Shown here piece after piece: positions 1-64,000 of a stretch of DNA of 64,000 nt. A program made the position numbers and the translations under genes. The notes beneath the pieces are model-generated. The model had not been told where the DNA came from, did no database searches, and saw nothing but the letters and a program-made list of their open reading frames with translations. The first letter of the stretch is position 1. Each line of letters starts with the position of its first letter. Origin of the DNA: an uncultured Caulobacter sp. (GTDB lineage Bacteria; Pseudomonadota; Alphaproteobacteria; Caulobacterales; Caulobacteraceae); assembly GCA_913776195.1 (NCBI GenBank), contig CAJYMH010000020.1, positions 1 through 64,000 on the forward strand. The letters run 5' to 3'.

Positions 1-2720
1 ACGCCCTTCCAGCGGGGGATCGGCTGGCCGCAGGTTGGGCCGAACGAACCCACGCAATAGTTCTTGGCTGCCGGCAGCGCCTGCACAGGGGTGGCAGTGA
101 ATTCGTCGGTGTAGGTGAAGTTGGCGCCCACATCAAAGCGGCTGTCGCCGAACGGACCCCAGTCCATGCTGAAGCGATAGTTGGCGTCGAAATCGACGCC
201 CGACGTCTTCAGCCCGCCGGTGTTGTTGTTGGTGGTGGTGACGTAGCCCGGCGCGGCGATCTGGCCGGTCATGGGATCACGGGTGATCGCCTGGCAGAAC
301 ACGCTGCTCGCGTTCTGGACCGTGTTGTAGCAGAGGCTCAGGGTGTTGGCGATGCCGCCGCCCAGAGGGGCGATGGCGCCGTCGAGGTTGATCTTGAAAT
401 AGTCGACGCTGAAAGCCAGGCCCGGAACGAAGCGCGGCTGCAGCACCAGGCCAAAGGTGGTGGTGTCGGACTCTTCCGGACCGATGTTCGGGTTACCGCC
501 TGACACCTGGCTGATGAAGGTGTTCGGCTGCACGGCCAGGGTGAACACCGCCGCGGCCGGGACGCCGGTGGCGATGCAGACGGCGCGGACGGCGGCGGTC
601 TGCTGGGCCGTCGGCTGGCGGCTAGAGCACGGATCCACCGCCGACGGCCCGCTGGTGGTGTTGCCGCCGAACAGCTCGCCGACATTAGGCGCGCGGATGG
701 AGTGCTGGAACTGACCGCGCAGGGTCACGTCGGAGACCGGCGCGTACTCGCCGCCCACCGAATAGGTCCACACCCCGCCGACGCCAGACAGATCATAGTC
801 GGAGTAGCGGAAAGCGCCGTTGGCGCTGGCCCGCTTGCCCAGCGAAGAGTCGGCCAGCAGCGGCACGCGCACCTCGCCGAAGATTTCCTTCACCGACTGC
901 GAACCTTCAGTCGGCAGGGCGGCGTTGAAGCCGGACACGTCGCCCGACGCCAGGAAGCTGTCGGCCACGAACTTGGCCGAAGCCTTGCGCCACTCCAGGC
1001 CGGTGCTGAAGTCGATTGGACCGGCCCAGGTGTCGAACAGTTCGCCCGCCAGGCTGGCGGCGATCACCTGCTGGTCGGACTCGGTATAGTTGGTCGAGGC
1101 CACGGCGATCGAGGCTGCGGCCTGCGGCGACAGGTTGGCGCCGAAGATGTTCAGCACCGGCGCCGCGCCGCCCACGGACAGAAGCCCGTTCTGGAAGCGG
1201 CTCAGCGAAGCGGCGCCGCCGGAGACGCTGGTGTCGGTGGTGCGGGTGTAGGTGTAATAGACGTCGTAGGCGAGGTTACGCAGGAAGTCGTCGGAGACAT
1301 TCCCGATGTTGCCGCGCAGACCGATCGCCGCACGATAGGCGGAGCGGTCAGCGGTGTTGGTGCGGTCGCCCACATCCGTCAGACGGCGGTTGATGTTGAG
1401 GACGGCGAGACCGTCGCCCGCCGTAGTCGTCAGCGACGAAGCGCCGTTGGTGACGCGCGTCGTGCCCGTTTCGCGCAGGTCGAGCTGGCGCATCACTTCG
1501 CGCAGGGCCGGCGTCAGATACGGGTTGTTGGTGTTGATCAGGAAGTTGCCGCCGATGCCGCTGGGCGGCAGCTGCATGGACACCTTGTTGTTGCTGAAGT
1601 TCGCCTCGGCGTAGCCGGTCATGCGGTCGTTGAAGTCGTAGTGGGCGGCCAGGTTGGCCATCCAACGCTTCTGCGGAATGATCAGGTAGGCGGCGGGCCC
1701 CAGGTCATAGTCGTCGCCCGGCGTCACAGCCGGACGCGCGATGGTGCCTGCATCGTTGAAGGTGAAGCCGCGCGAGCCGATGCCGCCGAGGCCCGCTGCG
1801 ATCAGCGCCGCGTCGAGGGCCGGATTGGACGCCGAGGAGCCCACGGTCGGAATATTGGCGAAGCGACCGTTCGGGATGGTGCCGCTGCCGCCGAAGATCA
1901 GGCCCGGACGCCCGCCGGCGCTGAGGCAGGTCTGACCGCTTGGCACCGCCAAGGGCGTGCCCGCGCGGGTTTTGCTGAAGGTGCCGGCGGTGACGCAGCC
2001 GTCGGCCAGGCTGGGAACGGCCCAGTCGCCGCGGTCGCCGCGGGTGTAGCCGCCGCGGTCCAGATAGCCCAAGGCCACCACGACATTGCCGCGGTCGTCA
2101 TCGAAGTTGCTGCCGAAGGTAAGATCGGCGGTATAGGTCGGCGTGCCCGTGTGCTGGTCGGCGCGGGCCTGGGCGGTGAGCTCCACCCCCTCAAAGTCGT
2201 CCTTCATGATGAAGTTGACGACGCCGGTGATGGCGTCCGAACCGTACACCGCCGACGAGCCGCCGGTGACCGTCTCCACCCGCTTGATGAGCGCCGCGGG
2301 GATCGTGTTGATGTCGGTGGTCTGATCCGGCCCCGTGATGGTGAAGCGACGCCCGTTGACCAGCACCAGGTTGCGCTGCGCGCCGAAGCCGCGAAGGTTC
2401 AGGGTCGCCGTGCCGCCCGGGACGGTGTTGGCCGTAGGCCCGTTGTTTTGGGAGCCCAGAAACTGCGGCGTATCGTTGAGAAGCGTCTCCACATTCTGGG
2501 TGCCAGAGAGCGCAAGTTCTTCCGCACCAACGACGTTGACCGGGGTCGGCGCCTGGAAGCCGCGGGCGGCGAGACGCGAGCCCGTGACGATCACTTCTGT
2601 GACCGTTTCGGTGTCAGCAGATGTAGTTTGAGCTTGTGCCAGCGCTGGCACAAGAAAAGCCGTTGCTAGCGCGATAGCCGTATCGCAGCCCATGAAAGTC
2701 CGACGCCCCCTGCGGATCAT
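1..2720 (-). CDS. TonB-dependent receptor, 3' end cut by window edge
   Basis: This is an outer-membrane TonB-dependent receptor, probably for pectic oligosaccharides. About 906 codons are visible and the C-terminal strands lie beyond base 1. The start ATG at 2718-2720 has GGAG nine bases upstream. A Sec signal peptide of about 30 residues ends in VPALAQAQ and is followed by a TonB-box-like VTEVIVTGSR. A plug domain (about residues 50-165) contains LNLRGFGAQRNLVLVNGRR and GGSSAVYGSDAITGVVNF, and a long beta-barrel with many Tyr/Asn/Gly turns follows. A palindrome at 2741-2754 lies 21 bases upstream of the start. The gene is divergent from a GH28 polygalacturonase, which supports a pectin-related substrate, but the exact ligand is inferred. 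The plug type differs from the second receptor at 27721-30444. Confidence 0.9.
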   Translation of the reverse strand, partial: MIRRGRRTFMGCDTAIALATAFLVPALAQAQTTSADTETVTEVIVTGSRLAARGFQAPTPVNVVGAEELALSGTQNVETLLNDTPQFLGSQNNGPTANTVPGGTATLNLRGFGAQRNLVLVNGRRFTITGPDQTTDINTIPAALIKRVETVTGGSSAVYGSDAITGVVNFIMKDDFEGVELTAQARADQHTGTPTYTADLTFGSNFDDDRGNVVVALGYLDRGGYTRGDRGDWAVPSLADGCVTAGTFSKTRAGTPLAVPSGQTCLSAGGRPGLIFGGSGTIPNGRFANIPTVGSSASNPALDAALIAAGLGGIGSRGFTFNDAGTIARPAVTPGDDYDLGPAAYLIIPQKRWMANLAAHYDFNDRMTGYAEANFSNNKVSMQLPPSGIGGNFLINTNNPYLTPALREVMRQLDLRETGTTRVTNGASSLTTTAGDGLAVLNINRRLTDVGDRTNTADRSAYRAAIGLRGNIGNVSDDFLRNLAYDVYYTYTRTTDTSVSGGAASLSRFQNGLLSVGGAAPVLNIFGANLSPQAAASIAVASTNYTESDQQVIAASLAGELFDTWAGPIDFSTGLEWRKASAKFVADSFLASGDVSGFNAALPTEGSQSVKEIFGEVRVPLLADSSLGKRASANGAFRYSDYDLSGVGGVWTYSVGGEYAPVSDVTLRGQFQHSIRAPNVGELFGGNTTSGPSAVDPCSSRQPTAQQTAAVRAVCIATGVPAAAVFTLAVQPNTFISQVSGGNPNIGPEESDTTTFGLVLQPRFVPGLAFSVDYFKINLDGAIAPLGGGIANTLSLCYNTVQNASSVFCQAITRDPMTGQIAAPGYVTTTNNNTGGLKTSGVDFDANYRFSMDWGPFGDSRFDVGANFTYTDEFTATPVQALPAAKNYCVGSFGPTCGQPIPRWKG

Positions 2721-2740
2721 AGTCCTCGTCTCCTGCCTAA

Positions 2741-2754
2741 TGTTACCGCTATCA
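2741..2754. promoter_or_regulatory. Candidate LacI-type operator, TGTTACCGCTATCA
   Basis: An imperfect palindrome shares TG..ACCG.T..CA with the perfect palindrome at 9821-9834 and the near-perfect one at 27675-27688. It sits 21 bases upstream of the receptor start on the minus strand and 124 bases upstream of the GH28 start on the plus strand, where it could control both. LacI-family regulators usually bind sites of this form (central CG, about 14 bp). Assignment to that family is inference, and no LacI gene is in the window. Confidence 0.5.
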
Positions 2755-2877
2755 TTTGCGGCTGTTGGCTGAACGCTAGTTCGTAATTTCAACATATGCA
2801 ATAGCCCCTCAAAGATTGACACCGCTGCTTCAATGGGGCGTCGTTCAACGGCAGCGCATCGTTTTGAGGGAATGTTT

Positions 2878-4293
2878 GTGGCCTTGAAGAAGCATTACCT
2901 GACGCAGATAAGCCCTTCACGCAGAACGATTTTGGCTGCTTTCGCCCTTGCCGGAACGAGCTCTGCCCTGGGCATCGCGGCGGATGATCTATGGGCGCGA
3001 GCCGATGCGATCCAGCGCGCGGCCAAGGCGCCGATTTTCCCTTCTCGCCGTTTCAGCATCGTCGATGCCGGCGCGTCGGAAGGCGATTTGGAAGCCACCA
3101 GCGCCGCTTTCGCGCGCGCCATCGATGATTGCTCGCGGGCGGGCGGCGGCCGAGTCGTCGTGCCGGCAGGGACCTGGAACACCGGTGCGATCCGCTTAAG
3201 AACCGGCGTTGAGTTGCATTTGGAAAAGGGCGCGGTCGTACTCTTCAGCACCGATCCTGCGCGCTACCCGATCGTGGCGACGCGATGGGAGGGCGTTGAG
3301 CTGATGAACTACTCCCCTCTCGTCTTCGCCGATGGCGAACGGGATGTGGCGATCACCGGCCAAGGCGTGCTGGACGGCCAGGGCGCGGCCTGGTGGTCAT
3401 GGAGCAGCGGCCAGCGCTTCGGATGGCGCCCCGGACTGCCCAATCAGCGCCCGGCGCGCGAGCGGCTGTTCCGAATGGCGGAGGAAGGGGCCCCGGTCGC
3501 CCAACGGGTCTTTGGTCAAGGCGACTATCTGCGGCCCATGATGGTGCAGTTCCAGAACTGCACGAACGTACTGGTCGAAGGCGTCACCCTCAAGGATTCG
3601 CCCTGCTGGACGCTTCACCCCGTACTCTGCCGAAACGTGATCGTGCGCGGCGTCACCGCCATCGGCCACGGCCCTAACACCGACGGCTGCAATCCCGAAT
3701 CGGTCGACGGCATGCTGATCGAGAACTGCACCTTTGACAGCGGAGACGACTGCATCGCCATCAAGTCGGGGCGCAACGCCGACGGCCGACGTCTGGCGAT
3801 CCCCAGCCGCAACATTCTCATCCAGGACTGCGTGATGAAAGACGGCCACGGCGGCGTGGTGATCGGCAGCGAGATCTCGGGCGGTGCGCATGACATCTTC
3901 GCGCGGCGTTGCCGGATGGACAGCCCCGACCTGTGGTACGCGCTGCGGTTCAAGAACAACGCCATGCGCGGCGGCGTCATCGAGAACATCTTCTTCCGCG
4001 ACATCGCGGTCGGCCAGGTGTCGCGGGCCGCGGTGATCTGCGACTTCAACTACGAAGAAGGCGCCAAGGGCGGATTCAAGCCCGTATTGCGCGGGGTACG
4101 GATCGAACGGCTGCACAGTCGCGCGGCCGGTCAGGTGCTGGACCTCCAGGGTCTGCCGGGCGCGCCCGTTTCCGACATCGTGCTGCGCGACTGCCGGTTC
4201 GATGACGTCACCCGACCCAGCGTCATCACGCACACCCAGGGCCTGTCTCTGGAGAACGTGCGGGTGAACGGCCGGCTGATCGACGCCCTCTAG
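2878..4293 (+). CDS. GH28 polygalacturonase, Tat-exported
   Basis: A glycoside hydrolase family 28 right-handed beta-helix enzyme, likely hydrolysing polygalacturonate or oligogalacturonides in the periplasm. All four canonical GH28 motifs are present: NTD at about residues 267-269, DD at 290-291, GHG with His324, and RFK at 357-359, so it should be catalytically competent. The chosen start is GTG 2878, because GAGGG at 2866-2870 gives a seven-base spacing. In-frame ATGs at 2872 and 2833 are possible but have poorly placed or no ribosome site. The N-terminus carries PSRRTILAAFALAG, a twin-arginine signal. The stop codon shares the tetranucleotide CTAG with the convergent gene at 4290-6521. 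Exo- or endo-mode cannot be decided from sequence; the overall layout resembles bacterial exo-polygalacturonases. Confidence 0.88.
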   Translation: MALKKHYLTQISPSRRTILAAFALAGTSSALGIAADDLWARADAIQRAAKAPIFPSRRFSIVDAGASEGDLEATSAAFARAIDDCSRAGGGRVVVPAGTWNTGAIRLRTGVELHLEKGAVVLFSTDPARYPIVATRWEGVELMNYSPLVFADGERDVAITGQGVLDGQGAAWWSWSSGQRFGWRPGLPNQRPARERLFRMAEEGAPVAQRVFGQGDYLRPMMVQFQNCTNVLVEGVTLKDSPCWTLHPVLCRNVIVRGVTAIGHGPNTDGCNPESVDGMLIENCTFDSGDDCIAIKSGRNADGRRLAIPSRNILIQDCVMKDGHGGVVIGSEISGGAHDIFARRCRMDSPDLWYALRFKNNAMRGGVIENIFFRDIAVGQVSRAAVICDFNYEEGAKGGFKPVLRGVRIERLHSRAAGQVLDLQGLPGAPVSDIVLRDCRFDDVTRPSVITHTQGLSLENVRVNGRLIDAL

Positions 4294-6521
4294 GGCAGCG
4301 GGCGCAACCCCTCCGACCGGACGACCCAACCCTCTCGCGGGAAGCCTGGGGCGTGGCCTCTCGATCCGTCCCATCCGCCCGCCATCATGCCCACCGCCAG
4401 CAGCAGCGAGCCGTTGGACGGGAAATAGGTTTCGGCCGCCCGGCGATAGCCCGGACCATCGGAGCCCCCCTCCCCCGTATATTGGGAGGGCGACAGGAAA
4501 TGCTCCAGATGGACGCGCGGAGTCATGCCGCTGACGCCCCACTGGTTGTTCTTCTGCGGATTGAACAGCCAGTCCACCGCCGCCTCAGGTTCGCCCAGGC
4601 GGGCGGCCGTCATCGCGACCATGGGATAGTCCCAGCCCCAGGTCTGGCGCAGATCCCAGTCACGCTCCACCGCCCTCAAGGTCGCGCGCATCGTCTCCTG
4701 GTCCACCCGGTCTGAGCCGATCAGCCCATAGGACATGAGGAACGATGGGTGGTCGCGGTTAGGGCAATCCTCGAGCGCGTTTCCACGGCATTGGTCGGAG
4801 GCCGACTTAGCCCATAGGTCTGGGTCGTTCTCGACCGCCAGATAGAGGCCGTCACGGCGGGCCATGGGCGCCAGCTTGGCGATGACCCGGTCCCAGCCGG
4901 CGTCCCGCGCAAGGCCGCGGCGAACCCGCCAGGCCTGGGCGGTGACGAGACCCTGCCGGAAGTATTCCAGCTCGAAGGCGGGGTTCAGAGTGGCCATGGG
5001 ATCATGGTTCTCCTGCACCGGGATGATCGGCGGCCCCAGGACGAAACGGTCGCCTGTCTCGTCCCACAGGGGCCAACTGGCTAGCAGTTTCGCGGACTCC
5101 TCCACCAAAGAGCCATAGCGATCCAGGGTCGCGCGATCAGGATGAGCCCGGAAGGCCAGCTCCGCCATAAGGATCGGGTGCGGCTGCTGCCACATGATGA
5201 AAGGGGAGATGCTGCTCGGGCTGTTGCGACCCTCCGGCCCTGACATCTTGGGCCACCACGCACCCTGCACCTGGCGGCGGCGCGCCTCCGCTCGCGCCCG
5301 AGGCAGATGCGAGACGTACCAACCGAGGCTGCGCTCCAGCCTTTCAGGCCGCCCCCAGATCGCGAAGTGAGCGGCGTGCCAGGGGTGCATCTCCAGATGG
5401 AACTTACCGTTCCAACTATTGGAGAACAGGCCCTCCTCCTGTGGCGGGACTTCGCCAGCGCCGTTCACCGCCATCAGGTACTGTGACAGCACCACTCGGC
5501 GCTCCAGCTCAGCGGCGCGCGGATCGGTGCTGCCGGAGAAGTCGATGACGCCGCCCCTGGTCCAGTAGTCGCGCCAATGGGCGTCGGCCGCGGCGGTCGC
5601 CCTATCGTAGGTTGGCAGCGGTCCGAAACCGCCGCTTCGGTCGAAGTCGATGGCGGCTTCGAGCCGGTCGCCCGACCGGGCGTTGATGTCGAAAGCATGG
5701 GCGCCGGAGCGCATGACCGTCGCGCCGCCAGCCTGGATGGTCGAGCCGTATGTGGTTCCGTCCAAGCGGCGGCTCAGGGTCACCCGTCCGGGTGCCACGG
5801 CTTTGATGACTGTCGTATGCAGATCCGGATTGGCCCAATCGCTGGGATCCGGGTTGAGCTTGGCCGCGACGCCGGGATAGCGCACGCTGATGCCCAGCCT
5901 CCCCTGCCCCACCAGGCGCGAGCTGACAGCCACCAGCACCGTGTCGCGTCCCGAGGCGACGCGGGTCTGCACCAGCACCGGCTCTCCGTCGTAGCTGAAG
6001 CGGCTGGTCAGGACGCCGGTCCATAGGTCGAGACTCTGGAGCGTATCGGACAGGTCGGAGAACTTTGCGGGTCGCCCCGCCTTGTCCTTGATCGCCAGCG
6101 CCACGCGTCCCAGGGAGAAGCGGTGCGGGTTCTCTCGCAGCCAAGCGTCCGCCGGGTTCGACTTGGCCTCCAGTCCCTGGTTCATCCAGGCGAAGGGAAG
6201 CTCTCCTCGCCCCTTCACCGCCACCGACCGCAGGCTGGACGCCTCGGTGTAGCCGTTCGGATTGGGGAAACTGTGCCAGGCCCACTGAGCCATGGTCAGC
6301 AGCGGCGCGAGGTCCGAATACTGCTCCGGAAATGTCTGCAGGCCGGTAATGTCGGCAGTAAAGCCCAGGTCGCCGTTGCCGATCATGAGCGGGGCGTGGG
6401 GGTCCACCGCGCTGAGCGTTATGTTATGCCGTGAGACCAAGGCCTGACGGTCGATGGGCTGGGCGACGGCCGCCAGGGGAATGGCCGCCAGCAGGAAGAC
6501 AAGGAGCAGGCGCAGGTTCAC
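4290..6521 (-). CDS. Six-hairpin glycosidase-like protein, paralogue A
   Basis: A 743-residue secreted protein of unassigned specificity with the look of an (alpha/alpha)6-barrel glycosidase. The start is GTG 6521, overlapping the TGA of the GH43 gene as GTGA with GAAGG seven bases upstream, so translation is probably coupled. A Sec signal peptide occupies residues 1-21. Conserved blocks shared with the paralogue at 23610-25895 include MIGNGDLGFTADITGLQTF near the N-terminus, PPQEEGLFSNSWNGKFHLEM and HPWH in the middle, GPEGRNSPS, MWQQPHPILMAEL, and RQTWGWDYPMVAMTAARLG near the C-terminus. The acidic residue of HLEMHPWH is a plausible catalytic candidate, by inference only. It is the last gene of a GH28-GH43 operon, so a role in trimming a pectic side chain or backbone is likely. 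The CAZy family is not recognised here. Confidence 0.82.
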   Translation of the reverse strand: MNLRLLLVFLLAAIPLAAVAQPIDRQALVSRHNITLSAVDPHAPLMIGNGDLGFTADITGLQTFPEQYSDLAPLLTMAQWAWHSFPNPNGYTEASSLRSVAVKGRGELPFAWMNQGLEAKSNPADAWLRENPHRFSLGRVALAIKDKAGRPAKFSDLSDTLQSLDLWTGVLTSRFSYDGEPVLVQTRVASGRDTVLVAVSSRLVGQGRLGISVRYPGVAAKLNPDPSDWANPDLHTTVIKAVAPGRVTLSRRLDGTTYGSTIQAGGATVMRSGAHAFDINARSGDRLEAAIDFDRSGGFGPLPTYDRATAAADAHWRDYWTRGGVIDFSGSTDPRAAELERRVVLSQYLMAVNGAGEVPPQEEGLFSNSWNGKFHLEMHPWHAAHFAIWGRPERLERSLGWYVSHLPRARAEARRRQVQGAWWPKMSGPEGRNSPSSISPFIMWQQPHPILMAELAFRAHPDRATLDRYGSLVEESAKLLASWPLWDETGDRFVLGPPIIPVQENHDPMATLNPAFELEYFRQGLVTAQAWRVRRGLARDAGWDRVIAKLAPMARRDGLYLAVENDPDLWAKSASDQCRGNALEDCPNRDHPSFLMSYGLIGSDRVDQETMRATLRAVERDWDLRQTWGWDYPMVAMTAARLGEPEAAVDWLFNPQKNNQWGVSGMTPRVHLEHFLSPSQYTGEGGSDGPGYRRAAETYFPSNGSLLLAVGMMAGGWDGSRGHAPGFPREGWVVRSEGLRPLP

Positions 6522-8152
6522 GGTGAGACCTTCACCCAGTCGAAATCGGCCACGCCCTGCTTGGCGCTGGCGGGGTCGCCGTAGGTGAACAGCGCCGGGC
6601 GAGCGCCCTTCCACCAGCTGAAGCGCAGCGGCGCGGGGCCGCCGAAATCGACAAAGGTCTCGCCACCGTCGAGACTGTAACTGTAGCGCGCCTTCTGCTC
6701 GGCGACCGCTACGCGCAGCGTCACCGCCTTGCCGGTCAGCGCCGGGCCAACCGTCTCGGCGCCCATGGCGGAATAGACCAGATGACGCGCGGCGCCCTTC
6801 TGCAGGACGCCGATCCAGCTGATCCCCTGGCCGAACATGGCGAGACCAGCGCGTTGGCCGTCCGCCATATCCCCGACCTCCAGCCGCGTGGTGACGACGG
6901 GAGCCTCGCTCTGCATGGCCTGGGTCAGGGTATTGCGTGCGCTGACCAGGTTGATCGCCGGGCTTGCGGCCAGGCGCATGAAGCCGGGACGCTGGGTCAG
7001 GCTCCATCGGCGGTCGTCGGGATTGTGGTTCCACTCCCATTGCAGGCCGAGTTCAGCCTTCGAGAAATCATCCGAGGTCTGGGGGCGCACCGGCGCGAAG
7101 CTGCGCCCAACATCCGGCATGGCATGTTCAGCCACCGGCTGCCCGCCGTGCGCGTCGGGCGCCGCGCCGGGGATCGGCTCGCCCATGAAGGGCCAGTCGT
7201 TCTTCCAGGTCATCGGCTGCAGATGGACGATACGACCGTAGGCGCCGGCGCTGTTGAAATGGATGAACCAGTCCTGTCCCGAAGGCGTCTGAACCCATCC
7301 GCCCTGGTGGGGCCCCTTCCATGGGGTATTGCCGGGGACCAGCACCTCACGATGCTCGTAAGGCCCCCAGATGTTTCGGGACCGCAGGACCGCCTGCGGA
7401 CCAGTCTCCACCCCGCCGATGGGGGCGAAGACATAGTACCAGCCGTTGCGCTTGTAGAGCTTAGGCCCTTCCAGGATCGGCAAGGCCTTGGGGTCCTCGG
7501 CGATCACCTTGGCCTCGCCGAAGACGCTTTTGCCGTCGGGCGTCATCCGCCGCAGCACCAAGGGCCCCGCCCCGACCTTTCCGTGCACAAGATAGGCTTG
7601 GCCGTCCTCGTCCCAGAAGGGACACGGGTCTTCCAGGCCCGCCTCCGCGACGACCGCGACCGGAGCGCTCCAAGGTCCCTCGGCGGTCTTGGCCGTGGAC
7701 ATGAAGATCCCCTCATAGGGGGTCGCGAAGTAGACGTAGAACAGACCGTTGTGATGCCGGATCGCCGGCGCCCATACCCCGCCGGCGTAGCGCTGTCCGA
7801 CGACACGCTGCGGCGGCGGCATGCGCGCGCCGGCGTCGTCGGTGGGAACCGGCCCCGGCAGATCGTACTCCGGTGCGAACGTCAGCTTGGGCAGGACATG
7901 GCCGACGATCGTCCAGTGAACGAGATCCTTGGACTTCAGGATCGGAACGCCCGGCGAAAAATGAAAGCTGGAGGCGACCATGAAGTAGTCTTCGCCCACG
8001 CGGATGACGTCGGGGTCGGAATAGTCGGCCGGCAGGATCGGATTGCGATAGGTCGCCGCTGGCTGCGGCGTTGCGATGGCTGGCGCAGCGAGCATCAAGG
8101 CGGTCAGGGCCGTGCTGATGATCGCAGCGGGTCGAAACAGGGAAACAAGCAT
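6518..8152 (-). CDS. GH43 beta-xylosidase / alpha-L-arabinofuranosidase
   Basis: Family 43 five-bladed beta-propeller glycosidase of 544 residues with a C-terminal beta-sandwich (from about residue 360, the usual GH43 C2-type domain). A Sec signal peptide ends near AAPAIA at residue 27. The catalytic triad is visible: base Asp46 in YSDPDVI, pKa-modulating Asp175 in AGLEDPCPFWD, and acid Glu228 in ILEGPKLY. The WAPA motif lies at 127-130. The gene starts eight bases after the upstream GH28-like gene stops and overlaps the next gene by four bases. In a pectin locus it most likely removes arabinose or xylose from side chains, but the two activities are not separable by sequence alone. Confidence 0.88.
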   Translation of the reverse strand: MLVSLFRPAAIISTALTALMLAAPAIATPQPAATYRNPILPADYSDPDVIRVGEDYFMVASSFHFSPGVPILKSKDLVHWTIVGHVLPKLTFAPEYDLPGPVPTDDAGARMPPPQRVVGQRYAGGVWAPAIRHHNGLFYVYFATPYEGIFMSTAKTAEGPWSAPVAVVAEAGLEDPCPFWDEDGQAYLVHGKVGAGPLVLRRMTPDGKSVFGEAKVIAEDPKALPILEGPKLYKRNGWYYVFAPIGGVETGPQAVLRSRNIWGPYEHREVLVPGNTPWKGPHQGGWVQTPSGQDWFIHFNSAGAYGRIVHLQPMTWKNDWPFMGEPIPGAAPDAHGGQPVAEHAMPDVGRSFAPVRPQTSDDFSKAELGLQWEWNHNPDDRRWSLTQRPGFMRLAASPAINLVSARNTLTQAMQSEAPVVTTRLEVGDMADGQRAGLAMFGQGISWIGVLQKGAARHLVYSAMGAETVGPALTGKAVTLRVAVAEQKARYSYSLDGGETFVDFGGPAPLRFSWWKGARPALFTYGDPASAKQGVADFDWVKVSP

Positions 8153-8160
8153 CAGAAGAC

Positions 8161-9744
8161 TTACCAGCTGCGGCTTTCGGTTCCGTCGAAGCGACGATCC
8201 TCCAGCCAGCGGCTGCCGAAGCTGCGGAAGGCGGTGACCTCGTCCAACTTGAAGGTCGGCCCTTTAGGCAGGCGAAGGCGGAAGAGGTCCACCTCCTGAA
8301 CGTCCTTCATCCAGAAGGCCGGGCGGGCGTCGGGCTTGTCGACCACGATCTCCACATTGCTCATCTCGATGTTGCGAGCGTGGCGGATGAAGAAGCCGGT
8401 GGCCGGCAGGTCGCCGAACATGTCGGGGTCGGGATAGGCCTTGTCCGCTTCGGGCGGCTCGCGCTTCGCCAGTTCGGCCGAACCGCCGCCCAGCTGGTGG
8501 AAGTAGACGTCCGAAATCTTGACGTCCTCAACCGGATGACCGGCGACGCCCGCGATGATCGAGGGCTGCGGCGTGGCGCCGTAGCTGACGATGTTCTGGA
8601 TGGCGATGCGGCGCAGCTTGCCCACCGGCACGCCGGCCGGCCCGCGCATGCGGCTACCCAGGCGCAGGAACAGCGGCGGAAAGCCGATGCCGCGCATGGT
8701 GATGTTCGAAATGGCGATGTCTTCGGTCAAACCGCCGTCCATCGTCTCCAACGCGATGCCGTAGCAGTGGTCGAACACGCAGTTGGTGACGGTGATATTC
8801 TTGAAGCCGCCGTTCGACTCTGTTCCCAGCTTTATGCGGCCATAGCCATGGTGGCCGGGCGGCATGGTCTTCCAGGTCCCGTCGATGACCGATCCGATCT
8901 CGTAATTGCCGGTCAGGTAGCAGTCGGAGATCGTCAGGTTCTCGGTGGGCCGCGCATAGCCCAGGGCGAAGGAACTCTTCGGGCAGATGCCGTCGTCGAA
9001 GGGCGAATTGATCGTGCAGTTGGTGACCCGCACGTTGCGGCAGCAGTCGATATCCAAGCCGTCGCGGTTGGTGTCGATGACCAGGTTGTCGATGGTCATG
9101 TTGTCGACGCCCGTGGCCAGCAGCGCGAACCAACCGGCTTGCAGCATCTTGAAGTCGCGCAGCAGCACGTTGTGGCAGTTCTTCAGGGCGATGGCCTTGT
9201 CGCCGACGCCCGGGCCGGAGATGTCAGGCGCGTCGCCCGGGAAACGGTTGCCGCGGGTCAGCCCCCTGCCCCAGATCATGCCCGAACCGATGATGGCGAC
9301 GTCGTGCAGCCCTTCGCCGAAGAACAGGCTGTTGGACCAATGGCTGTGGCCGTAGTCCTGATAAGCGTTGCCCGCGCCGGGACCTGGATCGTCATAGCCG
9401 TTGGGCGCAACGCCGCTGGGCGTCGCCGCCAGGATCACCGCTCCCTCGCCAAGGTGTAGGGTGACATTGCTCTTCAGACGGATGGTGTAGCTGGCGTAGA
9501 CGCCCGGCGGGAAATGGATCGTGCCGCCCCCGCGAGCGGCGGCATGGTCGATGGCCTTATTGATGGCCGGCGTGTCGATCTTCGCGCCGTCGCCCACCGC
9601 GCCGAAGTCGCGAACATTGAACAGGTGCGGTTGGGGAAGAACGGCGGAGCCCGGCTTAGTCGCGGCGACGGCTCCAGCGGTCGGCGCCAATATCGCCGAG
9701 CCCATCAGTCCGCCCAGCATCAATCCACGGCGATCCATCGTCAT
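8161..9744 (-). CDS. GH28-family enzyme with diverged active site, Tat signal
   Basis: A 527-residue right-handed beta-helix protein of the GH28 type. The start ATG 9744 is preceded by GGAGG with five-base spacing; a longer reading to 9849 has no such site. The N-terminus MTMDRRGLMLGGLMG is a twin-arginine signal. The fold is announced by NVRDFGAVGDG and repeated short strands. Catalytic-region motifs differ from polygalacturonases: NRDGLDIDCC replaces NTD, FDDGICPKSS supplies the paired Asp, and the GHG step reads LGTESNGG. This suggests a rhamnogalacturonan or modified galacturonan substrate rather than plain polygalacturonate (inference). It is the first gene of the 9744-4290 operon and has a perfect operator palindrome 77 bases upstream. 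Confidence 0.82.
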   Translation of the reverse strand: MTMDRRGLMLGGLMGSAILAPTAGAVAATKPGSAVLPQPHLFNVRDFGAVGDGAKIDTPAINKAIDHAAARGGGTIHFPPGVYASYTIRLKSNVTLHLGEGAVILAATPSGVAPNGYDDPGPGAGNAYQDYGHSHWSNSLFFGEGLHDVAIIGSGMIWGRGLTRGNRFPGDAPDISGPGVGDKAIALKNCHNVLLRDFKMLQAGWFALLATGVDNMTIDNLVIDTNRDGLDIDCCRNVRVTNCTINSPFDDGICPKSSFALGYARPTENLTISDCYLTGNYEIGSVIDGTWKTMPPGHHGYGRIKLGTESNGGFKNITVTNCVFDHCYGIALETMDGGLTEDIAISNITMRGIGFPPLFLRLGSRMRGPAGVPVGKLRRIAIQNIVSYGATPQPSIIAGVAGHPVEDVKISDVYFHQLGGGSAELAKREPPEADKAYPDPDMFGDLPATGFFIRHARNIEMSNVEIVVDKPDARPAFWMKDVQEVDLFRLRLPKGPTFKLDEVTAFRSFGSRWLEDRRFDGTESRSW

Positions 9745-9820
9745 GACATCCTCCCATACGCCTCGTTTTCGAGTTTGGGCGGCATGCAAACAGGCGCCTT
9801 CCGGCCATGTCAACAAACTT

Positions 9821-9834
9821 TGGTACCGGTACCA
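9821..9834. promoter_or_regulatory. Perfect 14-bp palindrome TGGTACCGGTACCA, candidate operator
   Basis: A perfect dyad with central CG, as typical for LacI-family regulators, lies 77 bases upstream of the first gene of the GH28-GH43-six-hairpin operon and downstream of ilvD. Related sites lie just upstream of both TonB receptors (2741-2754 and 27675-27688), which suggests one regulon. Confidence 0.65.
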
Positions 9835-9870
9835 TAATGCGGGATTCAAGCCGCTTCAGCGAATGCCAGA

Positions 9871-9901
9871 ATGGACGGGGACGCACGCGCCACCCGTCCA
9901 T
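9871..9901 (-). terminator. Hairpin after ilvD
   Basis: ATGGACGGG at 9871-9879 pairs perfectly with CCCGTCCAT at 9893-9901 around a 13-base loop, 27 bases beyond the ilvD stop. The U-tract is weak (TTC), so termination is plausible but not certain. It would insulate ilvD from the pectinase operon. Confidence 0.5.
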
Positions 9902-9927
9902 TTCCGCGGATCTTTCAGGTTTTCAGC

Positions 9928-11778
9928 TCAGCGTTCGAGCTGGCTGACGTCGCGGACAGCGCCCTTGGCGGCGTTGGTGGTCATGGCCGCATAGGCGCGC
10001 AGGGCCGGGCTGACCTCGCGCTTGCGATCCAGCGGCTTCCAGGCCTGAGAGCCGCGCGCCTCCATGGCGGCGCGACGTTCGGCCAGGACGGCGTCGGAGA
10101 CCTCGAGGGTGATGCCGCGGTTGGGAATGTCGATCAGGATCGAATCGCCGGTCTCCACCAAGGCGATCAGACCGCCCTCCCCCGCCTCGGGCGAGACATG
10201 GCCGATGGACAGGCCGGAGGTTCCGCCAGAGAAGCGGCCATCGGTGATAAGGGCGCAGGCCGCGCCCAGACCTTTCGATTTCAGGTAGGTGGTCGGATAG
10301 AGCATCTCCTGCATGCCAGGGCCGCCCTTGGGGCCCTCGTAGCGGATGACGACCACCTCACCAGCTTTCACCTGGCCGCCCAGGATGCCGCTGACGGCGG
10401 TTTCCTGGCTTTCGAACACGCGGGCCGCGCCGCGGAAGGTCAGGATGGAGTCATCGACCCCTGCCGTCTTCACGATGCACCCCTCAGGGGCGAGGTTGCC
10501 GAATAGAACGGCGAGCCCGCCGTCTTTTGAGAAGGGGTGCTCGACCGAGCGGATGACGCCCTTCTCGCGGTCCAGGTCCAGATCCTCCCAGCGGGCGGCC
10601 TGACTGAAAGCGACTTGGGTCGGCTTGCCGCCCGGCGCGGCGCGAAAGAACTCATGCGCCGTGGCGCTGTTGGTCCGGCCGATGTCCCAGCGGGCGAGAG
10701 CTTCGCCCAGGGTCGTAGCGTGGACGGTAGGCTGGCTGGCGTCGATCAAGCCGCCCCGTTCCAGCTCGCCCAAGATCGCCATGACGCCGCCGGCGCGGTG
10801 GACGTCCTCCATATGGACGTCGCTCTTGGCCGGCGCGACCTTCGACAGGCAGGGCACTCGGCGGGATAGGCGGTCGATGTCCGCCATGCCGAAGTCCACG
10901 CCGCCCTCACTGGCGGCGGCCAGCAGGTGCAGCACGGTGTTGGTCGAGCCGCCCATGGCGATGTCCAGGCTCATGGCGTTCTCGAACGCCGCGCGCGTGG
11001 CGATGCCGCGCGGCAGAGCCGTCGGGTCTTCCTGCTCGTACCAACGCTGGCAGAGGTCGACGACCAGGCGGCCGGCTTCCTTGAACAGAGCCTCGCGATC
11101 GGCGTGGGTGGCCAGGACCGAGCCGTTGCCCGGCAGCGACAGGCCCAGCGCCTCAGTCAGGCAGTTCATGGAGTTGGCGGTGAACATACCCGAACAGGAA
11201 CCGCAGGTCGGACAAGCCGCCTTCTCAATCGCGGCGACTTCCTCGTCCGTGTATTGGTCGTCGGCTGCGACGACCATGGCGTCCACCAGATCCAGAGCGC
11301 GGATCGCACCCTTCACCTGCACCTTGCCGGCCTCCATCGGACCACCCGAGACGAAGACCACCGGAATGTTCAGGCGCATGGCGGCCATCAGCATGCCGGG
11401 GGTGATCTTGTCGCAGTTGGAGATGCAGACAATGGCGTCAGCGCAGTGGGCGTTGACCATGTACTCAACGCTGTCCGCGATCAGTTCGCGGCTAGGCAGG
11501 GAGTACAGCATCCCGCCGTGGCCCATGGCGATGCCGTCGTCGACGGCGATGGTGTTGAATTCCTTGGCCACGCCGCCAGCCGCCTCGATCTCGCGGGCGA
11601 CCAGCTGACCCAGGTCCTTAAGGTGAACGTGCCCCGGGACGAACTGCGTAAAGCTGTTGGCGACAGCGATGATCGGCTTGCCGAAATCCTCGTCCTTCAT
11701 GCCCGTGGCGCGCCATAGGCCCCGGGCGCCGGCCATGTTGCGGCCGTGGGTGGAGGTTCTCGAACGGTAGGCAGGCAT
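9928..11778 (-). CDS. ilvD: Dihydroxy-acid dehydratase
   Basis: An Fe-S dehydratase of branched-chain amino acid synthesis that converts 2,3-dihydroxy-isovalerate or -methylvalerate to the 2-keto acids in the cytoplasm. It has 616 residues, the usual family length, starting at ATG 11778 ([20 protein letters not shown]). Cluster-ligand cysteines are visible in [12 protein letters not shown] and [19 protein letters not shown], and the C-terminus has [20 protein letters not shown]. Near-continuous agreement with the known IlvD pattern makes a sugar-acid dehydratase role less likely, despite the sugar-catabolic surroundings. It is divergent from a LysR regulator across 94 bases. Confidence 0.95.
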
Positions 11779-11872
11779 CAGATGAGTTCCGGCTAGGACA
11801 AGCCGGATGCCATGCGCCTTCTCGATCTCTTTGTGAAATATATTATTCTGCTGATATAAGGTCGCCAGACGA

Positions 11873-12775
11873 ATGACGATCGAGACACGCAAGCTCAGAC
11901 ATTTCGCCGCCGTGGCCGACACGCTGCATTTCGGCAGGGCGGCCGAGCGGCTAAACATGACGCAGCCGCCGCTCAGTCAGTCGATCCTGGCTCTGGAACG
12001 GACGCTTGGCGCTCCGCTGTTTGTCCGCACCAAGCGCAGCGTCCGGCTGACGCCCTTCGGCGAGCAGTGGCTGCCGCAGGTCCAGGCTGCGCTGGCGGCC
12101 TTGGACGCCCTACCCGACAGCGCGCATCGCCTGCGCAGCGGCCTTAGCGGCCACCTGTCGTTGTCCTTCGTCAGCACGGCGGACTACAGCGTTTTGCCGG
12201 ACCTCGTACGCCGCTACGCCGAGGCTTTCCCGGAGGTGGATATCCGTTTGGTCGAGGCGACCAGCGACGTGCAGATCCCAGCGATCCTGGCAGGTGAGCG
12301 GCACGCCGGCATCATCATTCCGCCGCACGACAGGATGCTGCCTGCTCCACTCGCCTATCGCCGGCTGGTGTCCGAACCCTTGATCGCCGCCGTTCCAACC
12401 GCCTGGAGCAAAGACGGAACCCCGCCCCAGGAAGCGATCCTGGACGCGCCGCTGATCCTGTTCCCCCGCACTGTCGCACCAGCCTTCCACGATCTGGTGA
12501 CGAGCTACTTCGCCGCCCATGGCCGGACCGCTCGGATCGTGCAGGAGGCGATCCAGATGCAGACCATCATCAGTCTGGTCTCCGCCGGGTTGGGGATCGC
12601 GCTTGTTCCAGCCTCCCTGCGCAACCTGGCGCGGGCCGGAGTACGTTACGTCGAGCTTGAAGCGCCGCCCATGCTTGAAACCGGCGTCGTATGGAGGCGT
12701 GACGACGACACCCCCACCCTACAGGAGATGCTTAAGCTTCTGGCCGGACAGACCGTCGTCGGAACCTCGACTTAG
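11873..12775 (+). CDS. LysR-family transcriptional regulator
   Basis: A 300-residue LysR regulator. The N-terminal winged helix-turn-helix is plain ([20 protein letters not shown], then [16 protein letters not shown]). The effector-binding domain spans about residues 90-295 and has the usual [18 protein letters not shown] segment. It is divergent from ilvD across 94 bases that include an AT-rich stretch at 11831-11860 (TATATTATTCTGCTGATATA), a reasonable place for a shared LysR site. Control of ilvD is inferred from this layout. The effector is unknown. Confidence 0.9.
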
Positions 12776-12846
12776 GAACGGCTTGCGCCATCCCCCGTTG
12801 TGTCCCGGCTGCCGCTGACGGCAGGGCGTAGAATCGGGACGAGCAG

Positions 12847-13779
12847 ATGTTTGGCGGCGAGAAACTTTCCAGGCTTGGCGTCTTCAGCCCTGAGTTTCCG
12901 GATGCGGAGACGCTTCATCGGGGCTTGTCCCACTGGAACCACCGCCGCCTGGCGACCGCCTCGCCACGCGAAGACTGGCGACAGGAAATCAGCGAAAACG
13001 CTCGCATGCAGCGCTTGGAGGGTGAGTTCGTCGAAGCCTTCCGCGCGATGATCGCCTCGCAGATGGAAGATGTTCCGACAGATCCTGAAGGCTTTATCGC
13101 CTGGTTCGAGGCGCTGAAGGATCATGGCCCTGGGCAATGGGACCCGTTGTTCGACTGGCTCGAAGGCGAAGCGTCAGTGGAAGACCTGAAGTGGTTCCTG
13201 ACCCAGGAAGCGGCCGGGGAGGCCGGCTTCGACGATCTGGTGGCTATGACCCAGGTGAAGGTCCCCGACCGCGCCAAGCTCGAACTGGCCCGCAACTACT
13301 GGGACGAGATGGGCCGCGGCAACGCAAGGGGTATGCATGGTCCGATGCTGACCCGCACCACCGACATGCTGGGGCTGACGCCGACCATCGACGCAACTTT
13401 GTGGCAGTCGCTGTGCCTAGCGAACACCATGACAGCCTTCGCCACGAACCGCCGCTATGTCTGGCAGTCCATCGGCGCCCTGGGCGTCGTGGAGCTGACG
13501 GCGCCGACGCGGGTGGCCTGCGTCGACGCTGGCCTGAAGCGTGTGGGCGCGCCGCCGGAAGCCCGTAAATACTTCGCCTTGCACGCCCAACTGGACATCG
13601 AGCACTCGAAGGCCTGGAACGCGGAGGCGCTGATCCCCCTTGTGTCGGAGGACCCTTCGCGCGCCCGCTTCCTGGCCGAAGGAGCCATGATGCGCCTGAT
13701 CTGCGGCGAGCAGTGCTTCGAGACCTATCGCGCACACTTGTGGGCGCATACGCACCCCGTGGTGTACGCGGCGGAGTGA
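12847..13779 (+). CDS. Haem-oxygenase-like diiron redox protein
   Basis: A 310-residue protein of the iron-containing redox enzyme / haem-oxygenase-like diiron oxidase type. Likely metal ligands are in LTQEAAGEAGFDDL (Glu), NYWDEMGRGNARGMHG (Glu and His) and HAQLDIEHSKAWN (His-Asp-His), spaced as in that superfamily. There is no signal peptide, so it is cytoplasmic. The start ATG 12847 has GGGA seven bases upstream. It follows the LysR gene in the same direction after 71 bases and ends four bases from the convergent DUF885 gene. Members of the superfamily oxidise amino acids, fatty acids or nitrogen compounds; the substrate here is unknown. Confidence 0.72.
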   Translation: MFGGEKLSRLGVFSPEFPDAETLHRGLSHWNHRRLATASPREDWRQEISENARMQRLEGEFVEAFRAMIASQMEDVPTDPEGFIAWFEALKDHGPGQWDPLFDWLEGEASVEDLKWFLTQEAAGEAGFDDLVAMTQVKVPDRAKLELARNYWDEMGRGNARGMHGPMLTRTTDMLGLTPTIDATLWQSLCLANTMTAFATNRRYVWQSIGALGVVELTAPTRVACVDAGLKRVGAPPEARKYFALHAQLDIEHSKAWNAEALIPLVSEDPSRARFLAEGAMMRLICGEQCFETYRAHLWAHTHPVVYAAE

Positions 13780-13783
13780 TCGA

Positions 13784-15607
13784 TCAGGCGTTCTTTCGGT
13801 CAGCCACCCAGCGGTCCACGCGAGCTTCGAGAACCGACAGAGGCAAGGCGCCGGCGCTGAGGACCGTGTCGTGGAAGCCCTTTAGATCGAAGCGATCGCC
13901 CAGGGACTGGCGCGCCTTGGCGCGAAGAGCCAGGATCTTGACCATGCCGACCTTGTACGAGGTCGCTTGCCCCGGATTGACGAAGTAGCGACGGATTTCC
14001 GAGCGGATCTTGCCCACCGGCTGCGGCGAGTTGGCGGTGTAGAACTCCAGCGCCTGCGCCTCGCTCCATCCCTTGGCGTGAATGCCTGTATCGACCACCA
14101 GGCGGATCGCGCGCCAAATCTCGCGGCCCAGGCGGCCAAAGTCGCTGTAGGGTTCCTTGTAGAAGCCGGCTTCCTTAGCCAGCAGCTCCACATACAGACC
14201 CCAGCCCTCGACATAGGCGCCATAGCCCGTCTGGGTGCGGAACACCGGCACGCCGGTCATCTCTTGCGCCAGGGATATCTGCATGTGATGGCCGGGCCAG
14301 CCCTCGTGGTAGCTGGTGCCTTCGATCTCGTAGATCGGCGTGGCGCGGATGTCCGACAGGTGGACGTAGAAGACACCCGGACGTGAGCCGTCCGGCGCGC
14401 CGGAGCTGTAGTGCGCGGCGCCGCCCGGCTCTTCGCGGAACGACTCCACACGCTTGACGATGAGGTTCGAGCGCGGAATGCGGTTGAAGTACTTAGGCAG
14501 CTCCGACTTCATGGCCGCCAGATAGTCCTCGGACATCTTCAGGTACTTCGCGCGGCCCGCATCGTCGTTGCTGACATAGAAGCGGTCGTCGGTGCGCATG
14601 AAGACGAAGAACTCCTCAAGCGTTCCCTTGAAGCCGATCTGGGCCTTGAGGGTCTCCATCTCGCCACGGATGCGCTTCACCTCGGCAAGACCCAAGGCGT
14701 GGATCTCGTCGGCGGTCATGTCGGTGGTCGTCTGCTGGCGCAGCATGGCGTTGTAGTAGGCCACGCCGTCCGGCAGAGAGACCGCGCCCTTCGGATCCGG
14801 CGACGTGTTCGCCACATCCGCGGCCAGCCAGACGGCGAGGCGATCATAGGCCGGCTTCATCTTGGCGGTCATCGCATCGGCGACCGCCTTCTCGAATGCG
14901 GCGGCCTGGGCCTCGTCGATCTTGCCGCCCGTCTTCAGCTTGCCGATCTTGGCCTTGGCGTCGGCGAACAGGGCGGTCTCGCCCTCCCCCGCGAACGGCG
15001 CGCCCGTCATCAGGCGGCGGACTTCATCCAGGGACTGCTCATAGGCGAAGCGCGGGGCGCGCACCCCAGCGGCGGCCGAACGCTTGGCCCGCTCCAGCTG
15101 CACCTCCAGGGCGGGGCCGATCGCGGCGACGCGGGACACATAGGCCTGCATGTCGGCGGGCGAGTCCACGCGGTGCGCATTGATCAGGAAGTTCGGCAGG
15201 TTGGCGTGAGGGCCGCCACGGCCGAAGACATAGCTGTGACCGCGCCAGCGATTGGCTTCCTCGGCGCGGGTCAGCTCCAGCTCCCACATCTCGAACGAGG
15301 TGCGGGCGTCGTCGCCCAGCTTCTTAGGATCGAAGCGGCGCTTCATCTCGGCGACGCTCTGCTTGCGCCACGCGAGGCGCTTGGCGGCGGCGGCGTCGCT
15401 ACGGTCGGAAAGCTGATCGTTCAGCGTCTTGCGGCCCAGCCGGGTCAGACGTTCCGGATCCTGCGACAGGTCCTGCTCGAACGCCGCATCGAGATAGGCC
15501 GTGAGCTGCTTGTCAAGATCGCTCTGGGCCGCCTGGGCCTTGACCGCCACGGGCGCCAAGGCCGCAGCCGCCACACCAAATCCGAAACCGCGCCGCGAAA
15601 GAACCAT
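13784..15607 (-). CDS. DUF885 family secreted hydrolase
   Basis: A 607-residue protein of the DUF885 family, often thought to be metal-dependent peptidase-like. The N-terminus MVLSRRGFGFGVAAAALAP is a twin-arginine signal, so it is probably periplasmic. The probable zinc-site motif is SYHEGWPGHHMQISLA in the C-terminal half, followed by YVEGWGLYVELLAKE. The start ATG 15607 has GAGG seven bases upstream. It lies 75 bases downstream of the L-lactate dehydrogenase gene on the same strand and could be read with it, but no functional link to sugar catabolism is evident. Confidence 0.82.
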   Translation of the reverse strand: MVLSRRGFGFGVAAAALAPVAVKAQAAQSDLDKQLTAYLDAAFEQDLSQDPERLTRLGRKTLNDQLSDRSDAAAAKRLAWRKQSVAEMKRRFDPKKLGDDARTSFEMWELELTRAEEANRWRGHSYVFGRGGPHANLPNFLINAHRVDSPADMQAYVSRVAAIGPALEVQLERAKRSAAAGVRAPRFAYEQSLDEVRRLMTGAPFAGEGETALFADAKAKIGKLKTGGKIDEAQAAAFEKAVADAMTAKMKPAYDRLAVWLAADVANTSPDPKGAVSLPDGVAYYNAMLRQQTTTDMTADEIHALGLAEVKRIRGEMETLKAQIGFKGTLEEFFVFMRTDDRFYVSNDDAGRAKYLKMSEDYLAAMKSELPKYFNRIPRSNLIVKRVESFREEPGGAAHYSSGAPDGSRPGVFYVHLSDIRATPIYEIEGTSYHEGWPGHHMQISLAQEMTGVPVFRTQTGYGAYVEGWGLYVELLAKEAGFYKEPYSDFGRLGREIWRAIRLVVDTGIHAKGWSEAQALEFYTANSPQPVGKIRSEIRRYFVNPGQATSYKVGMVKILALRAKARQSLGDRFDLKGFHDTVLSAGALPLSVLEARVDRWVADRKNA

Positions 15608-15682
15608 GTCGTTTCCTCAAGCCACAAACTGTTGGGTCGGGAAGCTAGTCAGGTTCTAAGCGGTGCGATAGCGGTTACGAGA

Positions 15683-16813
15683 TCAAACGGCGATATGCGG
15701 CCCGAGATCGGCGATGGACTTGGCGCCGGTGAGCGTCATGGCCACGCGCATCTCCTTCTCCATCAGGTCGAGAAGGTTCGCCACGGCCGCCTGGCCGCCC
15801 GCGGCCAGGGCATAGACGAAGGGACGGCCGATCATCACCGCATCGGCGCCGAGCGCGATAGCCCGCACGATGTCCAGCCCGTTGCGTACTCCGGAATCCA
15901 AGAGGATACGGATATCCCCCCTCACCGCCTCGGCGATGGGCGGCAGGGCGCGGACCGACGACAGCACGCCGTCGAGCTGTCGGCCCCCGTGGTTGGAGAC
16001 GACGATGCCGTCGGCGCCGAACGCCACGGCGTCGCGCGCGTCCTTGGGGTCCAGCACGCCCTTGATGATCATCGGACCATCCCAGGAATCACGGATCCAC
16101 TGCAGATCGCGCCAGGAGATGGACGGATCGAAGTTGGCGCCCAGCCAGCCGATGTAGTCGGCCAGCCCCGTCGCCTTGCCCAGATAGCGGGAGACATTGC
16201 CCAGGTCGTGCGGCCTGCCGTTCAGGCCCACGTCCCAGGCCCAGGCTGGATGGGTCGCGGCCTGCAAAAGGCGACGGAAGGAGGCGTTCGGCCCGCTCAT
16301 GCCCGAATGGGCGTCACGATACCGTGCGCCGGGCACCGGCATATCGACGGTGAAGACCAGGGTCTTCACGCCCGTCGCCTTGGCCCGCTCCAGCGCGCTC
16401 TTCATGAAGCCGCGGTCGCGCAAAACGTAGAGCTGGAACCACATCGGCCGGTCAATGGCCGGAGCGACTTCCTCTATCGGACAGACCGAAACGGTGGACA
16501 GCGTGAACGGCACACCGCGGGAGGCGGCCGCCTTGGCCGCTTGCACCTCGCCCCGACGAGCGTACATGCCGGTCAGGCCCACGGGCGCTAGGATCACCGG
16601 CAGGCGCAGGGTCTCGTCGAACAGCTTCGTCTCGACGCTGAGCGCGCTCATGTCCTGCAGCACGCGCTGACGCAGGGCGACGGCGCGGAAGTCCTCGACG
16701 TTCCGCTTCAGCGTCTGCTCGGCATAGGCGCCGCCGTCGATGTAGTGGAACAGGAACGGCGGCAGCTTGCGGCGCGCGGCTTCGCGATAGTCGTCGGGCG
16801 AAGAGATGATCAC
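15683..16813 (-). CDS. lldD: FMN-dependent L-lactate dehydrogenase
   Basis: A 376-residue (S)-2-hydroxy-acid dehydrogenase that oxidises L-lactate to pyruvate at the inner membrane. The chosen start is GTG 16813 ([20 protein letters not shown]), which aligns with the start of known LldD proteins; an upstream extension runs into the preceding gene. FMN-site segments include [29 protein letters not shown] and [17 protein letters not shown] with the catalytic His, plus [11 protein letters not shown]. It begins seven bases after the L-rhamnose dehydrogenase stop. In this operon it would consume the L-lactate released by the diketo-hydrolase branch of L-rhamnose breakdown. Confidence 0.9.
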
Positions 16814-16820
16814 GACGGGC

Positions 16821-17582
16821 CTACTGGAAGTTGGCGAAGGCGCCGCCGTCGACCAGCAGGGCCGCGCCGGACATGTACCCAGCCATGTCGGAAGCCAGGA
16901 AGGCGACAACGCTGGCGATATCTTCCGGACGGCCAAGGCGGCCCAGCGGGATGCGGCCTTCCATGTATTCCCGCTTCTTCGGGTCGGCGAGATCGTCCTT
17001 GTTGATGTCGGTGGCGATAGTGCCCGGCAGGACCGAGTTGCAGCGGATGCCGTGCTTGCCGAGCGCCACGGCGCAGGACTGCATCAGGCTGTGCACGCCC
17101 GCCTTGGTCGGGGTGTAATGGGTCTGCATCTCGCCGCCCACCAGAGCCGAGATGGAGCTGATGGCGACGATCGAACCGCCCTGCCCCTGCTTCACCATCT
17201 GGTTGGCGGCGGCCTGGGTCATGAAGTAGGCGCCGTGGAGATTGACCTCCATGGTCCTTCGCAGGGTCTCGACCGGCATGTCGAGGAAGGCGTGGAACGG
17301 GCAGATGCCGGCGTTGGAGACAAAGACGTCCACACGGCCGAACGCCTGCACCGCAGCGTCCACGAAACCCGCTGCGCTTTCCGGCAGGGCCACGTCGGCG
17401 TCGAACACGATCGCCTTGCGGCCCAGGGCCTCGATCTCGGCGACCACCTCAGCGGCGACCGCATCGTCGCGGAAGGTGTTAATGGCGACGTCGGCGCCCT
17501 GACGCGCCGCCTCGACGGCCGTGGCCCGGCCAATGCCCCGCGATGCGCCCGTGACCAGGACGACCTTATTCTCAAGCAGCAT
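16821..17582 (-). CDS. L-rhamnose 1-dehydrogenase (SDR family)
   Basis: A 253-residue short-chain dehydrogenase that closely follows the known bacterial L-rhamnose 1-dehydrogenases: [16 protein letters not shown] nucleotide motif, [18 protein letters not shown], and catalytic Ser/Tyr/Lys in [20 protein letters not shown]. It would oxidise L-rhamnose to L-rhamnono-lactone in the cytoplasm, the first step of the non-phosphorylative route. The start ATG 17582 has GGAG five bases upstream. It lies 25 bases after the IclR gene and seven bases before lldD, so the three form an operon divergent from rhmD. Confidence 0.88.
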
Positions 17583-17607
17583 GCGGGCTCCGGATTTTCG
17601 TTGAACT

Positions 17608-18414
17608 CTAGGACTTCGGCGCCCAGCCCATTTCGGCGCTGATAGCGTTGGCGGTGTCGGTGACGACCTTGGTCAGCTCAGCCATGCGGGCGTCGGACAT
17701 ATATTGCGCGGCCGAGGACAGGCTGATGGCGGCTACCGTCTTGCCGTCGACACCACGGATCGGCGCGGCGACACAGCGGATTTGGTCCTCATTCTCTTCA
17801 AGGTCGAAGGCATAGCCCTTCTGCGCGTAGCCGCGCATACGCTCCAGCCACACGGCGCGCGAAGCTGTGTCGGCCGGCTGCCCCTCGGGACCGTAGAACT
17901 CGATCCACTCCGGCTCGGTCTTGTCGAGGATCAGCGCCTTGCCCAGACCCGTGGAGGCGATGGGATGGCGCTCGCCCAGACGCGAGCCAATATTGACGCG
18001 GCGACGGCCCGGCACCTTGTCCAGATAGAGAGCATAACGGCCATCCAGTACGCCCAGGTGCACTGTATCCTCGGTGGCGGCCGATAGCTGTTCCAGCCAG
18101 GGACGCGCGAGGCGCGGCAGATGCATCTGCTGGCTGGCGGCGTGGCCGAGCTCCAGAAGCTTCGGGCCCAAGCTGTATCCCTCACGCGGCCGGAAGGACA
18201 GCAGACGACGATCCACCAGGGCCGAGGCCAGCCGGTGCGTGGTGCTGCGCGTCAGCTCCAGTTTCTCGGAAAGCTCGGCCAGAGGCATAGGGCCGTCGAT
18301 CAGCGCATCGATGACGTCCAGGCCACGCAGAAGGGTCTGGCTGCCCGACGCCTTGGCGCCGGCTTCCTCATCCGCTTCGACCTGCGTGGACTTGATTGAC
18401 GCCGTCCGTCCCAT
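17608..18414 (-). CDS. IclR-family regulator of the rhamnose operons
   Basis: A 268-residue IclR regulator. The helix-turn-helix spans about residues 30-85 (SQTLLRGLDVIDALIDGPMP, then RSTTHRLASALVDRR). The effector domain ends with VAAPIRGVDGKTVAAISLSS. The chosen start is ATG 18414 with GAGG eight bases upstream; a TTG start at 18453 would be longer but lacks a ribosome site. It is the first gene of the minus-strand operon and faces the rhmD operon across 140 bases that hold several dyads. It probably senses a pathway intermediate and controls both directions (inference from layout). Confidence 0.9.
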   Translation of the reverse strand: MGRTASIKSTQVEADEEAGAKASGSQTLLRGLDVIDALIDGPMPLAELSEKLELTRSTTHRLASALVDRRLLSFRPREGYSLGPKLLELGHAASQQMHLPRLARPWLEQLSAATEDTVHLGVLDGRYALYLDKVPGRRRVNIGSRLGERHPIASTGLGKALILDKTEPEWIEFYGPEGQPADTASRAVWLERMRGYAQKGYAFDLEENEDQIRCVAAPIRGVDGKTVAAISLSSAAQYMSDARMAELTKVVTDTANAISAEMGWAPKS

Positions 18415-18554
18415 TTCGTAAGCCTCATTCTCAGAATATAGCAAAACGCGCAAGTCACCGCGTTATCGGATAGCGACTTTGGCGCGCCGCTTGGAGGAAA
18501 GCCAGTGCTATCCCGATATATGGGAGAAAATTGCCATATGAGGAGCATCTCTCA
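18415..18554. promoter_or_regulatory. Divergent rhamnose promoter region with dyads
   Basis: A 140-base region lies between the iclR and rhmD starts. Visible dyads are ATTCTCAGAAT (18427-18437, perfect around a central C), CGTTATCGGATAGCG (18461-18475, one mismatch between arms) and TCCCGATATATGGGA (18511-18525, four-base outer arms). Any of these could be the IclR site. AGGAG at 18541-18545 is the rhmD ribosome site. Confidence 0.5.
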
Positions 18555-19748
18555 ATGAGCCGGCTACCTAAGATCAAGCATGTCCGCGCCTTCGTCGTGA
18601 AAAACGACGGCAAGGGCGGCGGCGCTGACTATCATGATCAGGGCGACGGCCACTGGATCGATGACCACATCGCCACTCCCATGGCGAAGTACCCCGAGTA
18701 CCGCCAGAGCCGCCGCAGCTTCGGCATCAACGTGCTGGGCACGCTGGTGGTGGAGATCGAGGCCGAGAACGGCGTCGTCGGCTTCGCGGTGACCACCGGC
18801 GGCGAGCCCGCCGCCTACATCGTCGAGAAGCACCTGGCCCGCTTCCTCGAGGGACGCGATCCGACCGAGGTCGAGAAGATCTGGGATCAGATGTACTTCT
18901 CGACCCAGTACTATGGCCGCAAGGGTCTCGTGGTGAACGCCATCTCGGGCGTCGATCTGGCGCTTTGGGACCTTCTGGGCCGCCTGCGTCAGGAGCCTGT
19001 GTTCGCCATGCTCGGCGGCGCGGTGCGCGACGAGCTGCAGTTCTACGCCACCGGCGCCCGGCCGGACCTGGCCAAGAAGATGGGCTTCATCGGGGGCAAG
19101 ATGCCCCTCCACCACGGCCCGGCCGAAGGTGATGAAGGCCTGAAGAAGAATCTGGCTGAACTCGAAGCCATGCGGAACGCGTGCGGCGACGACTTCTGGC
19201 TGATGTTCGACTGCTGGATGGCGCTGGACCTGAACTACGCGACCAAGCTGGCCCACGCCGCCAATAAGTACGGGCTGAAGTGGATCGAGGAATGCCTCAG
19301 CCCCGACGACTACTGGGGCTATCAGGCGCTAAAGAAGAACGCGCCCGACGGCATGCTGGTCACCACAGGCGAGCACGAAGCCACCCGCTGGGGCTTCCGC
19401 ATGCTGCTGGAGATGGAATGCTGCGACATCATCCAGCCCGATGTGGGCTGGTGCGGCGGCGTCACCGAGCTGATCAAGATCTCCGCCATGGCCGACGCCA
19501 AGGGCGTGCTGATGATCCCCCACGGCTCCTCGGTCTACAGCTACCACTTCGTGGTGACGCGCCATAACAGCCCGTTCGCCGAGTTTCTGATGATGGCGCC
19601 GAAGGCCGACGAGGTCGTGCCGATGTTCCATCCGCAACTGATCGGCGAACCCGTCCCGGTGAACGGTCGCTTGAAGGTTCCCGACACCCCCGGCTTCGGC
19701 GTCGAGCTGAACCGCGACATCGCTCTCCATCGCCCTTACGCGCGATAA
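18555..19748 (+). CDS. rhmD: L-rhamnonate dehydratase
   Basis: An enolase-superfamily dehydratase of 397 residues that converts L-rhamnonate to 2-keto-3-deoxy-L-rhamnonate. Diagnostic RhmD segments are [19 protein letters not shown] near the start, metal-ligand regions [20 protein letters not shown] and [11 protein letters not shown], and the acid-base region QPDVGWCGG followed by [12 protein letters not shown]. The start ATG 18555 has AGGAG nine bases upstream; an upstream TTG at 18531 was not chosen. It is the first gene of a six- or seven-gene plus-strand operon and carries the dehydration step of the rhamnose pathway. Confidence 0.95.
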
Positions 19749-19767
19749 CCAAAAGGCTCCTCCCCTA

Positions 19768-20631
19768 ATGAAGCTTCTACGCTATGGCCCCAAGGGCCAG
19801 GAAAAGCCGGGCCTGCTGGATGCGGAAGGCCGCATCCGCGACCTGTCCGGCCACGTGACGGACATCACCCCCGCCCAGCTGTACGGCGAGGAACTCGCCA
19901 AGCTGAAGGCGATCGACCCGACCACCCTGCCCGTCGTCGAGGGCGAGCCCCGCTACGGCGTGCCGGTGAACGGCAGCCGCAAGTTCATCGCCATCGGTCT
20001 GAACTTCGCCGACCACGCCGCTGAATCGAACCTGCCGGAGCCGTCCGAGCCGGTGGTCTTCATGAAGGCCATCTCCTGCCTGAGCGGCCCGAACGACACC
20101 GTCGTCATCCCGCGCGGTTCGCTGAAGACCGACTGGGAAGTCGAACTGGGCATCGTCATCGGCAAGCCCGCCTCCTACGTCGAGCAGGCCGACGCCCTCG
20201 ACCACGTGGCCGGCTACGTCCTGATCAACGACGTGTCGGAACGCGCCTTCCAGACGGAACGCGGCGGCACCTGGGACAAGGGCAAGGGTTGCGACACCTT
20301 CGGCCCCGTCGGCCCCTGGATCGTGACCACCGATGAGGTCGGCGACGTCCAGAAGCTGGACATGTGGCTCGACCTGAACGGCAAGCGCATGCAGACAGGC
20401 AACACCAAGACCATGATCTTCGGCGTGGCCGAGATCGTCTCCTACGTCAGCCAGTTCATGACGCTGGAGCCAGGCGACCTGATCACCACCGGCACGCCTC
20501 CGGGCGTGGGCCTCGGCCAGAAGCCGGAGCCGTTCTACCTGAAGGCCGGCGACGTCATGACGCTCGGCATCGAAAAGCTCGGCCAGCAGCGCCAAGACGT
20601 CGTCGCCTGGTCGAAGGAAGCCGTTTCGTGA
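19768..20631 (+). CDS. FAH-family 2,4-diketo-3-deoxy-L-rhamnonate hydrolase
   Basis: A fumarylacetoacetate-hydrolase-family enzyme of 287 residues. Metal-ligand acids are seen in LKTDWEVELGIVIG and in VLINDVSERAFQ, with MTLEPGDLITTGTPPGVGLG near the end. In known non-phosphorylative L-rhamnose pathways of the dehydrogenase/hydrolase type (Sphingomonas LRA6), this enzyme cleaves 2,4-diketo-3-deoxy-L-rhamnonate to pyruvate and L-lactate. The match to that pathway rests on its neighbours rhmD and the SDR gene, with which it overlaps by four bases (GTGA), and on the lactate dehydrogenase across the divergent promoter. Confidence 0.88.
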   Translation: MKLLRYGPKGQEKPGLLDAEGRIRDLSGHVTDITPAQLYGEELAKLKAIDPTTLPVVEGEPRYGVPVNGSRKFIAIGLNFADHAAESNLPEPSEPVVFMKAISCLSGPNDTVVIPRGSLKTDWEVELGIVIGKPASYVEQADALDHVAGYVLINDVSERAFQTERGGTWDKGKGCDTFGPVGPWIVTTDEVGDVQKLDMWLDLNGKRMQTGNTKTMIFGVAEIVSYVSQFMTLEPGDLITTGTPPGVGLGQKPEPFYLKAGDVMTLGIEKLGQQRQDVVAWSKEAVS

Positions 20632-21377
20632 GCGTGTACCAAGGACGTTTCACCGGCCGCACCGCGGTCGTGACCGGCGGCGCTTCGGGCCTGGGCAAGG
20701 CCGCCGCCGCGCGCATCATCGCCGAGGGCGGCCAGGTCTGCTTGTGGGATCTGAACGCCGAAGCCCTGGCCAAGGCCGCGGAAGAGATCGGCGCCAAGCA
20801 CGTTGTCGCTCTCGACGTCGCCGATCCGACCGCCGTCGCCGCGGCCGCCAAGGAGTCCAACGAGACCTTGGGCCGCATCGACATCCTGGTCGCTTCGGCC
20901 GGCATCACCGGCGCCACCGTGCCGGTGCAGGACTTCCCGATCGACAGCTGGCGGCGCGTCATCGACATCAACCTGAACGGCGTCTTCTACTGCTGCCGCG
21001 AAGTGGTGCCCTTCATGCTGGCCAACGGCTACGGCCGCATCGTCAACGTGGCCTCTGTCGCCGGCAAGGAAGGCAACCCGAACGCCAGCGCCTATTCGGC
21101 GTCGAAGGCGGGCGTCATCGGCCTGACCAAGTCGCTGGGCAAGGAGCTGGCGGGCAAGGGCGTCATCGCCAACAGCCTGACGCCGGCCACCTTCGAGAGC
21201 CCGATCCTGGAGCAGCTTCCGCAAAGTCAGGTCGACTACATGCGCTCGAAGATCCCCATGGGCCGCCTGGGCGAAGTGCACGAAAGCGCCGCCATGGTCT
21301 GCTTCATGGCGTCCGAGGAATGCAGCTTCACGACCGCCTCGACCTTCGATACGTCGGGCGGACGGACGACCTATTAG
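20628..21377 (+). CDS. 2-keto-3-deoxy-L-rhamnonate 4-dehydrogenase (SDR)
   Basis: A 249-residue short-chain dehydrogenase. The start GTG 20628 overlaps the hydrolase TGA, with AAGGAAG upstream at seven bases, so translation is coupled. The nucleotide motif is VVTGGASGLGKAAAARI, and catalytic Ser/Tyr/Lys are in NVASVAGKEGNPNASAYSAS followed by K. In the Sphingomonas-type L-rhamnose pathway (LRA5), such an enzyme oxidises C4 of 2-keto-3-deoxy-L-rhamnonate to give the substrate of the preceding hydrolase. The specific substrate is inferred from context. Confidence 0.87.
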   Translation: MSVYQGRFTGRTAVVTGGASGLGKAAAARIIAEGGQVCLWDLNAEALAKAAEEIGAKHVVALDVADPTAVAAAAKESNETLGRIDILVASAGITGATVPVQDFPIDSWRRVIDINLNGVFYCCREVVPFMLANGYGRIVNVASVAGKEGNPNASAYSASKAGVIGLTKSLGKELAGKGVIANSLTPATFESPILEQLPQSQVDYMRSKIPMGRLGEVHESAAMVCFMASEECSFTTASTFDTSGGRTTY

Positions 21378-21387
21378 GGGCCTGCTG

Positions 21388-22290
21388 GTGGACCGCGAAC
21401 CGCGCATCGTCGATCCGCACGTCCACCTCTGGGACCTGTCGCGCGCCCGCTATGGGTGGCTGCAGGATGATCCCCTGCCGAACAATCCGGCGGGGGACAT
21501 GTCCCCCATCGCGCATCGCGACTATCTGCTGAAAGACTATCTGGCGGATGTCGGCCCCTGGCGCGTCGAGAAGATCGTCCACGTCGAGGCAGGCATGCCG
21601 CGCGGCCTGCAGCTGGGCGAAACCGACTGGCTTCAGGCCATCGCTGATCAGCAGGGCTATCCCATCGGGATTGTCGCCGGGGCGGACATGCTCGATCCCG
21701 ATCTCGACGCCCTGCTGGAGGCCCACGCCCAGCGCGCCAACGTACGCGGCGTGCGCCAGATCATCTGCTGGCACGCCGATCCGCTGAAGACCTATAACGA
21801 CCGCGATCTGCTGGACGATCCGGTTTGGGAGGCCGGTTTCGCCCTGCTCGCCAAACACAAGCTATCCTTCGATCTGCAGCTCTATCCCACGCAGATGACC
21901 AAGGCCGCCGCGCTCGCCGCACGCCATCCGGACATCCCGATGATCGTCAATCACGCAGGCCTGCCGACGGATCGAGACGAGGCCGGCATGACGGCGTGGC
22001 GCGACGGTCTGCGCCTGCTGGCCGCGCATCCGCAGGTGTCGATCAAGATCTCCGGCCTCGGCATCACCGACCGCGCCTGGACGCTCGACTCCATCCGCCC
22101 CATCGTCCTGGAATGCATCGACATCTTCGGGGCGGACCGGGCCATGTTCGCCAGCGACTTCCCGGTCGAGAAGGTGCACGGCGGCTTTGACGCCTTCTAC
22201 GCCGCCTTCCATGCCATCACCGCCGATTTCGGCAACACAGAACGTGACAACCTCTTCGCGGCGAACGCGGAGCGGATCTACCGCATCTGA
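21388..22290 (+). CDS. Amidohydrolase-2 family L-rhamnono-lactonase
   Basis: A 300-residue TIM-barrel metal hydrolase of the amidohydrolase-2 / COG3618 type, the family that contains L-rhamnono- and L-fucono-lactonases. The metal motif DPHVHLWDL is at residues 9-17, VNHAGLPTDRDE lies in the middle, and MFASDFPVEK with the catalytic Asp is near the C-terminus. The start is GTG 21388 with AGGGG seven bases upstream. It lies ten bases after the SDR gene. In this operon it should hydrolyse L-rhamnono-1,4-lactone to L-rhamnonate, the step between the dehydrogenase at 16821-17582 and rhmD. Confidence 0.88.
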   Translation: MDREPRIVDPHVHLWDLSRARYGWLQDDPLPNNPAGDMSPIAHRDYLLKDYLADVGPWRVEKIVHVEAGMPRGLQLGETDWLQAIADQQGYPIGIVAGADMLDPDLDALLEAHAQRANVRGVRQIICWHADPLKTYNDRDLLDDPVWEAGFALLAKHKLSFDLQLYPTQMTKAAALAARHPDIPMIVNHAGLPTDRDEAGMTAWRDGLRLLAAHPQVSIKISGLGITDRAWTLDSIRPIVLECIDIFGADRAMFASDFPVEKVHGGFDAFYAAFHAITADFGNTERDNLFAANAERIYRI

Positions 22291-22350
22291 TTTCATCCGC
22301 CGACGCCGCACGAAGACGGCCAGGCCCCTGAGGACACCAGGAGACAGCAC

Positions 22351-23610
22351 ATGGTCATCGAGACCGACGCCGCGCACACCAAGGGCGGCCTGGCCACGCC
22401 CGCGGGGAACCTGAAGGGTCCCCTCGCCTTCGCTATCGCCTGCTTCCTGATCTGGGGGCTCGCCTACGGCCTGCTGGACGTGCTGAACAAGCACTTCCAG
22501 GAGACTCTGAGCATTAGCCAGGCCGACAGCGCCTGGCTGCAGATCGCCTATTTCGGCGCCTATCTGTTGCTGTCTATTCCCGCCGGCATGCTGCTTCACG
22601 CGCGGGGCTACAAGTTCGGCATCGTCACCGGCCTGATCGTCACGGCCATCGGCGCCCTGCTGTTCATCCCGGCCGCCGGCATGGGCCAGTTCGCGCCTTT
22701 CGTCGGCTCAATGTTCGTGCTTGCCGCCGGGCTGTGCGTGCTGGAGACCTCGGCAGACACCTACGTCAACGTGTTGGGCGATCCGGCCAAGGCGCCGCAG
22801 CGCCTGAACCTGGCGCAGTCGTTCAACGCTCTGGGCGTGTTCTTCGGCCCCCTGATCGGCGGCGCGGTGTTCTTCAGCCCGACCACCACCGAGGCCCTGG
22901 GCGGCGCGACCCGGTCGATCCAGATCGTCTACGGCTTGATCGCCGCCGCCGTCGTCATCTTCGCCTTGGCGGTCTGGCGCGCACGCCTGCCGGAAACGGG
23001 TCTGGCCGACCACGGTGAAAGCAGCGGCGACGGCCCCGTCCGCCCGCTGTCGCAACAGCCGCACTTCGTCGCCGGCGTCATCACCCAGGCGCTCTACATC
23101 GGCGCCCAGGTCGGCATCGGCGCCTATTTCATCAATCTGGTGACCCACAACTGGCAGGGCCTGTCCTCGCAACAGGGCGCCTTCATGCTGTCCCTCGCCG
23201 CCATCGGCTATCTGGTCGGTCGTTTCGCCGCAACGGCCCTGCTGCTGCGTATTCAGCCGCGCGTGCTGCTGACGGCCTACGGGATCATCAATGTGATCCT
23301 GACCCTCATCGTCGCCGCCGGCATCGACAAGGTCTCGCCCATCGCCCTGATCGCGGTGTTCTTCTTCATGTCGACCATGTTCGCGACCATCTTCGCCCTG
23401 GGCACCACCGGCCTGGGCGCCGCGACCAAGAAGGCCTCGTCCCTGATGGTCATGGCCATCGGCGGCGGCGTCCTGCTGCCCTGGCCCATGGGCAAGGTCG
23501 CCGACCTCTACGGCGCCAATATCGCTTTCCTGATGCCGGCCGCCTGCTTCATGGTCGTCGCCTGGTACGGCTGGAAAGGCGCGGGCCTAGGCCGCCAGGA
23601 GGCGATCTGA
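22351..23610 (+). CDS. FucP-like sugar:proton symporter (MFS), probable L-rhamnose permease
   Basis: A 419-residue major facilitator with twelve predicted membrane segments, of the FucP (L-fucose:H+ symporter) type. FucP-like signatures are CFLIWGLAYGLLDVLNKHFQ in helix 1, VLETSADTYVNVLGDP and QSFNALGVFFGPLIGG. The start ATG 22351 has AGGAG seven bases upstream. It sits at the end of the rhamnose enzyme run and overlaps the next gene by one base (TGATG). L-rhamnose, a 6-deoxy sugar like fucose, is the expected substrate by context. Confidence 0.9.
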   Translation: MVIETDAAHTKGGLATPAGNLKGPLAFAIACFLIWGLAYGLLDVLNKHFQETLSISQADSAWLQIAYFGAYLLLSIPAGMLLHARGYKFGIVTGLIVTAIGALLFIPAAGMGQFAPFVGSMFVLAAGLCVLETSADTYVNVLGDPAKAPQRLNLAQSFNALGVFFGPLIGGAVFFSPTTTEALGGATRSIQIVYGLIAAAVVIFALAVWRARLPETGLADHGESSGDGPVRPLSQQPHFVAGVITQALYIGAQVGIGAYFINLVTHNWQGLSSQQGAFMLSLAAIGYLVGRFAATALLLRIQPRVLLTAYGIINVILTLIVAAGIDKVSPIALIAVFFFMSTMFATIFALGTTGLGAATKKASSLMVMAIGGGVLLPWPMGKVADLYGANIAFLMPAACFMVVAWYGWKGAGLGRQEAI

Positions 23611-25895
23611 TGCGTCTGAGGATCGCCCTGGCCGCCTTCACCCTGCTCGTCGCGCCCGCCGCCGTCATGGCGCAGGCTAATTCCGCCCACGCCGCGGCCG
23701 TGGCCCCGGCGGCGAAGATCGACCGCAAGGCCCTGGTGTCGCGGCACAATCCGGTCCTCACCGCCGTCGACCGCCATGCGCCGATCATGCTGGGCAACGG
23801 CGATATCGGCTTCACCGCCGACATCACCGGCCTGCAGACGTTTCCCGAGCAATACTCCGAACTGGCGCCGCTGCTGACCATGGCCCAATGGGCCTGGCAC
23901 AGCTTCCCGAACCCCAAGGGCTACACCGAGCAGAGCGGCCTGGTGAACGTGTCGGTCTCCGGGCGGGGCGAGCAGCCCTACGCCTGGATGAAGTCGTGGA
24001 ACGACGCGGAGACCAACCCAGCCTTCACCTGGCTGCGCGCCAATCCGCATCGCTTCTCCCTGGGCCGCGTCGGCCTGATCTTCGCCGACGGCCAGGCGCT
24101 CGACTTCGCCAAGGTGTCGACGCCGCACCAGACGCTGGACCTGTGGACCGGAACGCTGAGCAGCCGCTTCACCTACGACGGCCAGCCGGTGACGGTGACC
24201 ACGCGCGTCCATCCCGAACTCGACATGGTGATGGTCGAGGTCGCCTCCCCCCTCGTCGCCAGACGCGGGCTGGGCGTGCAGGTGCGCTATCCGACCGTGA
24301 ACCCGGCGATCAATCCGGACCCGACCAGCTTCGACAAGCAGGGCGCGCAAAGCCTTGCCGTCCTGTCCGCGAAGGCCGGCAAGACACGCATCCGCCGCAC
24401 GATCGACGAGACGACCTACTTCTCGACCATCACCGCCAACGGTCGCGTGAGGCCGGCCGGGGAGACCGGTTTCCAGGTGGCCGCTTCGGGCGGCCAACGC
24501 CTGAAAGTCATGGTCCGCTTCGACGAGGCCGACAACACCGCCGCCTCGCCGGCCTACGCCGACGGCGTGAAGGCGACAACCGCACGCTGGAACGACTTCT
24601 GGAGCAAGGGCGGCGCGGTCGACTTCTCCGGCAGCACCGATCCCCGCGCCAAGGAGTTGGAGCGTCGCGTGGTGCTGTCCCAGTACCTGTCGGCCGTGAA
24701 CGGCGCCGGCGAACTGCCGCCGCAGGAAGAAGGCCTCTTCTCCAACAGTTGGTACGGCAAGTTCCATCTGGAGATGCACCCCTGGCATTCCGGCTGGCAG
24801 GCCATGTGGGGCCACGCCGACCTTCTGGAGCGCAGCCTGCCCTGGTACGTCTCCAACCTGCCGAACGCCCGCGCCGAAGCCGCGCGGCATGGGGTCAAGG
24901 GCGCCTGGTGGCCGAAGATGGCCGGGCCGGAGGGCCGCAACAGCCCCAGCCTCGTCTCCCCCTTCATCATGTGGCAGCAGCCGCACCCGATCCTGATGGC
25001 CGAACTGGTCTGGCGGGCGGAGAAGAACCCGGCGGTGCTGAAACGCTACGGCGAGGTCGTGGAGTCCACCGCCGACCTGCTGGCCTCCTGGCCGCTGGAG
25101 CAGAACGGCCGCCTGAACCTGGGCCCGCCCCTGATCCCGGCGCAGGAGAACTACGATCCCCTGACCACGGTGAACCCGACCTTCGAGGTCGAATACTTCC
25201 GCTGGGCGCTGCAGACCGCCCAGGCTTGGCGTGAACGTCAGGGCCAGGCGCGCCGCGCTGATTGGGATGCGGCGCTGGACAAGATCGCCCCGCCTGCGAC
25301 CAGGGACGGCCTTTACCTGCCGGTGGAGAACGTGCCGGACTTCTGGACCACGGCGATGTCTGACGCTTGCCGCAACCACGCCACAGCGCCGCAATGCAAG
25401 AACCGCGACCACCCGTCGTTCCTGATGGCTTATGGCTTCATCCCGGGTGAGCGCATCGACCGCGACGCCATGGCCCGCACCTTGGCGGCCGTCGAGGCGA
25501 ATTGGGACGTGCGCCAGACCTGGGGCTGGGACTTCCCGATGATGGCAATGACAGCCGCCCGCCTGGGCGAGCCGGAAAAGGCTATCGACTGGTTGTTCGC
25601 AGATCTGAGGAACAACCAGTGGGGCGTCACAGGTATGACCCCGCGCGTCCATTTGGACGAGCATGCGGATGATCTGGTGCCCGCCTCCGCCGGCGCTGGC
25701 GGTGTGAAGATGACGGTCAAGCCGGACGGCGCGGGATACCGCCGCGCGGCCGAGACCTATTTCCCATCCAATGGCTCGCTGCTGATGGCGGTGGGACTGA
25801 TGGCCGGCGGCTGGGACGGCTCGACTGGCCACGCGCCCGGCTTCCCCAAGACCGGCTGGACCGTGCGCGTCGAAGGCCTGACGCCCGCGCCCTGA
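23610..25895 (+). CDS. Six-hairpin glycosidase-like protein, paralogue B
   Basis: A 761-residue secreted paralogue of the protein at 4290-6521, with the same blocks: MLGNGDIGFTADITGLQTF, PPQEEGLFSNSWYGKFHLEM then HPWH, GPEGRNSPS, MWQQPHPILMAEL, and RQTWGWDFPMMAMTAARLG. A Sec signal peptide ends near AAVMAQA (residue 23). The start overlaps the permease stop by one base, with AGGAGG seven bases upstream, so it is translationally coupled to the rhamnose permease. That coupling suggests it produces the imported sugar, perhaps by releasing L-rhamnose or a rhamnose-containing oligomer. This is inference; no biochemical family is recognised. Confidence 0.83.
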   Translation: MRLRIALAAFTLLVAPAAVMAQANSAHAAAVAPAAKIDRKALVSRHNPVLTAVDRHAPIMLGNGDIGFTADITGLQTFPEQYSELAPLLTMAQWAWHSFPNPKGYTEQSGLVNVSVSGRGEQPYAWMKSWNDAETNPAFTWLRANPHRFSLGRVGLIFADGQALDFAKVSTPHQTLDLWTGTLSSRFTYDGQPVTVTTRVHPELDMVMVEVASPLVARRGLGVQVRYPTVNPAINPDPTSFDKQGAQSLAVLSAKAGKTRIRRTIDETTYFSTITANGRVRPAGETGFQVAASGGQRLKVMVRFDEADNTAASPAYADGVKATTARWNDFWSKGGAVDFSGSTDPRAKELERRVVLSQYLSAVNGAGELPPQEEGLFSNSWYGKFHLEMHPWHSGWQAMWGHADLLERSLPWYVSNLPNARAEAARHGVKGAWWPKMAGPEGRNSPSLVSPFIMWQQPHPILMAELVWRAEKNPAVLKRYGEVVESTADLLASWPLEQNGRLNLGPPLIPAQENYDPLTTVNPTFEVEYFRWALQTAQAWRERQGQARRADWDAALDKIAPPATRDGLYLPVENVPDFWTTAMSDACRNHATAPQCKNRDHPSFLMAYGFIPGERIDRDAMARTLAAVEANWDVRQTWGWDFPMMAMTAARLGEPEKAIDWLFADLRNNQWGVTGMTPRVHLDEHADDLVPASAGAGGVKMTVKPDGAGYRRAAETYFPSNGSLLMAVGLMAGGWDGSTGHAPGFPKTGWTVRVEGLTPAP

Positions 25896-25944
25896 CGCGT
25901 GCGGCGAGCCTGCGCGACCTGAGTAAGATTGAAAGGACCGCCCG

Positions 25945-27387
25945 ATGACGACCTCCCGCCGCGACGCGCTCAAGGCCCTTCTGGCCGCCCCCGCCGCCGG
26001 GGCCGCCCTCGCCTCCGCTCCCGCCGTGCGGGCTCAGGCCGCGGCGTCGACCGCTGAGGGCGGTGAGGCCCGCTGGCCGGCTCCGAACACAGCCCCGCCC
26101 TCGACGCAGGAAACGCCCCCTCCCGCCAAGCCAGCGTGGTCCGGCCCTGTGCCGCTGGAATGGGTGGACCCCAAGACCAACCATCGCATCCGCCGTGTCT
26201 CGCCCGACGGCGGCGGCGGCAAGCCTTACTTCTACAAGAACATGTTCCTGTCGGGCGGCGACCTGATGGTCATCTCCTCGCCCGAGGGAATCTCGACCGT
26301 TGACCTGCGCACCTGGGGGGTGAAGCCGCTGGTGAAGGACCCCAAGGCCGATCTGATGTTCACCGGCCGCAAGACGCGGACGGTCTATTACTCGATCAAC
26401 GATCCCGTCGAAGGCCAGACGACCGAGCAAGGCCGAACCATACAAGCGATCGACGTGGATAGCGGCAAGACGCGAATGATCTGCAAGCTCGCCAATGGCC
26501 GCATCAACTCGGTGAACGCCGACGAGACCCTGCTTCTGGGCTTCGCGGAGTATGGCGCGCAACCGTTGCAGCCCCGCGTCGAGGATCCCCGCAACCGCCG
26601 CTTCGACCAGGCCGAATACGCCGCCAACGGCCCGGACGGCAAGCCGCTGAACTTCGCCCGCGCCAAGGGCGTGCGGATGCTGCAGCGCTGGGCCGCGCGC
26701 TATCCGATGGAGATTTTCGTCGTCGACGTGAAGACCGGCCAGCGCCGCGTGATCCACAAGACCAACGAATGGATCGGCCACACCCAGTTCTCGCCCACCG
26801 ACCCGCAGCAGATCATCTTCTGCCATGAGGGGCCGTGGCATCGCGTCGACCGCATGTGGGCCATCCGCGCCGACGGCTCGGGGCTGCGCAAGACACACCA
26901 GCGCACGATGAACTTCGAGATCTTCGGCCACGAGTGGTTCAGCCCGGACGGAAAGCAGGTGCACTACGACCTGCAGACCCCGCGTGGTCAGGTGTTCTGG
27001 GTCGCTTCAGTCAATCTTGAGACCGGCAAGCGCGTCTGGCGCCGGGTCGAGCAGAACGACTGGTCGGTGCACTATAACGTCTCGCCGGACGGGACCCTGT
27101 TCGCGGGCGACGGCGGCGACGCCGACATGGTCGCCCACGCCCAAGACGGCAAATGGCTGAAGCTGCTGCGGCCCGAGGCGGTCGTCGACGCCGACCCGAG
27201 CAGCGATCAGGCCGAGTTCATCGACACGCAGTACATGCGCTCCGAACCGCTGGTCGATATGTCGAACCATGACTACCGGCTGGAGCCGAATCTGACCTTC
27301 ACCCCCGACGGCAAGTGGATCGTGTTCGTGTCCAACATGCACGGCAAGAACCACGTCTACGCGGTCGAGGTCACGCGCGCCGCCTGA
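25945..27387 (+). CDS. ogl: Oligogalacturonate lyase (PL22)
   Basis: A 480-residue beta-propeller lyase that cleaves short oligogalacturonides to unsaturated monomers. Family signatures are NEWIGHTQFSPTDP (His279), IIFCHEGPWHRVDRMWAI (His294 and His299), NFEIFGHEWFSPDGK (His329) and NDWSVHYNVSPDG (His376). Unlike the usual cytoplasmic Ogl it carries a twin-arginine signal (TTSRRDALKALLAAPAAG, cleaved near residue 31) and a proline-rich stretch at about 45-65, so it should work in the periplasm. The start ATG 25945 has AAGGA seven bases upstream. It lies 49 bases after paralogue B, probably in the same transcript. Confidence 0.92.
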   Translation: MTTSRRDALKALLAAPAAGAALASAPAVRAQAAASTAEGGEARWPAPNTAPPSTQETPPPAKPAWSGPVPLEWVDPKTNHRIRRVSPDGGGGKPYFYKNMFLSGGDLMVISSPEGISTVDLRTWGVKPLVKDPKADLMFTGRKTRTVYYSINDPVEGQTTEQGRTIQAIDVDSGKTRMICKLANGRINSVNADETLLLGFAEYGAQPLQPRVEDPRNRRFDQAEYAANGPDGKPLNFARAKGVRMLQRWAARYPMEIFVVDVKTGQRRVIHKTNEWIGHTQFSPTDPQQIIFCHEGPWHRVDRMWAIRADGSGLRKTHQRTMNFEIFGHEWFSPDGKQVHYDLQTPRGQVFWVASVNLETGKRVWRRVEQNDWSVHYNVSPDGTLFAGDGGDADMVAHAQDGKWLKLLRPEAVVDADPSSDQAEFIDTQYMRSEPLVDMSNHDYRLEPNLTFTPDGKWIVFVSNMHGKNHVYAVEVTRAA

Positions 27388-27450
27388 CATCGCGCTCAGA
27401 CTCAGCGGCCCAGGATCAGTTCGGGGCCGTGCCCGCAATATCGAAGTTCC

Positions 27451-27470
27451 GAAATTCGAGATCGAATTTC
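27451..27470. repeat. 9-bp inverted repeat GAAATTCGA-GA-TCGAATTTC
   Basis: Two perfect nine-base arms are separated by GA, 63 bases after the ogl stop and 250 bases before the receptor start. The two-base spacer is too short for a terminator loop and there is no U-tract, so a protein-binding site is more likely. Confidence 0.45.
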
Positions 27471-27674
27471 AACCGAATTGGCCAGGGACGCTTCCGGGCG
27501 ACGCTCGCGCCCGACCAAGCTAATTGCCTATAAAGCTTTGCCTTTTACAGGATCGCACGGAATTCACCGCAGAGTGGCAGTCGGTGACATCGCGCACGTA
27601 TTGCAAAAATCGAGAAGCTGTTGCAATAAGTGGAACGCTGTCTTTGCGAATATGCGCGACAGTGTACCAAAAAA

Positions 27675-27688
27675 TGACACCGGTGCCA
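27675..27688. promoter_or_regulatory. Candidate LacI-type operator, TGACACCGGTGCCA
   Basis: A palindrome with a single mismatched pair, extended by matching flanks AA and TT. It lies 33 bases before the receptor start, in a position comparable to the site 21 bases before the other receptor, and shares TG..ACCGGT..CA with 9821-9834. Confidence 0.6.
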
Positions 27689-27720
27689 TTCGCGGCTTCG
27701 GGAAGGGGAGAAAGAATTTC

Positions 27721-30444
27721 ATGCGTCGCTCCACTCACAATCGGATTCTGTGCGCAGCCAGCGTGTCGGTTCTCGCGCTCATGGCCGCCCCCGCTTTCGC
27801 TCAGTCTGACGCCGCCGCGCCTGTCGCGACCGCCCAGACCGGCGATGACGGCGTGACCGAAGTCGAAGACATTGTTGTCACCGGCTTCCGCTCCAGCCTG
27901 CAGCAAGCGCTGAACATCAAGCGCGAAGAGGCCGGCGCGGTCGACACCATCCTCGCCGAAGACATCGCCGACTTCCCGGACCTGAACCTCGCCGAGTCGA
28001 TCCAGCGCCTGCCGGGCGTCACCATCGACCGCGAAGGCGGCCAGGGCCGTACGATCTCGGTCCGTGGTCTGGGCGCCGACTTCACCCGCACCCGCATCAA
28101 CGGTCTGGAGGCCCAGGCCGCTTACGGCAGCAACCGCAGCCGCGGCTTCGACTTCTCGATGTTCGCCTCGGAGCTCTTCAACAGCATCACCGTCCGCAAG
28201 ACGCAGTCGGCCGAGATCGAAGAGGGCTCGCTGGGCGCGACCGTCGATCTGCAGACCGCCCGTCCTCTGGACTACAATCGCAGCGGCCTGACCTCGGCCC
28301 TGTCGGTCCAGGGCTCGTACAACGACCTGTCGGAAAAGACCGTCCCGCGTCTGGCCGGCCTGCTGAGCTGGGCGAATGAAGACCGCACCTTCGGCGCCCT
28401 GATCTCGGTGGCGTACTCGGAGCGTTCGCCGATCAGCGAAAGCTTCAACACCACCCGCTGGCAGTCCGGCGACCCGACAGCCGCCTACGGCGCCGGCAAC
28501 AACTTCGCCAACTGTATCCCCTGCACCACCACGGCGCAGCGCAACGACGTCCTTCGCGCCTATTATCCGCGGATCCCGCGCTACACCTTCGGCACCTTTG
28601 ACGAAGATCGCCTGGGCGTGACCAGCTCGCTGCAATGGCGTCCGACCGAGCGCACCGAAGTCGTCGTCGACTTCCTGTGGTCGCGCTTCAACCAGGAAGC
28701 CGAAAGCCCGAACATCGAGGCCATCAGCTTCAGCCGCGCGGCCGGCGGCGTTCGTGAGACCATCGTCCGCGACTACGCCATCGACGCGTCCAAGAACATC
28801 CTCTCCTACGGCGTGTTCGACCAGGTCGATATTCGTTCGGAGAACGGCTTCACCCGTGACGAGAGCAACTTCTACCAAGGCTCCCTGAACGTGAAGCACG
28901 AGTTCAGCGACCGCCTGCGCGGCCGCCTGAAGCTGGGCGCCAACCGCTCTGAAGCCCGCACCCCGTTCAACGTCGCCTACATGTTCGACGCAAACAACCA
29001 GAACGGCTTCACCTACGACTTCCGCGGCGACGACCGCCTGCCGATGATCAACTACGGCTTCGACGTCTCGAAGGGTGATCGCTTCACCCTGACCGAATGG
29101 CGCCGCAGCACCGGCGGTGCGAACTTCGAGAACCAGGTCGCGGCCGGCGCGCTCGAATACGACCTGAACGAGTCGATAACCTTCAAGGCCGGCGGCGAGT
29201 ACCGCACCTACGGCTTCGACACCTTCGGCATGCAGCAGGCGGTCTCCGCCCTGTCGGGCGCCGATCGCATCGTCGGCGTTGGTAATGTGGGCAAGGTCGT
29301 CAGCATTGACGGCGGCCTGGACATCCCGAATGGCTCGAACCTGAGCTTCATCGTTCCGGACATCCAGAAGCTGAACGGCGTCGTGGGCCAGTTCAACGCC
29401 CCGCTGGTGCCGACCTACAACGGCATCCGCGAAGTGGAAGAAACCGACAAGGGCCTGTTCGCCCAGGCGGACTTCAACACCACGTTCCAGGACATGACCG
29501 TCCGCGGCAACGTCGGCGTCCGCTACGCTCGCACCGACATCGATTCCTCGGGCTTCCTGGACACCAACTACGTCACCGTCCAGAACAAGTACGACGACAT
29601 TCTTCCGTCCTTCAACCTGGCCATCGAGCCGCGTGACGACCTGGTCGTACGCATCGGCGCGGCCAAGGTGATGTCGCGTCCGGCCCTCGGCGATCTGACC
29701 CCGGGCGGCAGCCTGTCGACCCCGACCCGTCGCGTGTCCTACGGCAACCCGCTGCTGGATCCGTTCCGCGCCACCAACTACGACCTGTCGGTGGAATGGT
29801 ACTTCCAGAGCGAAGGCCTGCTGGCCGCCGCGGTGTTCTACAAAGACATCGACAGCTTCATCACCACCGTCACCGAAGTGGTGCCGTGGCGCAGCCTGGG
29901 CCTGCCGGACAACCTGCTGGCCGGCACCCCGGCCTCGCCGGATGAAGACTTCGAAGTCACCCGCAAGATCAACGGCAATGGCGGTTCCCTGCACGGAATC
30001 GAGCTGCAGTACCAGCAGCCCTTCACCTTCCTGCCAGGCATCGGCAAGGACTTCGGCTTCATCGGCAACTTCACCTATGTCGACTCCGAGGTCGACTACG
30101 GCGCCTACGGAAAGAACCGTCTGACGGGCCAGTCGAAGTACGCCTTCAACACCACGCTGTACTACGAGAAGGGCCCGATGCAGGCCCGCGTCTCGGGCGC
30201 CTACCGCAGCCAGTATCTGCTGGCCTATCCGGGCGGCAACAACAACAGCGAGGAAGGCGTGCGCAGCACGTTCAATCTAGACGCCTCGGCCTCCTATCAG
30301 ATCACCGACAACCTGACGGCGTCGATCGAGGCCCTGAACCTCACGGACGCCTACAACGACCGTTACGTCGACGAGACGAACCGGGTGTCGAACTACCGCC
30401 ACTTTGGCCGCGAGGTCATGGTCGGAATGCGCTGGAAGTACTGA
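27721..30444 (+). CDS. TonB-dependent receptor (Xanthomonas/Caulobacter type)
   Basis: A 907-residue outer-membrane receptor. The chosen start is ATG 27721, with AAGGGGAG ten bases upstream and a signal peptide ending MAAPAFAQ at about residue 26; the open frame extends further upstream without a start site. The plug begins EDIVVTGFRSSLQQALNIKR and includes LPGVTIDREGGQGRTISVRG and SITVRKTQSAEIEEGSLGAT, typical of the TonB-Xanth-Caul family (TIGR01782) that imports plant-derived oligosaccharides. The barrel ends with the aromatic terminus VMVGMRWKY. An operator-like palindrome lies just upstream and a strong terminator follows. The likely ligand is a pectin or rhamnogalacturonan fragment. Confidence 0.93.
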   Translation: MRRSTHNRILCAASVSVLALMAAPAFAQSDAAAPVATAQTGDDGVTEVEDIVVTGFRSSLQQALNIKREEAGAVDTILAEDIADFPDLNLAESIQRLPGVTIDREGGQGRTISVRGLGADFTRTRINGLEAQAAYGSNRSRGFDFSMFASELFNSITVRKTQSAEIEEGSLGATVDLQTARPLDYNRSGLTSALSVQGSYNDLSEKTVPRLAGLLSWANEDRTFGALISVAYSERSPISESFNTTRWQSGDPTAAYGAGNNFANCIPCTTTAQRNDVLRAYYPRIPRYTFGTFDEDRLGVTSSLQWRPTERTEVVVDFLWSRFNQEAESPNIEAISFSRAAGGVRETIVRDYAIDASKNILSYGVFDQVDIRSENGFTRDESNFYQGSLNVKHEFSDRLRGRLKLGANRSEARTPFNVAYMFDANNQNGFTYDFRGDDRLPMINYGFDVSKGDRFTLTEWRRSTGGANFENQVAAGALEYDLNESITFKAGGEYRTYGFDTFGMQQAVSALSGADRIVGVGNVGKVVSIDGGLDIPNGSNLSFIVPDIQKLNGVVGQFNAPLVPTYNGIREVEETDKGLFAQADFNTTFQDMTVRGNVGVRYARTDIDSSGFLDTNYVTVQNKYDDILPSFNLAIEPRDDLVVRIGAAKVMSRPALGDLTPGGSLSTPTRRVSYGNPLLDPFRATNYDLSVEWYFQSEGLLAAAVFYKDIDSFITTVTEVVPWRSLGLPDNLLAGTPASPDEDFEVTRKINGNGGSLHGIELQYQQPFTFLPGIGKDFGFIGNFTYVDSEVDYGAYGKNRLTGQSKYAFNTTLYYEKGPMQARVSGAYRSQYLLAYPGGNNNSEEGVRSTFNLDASASYQITDNLTASIEALNLTDAYNDRYVDETNRVSNYRHFGREVMVGMRWKY

Positions 30445-30474
30445 TCTTCCCCCAGAACTTCCGCGTTTAGACTC

Positions 30475-30510
30475 GGCCCGGAGCAGCATCTGCACCGGGC
30501 CTTTTTCTTT
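30475..30510 (+). terminator. Rho-independent terminator after TonB receptor
   Basis: GGCCCGG (30475-30481) pairs with CCGGGCC (30495-30501) and is followed at once by TTTTTCTTT. It lies 30 bases after the receptor stop and separates it from the convergent GH28 gene. Confidence 0.9.
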
Positions 30511-30544
30511 GTGGGACGGGAAAGGTTTGAAAGGGTCGCCGGGA

Positions 30545-31933
30545 CTAGCCCAGGCGACCGCCCAGGCCGACGATGTTCTTGGAGTCGGTGACCTTGGGCG
30601 CCTTGCCGTCCAGGCTGTCGATCCGGCAGTCGGTGAAGCGCCAGTTCTCGGCGTTGGCGATGGAGCCGGACTCGCGCACGTCCCAGTCCAGCCGCTCGAA
30701 GGTGAAGTCCCGCAGCGGCGCCTCGGGATAGGCGGCGGCTTCGAAGCCGATCTTGGCGCCGACAGCCTTGATGTTCGACATGCTCACATCGCGGATGCGC
30801 GGCAGGCCCTTCTCGCGCGGCACCGGCGTGGCCAGGGCGCGCCAGTGATCCGGAATGTCGGCGATCCCCTTGGGGATCTCGGCATAGCTGTAGTTCGGGT
30901 ACCAGTTCAGGTTCACCCGCACGATCGTAGCCACATCCTGCATCACGATGTCTCGTAGGCGGATATTGGAGATCACTCCGCCGCGCGTGTGGCCTGACTT
31001 GAAGAAGACCCCCAGCGGCGTCGGGTACTCGATGCGCAGGCCGGACACCTCGATGTCCTCGAACCCGCCGGAGGTCTCGCTGCCGAAGGTCATGCCTGCC
31101 AGAGCGTCGCGGACCACGCAGTCCTTGATCCGCACCTGGCGGCAGGGTCGCGCCACTCGCAGGCCGTCCCAGTCGCGTCCAGCCTTGATGCACAGGGCGT
31201 CGTCATTCACCGACAGATCACAACGCTCGACCTGAACCCGCTCGGAGGAGTCGATGTCGATGCCGTCGGTTGACGGTCCCCTGCCCCCGATGTTGTTACG
31301 GATGATCAGGTCCGAAACCTTCACGTCGCGCGAATAGCAGACGTGGACCGTCCAGAAGCCGGCGCGGGTCAGGTTAAGGCCCGAGACCTCCACATTGTCG
31401 GAGTCATAGACGTGGATCAGGCGCGGACGACGACAGTCATAGTCAGCGGCCCAGCGCAGGCCGCGCGGGTCGTAGTCGCGACGCATGGCGTAATAGCTGT
31501 CCCAGAACGCCTTGCCGTCGCCATCGACGACGCCTTCACCGGTTATCTTGGCGCCGCGCTGGCGATAGACGTTCAGCAGGGCCGCCGGCCAGTCCATCTC
31601 GATCCCCGCCACACGGGTGCGAATGGTCGGATAGGCCGAGATGGCGGTCAGTCCGCGCACCGTGGCGCCGCGCTCGATCACCAGCGTGACCGCCGACTTC
31701 ACGAACAGCGAGCCGGTCAGATAGACGCCGGGCTTCAGCAGCACTGCACCGCCGCCCTGGGCCGCAGCTGCGTCGATGGCCGCCTGAATGGCCCGCGTGT
31801 CGATGGTACGCCCGTCGCCGACCGCGCCGAAATCGGAGGCCAGGAACGTGCGGCCGCCCGTCTGGGCCAGGGCCGGAGCCGCCGAAGCCAAGGCCCCGCT
31901 CAGGCCCAGTTGCAGAAGGGATCGGCGATGCAT
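30545..31933 (-). CDS. GH28-family enzyme, third copy, Tat signal
   Basis: A 462-residue GH28 beta-helix protein. The start ATG 31933 has GGAGG six bases upstream. The N-terminus MHRRSLLQLGLSGALASAAP is a twin-arginine signal. The fold is introduced by ASDFGAVGDGRTIDTRAIQA. Catalytic-region motifs are STDGIDIDSS (for NTD), NDDALCIKAG (paired Asp) and VFFKSG (for the R-x-K step). The usual GHG is replaced by LAGMTFGSE, so the conserved His is absent. This variant pattern suggests a substrate other than homogalacturonan, perhaps a rhamnogalacturonan linkage. It is divergent from the GH105-DUF4861 gene across 198 bases. Confidence 0.85.
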   Translation of the reverse strand: MHRRSLLQLGLSGALASAAPALAQTGGRTFLASDFGAVGDGRTIDTRAIQAAIDAAAAQGGGAVLLKPGVYLTGSLFVKSAVTLVIERGATVRGLTAISAYPTIRTRVAGIEMDWPAALLNVYRQRGAKITGEGVVDGDGKAFWDSYYAMRRDYDPRGLRWAADYDCRRPRLIHVYDSDNVEVSGLNLTRAGFWTVHVCYSRDVKVSDLIIRNNIGGRGPSTDGIDIDSSERVQVERCDLSVNDDALCIKAGRDWDGLRVARPCRQVRIKDCVVRDALAGMTFGSETSGGFEDIEVSGLRIEYPTPLGVFFKSGHTRGGVISNIRLRDIVMQDVATIVRVNLNWYPNYSYAEIPKGIADIPDHWRALATPVPREKGLPRIRDVSMSNIKAVGAKIGFEAAAYPEAPLRDFTFERLDWDVRESGSIANAENWRFTDCRIDSLDGKAPKVTDSKNIVGLGGRLG

Positions 31934-32131
31934 TGGAAGCCTCCGGTACGCTTGAATGCAGAGGCGCAGGCGCAGGCGCATCGCGGAGCGCGATGGCGCG
32001 CATCGAGCGCTTCCCACATTCTGTTCTTTCGTCTCACGATAGCGGACGATATGGTCAAGTCCAAGGCGTCGACGGCCAAACAGTACGTCTCGACATCGAC
32101 GCGCTCCCCCAGCGTCCCCGGAGGAAGATAC

Positions 32132-34375
32132 ATGCCATTGCTCCGCAGCGCCGGTCTCGGCCTGACTCTCGCCCTGACCACGACCGCGTTGCTGTCCAGC
32201 CCAGTCCTAGCGCAAACCGCCGCCGGCGCCCTGCCGCCCGGCGTGGAATCGGAATGGCTGAAGGCGCGCCCGCGCCCGTCGCTGAACGTGAACCCTTCCC
32301 GCTTGCCCTCTCGCGCCGAGACCCTGGCGGCGATCGAGTACGTGGCTTCATCGCAGATCGCGGCCATGGCCAAGGAGCCGATCGCCCTATCGACCGGCAG
32401 CAACCTGACCCAGATGTCCTCCAACTGGGTGGCGGCGACGTTCTATGTGGGCGCCGCGCGCCTGGCGCGGGTGTCGGATGATCCGGAGACCCTGCGCTTC
32501 CTGACGGCCGTGGCCGAGCACTACAACTACAGCGTCCGGGGCGCCCGCTCCGGCCCGACCATGCTGAACGCCGACGACATCACCATCGGCGACCTCTACG
32601 AAGAGCTCTATTCCCGGCGTGGACAGGAAGGCGTTCTGATGCCCCTGCGCCAGCGTCTGGACTGGCAGGTCCCGCACCTGAACCGCGCGACCGAGACGCC
32701 AGCCCTGGTCTGGTGGTGGGCTGACGCGCTCTACATGGCGCCCCCGGTTCTGGCGCGGATGTCGGCCATCACCGGCGATCCCAAATACCTCGCGGCCGCC
32801 GACAAGGAATGGCGCCGCACGGCGGCCCGCCTGTGGGTTCCGGAGATAGGCCTCTTCCTGCGTGACGAGCGGTTCAAGGATCGCCGTAGCACCAACGGCC
32901 AGCCGATCTACTGGGCCCGCGCCAACGGCTGGGTGATGGGCGGCCTGGCCCGCTGGCTGGAATCCATGCCGGCCGACTATCCGGACCGCGCCTACTACGT
33001 GGACATCTTCCAGAAGATGGCCGCCCGCGTCGCCGCCCTGCAGCAGGACGACGGCCTGTGGCGCGCAAGCCTTCTGGATCCCAAGGCGCATCCGGAAGCG
33101 GAGACGTCGGGTTCGGTGTTCTTCGTCTACGCCCTGGCCTGGGGCATCAATCACGGCCTGCTGGACCGCCAGACCTACCTGCCGCACGTACAGAAGGGCT
33201 GGGCCGCCCTGAACCGCACCGTCCTGCCCAACGGCCTGGTCGGCGCGGCGCAGAAGACCGGCGACCAGCCTGTCTCCACCAGGCCGGAAGAGACAGGCCT
33301 CTATGCGTCAGGGACCTATATCCTGGCCGGGCTGGAGGTCATGGACCTGCATGGTCCGGTCCAGAGCCTGCCGGAAGCCGAACCCGCCCGCGACGCGCCG
33401 GAGGTCATCGCGGCAACTACGCCAACCCCGCCCGCCCCGGTCACCATCGTTGGTGAGGAGGAGAAGCGTCGTCGCGAAGCGGAAATGAAGGCCACCGCCG
33501 CCCTCGCCTACGATCCTGCTGTTCTGAAACGCCCCTCGACCATCGAGCGCCTGACCCCGCCGCCGGCGGACCAGCAGATGCCCCGCGCCGTGGTGCGCTT
33601 CGCCCCGGATCGCCTAGATGATCTGCTGTGGGAGAACGACAAGGTCGCGCACCGCATCTACGGCCCGGCGCTGGAAGCGCGCGAGTCCCCGTCGGGCTCC
33701 GGCATCGACGTGTGGGCCAAGCGGGTGCGATACTCGTACATGGACCGCCAGCTGAAGTTCCCTAACTACCACATCGACCGTGGCGAGGGCCTGGACTTCT
33801 ACGACGTCGGGCGCGGCCGGGGCGCCGGCGGCCTGGGCGTCTGGTACGACAACAAGCTGTGGACCAGCCGTAACTTCTCCAAGTACCGCATCGACAAAAC
33901 CGGCGGCGACGAGGCGAAGTTCAGCGTCGACTACCGCCCCTGGCCGGTGGACGTGACCCGCAAGGTCTGGGAGACGCGCGACTTTTCCCTGCCGCTGGGC
34001 TCCAGCTTCACGCGCATGACCTCGACGCTGAGCTCCGACACCAAGGAGCCGCTGGTTGTCGGCATCGGCATCTCCAAGCGCCGCAACGACGCGGGCTCCG
34101 GCTTCGTAACCAAGGACGTGAAGGGCGGCCGCCTGATGTTCTGGGAGCCCACCAACCCCGAGCATGGCAGCCTGGGCATCGCCCTCCTGGTTGATCCGGC
34201 CACGGTCGAGGGCTTCACCGAGGACGCCGACAATTACTTGATCCTGGTCCGGGTCACGCCCGGCAAGCCGTTCACCTACTACATGGGCTCCAGCTGGGAT
34301 CGCGGCCTCGACTACCGCAGCCGCGCCGAGTGGGAGACCTTCGTCGCCGGCCAGAAGCTGAGCTTCAAGCCGTAG
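32132..34375 (+). CDS. GH105 unsaturated rhamnogalacturonyl hydrolase fused to DUF4861
   Basis: A 747-residue two-domain secreted protein. The start ATG 32132 has GGAGG seven bases upstream; the reading frame is open further upstream but lacks a start site. The Sec signal peptide ends near PVLAQ (residue 28). Residues 60-405 form a GH105 (alpha/alpha)6 barrel with the probable catalytic Asp198 in LVWWWADALYM and NGQPIYWARANGWVMGGL further on. Family members remove the unsaturated galacturonyl cap left by rhamnogalacturonan lyases. A Pro/Ala/Glu-rich linker (411-484) joins it to a DUF4861 domain (about 485-747) that contains SYMDRQLKFPNYHIDRGEGL and YYMGSSWDRGLDYRSRAEWE. DUF4861 has no assigned function known to me; the fusion implies a linked step on the same substrate. 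Confidence 0.87.
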   Translation: MPLLRSAGLGLTLALTTTALLSSPVLAQTAAGALPPGVESEWLKARPRPSLNVNPSRLPSRAETLAAIEYVASSQIAAMAKEPIALSTGSNLTQMSSNWVAATFYVGAARLARVSDDPETLRFLTAVAEHYNYSVRGARSGPTMLNADDITIGDLYEELYSRRGQEGVLMPLRQRLDWQVPHLNRATETPALVWWWADALYMAPPVLARMSAITGDPKYLAAADKEWRRTAARLWVPEIGLFLRDERFKDRRSTNGQPIYWARANGWVMGGLARWLESMPADYPDRAYYVDIFQKMAARVAALQQDDGLWRASLLDPKAHPEAETSGSVFFVYALAWGINHGLLDRQTYLPHVQKGWAALNRTVLPNGLVGAAQKTGDQPVSTRPEETGLYASGTYILAGLEVMDLHGPVQSLPEAEPARDAPEVIAATTPTPPAPVTIVGEEEKRRREAEMKATAALAYDPAVLKRPSTIERLTPPPADQQMPRAVVRFAPDRLDDLLWENDKVAHRIYGPALEARESPSGSGIDVWAKRVRYSYMDRQLKFPNYHIDRGEGLDFYDVGRGRGAGGLGVWYDNKLWTSRNFSKYRIDKTGGDEAKFSVDYRPWPVDVTRKVWETRDFSLPLGSSFTRMTSTLSSDTKEPLVVGIGISKRRNDAGSGFVTKDVKGGRLMFWEPTNPEHGSLGIALLVDPATVEGFTEDADNYLILVRVTPGKPFTYYMGSSWDRGLDYRSRAEWETFVAGQKLSFKP

Positions 34376-34388
34376 GGCTGCCCCTCTC

Positions 34389-34424
34389 ATCGCCTGGCGG
34401 TTCAAGTGAAATCCGCCAGGCGAT
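34389..34424 (+). terminator. Hairpin after GH105-DUF4861 gene
   Basis: ATCGCCTGGCGG pairs perfectly over twelve bases with CCGCCAGGCGAT around a 12-base loop, 13 bases after the stop. It is followed by TTGAGC only, so a weak U-tract. Confidence 0.65.
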
Positions 34425-34620
34425 TTGAGCGGAATGCCGCTTAGCGAGCGGCAGATTCGCGTCGATCTCGCTCGACAGGCGAGCGATGGGCTGCCGAACA
34501 TCCCGATCTCGCACGACTTTTTACCAAGACAGCGCTGTCATGGTTTTCGCTCTAGCTCAGGTCGCTATGTTGGCGCCGAAGGCGGGCGTCAGTCCTGCCC
34601 AATGAGACGCAGGAAGTTTT

Positions 34621-36468
34621 ATGCAGACACATGGGCTGGAGGCGAACACGCCTCTGACGAAACACGCGCGCCTGCTGGCGTGGGTGCAGGATGTCGCCGC
34701 GCTGACCAAGCCGAAGGCGATCCACTGGTGCGACGGCTCCGAAGCCGAGTGGAACGCGCTGACGGACGAGCTTGTCGCCCTCGGCACGTTGAAACGGCTC
34801 AACCCCGAACTGCGTCCGAACTCCTTCTACGCCGCCTCCGACCCGCGCGACGTCGCACGGGTCGAGAGCCGCACCTTCATATGCTCGCAAGATCAGGCGG
34901 ACGCCGGCCCGACCAACAACTGGCGCGATCCGGCGGAAATGCGCGAGATGCTGAACGGCCTGTTCGACGGCTGCATGCGCGGGCGCACCATGTATGTGGT
35001 CCCCTTCTCTATGGGTCCGGTCGGTTCGCCGATCAGCGCCCTAGGCGTGGAGATCACCGACAGCGCCTATGTGGCCGCCTCGATGCGGGTGATGACCCGC
35101 ATGGGCAAGCCGGCCCTCGACGCCATGGGCGATGACGGCTTCTTCGTTCCGGCGGTGCACACCCTGGGCGCCCCCCTGGCCGAGGGCCAGGCTGATGTGC
35201 CGTGGCCCTGCAACGACGAAAAGTACATCGTCCATTTCCCGGAAAGCCGCGAGATCTGGTCCTACGGCTCCGGCTACGGCGGCAACGCCCTGTTGGGCAA
35301 GAAGTGTTACGCCCTGCGCATCGCCTCGGTCATGGCCCGCGACGAAGGATGGCTGGCCGAGCACATGCTGATCCTCAAGCTGACCTCGCCTCAGAACCAA
35401 GTCCGCTACGTGGCGGCGGCGTTCCCCAGCGCCTGCGGCAAGACCAACATGGCCATGCTGCAGCCCACTCTGGACGGTTGGAAGGCCGAGACCGTGGGCG
35501 ACGACATCTGCTGGATGCGCTTCGGCGACGACGGGCGCCTCTACGCCATCAACCCGGAGGCCGGCTTCTTCGGCGTGGCGCCGGGTACGGGCGTGCACAC
35601 CAACCGCAACGCGGTCGATACGCTGCACGCCAACTGCATCTATACCAACGTCGCCCTGACCGCTGACGGCGACGTCTGGTGGGAGGGCCTTACCGCCTCT
35701 CCGCCCGAGGGTCTGACGGACTGGAAGGGCCGCGCCTGGACGCCGGAGAGCGGCGAGCCCGCGGCGCATCCAAACGCCCGCTTCGCCGTGCCCGCAGGCC
35801 AGTGCCCGGTGATCGCCGACGAGTGGGAAGATCCCAAGGGCGTGCCGATCTCCGCGATCCTGTTCGGCGGCCGTCGCGCCTCTGCTGTGCCTCTGGTGAC
35901 CGAAGCCTTCGACTGGGAGCATGGGGTGTTCCTGGCCTCGAACGTCGCGTCGGAAGGTACGGCGGCGGCGGAGAACAGCATCGGCGAACTGCGCCGGGAC
36001 CCCTTCGCCATGCTGCCGTTCTGCGGCTACAACATGGGGGATTACTTCAGCCATTGGCTGAAGATCGGGGCCTCGGCCGATCCAGCGAAGCTGCCGCGCA
36101 TCTATTTCGTCAACTGGTTCCGCAAGGATGAGAACGGCAAGTTCGTCTGGCCGGGCTATGGCGAAAACAGCCGCGTCCTGAAGTGGATCGTCGATCGTCT
36201 GGAAGGCCAGGCGGACGCCGTGGACACCCCCATCGGTCGCCTGCCGACGCGAGAGGCTCTGGACCTGTCCGGCCTGGAGCTCAGCCGCACGCAACTCGAC
36301 CTTCTGCTGACGGTCGATCCGGCCATCTGGCGCGAAGAGGCCGCTCTGATCCCGCCGGCCTACGAGAAGTTCGGTGAGCGCTTGCCTACGGCGCTTTGGG
36401 GGCAACTGGACGCTCTCAAGGCCCGCCTGGCGAAGGCGAGCCATAGCCGGGTCCTGGAAAACGCCTGA
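34621..36468 (+). CDS. pckG: Phosphoenolpyruvate carboxykinase (GTP)
   Basis: A 615-residue GTP-dependent PEP carboxykinase that converts oxaloacetate to PEP for gluconeogenesis in the cytoplasm. Diagnostic segments are [38 protein letters not shown], the kinase loop [15 protein letters not shown] with its active-site Cys, and [16 protein letters not shown]. Length is normal. AGGAAG lies just before the ATG. It follows a pectin/rhamnose locus whose products are pyruvate and lactate, which fits a gluconeogenic need, but it has its own upstream hairpin and downstream terminator and may be independent. Confidence 0.96.
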
Positions 36469-36476
36469 TCAATGAA

Positions 36477-36506
36477 ACGGCGCGCAGCCTTTCGGCCGCG
36501 CGCCGT
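36477..36506 (+). terminator. Hairpin after pckG
   Basis: ACGGCGCGC (36477-36485) pairs perfectly with GCGCGCCGT (36498-36506), eight bases after the pckG stop; the following CCTT gives little U-tract. Confidence 0.7.
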
Positions 36507-36628
36507 CCTTGAGAGGTGGAAGAGCGGTTAGGGGACCGCCCTTCCTTTCCGCGGCTGGAAGCGGGTACCTCGTCCAGCCGAAGCCGAGAGTGGCGGGATT
36601 ATCGCTGCGGCCATGGACACCACCATGA

Positions 36629-37514
36629 TCATGCGACCAACGGTGGCGCGGCCGCGACCAACGGCGCCTCCCGCGCAGTCAGCAACGGAAGGATCATGGT
36701 GACCACGAACCCTTGCCCCGAAAGGGCTTCGGCGTGCAGCAGGCGCAAAGGCCCGAAGCGTGCGTCCAGGCGCCGACGAACATTTTCGAGGCCCCCGCCC
36801 TCGCCAGCCGCCCCGCCGGCGGAGGGTCCATCGTCTCTCACTTGAAGGAAAAGACGGTCAGTTTCACTCCAAGCATGGATGGCGATTAGGGTGTCCCGTT
36901 CCGGGTCGTTGATCCCGTGCTTCACGGCGTTTTCGATGATCGGCTGCAGAATCAGGCTGGGCACGCGCGCCGGGAGAAGCGCCGAAGGGATGTCGATCTC
37001 GACCCGCAGAGCATCGAAGCGCACCCTTTCAATATCGAGATAGATCCGCTGCAGGGCGATCTCTTCCTCCAAGGAGACATCCTCCAGAGGATCGCGGGCT
37101 AGCGCGCTACGGAAGAAGGCGGCGAGGCGCACCACCATCCGCTCGGCGGGCCGCGTTGCGACCGTCCAGGATCAGCGTCGAGATAGCGTTCAGCGTATTG
37201 TACAGAAAGTGCGGATTGATCTGATAGTGCAGCGCGCGAATTTCGGCCTCGCGAGCCGCGATCAGCGCATTGGCCAGTTGCCGCTCGCGTCGGCGCGCGA
37301 CGCGCTCGGGCTCTAAGGTGGTGACGATGGCCACCCAGAGAACGAACCAACTGGAGAAGTAGATGGTGTCCCACATGGCCTGGAGCCAGAGGGTTTCATG
37401 CAGCTTGGGCATCATGATCGGGATGAACGACGCGAGAATTCGAAGCGAGCCCGAATAGACCATCGCGAAGGCCAGGACGGTGACTACCGTCGTCAGCCAC
37501 AGCCGCCAGGCCAC
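36629..37514 (-). pseudogene. LytS/YehU-type sensor histidine kinase, frameshifted
   Basis: A membrane histidine kinase split into two reading frames. The N-terminal part has two membrane segments (WLTTVVTVLAFAMVYSG; LWLQAMWDTIYFSSWFVLWV) and the phospho-acceptor block ALHYQINPHFLYNTLNAIST. The C-terminal part, in another frame from 37138, has the ATPase blocks LILQPIIENAVKHGI and GLENVRRRLDARFG. Continuity is restored if one G is removed near 37145-37155, giving NAPAERMVVRLAAFF. The start is uncertain: GTG 37514 is taken, while ATG 37661 is in frame but the added residues look non-coding. It is divergent from an intact LytTR regulator, its expected partner. A true mutation and a sequencing error cannot be told apart here. 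Confidence 0.75.
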
Positions 37515-37697
37515 ATGGCCTGCGTGTAGGCCCAGACATGTCGATGAACGGCCCAGCGGCTCGGCTTTTGCGACGAACGGCCGAATTGCTCGATGAACGC
37601 GAATAGACTTGCATTGGACGGAAGTGAGATTTGCGTAAAAACTTAACTTGCAAACTTTCATTGGCGCCGATGTCTGGCCCAACCTATTGGAACAGCA

Positions 37698-38498
37698 ATG
37701 CTTTCTGTGGTCGCAGTCGATGATGAAGCCTTGGCGCTGCGCCGGCTTGAGATTGCGGTCTCGCAGATGCCGGACGCGTCCTTGATCGGCAAGGCGCGCA
37801 GCGGGCGAGAAGGCCTGGAGCTGATCCGCCAGCTGCGTCCCGACGTTGTGCTGCTCGATATCCAGATGTCCGGCTTCGGCGGCTTTGACCTGCTCGATAG
37901 CCTTGAGCCCGAAGAAGTCCCGCTGGTCATCTTCGTGACGGCGTTCGAAAGTTTCGCCGCCAGGGCCTTCGAGGTGAGCGCGGTCGACTACGTTCTCAAG
38001 CCGGTCGAATTCGAGCGCCTCAGCGCCGCTCTCAATCGCGCGCGCCGCAATCTGCATCTGGCGACCTCCGAGCAGCGAGCCGCAGAGTTGCGGACCGTGG
38101 TGGCGCAACTGCGCGGGCGCAGCGAGGTCGGCGAGGAGCGGGACCAGCCCTATGCGCGGGAATTCTGGGCCCAGCGTCGCGGCGACTTTGTCCGTGTTCC
38201 CGTCGATCAGCTGGATTGGGTCGAGGCCGAGCGGGACTATGTCCGCCTGCACGCTCGTGGGCAGTCGTACATGTTGCGCGGCACCCTCGCGACCATGGAG
38301 TCCCGTCTGGATCCGGAGGTCTTCGTCCGCATCCGACGCTCCGCCCTCATCCGCGCGGACCGCATCGAGGCGATCCGAAAGCCGAACTATGGCGACTACC
38401 GTGTGATCCTGACATCCGGCCAGGAGCTGCGGGTCGGAAAAACCTATCTGCGCAGCATTCGCAACCTGTTGGCGACAACTGTGGGCCTGCGCGCCTGA
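37698..38498 (+). CDS. LytTR-family response regulator
   Basis: A 266-residue AlgR/LytT-type response regulator. The receiver domain (1-120) has acidic residues in VVAVDDEALAL, the phospho-acceptor Asp in VVLLDIQMSGFGG, Thr in FVTAFE, and Lys in DYVLKPVEF. The LytTR DNA-binding domain (about 155-262) includes VDQLDWVEAERDYVRLHARG and IRRSALIRADRIEAI. GGAA lies five bases before ATG 37698. Its expected kinase partner is the divergent gene at 36629-37514, which is frameshifted, so the regulator may be orphaned. Targets are unknown. Confidence 0.92.
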   Translation: MLSVVAVDDEALALRRLEIAVSQMPDASLIGKARSGREGLELIRQLRPDVVLLDIQMSGFGGFDLLDSLEPEEVPLVIFVTAFESFAARAFEVSAVDYVLKPVEFERLSAALNRARRNLHLATSEQRAAELRTVVAQLRGRSEVGEERDQPYAREFWAQRRGDFVRVPVDQLDWVEAERDYVRLHARGQSYMLRGTLATMESRLDPEVFVRIRRSALIRADRIEAIRKPNYGDYRVILTSGQELRVGKTYLRSIRNLLATTVGLRA

Positions 38499-38757
38499 AG
38501 GGCGCCTTGGCGTTTCACGCATGTCAGTCGTCCCTTAGCGACCTGAAGCCGTCAGGGAGACGCGATTGGAGAAACAGGCTCTAGCTTTTCGACGAACGTC
38601 GATCACCACGCGATCAATGGAGCGGTGTGGCTAAAGGCGCTGGGGGCGCGAGCTGATAGTTTGCAGACGAAGCAACTTGCCCGCCTGGTGCGGACGTCCA
38701 TTCGTGGGGTTCCCCTTGCAGATCGTTCGGGACAGATCGTCCGTCCTCATTCAGGAG

Positions 38758-38868
38758 ATGAAGCGTAGGTCGCGTTGGGACATGCGCCGTAGCGTGTTGT
38801 TCGTGCTGGGCGTTTCGGGACTTTTCTGGCTTTCCCTGCTGATCACCCTCAGCTGCGCGCACCGCTAG
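38758..38868 (+). CDS. Possible 36-residue membrane peptide
   Basis: A short frame begins with a basic head (MKRRSRWDMRR) followed by one hydrophobic segment (SVLFVLGVSGLFWLSLLITL) and a short CAHR tail, the shape of a small single-span protein. AGGAG lies directly before the ATG, closer than ideal; an internal ATG at residue 9 is an alternative. A perfect six-base-pair hairpin begins two bases after the stop, which supports a real transcript end. No homologue is recognised. Confidence 0.35.
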   Translation: MKRRSRWDMRRSVLFVLGVSGLFWLSLLITLSCAHR

Positions 38869-38870
38869 CC

Positions 38871-38886
38871 CGGGAGCGTTCTCCCG
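38871..38886. terminator. Hairpin between small ORF and exporter operon
   Basis: CGGGAG-CGTT-CTCCCG is a compact tetraloop hairpin without a clear U-tract. It could end the small plus-strand frame or the minus-strand exporter operon. Confidence 0.45.
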
Positions 38887-38942
38887 CGCAGAACGATGAA
38901 TACGACGGGGGGCGAAGGTCGCCCCTCCGCCCGCCACCTCAA

Positions 38943-41237
38943 TCAAGACAGCTTCAACCCGAAACTCGGACGCCACAGGCGTACAAGGAACGGGAATACG
39001 AACAGCGCTCCAAACAGGCTTGAGACCATGGTCATCGGCACCAGGGCCGCGATCCAGTGGTGGAGCAAGTAGCCTGGCGACAGCATAAGCACGAGGTAGC
39101 CGACCGCCACCGCCGAAGCCACGCACAGCGCCGCGCCGCCCGCCGAGCGGTGGCCATAGAGCACCGCGTCCTCATACGACTGCCCCCGCGCCAACGCCTC
39201 TCGGATGCGGAAGGCGACATAGATCAGGTAGTCCAGCCCAACCCCCACCGCGATCGTGGCCACCGCAGCGGTAGCGACGTTCAGGGTCGTGCCGCTCCAG
39301 CCCAGATAAGCGAAATTGGTTAGCACCGTCAGGGCGCTGGGGATCGCGAACATCGCCGCCATCTTCAGGCTGCGGAAGGCGATCCCGCCGATCAGGGTGA
39401 CGATGACGATCAGCAGCAAGGCCTTTTCGATGCTGACCTGAACGATGCCGTCGGCGAGCGCCTTGGCGGCCAGGGCGGAGCCGCCGACCTCGACCTTCAC
39501 ACCACGGGCGATGGCGAATTCGTCAGCCTCGTTGATCAGGCGCGACGCGACGTTGGTCTCGTCCACTGAGACGAAGGCCCGGACACGCAGGTAACGCCCG
39601 GTGTCGTCGATCAGGCCCGCCTCACGCCCGCCGCCGAACAGGACGGTCCAGATCTGGTTGGTCTCGTCGGCGGAAGCGGACTGAGCTTCCGGCGATTTGC
39701 AGTCTCGCAGATCGGCGAAGCGGCACTTCAGGAAGCCAATGACCGAAGGCGCCGACAGAGTGCTGCGTACGGCGGGGTCGCGGGCGAGGTAGCCTTGAAG
39801 CTCGCTTGCCATCTGCAGGGACTGGGGCTCGAACGCCTTACCCGGCGCCCCGGTATCGATCACGACATCCAGAACATAGGGGCCGACGCCGGCGTCCCGC
39901 AGACGGGTGACGGTTTTCTGAACCGGCAGATCAGCGTCGGTATAGACCGAGATGCTGTGCGACGGCCGCATCGCGGTGACGCCATAGGCGAGCGCCGCTA
40001 CAAGCAGCACCAGCCCGCCAATGATGACGGCGCGCGGCCCCTTCAAGGCGAAATTCCCCACAGCGGCGAGACCCCGGCTCCACATCCCACTGAGCTCGCC
40101 GAATCCCCTGCGCACCTTGGGCGGCGGCAGGACGGCGCGGATGGCCGGCACGAAGGTCAGCTCAAGGAACAGCGCCGCGATGATGCCGACGCCGGCGAAG
40201 ACACCGAAACGAGCCAGGGCCGCCACGTCCAGCAGAAGCAGCGCGAACAGGCATGTCGCCGCGCCACCCACCGCCAGGGTCAGGACCGGACCGATCGCGG
40301 ATATGGTGACGACCAGCGCCTCATCGTTGACGGCCCTAGTGGCGCGCTCACCCTCAGGCACGCGTTGGGCGACCTCTTCCATGTAGCGCTTAAGCAGTTG
40401 CACCGAATGCCCGGCACCCACGGCGAGGACCAGGATGGGCGCCAGCACGGCGTAGGTATCGAGCGGATAGCCGATCCAGCCATAAACGCCGATGGCGATC
40501 ATGGTGGCGGTCCAGCCGGTGAAGATCGGGATCACCACCGCCTGAACGGAACGCAGCGCCTCCCAATGCAACAGCAGTATCAGCAGCATGATGCCCGGGA
40601 AGAACAGCGCGATGCGTTTTGAGAACTTGTCGTTCTGCGCCAGGAAGGCAGGCTGGCCGGAATAGGCGATGCTGACGCCGTCCTTGGCGATCTGGCCGAT
40701 CTTGTCGTCCACCTGGGCGAGCATGTCGCCGTACTCGCCGCTGGGAGCTTCGAGATCGGCATAGATGGTCAGGTCGCCATTCGGCGCACGGACCAGAGGC
40801 GCTTGCGGGCCCAGACCTTCCAACACCTCCCGGGTCAGAGATTGGCCCGACGCGCAGAGTTCGGCTAGGCCGACGACCTGCAGCTCCCCGTCCTGGTTCG
40901 TTACATATTTCAACGTGTTGGAGCCGACACCGTAGACACGGCCTGGCGCTACGCCGGAGATCTGCTCCAGCGATCCGCTCATCTGGCATGCAGCGCGCAT
41001 ACGTGCCGGCTCGCTGCCGCCAGAGACGAGCAGCGCCAGGGTCGTGCGGCTGCCGAAGCGATCCTGGATCGAGTGGATCTGGGTGGTCAGCGGACTGCGG
41101 TTCGGCAGGGTCGCGTCATAGTCGCTGACGAAGCGGGTCCGGCTTATGCCGACAAAGGCGAGGGTCGCGACCAAGGCCGCGAACAGCATGAACTTCCATG
41201 GGTGGGCGACGATCGCCCGACCTAGCAACGCAAACAT
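38943..41237 (-). CDS. RND/MMPL superfamily exporter
   Basis: A 764-residue inner-membrane transporter of the RND superfamily, COG1033-like. It has two repeats, each with one N-terminal span, a periplasmic loop and a five-span bundle (first GIMLLILLLHWEALRSVQAV; second ALLLIVIVTLIGGIAFRSLK). The proton-relay-type segment reads AVGVGLDYLIYVAFRIREAL. The chosen start is ATG 41237 with GGAG eight bases upstream. It follows a beta-barrel gene by 19 bases and a LolA-like gene before that, a set often seen together for lipid or hydrophobic export across the envelope. The cargo is unknown. Confidence 0.88.
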   Translation of the reverse strand: MFALLGRAIVAHPWKFMLFAALVATLAFVGISRTRFVSDYDATLPNRSPLTTQIHSIQDRFGSRTTLALLVSGGSEPARMRAACQMSGSLEQISGVAPGRVYGVGSNTLKYVTNQDGELQVVGLAELCASGQSLTREVLEGLGPQAPLVRAPNGDLTIYADLEAPSGEYGDMLAQVDDKIGQIAKDGVSIAYSGQPAFLAQNDKFSKRIALFFPGIMLLILLLHWEALRSVQAVVIPIFTGWTATMIAIGVYGWIGYPLDTYAVLAPILVLAVGAGHSVQLLKRYMEEVAQRVPEGERATRAVNDEALVVTISAIGPVLTLAVGGAATCLFALLLLDVAALARFGVFAGVGIIAALFLELTFVPAIRAVLPPPKVRRGFGELSGMWSRGLAAVGNFALKGPRAVIIGGLVLLVAALAYGVTAMRPSHSISVYTDADLPVQKTVTRLRDAGVGPYVLDVVIDTGAPGKAFEPQSLQMASELQGYLARDPAVRSTLSAPSVIGFLKCRFADLRDCKSPEAQSASADETNQIWTVLFGGGREAGLIDDTGRYLRVRAFVSVDETNVASRLINEADEFAIARGVKVEVGGSALAAKALADGIVQVSIEKALLLIVIVTLIGGIAFRSLKMAAMFAIPSALTVLTNFAYLGWSGTTLNVATAAVATIAVGVGLDYLIYVAFRIREALARGQSYEDAVLYGHRSAGGAALCVASAVAVGYLVLMLSPGYLLHHWIAALVPMTMVSSLFGALFVFPFLVRLWRPSFGLKLS

Positions 41238-41256
41238 GTGAGCGTCTCCCGGCGGG

Positions 41257-42459
41257 TCAGAAGCCGACCCGCACTCCCAAGCTGATGAGGTTGTTGTTCT
41301 TGAGTCCGCCAAAGAGGGTGGCGGCGTTCCCTTCGAAATGTTCGGCCAGGGCCGTCAGGCGGACCCCGTCGCGAATGGCGTAGCTGGCGCGGACCTGTCC
41401 GAAGCGCCCGCCCCCGTCATAGGCGGCGACGGAGCCTTCGATGCTGCCGCGATCGGAAGCGAAGGCCTTGCGCACGCGCATCGTCCCGCCAGCCACGGTG
41501 TCACGCCAGGCGATCTGGACGTTTTCGTTGCGCAAGGCGATGGGCGCGCGGCTTGGCGCGACATCCGGCAAGGCTTTGGACATGCGGACAATGGCCTGAA
41601 GGTTGACGTTCAGCTGTCCGGGAAAATCCCGGTCGGCGCCGGCCACCAGGGCGAACGCGGGTCGGCGACGGGCCAGACCGGTGAGGTCATCGTCGTCATA
41701 GTCATAGAAGGCTGCCTCGGCCCGAAGGCCGTAGGAGCCGACCGTGGTGGCGAGATCGCCGCCGAGCATTCGCATCCTGGGATGGCGCAAGCTGGTGATC
41801 GGCCGCCCACCCTGGATATCGACGGCGACCCACGGGTTGCGGTCCGCGACCTGCACGTAGCTCAAAGACCAGTCCAAGGCAGCTCCGACCCGCTCCTAGC
41901 GGACCGCGAACTGGCGGCCCGGATCATCCGGCTCCACACCCTCGACACCCGAGGTCGACGCGGTCGGCAGCTTGCTGGCGCGAAACTCCGGCAGCCAATG
42001 CAGGCTGACCTCGCCCCCGGCCAGCTCCACATGCGCCCGCACGGTGGCAAGACCTCGGCGGTTGTCGTTCTCGTCATCCACCAGGCGGCGCAGATCGCGA
42101 GGGCTGACCACGTCCGTGGGGTTGATGCGGTCCGTCCGCCCCCAGGCATAGACGTCGCGTCCCGCCTCCAGCCGCAACTTCCCCGCCCGCGCGCTGATCA
42201 GCGCCTGACGCATCTCGACATCGCCGCCATCGCCCACGGCGTCGGTGCTCGCCCAGCCTTCGGTCCGCAGCTCCAGCGCCTCGCCCATGGCCGTGGTGGA
42301 ACGGAGCCAAACCTCGGCGCGGGCGAAGGGATCGTCGTCCGGCGTGTTCAGCCGCGCGCCCGACCATGCCGCCGCCCGCAAGGAAGTCTCGATCTCAGCC
42401 TGAGCGGTGAGGGGCGTGATGAACGTGCCGAACGCAGCGGCGGCCAGAAGCCGCCTCAC
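41257..42459 (-). pseudogene. DUF1302-like outer-membrane barrel with in-frame TAG
   Basis: The sequence reads as one 400-codon barrel protein except for a TAG at 41896-41898. The first part (187 residues) has a signal peptide (VRRLLAAAAFGTFITPLTAQA) and WGRTDRINPTDVVSPRDLRRL, reminiscent of the DUF1302 family. Translation after the stop continues in the same frame as ERVGAALDWSLSYVQVADR and ends with the barrel-like C-terminus LISLGVRVGF. A single base change (for example TTG to TAG) would explain the break. The start is GTG 42459, overlapping the LolA-like gene stop as GTGA. Whether the gene is dead, read through or mis-sequenced is not decidable here. Confidence 0.72.
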
Positions 42460-43271
42460 GAGCTCAGGGCTCCCGGCGCGACCTCGGAGGCGGACACCGG
42501 CGTGTTGATCTTGAAATCCCGGAAGGTGAGCGTTGAGATCGATTTGGAGCGCTCGTTGCGCATGACGATCCGCATCGCCTGTGACTTTCCCTCGCGGGCG
42601 TCGAGCAGGCGGATGTCCCCCGCCTCCATGGTTTTCAGCAGACCGCCCGACAGGTCGTGGAAAGCCGCGCGGGCCGCCACGGCGTCGCCGTCACGGACCC
42701 AGGTCAGGCGACGGGAGTAGCCGGTCTCCGCCGCAAGGCCCGGGCGATTCGGCAGGCTCTCGATCACCGTGCACTGCGCGCCGCCGACGGCCTCACGCCG
42801 CAAAATCGTGTGGCGCCAGTCAGCCACGTCATGGCCGACGATGTCGCCTAGGGAGAAATCAGAACCCAGCCAGGGATCCCGCCGGTTCGACGACACCAGC
42901 CGGCGGATACGGCGCAGGGACGGCAAATAGACCCACAGGTCATCGATCGCCGCAGGACGCTCGATGGTCAGGGTGCCGACGCCACGCATGTCCGATGGAG
43001 AGCTAATCTTCATCAGCCGCGCCATGGCCGCGCCATCCTCCAGCAGACGCGACGCGCCGTTGAGCTCGCGCGTTCGCGGAGCCCCCTGCCCTGTCAATTG
43101 GAGTTGGGCTTGGAACTTTGCGCTGTTGAAGCGCCCGGCCTTGTACGAGGCGATCATCAACGCTTCGGCTGACGGCCCCTTGGCCTGTGCGGCCGCGGCT
43201 CCCGGCGTCAGGAAGGCCATGAGCCCCGCCCCCACCAGACGCCTGTCCACGCCCCTATGAATCTTCGTCAT
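42456..43271 (-). CDS. Outer membrane lipoprotein-sorting (LolA-like) protein
   Basis: A 271-residue exported protein of the COG2834 LolA-like type that usually accompanies RND/MMPL exporters. A basic N-terminus and hydrophobic run (LVGAGLMAFLTPGAAAAQA) form the signal peptide. Characteristic strands are DLWVYLPSLRRIRRLVSSNR, SDFSLGDIVGHDVADWRHTI and FRDFKINTPVSASEVAPGAL. It is the first gene of the exporter operon and is translationally coupled to the barrel gene. A periplasmic carrier role for a lipid-like cargo is inferred. Confidence 0.85.
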   Translation of the reverse strand: MTKIHRGVDRRLVGAGLMAFLTPGAAAAQAKGPSAEALMIASYKAGRFNSAKFQAQLQLTGQGAPRTRELNGASRLLEDGAAMARLMKISSPSDMRGVGTLTIERPAAIDDLWVYLPSLRRIRRLVSSNRRDPWLGSDFSLGDIVGHDVADWRHTILRREAVGGAQCTVIESLPNRPGLAAETGYSRRLTWVRDGDAVAARAAFHDLSGGLLKTMEAGDIRLLDAREGKSQAMRIVMRNERSKSISTLTFRDFKINTPVSASEVAPGALSS

Positions 43272-43659
43272 GCTAGAACTCCCCAGTCAGCTTCAGGGCA
43301 TAGGGGAGCCGCAGCGCGCTCCGCTCAGAACGCGCTCCAGGTCGGCTGCCCGCCCACGATAGGTTTGATATTTCGTGCGCTTAGCGCGGTTGGTTACAGA
43401 GCCATCGGCGCAATTCCGGCGACGCCCTACTTGCCGCTACGTCATGCAAAGCGCGTTGCGCAGACTCGGCTGGCGGATCGGAAGTCCGTCCAAGACCACC
43501 CGATCCCTGAAGCTTGTCGGCACCGCCTGTCGCCGGGCCGCCTTTCTGATCCACGCCAGTTTTCGACTGTCCCAATGCTCAAAGGCTTCGCATAAGAATT
43601 CACATATGAATTCACATATGACGCGATTTGGGGGTGCGTCAACTCATGAGGCGTGGCAT
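43272..43659. promoter_or_regulatory. Divergent control region, exporter operon / MarR
   Basis: A 388-base region between two divergent genes with no credible gene of its own. Its notable element is the tandem repeat at 43597-43620 close to the marR start. GAGG at 43648-43651 serves as the marR ribosome site. Confidence 0.45.
43597..43620. repeat. Tandem 12-bp repeat AATTCACATATG x2
   Basis: Two perfect adjacent copies are found, each containing the self-complementary CATATG, 40 bases upstream of the marR start. The two CATATG cores are 12 bases apart, about one helical turn, so a dimeric regulator such as the adjacent MarR could bind here (inference). Confidence 0.5.
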
Positions 43660-44082
43660 GTGTCGTACATGGAGAAATCGCACGTCTATCACCTGCTGCA
43701 GACCGTCGCTCAGCAACTGCGTAAGCAAGCTGATGAGGCCGGCATGGCGGCAGCCGGCGTGAGCGCGGCGCAAGGCGCGGCGCTGTTCGCGATCGAGCGC
43801 TCGCCCGGGCTTTCTCAACGCGAAGTGGCCAAGGCGCTGAAGCAGCAGGAATCGGCCGTCACCACCATGGTGTCGCGCCTTCTGGCGGCGGAACTGATCA
43901 CCCGGACGCCGCGTAGCGACGATCCAAGAACGCTCTCATTGAACCTGACGGATAAGGGCCGAGACGCCCTGGTGCGTCTACGGGCCGAGCTCGACGCCAT
44001 CAATCAGGCGATCGAACAGAGCCTCGCGCCGGGTGAGCTTGAAATGCTTGGCCCCGCGCTGGAGCGGTTGGCCTCTAAATAG
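43660..44082 (+). CDS. MarR-family transcriptional regulator
   Basis: A 140-residue MarR regulator with the winged helix in LSQREVAKALKQQESAVTTM and wing TRTPRSDDPRTLSLNLTDKG. The chosen start is GTG 43660 with GAGG eight bases upstream; ATG 43669 and upstream ATGs are alternatives. It is divergent from the LolA-like/barrel/RND operon and probably represses it, with the tandem repeat at 43597-43620 as a candidate site. The ligand is unknown. Confidence 0.88.
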   Translation: MSYMEKSHVYHLLQTVAQQLRKQADEAGMAAAGVSAAQGAALFAIERSPGLSQREVAKALKQQESAVTTMVSRLLAAELITRTPRSDDPRTLSLNLTDKGRDALVRLRAELDAINQAIEQSLAPGELEMLGPALERLASK

Positions 44083-44122
44083 CCAGACCGCCCGATCAAT
44101 CGACCAGAGCGGCGAAAATACG

Positions 44123-44152
44123 GGGAGCCGCGCCTCACGACGCGCGGCTCCC
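44123..44152. terminator. Shared terminator between marR and OmpA-like gene
   Basis: GGGAGCCGCGC pairs perfectly with GCGCGGCTCCC around an eight-base loop. On the minus strand the stem is followed within a few bases by TATTTTCG, so it best fits termination of the OmpA-like gene, seven bases after its stop. Confidence 0.7.
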
Positions 44153-44158
44153 GTCAAA

Positions 44159-44725
44159 CTAGGCGAGCACAACCACCACGACACGGCGGTTCTGGGCGCG
44201 GCCTTCACGATTGTCGTTAGGGGCGACCGGAGCTTCGGCGCCGTACGAGATGGACGCCATCCGGTTCAGCGGCACGCCGCTCTTGTTCAAGAACTTGCGG
44301 ACAGCCTCCGCCCGAGCTTCGCCCAGCTTCTCGTTATAGTCTTCCGCACCCGTGGCGTCGGTGTGGCCCTGGATCTCCAGATAGACGTTCTTGTTGTCTG
44401 CCTTCAATTTCTCGGCGAACTCAGCCAAGCGAGACTCGGCTTCCGTCGACAAGGCCGCCTTATCGACGGGGAACTTCACACTGTCGTCGGACAGGACCAT
44501 CGAATAGACGAACTTGCCTTCAGCCAATTTGCCGGCGGCGGTGGCGCGCTCCAGAGCTTCACGCGAGGTGCGGTCGAGTTCGGCGATCTGGCCGTCATGC
44601 GCCGAGACGCGCGTCTCGACCTGACCGACCTGGGTGTTCACGTACTTCTTGGTGGCGCAACCGCTGACCGCGACAGCGCCGGCAAGCATCGCGACGGCGA
44701 TCATGCCCTTCGATTTGAGCTGCAT
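44159..44725 (-). CDS. OmpA-family lipoprotein
   Basis: A 188-residue outer-membrane lipoprotein. The lipobox LAGAVAVSGC gives a lipidated Cys23. A helical segment follows (about 30-75), then a C-terminal OmpA-like peptidoglycan-binding domain with YLEIQGHTDATGAEDYNEKL and NREGRAQNRRVVVVV. The start ATG 44725 has GGAG seven bases upstream. It resembles small Pal-like or coiled-coil OmpA lipoproteins, and an envelope-anchoring role is likely. It is divergent from the Fur-linked operon across 430 bases and not obviously part of it. Confidence 0.9.
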   Translation of the reverse strand: MQLKSKGMIAVAMLAGAVAVSGCATKKYVNTQVGQVETRVSAHDGQIAELDRTSREALERATAAGKLAEGKFVYSMVLSDDSVKFPVDKAALSTEAESRLAEFAEKLKADNKNVYLEIQGHTDATGAEDYNEKLGEARAEAVRKFLNKSGVPLNRMASISYGAEAPVAPNDNREGRAQNRRVVVVVLA

Positions 44726-45155
44726 AAATCTTCTCCCAGTTTTCGAGCTTGAGATCGGGCGTAGCACTGCGACTGGCCCAGCTTCCCAAGAGCTTGATCC
44801 CGTCAGTTCAAAACGGCGCTTTAGTGGCGACTTGTTGGCGACAGCCGCTCCTTGGCAGCAAATATCGCCAAGATTTGCGGTCAAGCTTCAGTTGAAATTC
44901 GCGCGAACGCGAGAACAACATTCTCGTTCCTTGTGCGTGGTGAATTTTCTTCTCTTAACTGAAAAACGTCCGCTCAAATCCTTCAACGTTGCACTACCAT
45001 CTCAGCGGCTCACACACACCCTTCCCCGCGCCGTCACACCGTCCAAAACGACGCAGGCTCTCCAATGGCTTGCGGGGCAAGGCTCGGCTTGTTATTGCAA
45101 ATCGTTCTCATTAGGCCGCGCATCGCCCGGCGTTCCTGGACCTGCCTTCTTCGCG
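44726..45155. promoter_or_regulatory. Divergent region with Fur box
   Basis: A 430-base gap, rich in AT at 44870-44960, holding promoters for the OmpA-like gene and the iron operon. The clear element is the Fur-like box at 45095-45113. No small gene was recognised. Confidence 0.5.
45095..45113. promoter_or_regulatory. Fur-box-like site TTGCAAATCGTTCTCATTA
   Basis: The site matches the alphaproteobacterial/general Fur pattern TGCAAAT-x-x-TTCTCA closely and lies 43 bases upstream of the PepSY gene start. It implies iron repression of the five genes that follow. Confidence 0.75.
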
Positions 45156-45788
45156 ATGAGCCAAGCCAAGACCTCCAGCCAGAATCGATCTTTCTGGCTC
45201 AAACAACTGCACAACTGGCACTGGATCAGCTCCGCTATCTGTCTGGTCAGCATGATCCTGTTCGCCGCCACGGGCATCACGCTGAACCACGCCGCCCTGA
45301 TCGAGGCCAAGCCGAAGGTCGCGACTAAGGAAGCCGTGCTGCCGGAAGAGATGATCACGGCGCTGTCCGTAAATCCTCCCGTCGAGAAGGGCCCACTCCA
45401 GGACCCCGTCGCCAAATGGATCGGCAAGACCATGAAGGTCGATGTGACCGGACGCGAAGGTGAGTGGTCAGAGGATGAAGTCTATATCGCCCTCGCCCGC
45501 CCGGGCGGGGACGCCTGGCTCAGCATCGACCGCGTCACCGGCGACATTTCCTATGAAAAAACCACGCGCGGCGTGATCAGCTACCTGAACGACCTGCATA
45601 AGGGCCGCAACACGGGCACGGCTTGGATGTGGTTCATCGACGCCTTCGCGGTCGCTTGCCTTGTCTTCTGCATCACCGGACTTTGTCTGCTGAAGATGCA
45701 TGCCGGCGCACGGCCCAGCACCTGGCCGATGGTCGGGCTCGGGATCGTCATCCCCCTGCTTCTCGCCATCCTGTTCATTCATTCCTGA
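45156..45788 (+). CDS. PepSY-associated transmembrane protein
   Basis: A 210-residue inner-membrane protein of the PepSY-TM type. Three spans are visible: WISSAICLVSMILFAATGIT (with TLNHA after it), WMWFIDAFAVACLVFCITGL and VGLGIVIPLLLAILFI. Between the first two is a periplasmic domain with DAWLSIDRVTGDISYEKTTR. His in LHNWHW and LNHA and in DLHKG could bind haem or form part of an electron path, as in PepSY-type siderophore reductases (inference). The start ATG 45156 has no strong ribosome site. It is the first gene of the Fur-controlled set. Confidence 0.85.
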   Translation: MSQAKTSSQNRSFWLKQLHNWHWISSAICLVSMILFAATGITLNHAALIEAKPKVATKEAVLPEEMITALSVNPPVEKGPLQDPVAKWIGKTMKVDVTGREGEWSEDEVYIALARPGGDAWLSIDRVTGDISYEKTTRGVISYLNDLHKGRNTGTAWMWFIDAFAVACLVFCITGLCLLKMHAGARPSTWPMVGLGIVIPLLLAILFIHS

Positions 45789-45802
45789 CGGAGCACTCGT
45801 CC

Positions 45803-46318
45803 ATGCGGAAAGCTTTGCCCGCCCTCGCCCTCGGTAGCCTCGCCGCCAGCCCGGCCGTGGCCGCCGATCTGAACGTAACGGTGGAGATTCCCCGCCTCAC
45901 CGTAGCCGAGTATCACCGTCCCTACACCGCCATCTGGTTGGAACGTCCCGATCAGACCGCCGTCGGCACCTTCGCGGTCTGGTACGACGTGAAGCTGAAG
46001 AACAGCGAAGGCGAAAAGTGGCTGAAGGACATCCGCCAATGGTGGCGTCGCGCTGGTCGCGAGATGTCATTCCCCGTTGACGGCGTCACCAGCCCCACCC
46101 GTGCGCCAGGCCGTCACACTGTCAGCTTCAACAGCGCCAAAGGCCCTCTGAAGGGCCTGCCGGCTGGCGAATACACGCTGGTCGTGGAGGCCGCCCGCGA
46201 AGTCGGCGGCCGGGAGCTCATCAAGGTTCCGGTCCAATGGCCGCCCAAGGCCGCCAAGACAACCAGCGCCAAGGGCGCGACCGAACTGGGCGCCGTAACC
46301 GTCGTCGCCAAACCCTGA
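45803..46318 (+). CDS. DUF2271 periplasmic protein
   Basis: A 171-residue exported protein of the DUF2271 family; the signal peptide ends PAVAA at residue 21. Core strands are YTAIWLERPDQTAVGTFAVW and KWLKDIRQWWRRAGREM. Residues 93-99 read DGVTSPT, followed by RAPGRH. This resembles a degenerate form of the ApbE flavinylation motif D-x-x-[ST]-G-[AS]-[ST], and apbE is three genes on. Flavin attachment is only a suggestion. It begins 14 bases after the PepSY gene with GGAG nine bases upstream of the ATG. Confidence 0.85.
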   Translation: MRKALPALALGSLAASPAVAADLNVTVEIPRLTVAEYHRPYTAIWLERPDQTAVGTFAVWYDVKLKNSEGEKWLKDIRQWWRRAGREMSFPVDGVTSPTRAPGRHTVSFNSAKGPLKGLPAGEYTLVVEAAREVGGRELIKVPVQWPPKAAKTTSAKGATELGAVTVVAKP

Positions 46319-46332
46319 GGGAGCCAACAACA

Positions 46333-47130
46333 ATGAAGAACGCCCTGCGCTTGGCGGTCACCGCCGCCATTATCGCCGCCGCTCCGATGGCGGCCCACGC
46401 TCACCGCATGTGGATGCTGCCCTCGGCCACCGTGCTGTCGGGCAATGACCCGTGGCTGACGGTGGACGCGGCCGTCTCCAATGACCTGTTCTATTTTGAG
46501 CATCAGCCGATGCGCCTGGACGGCGTCAAGGCGATCGCGCCGGACGGTTCGGAAGCCAAGATTGAGAACGCCTCCACCGGCCGTTACCGCTCTACCTTCG
46601 ACGTCCACCTGACCCAGAGCGGCACCTACAAGGTTGTCAGCGCCGGCGACATGCTGAGCGGCTCATACAAGGTTGGAACCGAAACCAAGCGCTGGCGCGG
46701 CGTGCAGCCGGAAATCCCGGCCGACGCGACCGAGGTTCGGGTCAGCCAGAACCAGCGCCGCCTGGAAATCTTCGTGACCAAGGGCGCGCCGACCACCACA
46801 GTCCTGGCTCCCACGGGCAAGGGCCTGGAGCTGCTTCCGGTCACCCACCCCAACGACCTGTTCGCGGGAGAGGAGGCCAGCTTCAAGTTGCAACTCGACG
46901 GCAAGCCGGCTGGCGACGTTGAGGTCGAGATCGTCCCGGGCGGCATCCGCTATCGCGACAACCTCAACGAGATCAAGGTGAAGACCGCCGCTGACGGCAG
47001 CTTCAAGGTGAAGTGGCCGGAACCGGGCATGTACTGGATCGAAGCCGGCGTCCGCGGCGGCCCGTCCAGCATCCCGAACGCCCAGCGCTCGGCCAGCTAC
47101 ATTACCGTGCTCGAAGTCCTGAAGCCCTAA
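46333..47130 (+). CDS. DUF4198 periplasmic protein
   Basis: A 265-residue exported protein of the DUF4198 family (often called GH25-like or nickel/metal-uptake associated). The signal peptide ends PMAAHAH, and the following HRMWMLPSATVLSG is the usual mature start, where the His may bind metal. Late strands resemble a carboxypeptidase-regulatory-like fold (VEVEIVPGGIRYRDNLNEIK; TAADGSFKVKWPEPGMYWIE). It lies 14 bases after DUF2271 in the Fur-controlled operon. A role in metal or siderophore handling is inferred. Confidence 0.85.
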   Translation: MKNALRLAVTAAIIAAAPMAAHAHRMWMLPSATVLSGNDPWLTVDAAVSNDLFYFEHQPMRLDGVKAIAPDGSEAKIENASTGRYRSTFDVHLTQSGTYKVVSAGDMLSGSYKVGTETKRWRGVQPEIPADATEVRVSQNQRRLEIFVTKGAPTTTVLAPTGKGLELLPVTHPNDLFAGEEASFKLQLDGKPAGDVEVEIVPGGIRYRDNLNEIKVKTAADGSFKVKWPEPGMYWIEAGVRGGPSSIPNAQRSASYITVLEVLKP

Positions 47131-47175
47131 GACGATAGCCGGCGGCGGTCTTGCCGTCGCCGGTCGTCCCTCCCC

Positions 47176-48168
47176 ATGAACCGTGTCCTCGTCCCCCAGA
47201 TCGCCGTCGCTCCAGAGCGGCCGGCGGGCTCGCTGCTCAGCTTGGGCGGCGAGACGATGGGCACGACATGGTCGGTGAAGCTGATCGCCTCAGACGCCGC
47301 GGCGCGCACGACCATCGAAACCCTGATCACGGAACGGCTAGACCAAATCATCGACGAGATGAGCACTTGGGATCACGGCTCCCTCGTCAGCCGCTTCAAC
47401 CTGGCCGAACCGGGATCCTGGCACGCCCTGCCGCCAGCCTTCGCCAGGGTCCTCTTCTGCGCTCTGGAGGTGGCGGAGGCCAGCGACGGCGCATTCGACC
47501 CCACGGTGGGCGGTGCAGTCGATCTGTGGGGTTTCGGCCCGAAGGTGGTGAAGGAGGCGCTGCCCACTCCCGCCGAAAGCCAGGCAGCGGCGGCGACCAT
47601 CGGCTGGCGACGCGTCGTCGTCGATGCGCTTGGCCGCGTGCAACAGCCTGGAGGCCTGCGACTTGATTTCTCAGGCATCGCCAAGGGCTTTGCGGTTGAT
47701 CATATCGCCGACGGCCTGAAGGACCTCGAGGTTCGCTCGGCCCTGATCGAGATAGGCGGGGAACTCTACGGCTACGGCGTGAAGCCTGACGCTCAGCCCT
47801 GGTGGATCGAGCTGGAGAACGCGCCCGATGTGGAAGGCGGCCGCTTCGTTGTCGCCGCCTGCGGCATCGCTGCGGCGACATCGGGCGACTGGCGCCGTCG
47901 TTTCCGCCACGCGGGCGCCTGGTACGGCCACACCCTGGACCCGCGCACGGGCAGGCCAGTCATCGACCCGGCCGCCTCGGTCACCGTGCTGCATGAAAGC
48001 TGCATGCGCGCCGACGCCGAGGCCACCGCCATCACCGTTCTCGGCGTACAGGCCGGCCTCGACTATGCCGAGCGCCGGGGACTTGCCGCCGTCATCGTGG
48101 CCCGCTCCGCCGCAGGCTACGACGAACACATGACCTCCGCCTTCGCGGCCATGCTCGACGATGAGTGA
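47176..48168 (+). CDS. apbE: FAD:protein FMN transferase
   Basis: A 330-residue ApbE family enzyme that transfers FMN from FAD to Ser/Thr of exported redox proteins. Motifs are GETMGTTWSVKL near residue 25, EASDGAFDPTVGGAVDLWGF, RLDFSGIAKGFAVDHI and SCMRADAEATAITVLG. No lipobox or clear signal peptide is seen at the annotated ATG, and no ribosome site precedes it, so the start is the weakest part of the call. It overlaps the flavoprotein gene by eight bases. Its target is expected to be a neighbour; DUF2271 is the best candidate. Confidence 0.92.
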   Translation: MNRVLVPQIAVAPERPAGSLLSLGGETMGTTWSVKLIASDAAARTTIETLITERLDQIIDEMSTWDHGSLVSRFNLAEPGSWHALPPAFARVLFCALEVAEASDGAFDPTVGGAVDLWGFGPKVVKEALPTPAESQAAAATIGWRRVVVDALGRVQQPGGLRLDFSGIAKGFAVDHIADGLKDLEVRSALIEIGGELYGYGVKPDAQPWWIELENAPDVEGGRFVVAACGIAAATSGDWRRRFRHAGAWYGHTLDPRTGRPVIDPAASVTVLHESCMRADAEATAITVLGVQAGLDYAERRGLAAVIVARSAAGYDEHMTSAFAAMLDDE

Positions 48169-49549
48169 CCTTCCTGTCCTGACCTGGGAACGCCTGTTGT
48201 GGGCGGCTGCGGTGGTTCTCGTCTATGTGCTTTTCTGCACCAGCGTCGCGCTGCGCCGCGCGCTGCTACGCCGCCGGGCGCGACAGGAGGCGGACGCCTT
48301 GGCCGTGGGTGGCGAGGCGGTGCTGGTTGTCTACGCCAGCCAGACGGGTTTCGCTGAGGACCTCGCCTGGAAGACCGCCAAGACGTTGCAAATGGGCAAG
48401 GTCGCCACGCGGGTCCTGTCGATCGCTGATCTGACGGCGGACGATCTGACGAGCACCAAGCGCGTGCTATTCGTGGCCAGCACCACCGGCGAAGGGGATG
48501 CGCCCGATCCCGCCGCTCGCTTCGTAGGGCGGGTGATGAAAGCTGAACCCGATCTTGGAGGCCTCAGCTACGGTCTGCTGTCGCTCGGTGACAGCTCCTA
48601 TGTCCAGTTCTGCGCCTTTGGCCGCCATCTGGACGCCTGGCTGACCGAACGCGGCGCGGCGCCGCTGTTCGACCGGGTGGAGGTCGACGACGGCGACGAG
48701 GGCGCCCTGCGCCATTGGCAACACCAGCTCAGCGCCGTCAGCGGCGTGATCGACGCCCCCGACTGGAGCCGTCCGGCCTATGATCGCTGGCGCCTGGTCG
48801 AGCGCCGCCTGCTCAACCCCGGCAGCCAGGGTGGCGAAGCCTGGCACGTGGCCCTGGAGCCCGCCGAGGGAACCGCGGCCTGGGCGGCGGGGGATATCGT
48901 CGAGATCGGGGCCCGCCATGGGCCGGACGAGCCGGCCGACACGCCTGCCCCGCCCCATCGCGAGTATTCCATCGCCTCCGTGCCGCAGGACGGCCGCATC
49001 GAGCTGATCGTCCGCACCATGACCCGGCCCGACGGTCGCTTTGGCGTCGGCTCGGGTTGGCTAACCAAATACGCCGACGTCGGCGGCGACATCGAGCTGC
49101 GCATCCGAGCCAACCGCGCCTTCCACGCGCCGGAACCTTCGCGGCCATTGATCCTGATCGGCGCGGGAACGGGACTGGCGGGCCTTCGCGCCCATCTGAA
49201 GGCCCGCGCGGCGGCAGGCGCGAACCGAAACTGGCTGGTGTTCGGCGAACGTAGCGCCGCTCAAGACTATTTCCATCAGCACGAGGTCGAAGCTTGGACC
49301 GCCGGCGGCGTGCTGGAGCGTGTCAGCCTCGCCTTCTCCCGCGATCAGGCGGAGCGGGTGTACGTCCAGCACCGTCTGGCGGAAGCCGCGGATGATCTGC
49401 GGCTTTGGATTTCCCAAGGCGCTGCAATCTATGTCTGCGGCGGGATAGAGATGGGCAAGGCGGTAGGCGCGACCCTAACGGAAATTCTTGGCGCTCAAGC
49501 CATGGCGGACCTGACCGAGAACGGTCTCTATCGACGGGACGTCTACTAG
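48161..49549 (+). CDS. Membrane-anchored flavodoxin/FAD reductase
   Basis: A 462-residue protein related to the flavoprotein subunit of sulfite reductase. It has an N-terminal membrane span (LLWAAAVVLVYVLFCTSVAL), a flavodoxin-like FMN domain (about 50-190; VVYASQTGFAEDLAWKTA and FVASTTGEGDAPDP), then an FNR-type FAD/NAD(P)H module with HREYSIASVPQDG, LILIGAGTGLAGLRAH and IYVCGGIEMGKAV. It would take electrons from NADPH in the cytoplasm and deliver them to the membrane partner, probably the PepSY protein. Its stop shares CTAG with the convergent flavin reductase gene. Confidence 0.9.
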   Translation: MSDLPVLTWERLLWAAAVVLVYVLFCTSVALRRALLRRRARQEADALAVGGEAVLVVYASQTGFAEDLAWKTAKTLQMGKVATRVLSIADLTADDLTSTKRVLFVASTTGEGDAPDPAARFVGRVMKAEPDLGGLSYGLLSLGDSSYVQFCAFGRHLDAWLTERGAAPLFDRVEVDDGDEGALRHWQHQLSAVSGVIDAPDWSRPAYDRWRLVERRLLNPGSQGGEAWHVALEPAEGTAAWAAGDIVEIGARHGPDEPADTPAPPHREYSIASVPQDGRIELIVRTMTRPDGRFGVGSGWLTKYADVGGDIELRIRANRAFHAPEPSRPLILIGAGTGLAGLRAHLKARAAAGANRNWLVFGERSAAQDYFHQHEVEAWTAGGVLERVSLAFSRDQAERVYVQHRLAEAADDLRLWISQGAAIYVCGGIEMGKAVGATLTEILGAQAMADLTENGLYRRDVY

Positions 49550-50064
49550 TCGTCCACGTGGACCTTGCGGAAGCGCCCCTGCAGATAGACCAGCGGCTCA
49601 TGCGCCGGGTCGAAGCGGACCCGCAGGATTTCCCCCACGATCACCCGATGGTCGCCCGCGTCGAAGGCCTGGCTAATCCGGCATTCGAAATTGGCCATGC
49701 AGTCGTCGAGGATCGGGGCGCCTGTGCCCCAAGTCTCGATCCCGACACCCGCGAAACGATCCTCGTCGCGTTGCACGAACTGGCGCGCCAGATCCTGCTG
49801 TCCCGCATGGAGCACATTGACGGCGAATGCGCCGGTGGCCTCCAGCCCCGCGAGGCTGAAGGAGTTGAGGTCCACGCAGATCAGGGCCAACGGCGGATCC
49901 AACGACACGGAGGCGAAAGAATTGACCGTGAAGCCCAGCTTGCGCCCTTCGGGGCACAGGGCCGTGACAACGGTCACGCCGGTGGTGAAGCAGCCGAACG
50001 CATCGCGCAACGCCCGCGCATTGGCGAGAGCGTCCTGATCAAGTTCGACGCGGGTTCCGGTCAT
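49546..50064 (-). CDS. Flavin reductase domain protein
   Basis: A 172-residue flavin reductase-like protein (FMN-binding split barrel) with the family segments FTTGVTVVTALCPEGRKLGF, VNSFASVSLDPPLALICVDL and FAVNVLHAGQQDLARQF. It supplies reduced flavin or serves as the small component of a two-component monooxygenase. It ends on the same CTAG as the Fur-linked flavoprotein gene and starts 39 bases after the msrC gene on the same strand. Confidence 0.9.
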   Translation of the reverse strand: MTGTRVELDQDALANARALRDAFGCFTTGVTVVTALCPEGRKLGFTVNSFASVSLDPPLALICVDLNSFSLAGLEATGAFAVNVLHAGQQDLARQFVQRDEDRFAGVGIETWGTGAPILDDCMANFECRISQAFDAGDHRVIVGEILRVRFDPAHEPLVYLQGRFRKVHVDD

Positions 50065-50103
50065 GCCACCCTTTGAGACGAAAGCGTCATCGGTCGCAAG
50101 ACG

Positions 50104-50607
50104 TCAGACAGCCTTGCCGAAGGTCGCGGCCAGGATCGTCTCGATCCCTTGCTTATCCACGGCGTCGAAGGCGGCGGGCTGATCGGAGTCCACATCGAAC
50201 ACCGCCAGCAGGTTTCCGGCCGAATCGAACACTGGAACCACGATCTCGCTTTGAGATCGGCCGTCACAGGCGATGTGGCCGGGGAAGGCGTGCACATCTT
50301 CCACCAGTTGGGTCTGTCCCGTCTCCGCCGCCGCGCCACAGACGCCGCGTCCGAAGGCGATGCGCAGGCAACCCAGCGTGCCCTGGTACGGGCCGACCAC
50401 CAGCTCGCGCGGCTTGGCCGGATCGACCACATAAAAGCCGGTCCAGAAGTAGTGATCGAAGCTGTTGGCCAGCATCGAAGCCACCGTGGCCATGCGCGCG
50501 GTCAGGTTCGTCTCGCCGTCAAGAACGGAGGCGACCTCGACGGCCACCTCGGCATAGCGGGCGGCCTTGTCGGCGGAGAGGGTGAGTTCGTTGAACGCTT
50601 CAGCCAT
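50104..50607 (-). CDS. msrC: Free methionine-(R)-sulfoxide reductase
   Basis: A GAF-domain enzyme of 167 residues that reduces free methionine-R-sulfoxide. The three catalytic cysteines Cys80, Cys90 and Cys114 (GTLGCLRIAFGRGVCG and HIACDGRS) have the same 10/24 spacing as in E. coli fRMsr. The start is ATG 50607; GTG 50613 is also possible. It sits between the methyltransferase (21 bases) and flavin reductase genes, likely one operon. Confidence 0.93.
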   Translation of the reverse strand: MAEAFNELTLSADKAARYAEVAVEVASVLDGETNLTARMATVASMLANSFDHYFWTGFYVVDPAKPRELVVGPYQGTLGCLRIAFGRGVCGAAAETGQTQLVEDVHAFPGHIACDGRSQSEIVVPVFDSAGNLLAVFDVDSDQPAAFDAVDKQGIETILAATFGKAV

Positions 50608-50628
50608 GGCCACGCATATAGGGCGGCC

Positions 50629-51870
50629 TCAGGCGGACGGCGAGTTCCGAATTTGAATCGGCTGACCGAACCAGGCCACTGATTCTGAAACCAGCTGAAT
50701 CTCCACGGTGAAGTCAGGACCGAGCTGCCACGGAATCTCCGCCGTCACGGTCACGCGACGGGCCTGACCGCTGTGGGTGACATCCGAGACCACCGGCAGA
50801 TGGATGGCGTCGGGATAGGCCTTGAGACCTTCCGCGCTGATGGCGTTAAGGCCAAGGTTCACCGCACCGAAGCCTGCGCCTGAAGACAGCCAGGAACCAG
50901 GGCCGGTATTTGCGACCTCCAGCGCAGCAGTGAAGATTCTCTTCTCCGGCTCAAAGCCCTGCTCCACCAGCGAGAGGCGTCCATCAATCTGGTCGGCGAA
51001 GCGGCTGCTGGCGTCCAGCGTTCCCGCCTTGCGCAGCACGAACACGCGCTTGTCGTAGCTCTGCTGCATCAGCTGTCGGCCAAGCTTGTAATACGTCCAG
51101 GGGGCCAATAGCCCGCGAATTCCCCGGTTGAACCCATCTAGGCTCATGGTCAGCGGAAAGTCGCTGAAGATCGCCATTTCGATATCGATGAAGCCGGCCT
51201 TTTGGGCGTTGGCCCAAATCTCGTCGATGAAGATGTCATTCTCGATGACGGCGAACTCGCGCATCTCCAGTTGCGACTGCTCAGTCCGCGAATGGCGCGG
51301 CCCCGGCTCATGGAAGATCGCCAGACCACCGGGCGCGAGCACGCGGTGGAACTCTTCCAGATAAGCCGCCTGGTCGGAAACGTGGTGGAAGCTGTCGAAG
51401 CAGATCAACCGATCGATGGAGGCGTCCTCCAGAGGGACCGACTTCTCCTGGCGGATCGCCTCGAAGCGGATGTCCTGGGTGCGTAGCAGCGGATGCTCAT
51501 TGACGAAGCGGCGGGCCATCTCCAGCCCCCCCTCCGAGATGTCCAGACCGATGGGCCGGCAGCGCATCATCGACAACGCCGCGCTCAGCCAGCCGGCGCC
51601 ACAGCCGAAATCGGCGACGGTCAGACCCGGCTTGAACTTGCCGACCTTAAGCACGGCGGCGAAGCCCGAGAGCGTCGCCGCCGTATCGTTCACCTCGTGG
51701 AACGGCTTGCGGAAGTGGTGGAGCCACGGATCGTCGATGTTGCGGAAATACTCGTCCGCGCGCCGGACGTGGTCCTCGAAGGGGTAGGCCTCGATCAGCT
51801 TCTTCACGTCAATGAAGCCGGACGCATCCGTATAGCGGTGGGCGGCTTCGAAACGGACTGGCTGATTCAT
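50629..51870 (-). CDS. SAM methyltransferase with C-terminal beta-sandwich
   Basis: A 413-residue class I methyltransferase. The SAM motif LTVADFGCGAGWLSAALSMM lies near residue 100, followed by PIGLDISEGG, RLICFDSFHHVSD and LAPGGLAIFHEPGPRHSRTE. After the catalytic domain (to about residue 290) comes a roughly 110-residue all-beta extension (IFTAALEVANTGPGSWLSSG, then VNLGLNA) that looks like an Ig-type domain seen in polysaccharide-modifying proteins. The start ATG 51870 has GGAG five bases upstream. A glycan-methylating role is a guess from the extension. Confidence 0.8.
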   Translation of the reverse strand: MNQPVRFEAAHRYTDASGFIDVKKLIEAYPFEDHVRRADEYFRNIDDPWLHHFRKPFHEVNDTAATLSGFAAVLKVGKFKPGLTVADFGCGAGWLSAALSMMRCRPIGLDISEGGLEMARRFVNEHPLLRTQDIRFEAIRQEKSVPLEDASIDRLICFDSFHHVSDQAAYLEEFHRVLAPGGLAIFHEPGPRHSRTEQSQLEMREFAVIENDIFIDEIWANAQKAGFIDIEMAIFSDFPLTMSLDGFNRGIRGLLAPWTYYKLGRQLMQQSYDKRVFVLRKAGTLDASSRFADQIDGRLSLVEQGFEPEKRIFTAALEVANTGPGSWLSSGAGFGAVNLGLNAISAEGLKAYPDAIHLPVVSDVTHSGQARRVTVTAEIPWQLGPDFTVEIQLVSESVAWFGQPIQIRNSPSA

Positions 51871-51980
51871 CGGGGCTCCATAAGCTTTACTGAAACGACC
51901 CACCCCCGCGCCGTCTGCGTGCACAAGCCTGACAAAAGCAGCCGTATGCACGTGCTGAATATCATGATGCGTTCGGGGAT

Positions 51981-52056
51981 TGGTAGGCCTGGAGGGACTC
52001 GAACCCCCAACCAGACCGTTATGAGCGGTCGGCTCTAACCATTGAGCTACAGGCCC
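51981..52056 (-). tRNA. tRNA with CAT anticodon, probably tRNA-Ile2 (CAU)
   Basis: A 76-nucleotide cloverleaf with encoded CCA. The acceptor GGGCCTG pairs with CAGGCCT (first pair G-U), the anticodon loop is CTCATAA with CAT at 52021-52023, and the T-loop is TTCGAGT. The short D-loop (TAGCTCAATGGTTAGAGC) fits the isoleucine tRNA whose C34 is lysidine-modified better than elongator methionine tRNA, which has a longer D-loop. Identity between these two is therefore probable, not certain. Confidence 0.88.
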
Positions 52057-52187
52057 CCGAAGGCTGCGTCGCCGCAACCGCAAGGCGGGTTACCATGGGC
52101 TGCACGCGGGTTAAAGCTCCGGTTCATGTTGCAACGCTCAGGTTGCGCTCGTCGTTACGGCGGACCACCGCCCTTGGAGAGAGATTG

Positions 52188-52928
52188 ATGAAGACCCTGT
52201 TCCGCGCCGCCGCCCTTGGGGCGCTGCTTGTCACCGCCGGCGCGGCCTCCGCCGCTAGCGCCCAAACCGTGCTAAGCGCCGCTGATGTGCAGTTCAAGGC
52301 TACGACCCTCAACCTGTCGGCCTTCGGCGAAACCCGCGTTGCGCCTGACATGGCCACGATCACGCTGGGCGTGAACGTCGAGGCCCCCACCGCCGCCGAG
52401 GCGATGAAGGCGAACGCCGCCCGCATGAGCCAGGTCGTCGCCGCCATCAAGAAGGCCGGGATCGACAGCCGGGACATCCAGACCTCTGGTCTGAATCTGA
52501 ATCCGCAGTACGCCTACGAGCAGAACCAGCCCCCGAAACTGACGGGCTATCAGGCGGCCAATCAGGTGACGATCCGCGTGCGTGACCTTGCCAAGCTGGG
52601 TCAGACGGTCGACGCCACGGTGACCGCCGGCGCCAACACCATCAACGGCATCAGCTTCGGCCTGAGCGACCCGAAGGCCGCCGAGGACGCAGCACGTCGC
52701 GAGGCGGTCAAGGCGCTGGAAGCCAAGGCCGCGCTCTACGCCCAGGCCACCGGCTACAAGCTGGTCCGTCTGGTGTCGCTGAACGAGTCCGGCGGCTACA
52801 TGCCCGAGCCCCCGCGCCCGGTCATGATGATGGCCGCCAAGCGCGAGTTTGCCGACTCCACGCCGATCGAGGGCGGCGAACTGCGCGTGCGCGTGGACGT
52901 GTCAGCGACCTACGAGGCCGCCCGCTAA
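52188..52928 (+). CDS. SIMPL (DUF541) domain periplasmic protein
   Basis: A 246-residue exported protein of the SIMPL family (E. coli YggE-like). The signal peptide ends ASAASAQ near residue 26. The family core is LNLSAFGETRVAPDMATITL, GVNVEAPTAAEAM, IDSRDIQTSGLNLNPQYAYE and NQVTIRVRDLAKLG. The start ATG 52188 has GGAGA seven bases upstream. Members are linked to envelope or oxidative stress, but the molecular role is unclear. Confidence 0.92.
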   Translation: MKTLFRAAALGALLVTAGAASAASAQTVLSAADVQFKATTLNLSAFGETRVAPDMATITLGVNVEAPTAAEAMKANAARMSQVVAAIKKAGIDSRDIQTSGLNLNPQYAYEQNQPPKLTGYQAANQVTIRVRDLAKLGQTVDATVTAGANTINGISFGLSDPKAAEDAARREAVKALEAKAALYAQATGYKLVRLVSLNESGGYMPEPPRPVMMMAAKREFADSTPIEGGELRVRVDVSATYEAAR

Positions 52929-52937
52929 GCTCGAAGT

Positions 52938-53408
52938 CTAGAGCTTGGCGACCCGGAAGGCGGCCTCGATACGGGTGCGGATCTCCCGACCCGGCAAGGC
53001 GCGGTCGCCTTCCATCACCGCAACATAGACCAAGTCCCGGGCCGGTCCGGTCTGGGCAACAGGCCCAGTCGCCCAGCCCACCGTGCGGGCGTCTTCGGGA
53101 CGAGTGTCGCAGCTCAGCGACAGCACCTCACCCTTGGCGGCGCGCTTCAACATGTCCGCTGCGGTGACACTGGAGCCGTCGCACGATGGTAGGGTCCGGC
53201 CACAGGTCAGGTGCGTGCCGTAGCGATGCACCACCGCGCCGTTCCCCCCTGCCTTGGCGAAAAGGACGCAGGTGGAGTCAGAGCCGACGGCGTTGCCGAT
53301 TTCCTGAGCCAGAAGTTCCGCGTCAACACCCGCCGGCGGCTTGGGCGCGCAAGCGGGAACGGCGAAGGCCGCCGTCAGTGCGGCGACAACATGAAGCGTA
53401 CGAGTCAT
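52938..53408 (-). CDS. Small putative lipoprotein, unknown function
   Basis: A 156-residue exported protein with a lipobox-like AFAVPAC (Cys20), followed by five more cysteines that may form disulfides in the periplasm. No family is recognised. Its ATG overlaps the TAA of the acyl-CoA synthetase gene by one base (TAATG), so it is translationally coupled to it. The convergent SIMPL gene ends nine bases away. Confidence 0.75.
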   Translation of the reverse strand: MTRTLHVVAALTAAFAVPACAPKPPAGVDAELLAQEIGNAVGSDSTCVLFAKAGGNGAVVHRYGTHLTCGRTLPSCDGSSVTAADMLKRAAKGEVLSLSCDTRPEDARTVGWATGPVAQTGPARDLVYVAVMEGDRALPGREIRTRIEAAFRVAKL

Positions 53409-55201
53409 TACAGTCGGTACCCGCCTTCGACGATCTTCGTGTGGACAGCCTTGGTGACCTTCACGAAGCCCTTGGCTCCCGCGCGGAAATACAGCGGATC
53501 CTTGATCTTGTTCGGATCGAACCCGTCTTGGACCAAGTCGATCTTGCGATACTTGAACGTCCCCGTGGTCTCGATCTGCGGCTGCAGGCGGACGAAAACC
53601 GGACGCGCGTAGACGGGTAGATCCTGATCGACGGCTTCGGCCAGGGTCTTGATGTCGAACTCCGGACCGACCACCAGAGACGCCATGCCGGCGCGGCCGT
53701 CCGAGCCCGGGACCTCGACACCGTAGACGTTCACTTCCTGCACGCCCGAAATGGCGGAGAGGTGTTCGGCCACCTCGCTGGTCGAAACGTTCTCACCCTT
53801 CCAGCGGAAGGTGTCGCCCACCCGATCGACGAAATAGAAATAGCCGTCGCTGTCGACGCGCATCAGGTCGCCGGTGCGGAACCAGGCGTCGCCTTTCTCA
53901 AAGACGTCGTGCAGCACCTTCTTCTCGGTGGCCGCCTTGTCGGCGTAGCCGGTGAAGTTGGCGCGAGCGTCCTTGGGGTCGATCCGGCCCAGACATTCGC
54001 CGACCTGACCGGGTCCGCACTCGATGCATAGACCCGACGGGCCACGGATAGGTTCTTCGCTTTCGACGTCGAACTGCACCAGGCGGATATTGAATTTCTT
54101 CTTCAGGTACTTCGGCACCCGGCCGACCGCGCCGACCTTGCCGTCGAAGTTGAACAGGCTGACGTTGCCTTCGGTCGCGCCGTAGAACTCAAGAATGGCC
54201 GGGATGGCGAAGCGCTTCTGCATCTCCTCCCACACATCGGCGCGCAATCCGTTGCCGAAGGCCAAGCGCAGCTTGTGGCCGCGGTCCAAAGGATGCTCGG
54301 GCTGATTCACCAGATACCGGCACAGCTCGCCGATATAGACGAACATGGTGCATTGGTTGCTGACGATGTCGTCCCAGAAGTGGGTGGCTGAGAACTTCTT
54401 CTTGAGAACTATTGCTCCGCCGTTCAGCAGGCCGGCGCCGACCGCGCAAAGACCTCCGGTGGCGTGATAGAGCGGCAAGCTCATATAGATCCGGTCGGTC
54501 TCGCGAGACCCCGTGGAGCCGGCGAAGCCGCGCATGTAGAGCTGGCACCGCATGTGGGTGATCTTGGCCGCCTTGGGCAGGCCCGTCGTGCCGCTGGTGA
54601 AGATCAGCAGCGCCGTATCCTTCGCTACTAGGTCGCCGCGGACGTTCTGGCGGTCCGGGCGCAGTTGCGAGCAGCTCTTCAGGGCGTTGACCAGATCGCG
54701 CTGATCGCCCTGCGGCGCGGACAGGGTCCACTGCTGCATCGGACGATCAAGTTGCCCCTTGGCCGCATCCACATGGGCTGTCGTTTCATCATCGACGATG
54801 ATGTGGCTGGCGCCGGAAATGTTCAGACAGTGCGCCAGCGCCTGGCCAGTCAGATTGTTATTGATCAGGGCCGTGACCACCCCGACTTTGGTCAGCCCGT
54901 ACCAGATCGCCACGTATTCCAGCCGGTTCGGCAGATAGAGCGCCACCACCCGGCCGCGGGTGAGAGACTGGCTCTTGGCCCAATGCGCGTAGCGGTTCGC
55001 CAATTGGTCGAACTCGCCATAGGTCAGCGAACGGCCTTCGAAAGTGATCGCCTGACGGTCACGGAACTTGTCGACGGCCGCTTCGATGTCGTCGCAGATC
55101 AGATTGCCTGAATCCGGGGCGATCGACTTCACGCGCCCCAGCGTGCGACGCAGCCCCTTGATGAACCGCAACTCACGCTTGATCCGGGCCTTGAGTCTCA
55201 A
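53408..55201 (-). CDS. Long-chain acyl-CoA synthetase (FATP/FadD-like)
   Basis: A 597-residue AMP-forming acyl-CoA synthetase of the long-chain/very-long-chain (FATP) subtype. The ATP-binding motif is LLIFTSGTTGLPKAAKITH; later motifs are ILEFYGATEGNVSLFNFDGK, GDAWFRTGDLMRVDSDGYFY and FVDRVGDTFRWKGENVST. The chosen start is TTG 55201, because GGGAGG lies eight bases upstream; the in-frame TTG 55222 lacks a ribosome site. It activates fatty acids for degradation or lipid synthesis. The coupled lipoprotein gene downstream is unexplained. Confidence 0.9.
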   Translation of the reverse strand: MRLKARIKRELRFIKGLRRTLGRVKSIAPDSGNLICDDIEAAVDKFRDRQAITFEGRSLTYGEFDQLANRYAHWAKSQSLTRGRVVALYLPNRLEYVAIWYGLTKVGVVTALINNNLTGQALAHCLNISGASHIIVDDETTAHVDAAKGQLDRPMQQWTLSAPQGDQRDLVNALKSCSQLRPDRQNVRGDLVAKDTALLIFTSGTTGLPKAAKITHMRCQLYMRGFAGSTGSRETDRIYMSLPLYHATGGLCAVGAGLLNGGAIVLKKKFSATHFWDDIVSNQCTMFVYIGELCRYLVNQPEHPLDRGHKLRLAFGNGLRADVWEEMQKRFAIPAILEFYGATEGNVSLFNFDGKVGAVGRVPKYLKKKFNIRLVQFDVESEEPIRGPSGLCIECGPGQVGECLGRIDPKDARANFTGYADKAATEKKVLHDVFEKGDAWFRTGDLMRVDSDGYFYFVDRVGDTFRWKGENVSTSEVAEHLSAISGVQEVNVYGVEVPGSDGRAGMASLVVGPEFDIKTLAEAVDQDLPVYARPVFVRLQPQIETTGTFKYRKIDLVQDGFDPNKIKDPLYFRAGAKGFVKVTKAVHTKIVEGGYRL

Positions 55202-55334
55202 AGGGCACGCCTCCCAAAACAACTGTTCTCAACCTGTCGCGCACTCGACAACGGGGGGTCAAGACCGGGAAGGCTATCTGGAGCGCGGAACCGCGCCCTG
55301 CGACATTAACAACACCCAGCGTGGCGCCAAGGGC

Positions 55335-56324
55335 TCATCCCCTTCGGACGCGGGATCCGACGTACGGCGCAACCCCGTTATCGCGCGGCAGCCGGAAGAT
55401 CACCTCCCCGCGTCGGAAATCGATCACCACGCTTCTGAAACGACGCAGGATATCAACGCCGAGCACGAAAGCCGGCTCCTCGTGCATATCCCACATGCGG
55501 AAGGTGTGCAGGTCCGCGAACACGATGGGCAGGTTGCTGATGTCCATTCCACCGACGCTTACCGAGCGAAGCACCGCCAATTCTCCCGGGATCTGCTGGC
55601 CCGTCGGACTGATCAGCGGGGACGGCAGAAACATGTCATTGTAAGCGGCCCGCTTAAGGCGCGTGGACATCAACCCGCGCAGGGCTGGATTCCCCACCGT
55701 CCCGTCGGCCCCAGAATCCAGGAAGGCCGTCACCAGCGCGCCGCCGATGCGGGCGTTGACGAGGGTCAGCGGTCCGGAGCGATGCTGCGCCTGTACGACG
55801 ATGGCTGATGTGTCGCCGAAGGCCGGCGTCCCGCCAAACTTCATGGTGGCGTTGACGAAATCCAGGGTTAGTCGCTGCGAGGCCAGCTGGTCCATACCGA
55901 TCAAACCCGCCGCGCCCAGCCATCGCCGGGGCAAGGAGGCCATGCGGATATCGCGCGCCACCTTCTTGCCGAGACGAAGCTCCGCCGCCTCGGCTGATCC
56001 CGTCGTTTCAGGGCCGACAATGGTGTTCAGCACCACCGGGCCTCGGTCCGGCAAGCCAAGCTCCGCCGCCAATTCGTTCGATATGGCCGAGTAGTTGGCT
56101 CCGGTGTCGATCATGAAGGGGAAAGGCCCCTTCCCGTTCACGAAAACGGGCGCCGTCACACGATCGACGGCGTCCTCGTCCGTGCCGATATCGAACTCGG
56201 GGCCATGCGGCGGCGCCGGCGGCGTCACGGCCGTACTAGCCTTTGCAAAGCTCGCGGCGCCTGACATGGCCAGACCCCATAGGATGGCGCGGCGGCGACT
56301 GATGTCGCGCGGTCCGGCGCCCAT
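55335..56324 (-). CDS. Retropepsin-like aspartic protease, two lobes
   Basis: A 329-residue exported protein with two aspartic protease motifs, FMIDTGANYSAISN (Asp73) and FLDSGADGTVGN (Asp203), so one chain contains both halves of the active site. The chosen start is ATG 56324 with GGAG seven bases upstream; ATG 56342 is alternative. The N-terminus DISRRRAILWGLAMSGAA is a twin-arginine signal, an unusual route for this family. The substrate is unknown. Confidence 0.85.
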   Translation of the reverse strand: MGAGPRDISRRRAILWGLAMSGAASFAKASTAVTPPAPPHGPEFDIGTDEDAVDRVTAPVFVNGKGPFPFMIDTGANYSAISNELAAELGLPDRGPVVLNTIVGPETTGSAEAAELRLGKKVARDIRMASLPRRWLGAAGLIGMDQLASQRLTLDFVNATMKFGGTPAFGDTSAIVVQAQHRSGPLTLVNARIGGALVTAFLDSGADGTVGNPALRGLMSTRLKRAAYNDMFLPSPLISPTGQQIPGELAVLRSVSVGGMDISNLPIVFADLHTFRMWDMHEEPAFVLGVDILRRFRSVVIDFRRGEVIFRLPRDNGVAPYVGSRVRRG

Positions 56325-56471
56325 GACGCTTCTCCCAATCATCGCTCTCGTCTCTCTTGGACGGATTTGCGACAATGATACCACGGTTCCGCGAAGCACG
56401 CTTGTGCTTGAGCGCGGCCCTTCGCCGCCCTAGCTTGCCGGCCTTCAGACGCCCCGAACCCTTGAGTCCCC

Positions 56472-57251
56472 ATGCGCATCGCCACCTGGAACGTAAACTC
56501 CATTAACGCCCGTCTGGAGAACGTCCTGGCCTGGTTCGAGCAGGCCCAGCCCGATGTGGCTGTGCTGCAGGAGATCAAGTGCGTCGATGAGAAGTTCCCC
56601 ACCGAAGCCTTTGAACGCCTTGGCTACAACGTCGCCGTCCATGGCCAGAAGACCTACAACGGCGTCGCCATGCTTTCGAAGACGCCGCTGGAGGATGTGA
56701 CCCGCGGTCTTCCTGGCGACGACGCCGACGACCACGCCCGCTTCATCGAGGCGGTGACCGGCGGCGCCACGCCCGTGCGGGTAGTCGGCATCTACCTGCC
56801 CAACGGCAATCCGATCGGCACCGAGAAGTTCGCCTACAAGCTGGCCTGGATGGATCGCCTGAACCGCCACGCCAAGGCTCTTCTGACGCAGGAAGAGCGG
56901 TTGGTGATCCTGGGCGACTACAACGTGATCCCTGAGCCTGAGGACGCTGACAAGCCTGAGGGTTGGCTAGGCGACGCCCTGTTCCAGCCGGAAAGCCGCG
57001 GCGCGTTCCGGGCGCTCAAGAACCTCGGCCTCACCGACGCGTACATGCAGGTTGACGGCGCGCCTGGCGGTTACACCTTTTGGGACTATCAGGCCGGCGC
57101 CTGGCAGCGGAACCATGGCATCCGTATCGACCACGCCCTGCTGTCGCCCCAGGCCGCCGATCGTCTGAAAAGCTGCGTCATCCACCGTGAAGTGCGCGGC
57201 ACGGAAAAGCCCTCCGATCACGTTCCGGTCGTCGTGGAGCTAGACCTCTAG
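56472..57251 (+). CDS. xthA: Exodeoxyribonuclease III
   Basis: A 259-residue AP endonuclease/exonuclease III for base-excision repair. It starts MRIATWNVNSINARLENVL, with metal Glu in VAVLQEIKC, YNGVAMLSK, and VILGDYNVIPEPEDADKPEG; the C-terminal catalytic block is RIDHALLSPQ then KPSDHVPVVVEL. Length and motifs are complete. Confidence 0.95.
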   Translation: MRIATWNVNSINARLENVLAWFEQAQPDVAVLQEIKCVDEKFPTEAFERLGYNVAVHGQKTYNGVAMLSKTPLEDVTRGLPGDDADDHARFIEAVTGGATPVRVVGIYLPNGNPIGTEKFAYKLAWMDRLNRHAKALLTQEERLVILGDYNVIPEPEDADKPEGWLGDALFQPESRGAFRALKNLGLTDAYMQVDGAPGGYTFWDYQAGAWQRNHGIRIDHALLSPQAADRLKSCVIHREVRGTEKPSDHVPVVVELDL

Positions 57252-57296
57252 CCCCCCTCTTCGCGGCGGACCCGATTCGCCCTTACCCTGCCCGCC

Positions 57297-58085
57297 ATGA
57301 CGGAGCTCGCCCGCCTTCTCGTGATGTTGGCCGTCGCCGCGACCGCGGTGACGTTCGCCGGCAGTCTGGCGCGATGGCTGCTGGACGAGGAGCGCCGCAT
57401 CCGACGCGCCCTGGCCAAGGTCCTGGGCGGCGCGCCTGACGCCTTCATCGTCGCCAAGGGGCGTGGTCGTGGCGTCGGCTTCCGACTGGCCAGCGGCCTG
57501 ATCGCCACGACCTGGGACAAGGGCGGCTGGTGCCTGCTTTACCGCCTTAATGAACTGCTCGGTGCGGAACTTCTGGTCGACGGCCAATCGGTGGGCCGCG
57601 TGATCCGCGATGAGCCGAAGCGGTTCCTGGACCGGACCTACGGCGAGGCGCAGAGCGTCGTTCTGCGCCTGGTGTTCGACGATCCCAAGCATGCTGACTT
57701 CGAACTCGACCTCTGGATTCCTTCCGACGCCGCTCTGCGCAGCGCACCCACCGCCGCCAAGGCCGCGCAGGAGGCCAATAGCTGGCTCGCCCGCATCGAG
57801 GCGATCCTCAAGCGCGCGCCAGGCACGCGAAATCCGCCGCCGCCCACGCCCATCGCCAGACGCGAAGAGGCGGCCCAGGCTCCCAGACCGATGCTCGATC
57901 GCTTTGACGCGCCAGACTTCGCCGATGAGCTCGAGGAAACCCCGCCGACGGCCAAATCGGTCCCGCGCAAGGGCCCCAAGGTCCCTGCTCCGGCGAAGGA
58001 CGCCCTGCCCCTCTTCGCCGACGTGGTGGACGACGATCCCCCGTGGGACGACGAAGAGGCACGGGGCGAGCCTCGCCTTTTCTAG
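57297..58085 (+). CDS. Hypothetical protein with N-terminal span and acidic tail
   Basis: A 262-residue protein of no recognised family. One N-terminal hydrophobic segment (LLVMLAVAATAVTFAGSLA) is followed by a folded region (to about residue 165) with FIVAKGRGRGVGFRLASGLI and WDKGGWCLLYRLNELLGAEL, and then a low-complexity Pro/Ala/Asp-rich tail ending WDDEEARGEPRLF. It lies 45 bases after xthA in the same direction. Its stop shares CTAG with the convergent LysE gene. Codon usage matches its neighbours and supports a real gene. Confidence 0.75.
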   Translation: MTELARLLVMLAVAATAVTFAGSLARWLLDEERRIRRALAKVLGGAPDAFIVAKGRGRGVGFRLASGLIATTWDKGGWCLLYRLNELLGAELLVDGQSVGRVIRDEPKRFLDRTYGEAQSVVLRLVFDDPKHADFELDLWIPSDAALRSAPTAAKAAQEANSWLARIEAILKRAPGTRNPPPPTPIARREEAAQAPRPMLDRFDAPDFADELEETPPTAKSVPRKGPKVPAPAKDALPLFADVVDDDPPWDDEEARGEPRLF

Positions 58086-58735
58086 AGCCGGGTCTCCCAC
58101 GCGAGCCATACAGCGATCAGGGCGATGACAACGCCCATGGCCTTGCGCAATCCCGAGAGGTCGCCACCCTTGCCTGTCTTGGCGAGGAGTTTCGCCGCGC
58201 TCGCCGCGCCCAGCACGATCGAACCATGCACAACGACGCTGACCGCGACATGAAGCGAGCCGAGGATCAGGGCTTGGGTCCTGGGTTCGGCATGATCGAC
58301 CTGGATGAAGCCGGGAAGCAGGGTGACGTAGAATATCGCCGCCTTGGGATTCAGGATGTTGGCGACGAAGCCCTTCAGAAATAGCCGCCGCTTTGATCGC
58401 CTGTTCTGATCAGCGGCGCCGACTTCAGAGCCGCCCTTCCAGGCGTCCCAGGCCAGCCAGAGCAGAAAGGCCACCCCCGCCCATCGCAGCGCCTCATAGA
58501 GCGGTCGGCTGACCAGAAATATCTCCGTCAGGCCAAAGGCGGCGGCCAGCATGTAGACCGCCAGCCCGACCGTGACGCCAGCCACGGCGGCGAACCCCGC
58601 CCGACGCCCCTGCCCCGCCGACAATGCGGCCAGATAGCCCATATTGGGACCTGGCGTCAGTTCGACCAGCACAACCGCCAGCAGAAAAGGCCCTATGATT
58701 CCAGGGTCAACGAGCCAGTCGCCATGTGCGAGCAT
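58082..58735 (-). CDS. LysE-family amino acid exporter
   Basis: A 217-residue inner-membrane translocator of the LysE/RhtB family with about six spans. The family signature VELTPGPNMGYLAALSAGQG is near the N-terminus, and FLKGFVANILNPKAAIFYVT follows the basic loop. GAGGGGG lies six bases before ATG 58735. It is 19 bases downstream of the Gfo/Idh/MocA gene, probably one operon. The substrate is likely an amino acid or derivative. Confidence 0.92.
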   Translation of the reverse strand: MLAHGDWLVDPGIIGPFLLAVVLVELTPGPNMGYLAALSAGQGRRAGFAAVAGVTVGLAVYMLAAAFGLTEIFLVSRPLYEALRWAGVAFLLWLAWDAWKGGSEVGAADQNRRSKRRLFLKGFVANILNPKAAIFYVTLLPGFIQVDHAEPRTQALILGSLHVAVSVVVHGSIVLGAASAAKLLAKTGKGGDLSGLRKAMGVVIALIAVWLAWETRL

Positions 58736-58754
58736 CGCCAGCCCCCTCGACGCG

Positions 58755-59672
58755 TCAGTCTTCGGCGGCCTGCTCCACCGCCAGGGCGAGATCGAGAGCG
58801 CGGGCGGCTTCCTCGCCGGTCACACCGGGACGCGGGCTTTCGCCCCGGACGGCGGACAGGAATTCGGCCACGCTGCGGCCCAGAGGGTCCTTGCCGGCCG
58901 GGGTGTTGTTGAAGTCCTCGATCAGCGGGAACGGCGTGGTGTTGCGGAAGGTCCGCGCCAGGAAGTCGATCTCCACTTCGCCCGAGGGATAGACGATCTT
59001 CATGGTCCGCTCACGGGCGTCGGCGACACGGGAAGCGTCGAAGGTGGCGACGAAGCCGTTTTCGAACGTCGCTTCAGCTTTCACCCAGTCGAACAGGTCG
59101 TTGCGGGTCGCCTCACCCTCGGCTTCAACGGCGACGGGGTCGGCTTCGCAAACCGTCAGGGCCAGATCGATGTCATGGATCATCAGGTCCAGCACCACCG
59201 ACACGTCCAGGCTTCGGTCCGACGGCGGGCCGCGGCGCACGGCCTCGAGACGCAGCGGCTGCTCGGGAATATCCAGCAGGCCCATGGCCTGGAACACCAC
59301 GCGCTCCTGATGGCCCACAGCCAGGGGCAGGTTCCGGACGAGTGCGGCGGCGATCAGTTCGTCCGCGTCCTCCGGCTCCACCGCGACCGGCTTCTCCACA
59401 TAGACCGGCTTGCCTTGTTCCAGCGCGGCCAGTGCCAGACCGGCATGATGGACGGCGGGAGTGGCGACGGTCACCACATCAACAGCGGCGATGAAGGCGG
59501 CCAGATCGTCGGTCGCCTGCGCGCCCAGCGGCTCGGCCAAGGCCTTGGCCCGAGCCAGATCCACGTCGAACACCAGGGCCAGTTCAACGCCATCGAGTTC
59601 GGCGTACTTCTTGGCGTGGTAGCCGCCGAATACGCCTGCTCCGGCCACGCCGGCTTTGAGAATTTTCGTCAT
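58755..59672 (-). CDS. Gfo/Idh/MocA-family oxidoreductase
   Basis: A 305-residue NAD(P)-dependent sugar or inositol-type oxidoreductase. The Rossmann start is KAGVAGAGVFGGYHAKKYAE and the family motif VYVEKPVAVE is at about residue 92; LDLMIHDIDLALTVCEAD holds the conserved acid and His. Short for the family but with both domains. The substrate is not deducible. Confidence 0.88.
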   Translation of the reverse strand: MTKILKAGVAGAGVFGGYHAKKYAELDGVELALVFDVDLARAKALAEPLGAQATDDLAAFIAAVDVVTVATPAVHHAGLALAALEQGKPVYVEKPVAVEPEDADELIAAALVRNLPLAVGHQERVVFQAMGLLDIPEQPLRLEAVRRGPPSDRSLDVSVVLDLMIHDIDLALTVCEADPVAVEAEGEATRNDLFDWVKAEATFENGFVATFDASRVADARERTMKIVYPSGEVEIDFLARTFRNTTPFPLIEDFNNTPAGKDPLGRSVAEFLSAVRGESPRPGVTGEEAARALDLALAVEQAAED

Positions 59673-59775
59673 GGGCGCCTCTTAGCGGATTTCGCTCGCG
59701 CCGCGAACCGCTGGCGGCCCATCGGCGTACGCGGTAAACAATCGTTTGAACAAGAACAGCCTCTGGGAGAGCGCC

Positions 59776-60777
59776 ATGACCACGTCGCGTGAAATCCGCC
59801 TGAAGAGCCGCCCGGTCGGCATGCCCGCCGCCGAACATTTCGAACTGGCGACGGTCGAATTGCCCGCGCCCGCCGCCGGCGAGGTTCAGATCCGGAACCA
59901 CTGGATGTCGGTGGACCCCTACATGCGCGGCCGCATGTACGACCGTCCCAGCTATGTCCCGCCGTTCGAGCTGGGCAAGGCGTTGCAGGGCGGCGCTGTG
60001 GGCGAAGTGATCGCCTCCAACGACCCGAGCCTGAAGGTCGGCGACACGGTGATGTCGATGTTCGGCTGGCGCGAGGCTTTCAACGCACCGGCTGGATCTG
60101 TGCAGAAAATCGATACGAACGGACTTCCCCTGCAAGCCTTCCTTGGCGTGGCGGGCATGCCGGGCCTGACCGCCTATGCCGGCCTGCTGCGAGTCGCGGC
60201 GCTTAAGGAAGGCGACGTGGTGTTCGTCTCGGCCGCGGCGGGCGCGGTGGGTTCGGTCGTCTGCCAGATCGCCAAGATCAAGGGTCATACGGTGATCGGC
60301 TCGGCCGGCGGACCGGAGAAGGCGGCCTTTCTCAAGGAGATCGGCGTCGATCACGTCATCGATTACAAGGCTGAGCCAGACCTGAAAAAGGCCCTCCGCG
60401 AGGCTGCGCCCAAGGGCATTGACGTCTATTTCGACAACGTCGGCGGCGACCACCTGGAGGCGGCGCTGGACGCGGCCCGCCCCTTCGCCCGGTTCGCCGA
60501 GTGCGGAATGATCTCGCAGTACAACGAGACCGGCGAGCCCAAGGGGCCGTCCAACATCATGTTCGTGGTCGGCAAGAGCCTGCGGATGGAGGGCTTCATT
60601 GTCTCCAATCACTACGACCTGCAGGGAGCGTTCCTGAAGGACATGGCCGAGTGGATCGGGTCCGGAAAACTGAAATGGAAGGAGACAGTCGAGCACGGCG
60701 TCGAGAATGCGCCCGAGGCTTTCGTGAAGCTGTTCAAGGGCGAGAACATGGGCAAGATGCTGGTGAAGCTCAGCTAG
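59776..60777 (+). CDS. NADP-dependent MDR-superfamily reductase
   Basis: A 333-residue zinc-free medium-chain dehydrogenase/reductase of the leukotriene B4 dehydrogenase / CurA-like type. Family segments are NHWMSVDPYMRGRMYDRPSY, FLGVAGMPGLTAYAGLL, the nucleotide loop VFVSAAAGAVGSVVCQIAK and DVYFDNVGGDHLEAALDAAR. The chosen start is ATG 59776 with GGGAGA five bases upstream; a TTG at 59746 is rejected. It probably reduces alpha,beta-unsaturated carbonyl compounds. Confidence 0.92.
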   Translation: MTTSREIRLKSRPVGMPAAEHFELATVELPAPAAGEVQIRNHWMSVDPYMRGRMYDRPSYVPPFELGKALQGGAVGEVIASNDPSLKVGDTVMSMFGWREAFNAPAGSVQKIDTNGLPLQAFLGVAGMPGLTAYAGLLRVAALKEGDVVFVSAAAGAVGSVVCQIAKIKGHTVIGSAGGPEKAAFLKEIGVDHVIDYKAEPDLKKALREAAPKGIDVYFDNVGGDHLEAALDAARPFARFAECGMISQYNETGEPKGPSNIMFVVGKSLRMEGFIVSNHYDLQGAFLKDMAEWIGSGKLKWKETVEHGVENAPEAFVKLFKGENMGKMLVKLS

Positions 60778-61086
60778 CAATCGATTCAAACCCGCCTCGC
60801 AGCGGATCACGCCTTTCGTGATGCGGCGTGATCACGCTGTAGAGGTCGAATTTCCGCTGAAATTACGGGCGTTAGCGATTTTTTTGCGCTGCAAAGCCCA
60901 AAAATCTCAACCAAACAGGTAGCGATTTCGTGATCGAGGTTTTACTGTAGGAGCGTTGGGGTTCGTGAGCCCTGGGAAGACGTCCAGCGGAGTTGAACAT
61001 CGTGCGTTACACTCGGTGCGTGACCCAGGCTTGGACCGCCTTCCCCCACACCCCTTCCCGCCAAGCCTAACGGACCGCAACCGATC
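60778..61086. other. Intergenic region before opgH
   Basis: A 309-base gap. A hairpin lies at 60805-60833 and an AT-rich stretch at 60850-60960 that probably carries the opgH promoter; TAGCGATTT occurs twice (60874 and 60921 region). No gene is seen on either strand that is not a shadow. Confidence 0.45.
60805..60833 (+). terminator. Hairpin after the MDR reductase gene
   Basis: GATCACGCC pairs perfectly with GGCGTGATC around an 11-base loop, 28 bases after the stop; there is no U-tract directly after it. Confidence 0.5.
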
Positions 61087-63081
61087 ATGGACCAACTGAG
61101 CGATCGCGCGGTTTTCGTGAGCCCCGAGTCGGGAAACGACACCTCGAACAAGGACGCCCAGCCGCGCATCCAAGACATGCCGGTTGAGACCCCGCTGGCC
61201 ATGCCGGTCCGCGACCTGACAGACTGGCAGGGCGAGGCCGCCGGCAAGCCGGAATGCTCGCCAACGGACATCACCGTCCGCCGGACCGCGATCTTCGTGC
61301 TGACCGCCCTGATGGCCGCGGCCGGCTGGAAGGCGACCTATGACACCATGGCCCTGGGCGGCATCACCCGCCTGGAAGCCATCTGCCTGACCCTGCTGGC
61401 GCCCCTGTTCCTGGCGCTGTCGCTGTGGTTCTGCACGGCGGTCGCCGGCTTCGTGATCCTGTTGCGCAGTCCGAAGGACCCGCTGGACATCGACGAGGCG
61501 GCGCCCATGCCCCGCCTGCGCGACAAGACCGCGATCCTGATGCCGATCCACAACGAGGACGCCCAGGCGGTCTTCGCGCGTTTGCGCGCCATGGACGAAT
61601 CCTTGGGTGAAGCCGGCGCCAACGACCGATTCGACTTCTTCATCCTCAGCGACACCCGCGAAGCGGCCATCGTCCTCGCCGAGCAGGCCGCCTTCGCGCA
61701 TTTCCGCCGCGAAGCGTCCAGCAACGCCTATTACCGCCTGCGCACCCAGAACACGGGCCGTAAGGCCGGCAACGTGGCCGATTGGGTCCGTCGCCACGGG
61801 GCCGCCTATGAGCACATGATCGTGCTCGACGCCGACAGCCTGATGACCGGCGAAGCCATGGTGCGCATCGCCGACGCCATGGAGCGTCACCCCTCCATCG
61901 GTCTGATCCAGACCATGCCGGTGGTGATCAACAGCCAGACGATCTTCGCCCGCTGCCTGCAGTTCGCTACGCGCCTGTATGGCCGCGTCGCCTGGACGGG
62001 CCTGGCCTGGTGGTCGGGTTCGGAGAGCTCCTTCTGGGGCCATAACGCGATTATCCGCACCCGCGCCTTCGCCGAGACCTGCGGCTTGCCCAACCTGCCC
62101 GGCCCGAAGCCGTTCGGCGGTCAGGTCATGAGCCACGACGCCCTGGAATCCGCCCTGCTGCGCCGTGGCGGCTGGGGCGTTCATCTGGCGCCTTACCTGA
62201 CGGGCTCGTACGAGGAATCGCCGCCCAACCTGCTCGACTTCGCCTCGCGCGACCGTCGCTGGTGCCAGGGCAACGTGCAGCACATCCCGCTGATCGGCAC
62301 GCCGGGCCTGAACTGGCTGAGCCGCCTGCATCTGGTGATCGGCTGCCTGTCCTACATCCTGTCGCCCTTGTGGTTCGCGGCCCTGAGCGTGGGCATCGTC
62401 TCGCGCCTGCTGATGCCCGACCTGAAGAAGGCGGTTTTCCAGTGGGCCGACGTGCAGGCCGCGGCGGAGGCGCTGATCAACTGGAAGGAAATCCAGGCGA
62501 CGGCTTGGGCCATCATCATCACCGGGGTGCTGCTGTTCGGACCGAAGATCCTTGGCCTGATCCTGGTCCTGCGCTCCAAGGTCGAGCGACGCGCATTCGG
62601 CGGCGGCAAGGCGATCGTGAAGAGCCTGGCCGTGGAGATGGTCCTGTCGGCACTCGTCGCACCGATGCTGATGTTCACCCAGACCCGCGCCCTGGTGGAG
62701 ATTCTGCTGGGCCGCGACAGCGGCTGGGCCCGCCAGCGCCGTGAGGCCGACCGCATCAGCTGGGACGAATCCATGCGCGCCATGGGCTGGATCAGCGCCG
62801 CCGGCGCCATCCTGGCCTGCGCCTTCTGGTTCACGCCGGACCTGCTGACCGCCACCGCCCCGATCGTGGCGGGCCTGATCCTGGCCGCGCCGCTGGCGGT
62901 CCTGGGCGGCCATCGCGGCGTCGGCCTGAAGGTTCGCGACGCCGGCTTCTTCATGACGCCGGAAGAGCGCCGCCCGCCAATGATCGCCCGCAAGGCGCTC
63001 GGCCTGAAGCCGCTGGCGCCCGAGCCGTTCCGCCTCCCGGCCACGGAACCGGCTCGCGGCGCGCTGGAGCAGGCGTCCTAA
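61087..63081 (+). CDS. opgH: Glucan biosynthesis glucosyltransferase H
   Basis: A 664-residue inner-membrane GT2 enzyme that makes the beta-1,2 backbone of osmoregulated periplasmic glucans. Catalytic segments are TAILMPIHNEDAQAVFARLR, EHMIVLDADSLMTGEAM, VMSHDALESALLRRGGWGVH and SRDRRWCQGNVQHIPLIG (the Q-x-x-R-W region variant). Several membrane spans occur at about 60-125 and 400-620. No opgG is adjacent within the window. The start ATG 61087 has a weak ribosome site. Confidence 0.93.
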   Translation: MDQLSDRAVFVSPESGNDTSNKDAQPRIQDMPVETPLAMPVRDLTDWQGEAAGKPECSPTDITVRRTAIFVLTALMAAAGWKATYDTMALGGITRLEAICLTLLAPLFLALSLWFCTAVAGFVILLRSPKDPLDIDEAAPMPRLRDKTAILMPIHNEDAQAVFARLRAMDESLGEAGANDRFDFFILSDTREAAIVLAEQAAFAHFRREASSNAYYRLRTQNTGRKAGNVADWVRRHGAAYEHMIVLDADSLMTGEAMVRIADAMERHPSIGLIQTMPVVINSQTIFARCLQFATRLYGRVAWTGLAWWSGSESSFWGHNAIIRTRAFAETCGLPNLPGPKPFGGQVMSHDALESALLRRGGWGVHLAPYLTGSYEESPPNLLDFASRDRRWCQGNVQHIPLIGTPGLNWLSRLHLVIGCLSYILSPLWFAALSVGIVSRLLMPDLKKAVFQWADVQAAAEALINWKEIQATAWAIIITGVLLFGPKILGLILVLRSKVERRAFGGGKAIVKSLAVEMVLSALVAPMLMFTQTRALVEILLGRDSGWARQRREADRISWDESMRAMGWISAAGAILACAFWFTPDLLTATAPIVAGLILAAPLAVLGGHRGVGLKVRDAGFFMTPEERRPPMIARKALGLKPLAPEPFRLPATEPARGALEQAS

Positions 63082-63162
63082 AGCAGCTTTCGAGGGCTTG
63101 GCCGCATTGGCCCGCAAGGCGTTCGGGGATAGAACCGCGCCTTGCCTCCCGGAGTGTCTGTC

Positions 63163-64000
63163 GTGTCCCGCCTGTTCAACGCCTATGTGATCGTCGACTG
63201 GAGCGCTTCGGCCAAGCCGAAGACTGGCAAGGACTCCATCTGGATCGGCGTGCTGAAACGCGATGTGCGCTTTCGCCTGACGTTCGAAGCCCATAATCCC
63301 TCCACCCGCGCCGAGGCGATGACCGTTCTGGCCGATGTGCTGGCCGACCTGCGCCGTCGCAGCGAGCGGGTGCTGATCGGCTTCGACTTCCCGCTGGGCT
63401 ATCCGGCCGGGACGGCGAAGATGCTGGACCTGAAGCCCGCCGACTGGCGCGGCCAGTGGGCGTTCATGATCAAGAACGTGGTCGACAAGCCCAACAACAC
63501 CAACAACCGCTTCGCCGTGGCCGCGAAGATGAACCGGCTGATGACCGACGAGGCGCAGCCGTTCTGGGGCTGCCCGGTCAATGACGCCCAGCGCTGGCTG
63601 ACCACCACCAAACCCACCGCCCGCCGCGATGACCTGCCGGCCGAGCTGCGTCACGCGGACAAGGCGGCCAAGGGCGCCAAGAGCATCTGGCAGATCTTCG
63701 GCAACGGCACCGTGGGCAGCCAGGCCATCGTCGGCATCCCGCATGTGGCCGAACTGAAGAAGGTCCTGGGCGACAAGGCGAAGATCTGGCCGTTCGAAAC
63801 CGGCTGGCGCGCCCAGACCCCCGCCGATTTCGAAGGGCTGGAGGCGGTCGTCGCCGAAATCTATCCCGCCCTGGCCGAGGTGAAGCCGGAGGGCGACGAG
63901 ATCATCGACCGCGCCCAGGTCCGCGCCTTATGCGAGCAGTTCGCTCGCCTGGACGAAGCCGGCAAGCTGGGCGCCGCCTTTGGTACGCAGAGCGCGGTCT
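63163..64000 (+). CDS. Conserved protein of unknown function, 3' end cut off
   Basis: An open frame of 279 codons runs off the right edge. The chosen start is GTG 63163 with GGAG eight bases upstream. It begins VSRLFNAYVIVDWSASAKPK, followed by VLIGFDFPLGYPAGTAKMLD and FGNGTVGSQAIVGIPHVAEL. The paired VDWSA and GFDFPLG blocks recall the ribonuclease-H-like DUF429 type, but this assignment is tentative. Such proteins are sometimes labelled with cofactor-synthesis names in databases, which the sequence itself does not support. Confidence 0.75.
   Translation, partial: MSRLFNAYVIVDWSASAKPKTGKDSIWIGVLKRDVRFRLTFEAHNPSTRAEAMTVLADVLADLRRRSERVLIGFDFPLGYPAGTAKMLDLKPADWRGQWAFMIKNVVDKPNNTNNRFAVAAKMNRLMTDEAQPFWGCPVNDAQRWLTTTKPTARRDDLPAELRHADKAAKGAKSIWQIFGNGTVGSQAIVGIPHVAELKKVLGDKAKIWPFETGWRAQTPADFEGLEAVVAEIYPALAEVKPEGDEIIDRAQVRALCEQFARLDEAGKLGAAFGTQSAV

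Follow-up and report, generated by a model that had tools for sequence, protein, structure and literature searches.

The question raised by the locus described here is what a domain of blank biochemistry, DUF4861, contributes to a glycan hydrolase of the GH105 family, to which it is joined in a single open reading frame. The gene lies in a stretch of 64,000 nucleotides of a contig from an uncultured Caulobacter sp., analysed as a whole and called the window in the following; its features are collected in Table 1. GH105 is a well-described family, whose known chemistry is the removal of a 4,5-unsaturated terminal uronyl residue. For DUF4861 (PF16153, IPR032342), as for BT3233, no paper was found in the open full-text literature, which leaves most subscription papers outside, and the resources searched gave no activity, ligand or solved structure for the DUF4861 family. 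In the fusion, an enzyme of known kind takes on a new domain architecture, with a partner that is well supported but biochemically blank.

Table 1. Features of the fusion gene and of its surroundings, in window positions.
Feature	Position	Strand	Basis or remark
GH105-DUF4861 fusion protein, 747 aa	32132..34375	+	open frame of 747 codons, Pfam domains
Probable N-terminal export signal, residues 1-28	32132..32215	+	translation judged by eye
GH88/GH105 domain, residues 94-404	32411..33343	+	Pfam
Linker, residues 405-486	33344..33589	+	composition, structure model
DUF4861 domain, short form, residues 491-741	33602..34357	+	Pfam
GH28 neighbour	30545..32017	-	best NCBIfam models rhamnogalacturonidase and polygalacturonase, all under cut-off
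TonB-dependent receptor (TonB-Xanth-Caul)	27478..30444	+	neighbour upstream
PL22-like (oligogalacturonate lyase) protein	25945..27387	+	neighbour upstream
761-aa protein	23610..25895	+	matches no Pfam or NCBIfam family
MFS transporter	22351..23610	+	neighbour upstream
Non-phosphorylating L-rhamnose pathway set	18531..22290	+	NCBIfam
L-rhamnonate dehydratase	18531-19748	+	above NCBIfam cut-off
2,4-didehydro-3-deoxy-L-rhamnonate hydrolase	19768-20631	+	above NCBIfam cut-off
Lactonase-like protein	21388-22290	+	under cut-off

Both halves of the protein were assigned to their Pfam families with scores well over the cut-offs: GH88/GH105 (PF07470) at E 3.9e-70, with 237 bits against a cut-off of 26.6, and DUF4861 at E 5.8e-49, with 167.5 bits against 22.3. 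The latter match covers only positions 119-370 of the 380 of the profile, the first 118 being absent, so that the domain is not a full-length one; long forms, spanning profile positions ~1-380, were found in other loci, and further short forms in loci L010 and L011. Residues 481-740 match the NCBIfam model NF058564 (BT3233 family polysaccharide utilization protein) with 201.2 bits, under the equivalog cut-off of 320, and by this score the protein is not a BT3233 equivalog. In the structure model of the full-length protein (pTM 0.66) residues 3-36 have a pLDDT below 50, and the linker has low values around residues ~421-470, with a helix predicted at 442-458. The first-pass annotation had described a Pro/Glu linker between domains placed at residues 60-405 and 485-747. 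The fusion itself is confirmed and these limits roughly agree with those of Pfam; the linker description is roughly right as well, alanine being as frequent as proline (14 each, with 9 Glu, among 82 residues).

The recurrence of the fusion was evaluated by scanning a genome collection with the DUF4861 half, which gave at least 576 confirmed relatives; the best 80 loci, which lean to Alphaproteobacteria and of which six are shorter than 9 kb, were used for the counts reported below. In these loci GH105 was called by a profile made from matches of the window itself (E 1e-5), instead of Pfam, and its distance from DUF4861 was measured between stop-to-stop frames; the presence of DUF4861 is by construction. 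GH105 lies ahead of DUF4861 in one frame in 27 of the best 80 loci, the hosts being Caulobacteraceae, Sphingomonadales, Niveispirillum, Oxalobacteraceae and other Burkholderiales, and one member of the Phycisphaerae. The nearest DUF4861 half within this set, that of L027 from Caulobacter segnis, is 93% identical, which, together with the number of fusions, makes an assembly artefact unlikely. The window's own genome (83.75% complete) gave one GH88/105 match and one DUF4861 match, both within the fusion gene.

The reverse order, DUF4861 followed by GH105, was found in three further loci (L003-L005), in genomes of the window's phylum. Other fusion partners, each seen in one scanned locus, are a pectinesterase (L104), GH2 (L156) and BNR_4 together with GH105 (L086); L108 and L109 match the pectinesterase fusion in length and in the position of DUF4861. 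On a quick tree of 90 DUF4861 rows, built leaving out the partial L071 and showing long branches for L012, L010, L090, L009 and L005, the GH105-DUF4861 label changes at least six times, with at least four changes forced by the starred branches, gains and losses being indistinguishable.

Linkage extends to loci lacking the fusion. Besides the fused cases, GH105 lies within 5 kb of DUF4861 in 34 of the best 80 loci and at 5-10 kb in 5, while it was unseen in 14, some contigs being short; fused and near cases (up to 10 kb) sum up to 66. Co-occurrence was then evaluated at the genome level. In the sample from the window's phylum DUF4861 is present in 10 of 398 genomes, all of which contain GH88/105, as opposed to 34 of the 388 others (Fisher p 1e-10, inflated by shared ancestry); in the sample from Bacteroidota, the phylum of L090, it is present in 55 of 247, and GH88/105 is found in 54 of these and in 33 of the 192 others (p 4e-30, similarly inflated). 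When both samples are pooled, 64 of 65 DUF4861 genomes also contain GH88/105. Among the 40 genomes of the even-numbered loci of the best 80, GH88/105 is present in 39, the only exception being the genome of L046. At least 38 of 76 DUF4861 places in Bacteroidota have GH88/105 within 10 kb, where a rough calculation gives an expectation of ~1, and a GH105-like ORF was found in 13 of 20 stretches of up to 19 kb from the same phylum. A functional link between the two domains is therefore supported. The first-pass annotation had argued from fusion and shared export for action on the same rhamnogalacturonan substrate; of this, the placement in one pathway is borne out by fusion in both orders, frequent adjacency when unfused and genome co-occurrence.

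The genes surrounding DUF4861 indicate the kind of pathway. Homologues detected nearby by phmmer, with one seed each, include KduI (30 of the best 80 loci), GH28 (21), PL22-like proteins (16), DUF2264 (15), PL10 (11) and PL5-like proteins (11), and at least one of GH105, KduI, GH28, PL22, PL10 and PL5 occurs in 76. The Bacteroidota neighbours were scanned for 96 of 147 proteins, from 19 of the 20 stretches, L150 being without DUF4861 in the ORF pick. Among the 25 of 77 families listed, GH28 was found 8 times, GH88 7, SDR 6, pectinesterase 5, KduI 5, an alginate-lyase family 4 and PL10 3. The wider theme of DUF4861 loci is unsaturated uronate; pectin is one setting among several, since homologues of GH28, PL22 or PL10, by the same one-seed searches, are close to DUF4861 in 28 of the best 80 loci.

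The substrate was approached from the GH105 half, which had been read as an unsaturated rhamnogalacturonyl hydrolase sharing rhamnogalacturonan with DUF4861. The family assignment stands, but the subtype is not supported. Among solved GH105 structures the nearest is not YteR but 4ce7 (E 1.3e-58), an ulvan unsaturated 3S-rhamnoglycuronyl hydrolase, to which most of the N-terminal half can be aligned; 5noa, a 'Family 88 glycosyl hydrolase', follows at 1.2e-44, and YteR (1nc5, also 2d8l) at 8.5e-13. The chains matched in the PDB comprise 359-445 aa, whereas the window protein has the linker and DUF4861 besides. D198 aligns with D143, the catalytic Asp of YteR. The GH105 of L003 is instead YteR-type (4wu0 E 5.4e-97, YteR 4.7e-68, 4ce7 1e-11), so that DUF4861 has been joined by two dissimilar kinds of GH105, one ahead of it and one behind it.

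PL11 (PF18370) had no match in the window's own genome, incomplete as given above; it was found in 19 of 41 genomes searched, in 17 above the cut-off. Nine of 15 sampled fusion genomes contain it, and in only one of these nine (G408, 7.8 kb) does it lie within 10 kb of the fusion. PL11 is thus seldom close to the fusion, and rhamnogalacturonan as the shared substrate is unsupported in the form in which it had been proposed. As the sole substrate it was rejected as unproven, given that the GH105 half does not resemble YteR, that the window's own genome has no PL11 match and that PL11 is not close in eight of the nine fusion genomes containing it. Observations on the side of rhamnogalacturonan are the GH28, PL22-like and L-rhamnose catabolic genes of the window, and the YteR-type partner in the reverse fusion of L003. 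Judging from the PDB neighbours and from the biochemistry of such enzymes, a beta-linked unsaturated glucuronyl cap, of the ulvan or arabinogalactan type, would be as likely a target as RG-I.

Within the window, the locus handles a glycan containing uronate, and probably rhamnose too. Pectin is suggested by the GH28 and PL22-like neighbours, though none of the window proteins scanned with NCBIfam reaches the cut-off for a specific pectinase. The L-rhamnose catabolic genes are located ~10-14 kb upstream of the fusion gene, and the sole KduI match in the window's genome (same completeness) is on another contig.

The fold of DUF4861 was examined on a model of the standalone long form of L085 (pLDDT 91.3, pTM 0.88), which is mostly beta. 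Among the 50 Foldseek matches listed, the best solved ones are GH38 mannosidases (E 5.4e-7, TMq 0.46); the predicted fold also overlaps part of the PL26 exo-rhamnogalacturonan lyase 5xqg (E 3.2e-4, TMq 0.46, 9% identity), and other matches correspond to parts of the large glycoside hydrolases GH63 and alpha-fucosidase. PL26 differs in being a large fungal enzyme, superposed with an rmsd of ~10 A and with no sequence homology found. The matching region of GH38 and PL26 is galactose-mutarotase-like, and DUF4861 is tentatively regarded as a predicted beta-supersandwich of that group; the assignment is tentative because, for the GH38 and PL26 matches with E < 0.001, TMq ranges over 0.39-0.49, rmsd over ~8-12 A and identity over 8-11%. 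A viral structure library gave a single protein at E < 0.001 (2.8e-5, TMq 0.37), and the DUF4861 profile, run against PDB sequences, matched gyrase B at chance level only. PL4 (PF09284) is a catalytic supersandwich lyase; it had no match in 200 genomes, nor in any control genome.

Conservation was evaluated on an alignment of 119 rows in which both subfamilies and Bacteroidota are represented; domains of up to 200 residues were dropped, and L010 is not among the rows. Eight residues are near-invariant, each being present in 97-100% of the rows that extend to its column: E501, D503, R508, Y510, D526, K530, H547 and D555. L010 has G at the position of D503. W500 is W in all 112 rows reaching its column, and was not counted as invariant because L003-L005 have I, and L012 F, in rows cut short there. 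Furthermore, 60 of the 90 tree rows are DUF4861 domains without a GH105 fusion, most of them in frames of ~310-470 aa. The mostly charged nature of the kept residues and the frequent standalone occurrence speak for an enzyme rather than a binding module, and DUF4861 is quite probably an enzyme. Of the two roles proposed in the first-pass annotation, a second catalytic step or a binding module, the former fits these data better.

Most likely, DUF4861 would be a second catalytic domain working on the same terminal residue as GH105. The fusion protein, probably exported, may then be a two-domain enzyme that acts on oligosaccharides containing uronate and strips acidic sugar residues off their non-reducing end: DUF4861, acting as a lyase or dehydratase, would create a 4,5-double bond on the terminal uronate, GH105 would take off the unsaturated uronate, and the freed 5-keto-4-deoxyuronate would enter the KduI/KduD pathway. 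This proposal, that DUF4861 is an eliminase making the unsaturated residue that GH105 removes, is tentative, and is preferred over the rivals given below. A bolder version appears somewhat unlikely: DUF4861 would represent a new family of uronate eliminases in which a beta-sandwich domain suffices by itself, and the fused protein would act as an 'eliminate, then hydrate' uronidase in one chain, so that saturated uronates at the terminus could be removed with neither a conventional glucuronidase nor a conventional galacturonidase.

The eliminase was preferred because no obvious lyase was found in 11 loci, and because ulvan breakdown offers a dehydratase precedent. In 29 of the best 80 loci GH105 is present with no homologue of PL22, PL10, PL5-like proteins or GH28 nearby. 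For 11 of these 29, 50 other proteins were searched with Pfam; of the 33 families obtained, the 25 listed include no polysaccharide lyase, which leaves these loci without an evident source of the unsaturated residue. The tally concerns 50 of 53 picked proteins, L058 giving none; named clusters and proteins shorter than 250 aa were excluded, and some of the ORFs may not be genes. As for the precedent, one study describes P29_PDnc, an oligosaccharide dehydratase of proven activity, as making the substrate of GH105 in ulvan breakdown (PMC8511951). The logic may be common to P29_PDnc and P33_GH105 of the Formosa ulvan locus and to the fusion, an unsaturated terminal uronate being made and then removed by GH105, with the difference that the Formosa functions reside in separate proteins (PMC8511951) and those proposed for the window in a fused one. 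In the same study, such dehydratases are predicted with the PL37 family, not DUF4861 (PMC8511951): P29_PDnc is thus a precedent for the reaction only, and DUF4861 as a member of its family was rejected.

Some observations run against an eliminase. Homologues of known lyases (the PL22-like, PL10 and PL5-like proteins counted above) occur in many of the best 80 loci, and the window itself contains a PL22-like neighbour. In L086 a second eliminase would be redundant, since its BNR_4 partner presumably belongs to a lyase-like family. L037, L046, L047, L064 and L072 are without GH105, and have DUF4861 beside KduI and/or a KduD-like SDR. Within the 11 loci, a DUF2264 gene (cluster 11), found in seven, could encode a lyase, and so could the ORF of cluster 22, found in three, whose representative has no Pfam family; a lyase might also lie elsewhere in these genomes, or among the other 8 of the 33 families.

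The main rival, considered unlikely, is that DUF4861 is mutarotase-like, opening or interconverting the ring forms of the unsaturated or 5-keto-4-deoxy uronate freed by GH105 or by a lyase, and passing the product to KduI. Its appeal comes partly from the mostly beta model and the GH38 and PL26 matches, whose matching region is galactose-mutarotase-like, and partly from KduI, whose 30 nearby occurrences in the best 80 loci include 8 of the 14 without GH105, an arrangement that fits a mutarotase better than an eliminase. The same residue freed from GalA or GlcA would also explain the pairing with two GH105 types. At the sequence level, however, DUF4861 has no homology with aldose 1-epimerases (PF01263), hhalign against a profile of 21 of them giving probabilities of 0.8% and 0.1%; Pfam does not assign Aldose_epim to the window protein, GalM is absent among the 50 Foldseek matches listed, and DUF4861 as a GalM homologue was rejected for lack of profile similarity. 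Moreover, the open keto form is already the product when GH88/105 hydrates the vinyl ether, and the pectinesterase fusion would be left unexplained, as a pectinesterase frees no uronate. A known protein for comparison is KdgF, which has a cupin fold. KdgF acts on the released sugar (PMC11381880), and if the mutarotase-like proposal is right, it would share the unsaturated monouronate substrate with DUF4861, while being a different metalloprotein of different fold; ring opening is described as akin to base-catalysed mutarotation (PMC11381880).

That DUF4861 is instead a carbohydrate-binding module, anchoring its partner enzymes, GH105 among them, to acidic glycans, is improbable. The variety of enzymes fused to it is of the kind often seen with binding modules, and the predicted flexible linker to GH105 would suit such a role, but the unfused frames described above leave little room for another catalytic domain, and the conserved set (E, D, R, Y, D, K, H, D) is not mainly aromatic. 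Least probable is a hydrolase that cleaves an adjacent bond, such as an esterase or a glycosidase removing a residue that blocks GH105: the predicted fold matches include parts of GH38, GH63 and alpha-fucosidase, and rhamnose release may be part of the locus, given its L-rhamnose genes, but the catalytic centre of those enzymes mostly sits in a domain other than the matched one, which DUF4861 does not have.

If the preferred reading is correct, or any other that gives DUF4861 an enzymatic part in the unsaturated-uronate step, it could close a gap in the bacterial use of pectin, arabinogalactan and algal glycans and improve the annotation of DUF4861 loci. The fusion is a single expressible protein, and its DUF4861 domain is a concrete target for an enzyme assay. 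Among the remaining genes of the window, the PEP carboxykinase downstream of the fusion gene looks unrelated. The 761-aa protein has homologues, by phmmer with one seed, in 14 of the best 80 DUF4861 loci.

The 761-aa protein encoded upstream of the GH105-DUF4861 fusion gene matched no family in Pfam or NCBIfam, and a PDB search returned nothing better than a match at chance level. Visual inspection suggests a resemblance to large alpha/alpha glycosidases, and homologues of the protein are found in 14 of 80 DUF4861 loci, these being the best 80 of at least 576 confirmed relatives of the DUF4861 half; it is possibly a new glycoside hydrolase of such loci. In the same set, 15 loci (L039 and 14 more) carry a DUF2264 homologue close to DUF4861. 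No paper naming DUF2264 was found in the open full-text literature, and the family is another uncharacterised, putative partner in the same step as DUF4861.

Five loci devoid of GH105 (L037, L046, L047, L064, L072) contain, near DUF4861, a protein of ~770-820 aa together with KduI and/or KduD-like genes. Three of these proteins were scanned against Pfam, which revealed no family, and a PHP-like metallohydrolase motif was recognized in them by eye. The cluster 22 ORF, which has no Pfam family and adjoins DUF4861 in four loci (L060, L040, L048, L057), is either a second protein that might carry out the missing step, the making of the unsaturated terminal uronate, or else no gene.

Open reading frames of the window and of DUF4861 loci from other genomes
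Feature	Location	Coordinates	Strand	Remark
GH43 with GH43_C2	window	6518-8152	-	
IlvD/EDD-type dehydratase	window	9928-11958	-	
761-aa protein	window	23610-25895	+	
DUF2264 homologue	L039	10773-12089	+	
~770-820-aa protein	L046	2497-4959	-	
~770-820-aa protein	L047	2568-4874	-	
~770-820-aa protein	L072	3787-6168	-	
Cluster 22 ORF	L060	10735-12270	-	
BNR_4-GH105-DUF4861 fusion	L086	7346-10777	+	one 1144-aa frame
DUF4861-pectinesterase fusion	L104	412-2655	-	
GH105-GH28 fusion	L091	10856-13492	+	

Further fusions were detected, including a triple one from Phycisphaerae (L086). The DUF4861-pectinesterase fusion is adjoined by a GH105-like ORF, and L108 and L109 are similar to it, as judged from length and DUF4861 position only; in L091 the DUF4861 gene is directly followed by the GH105-GH28 fusion. 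Within the window, the GH43 and dehydratase genes perhaps constitute a second sugar-use region.
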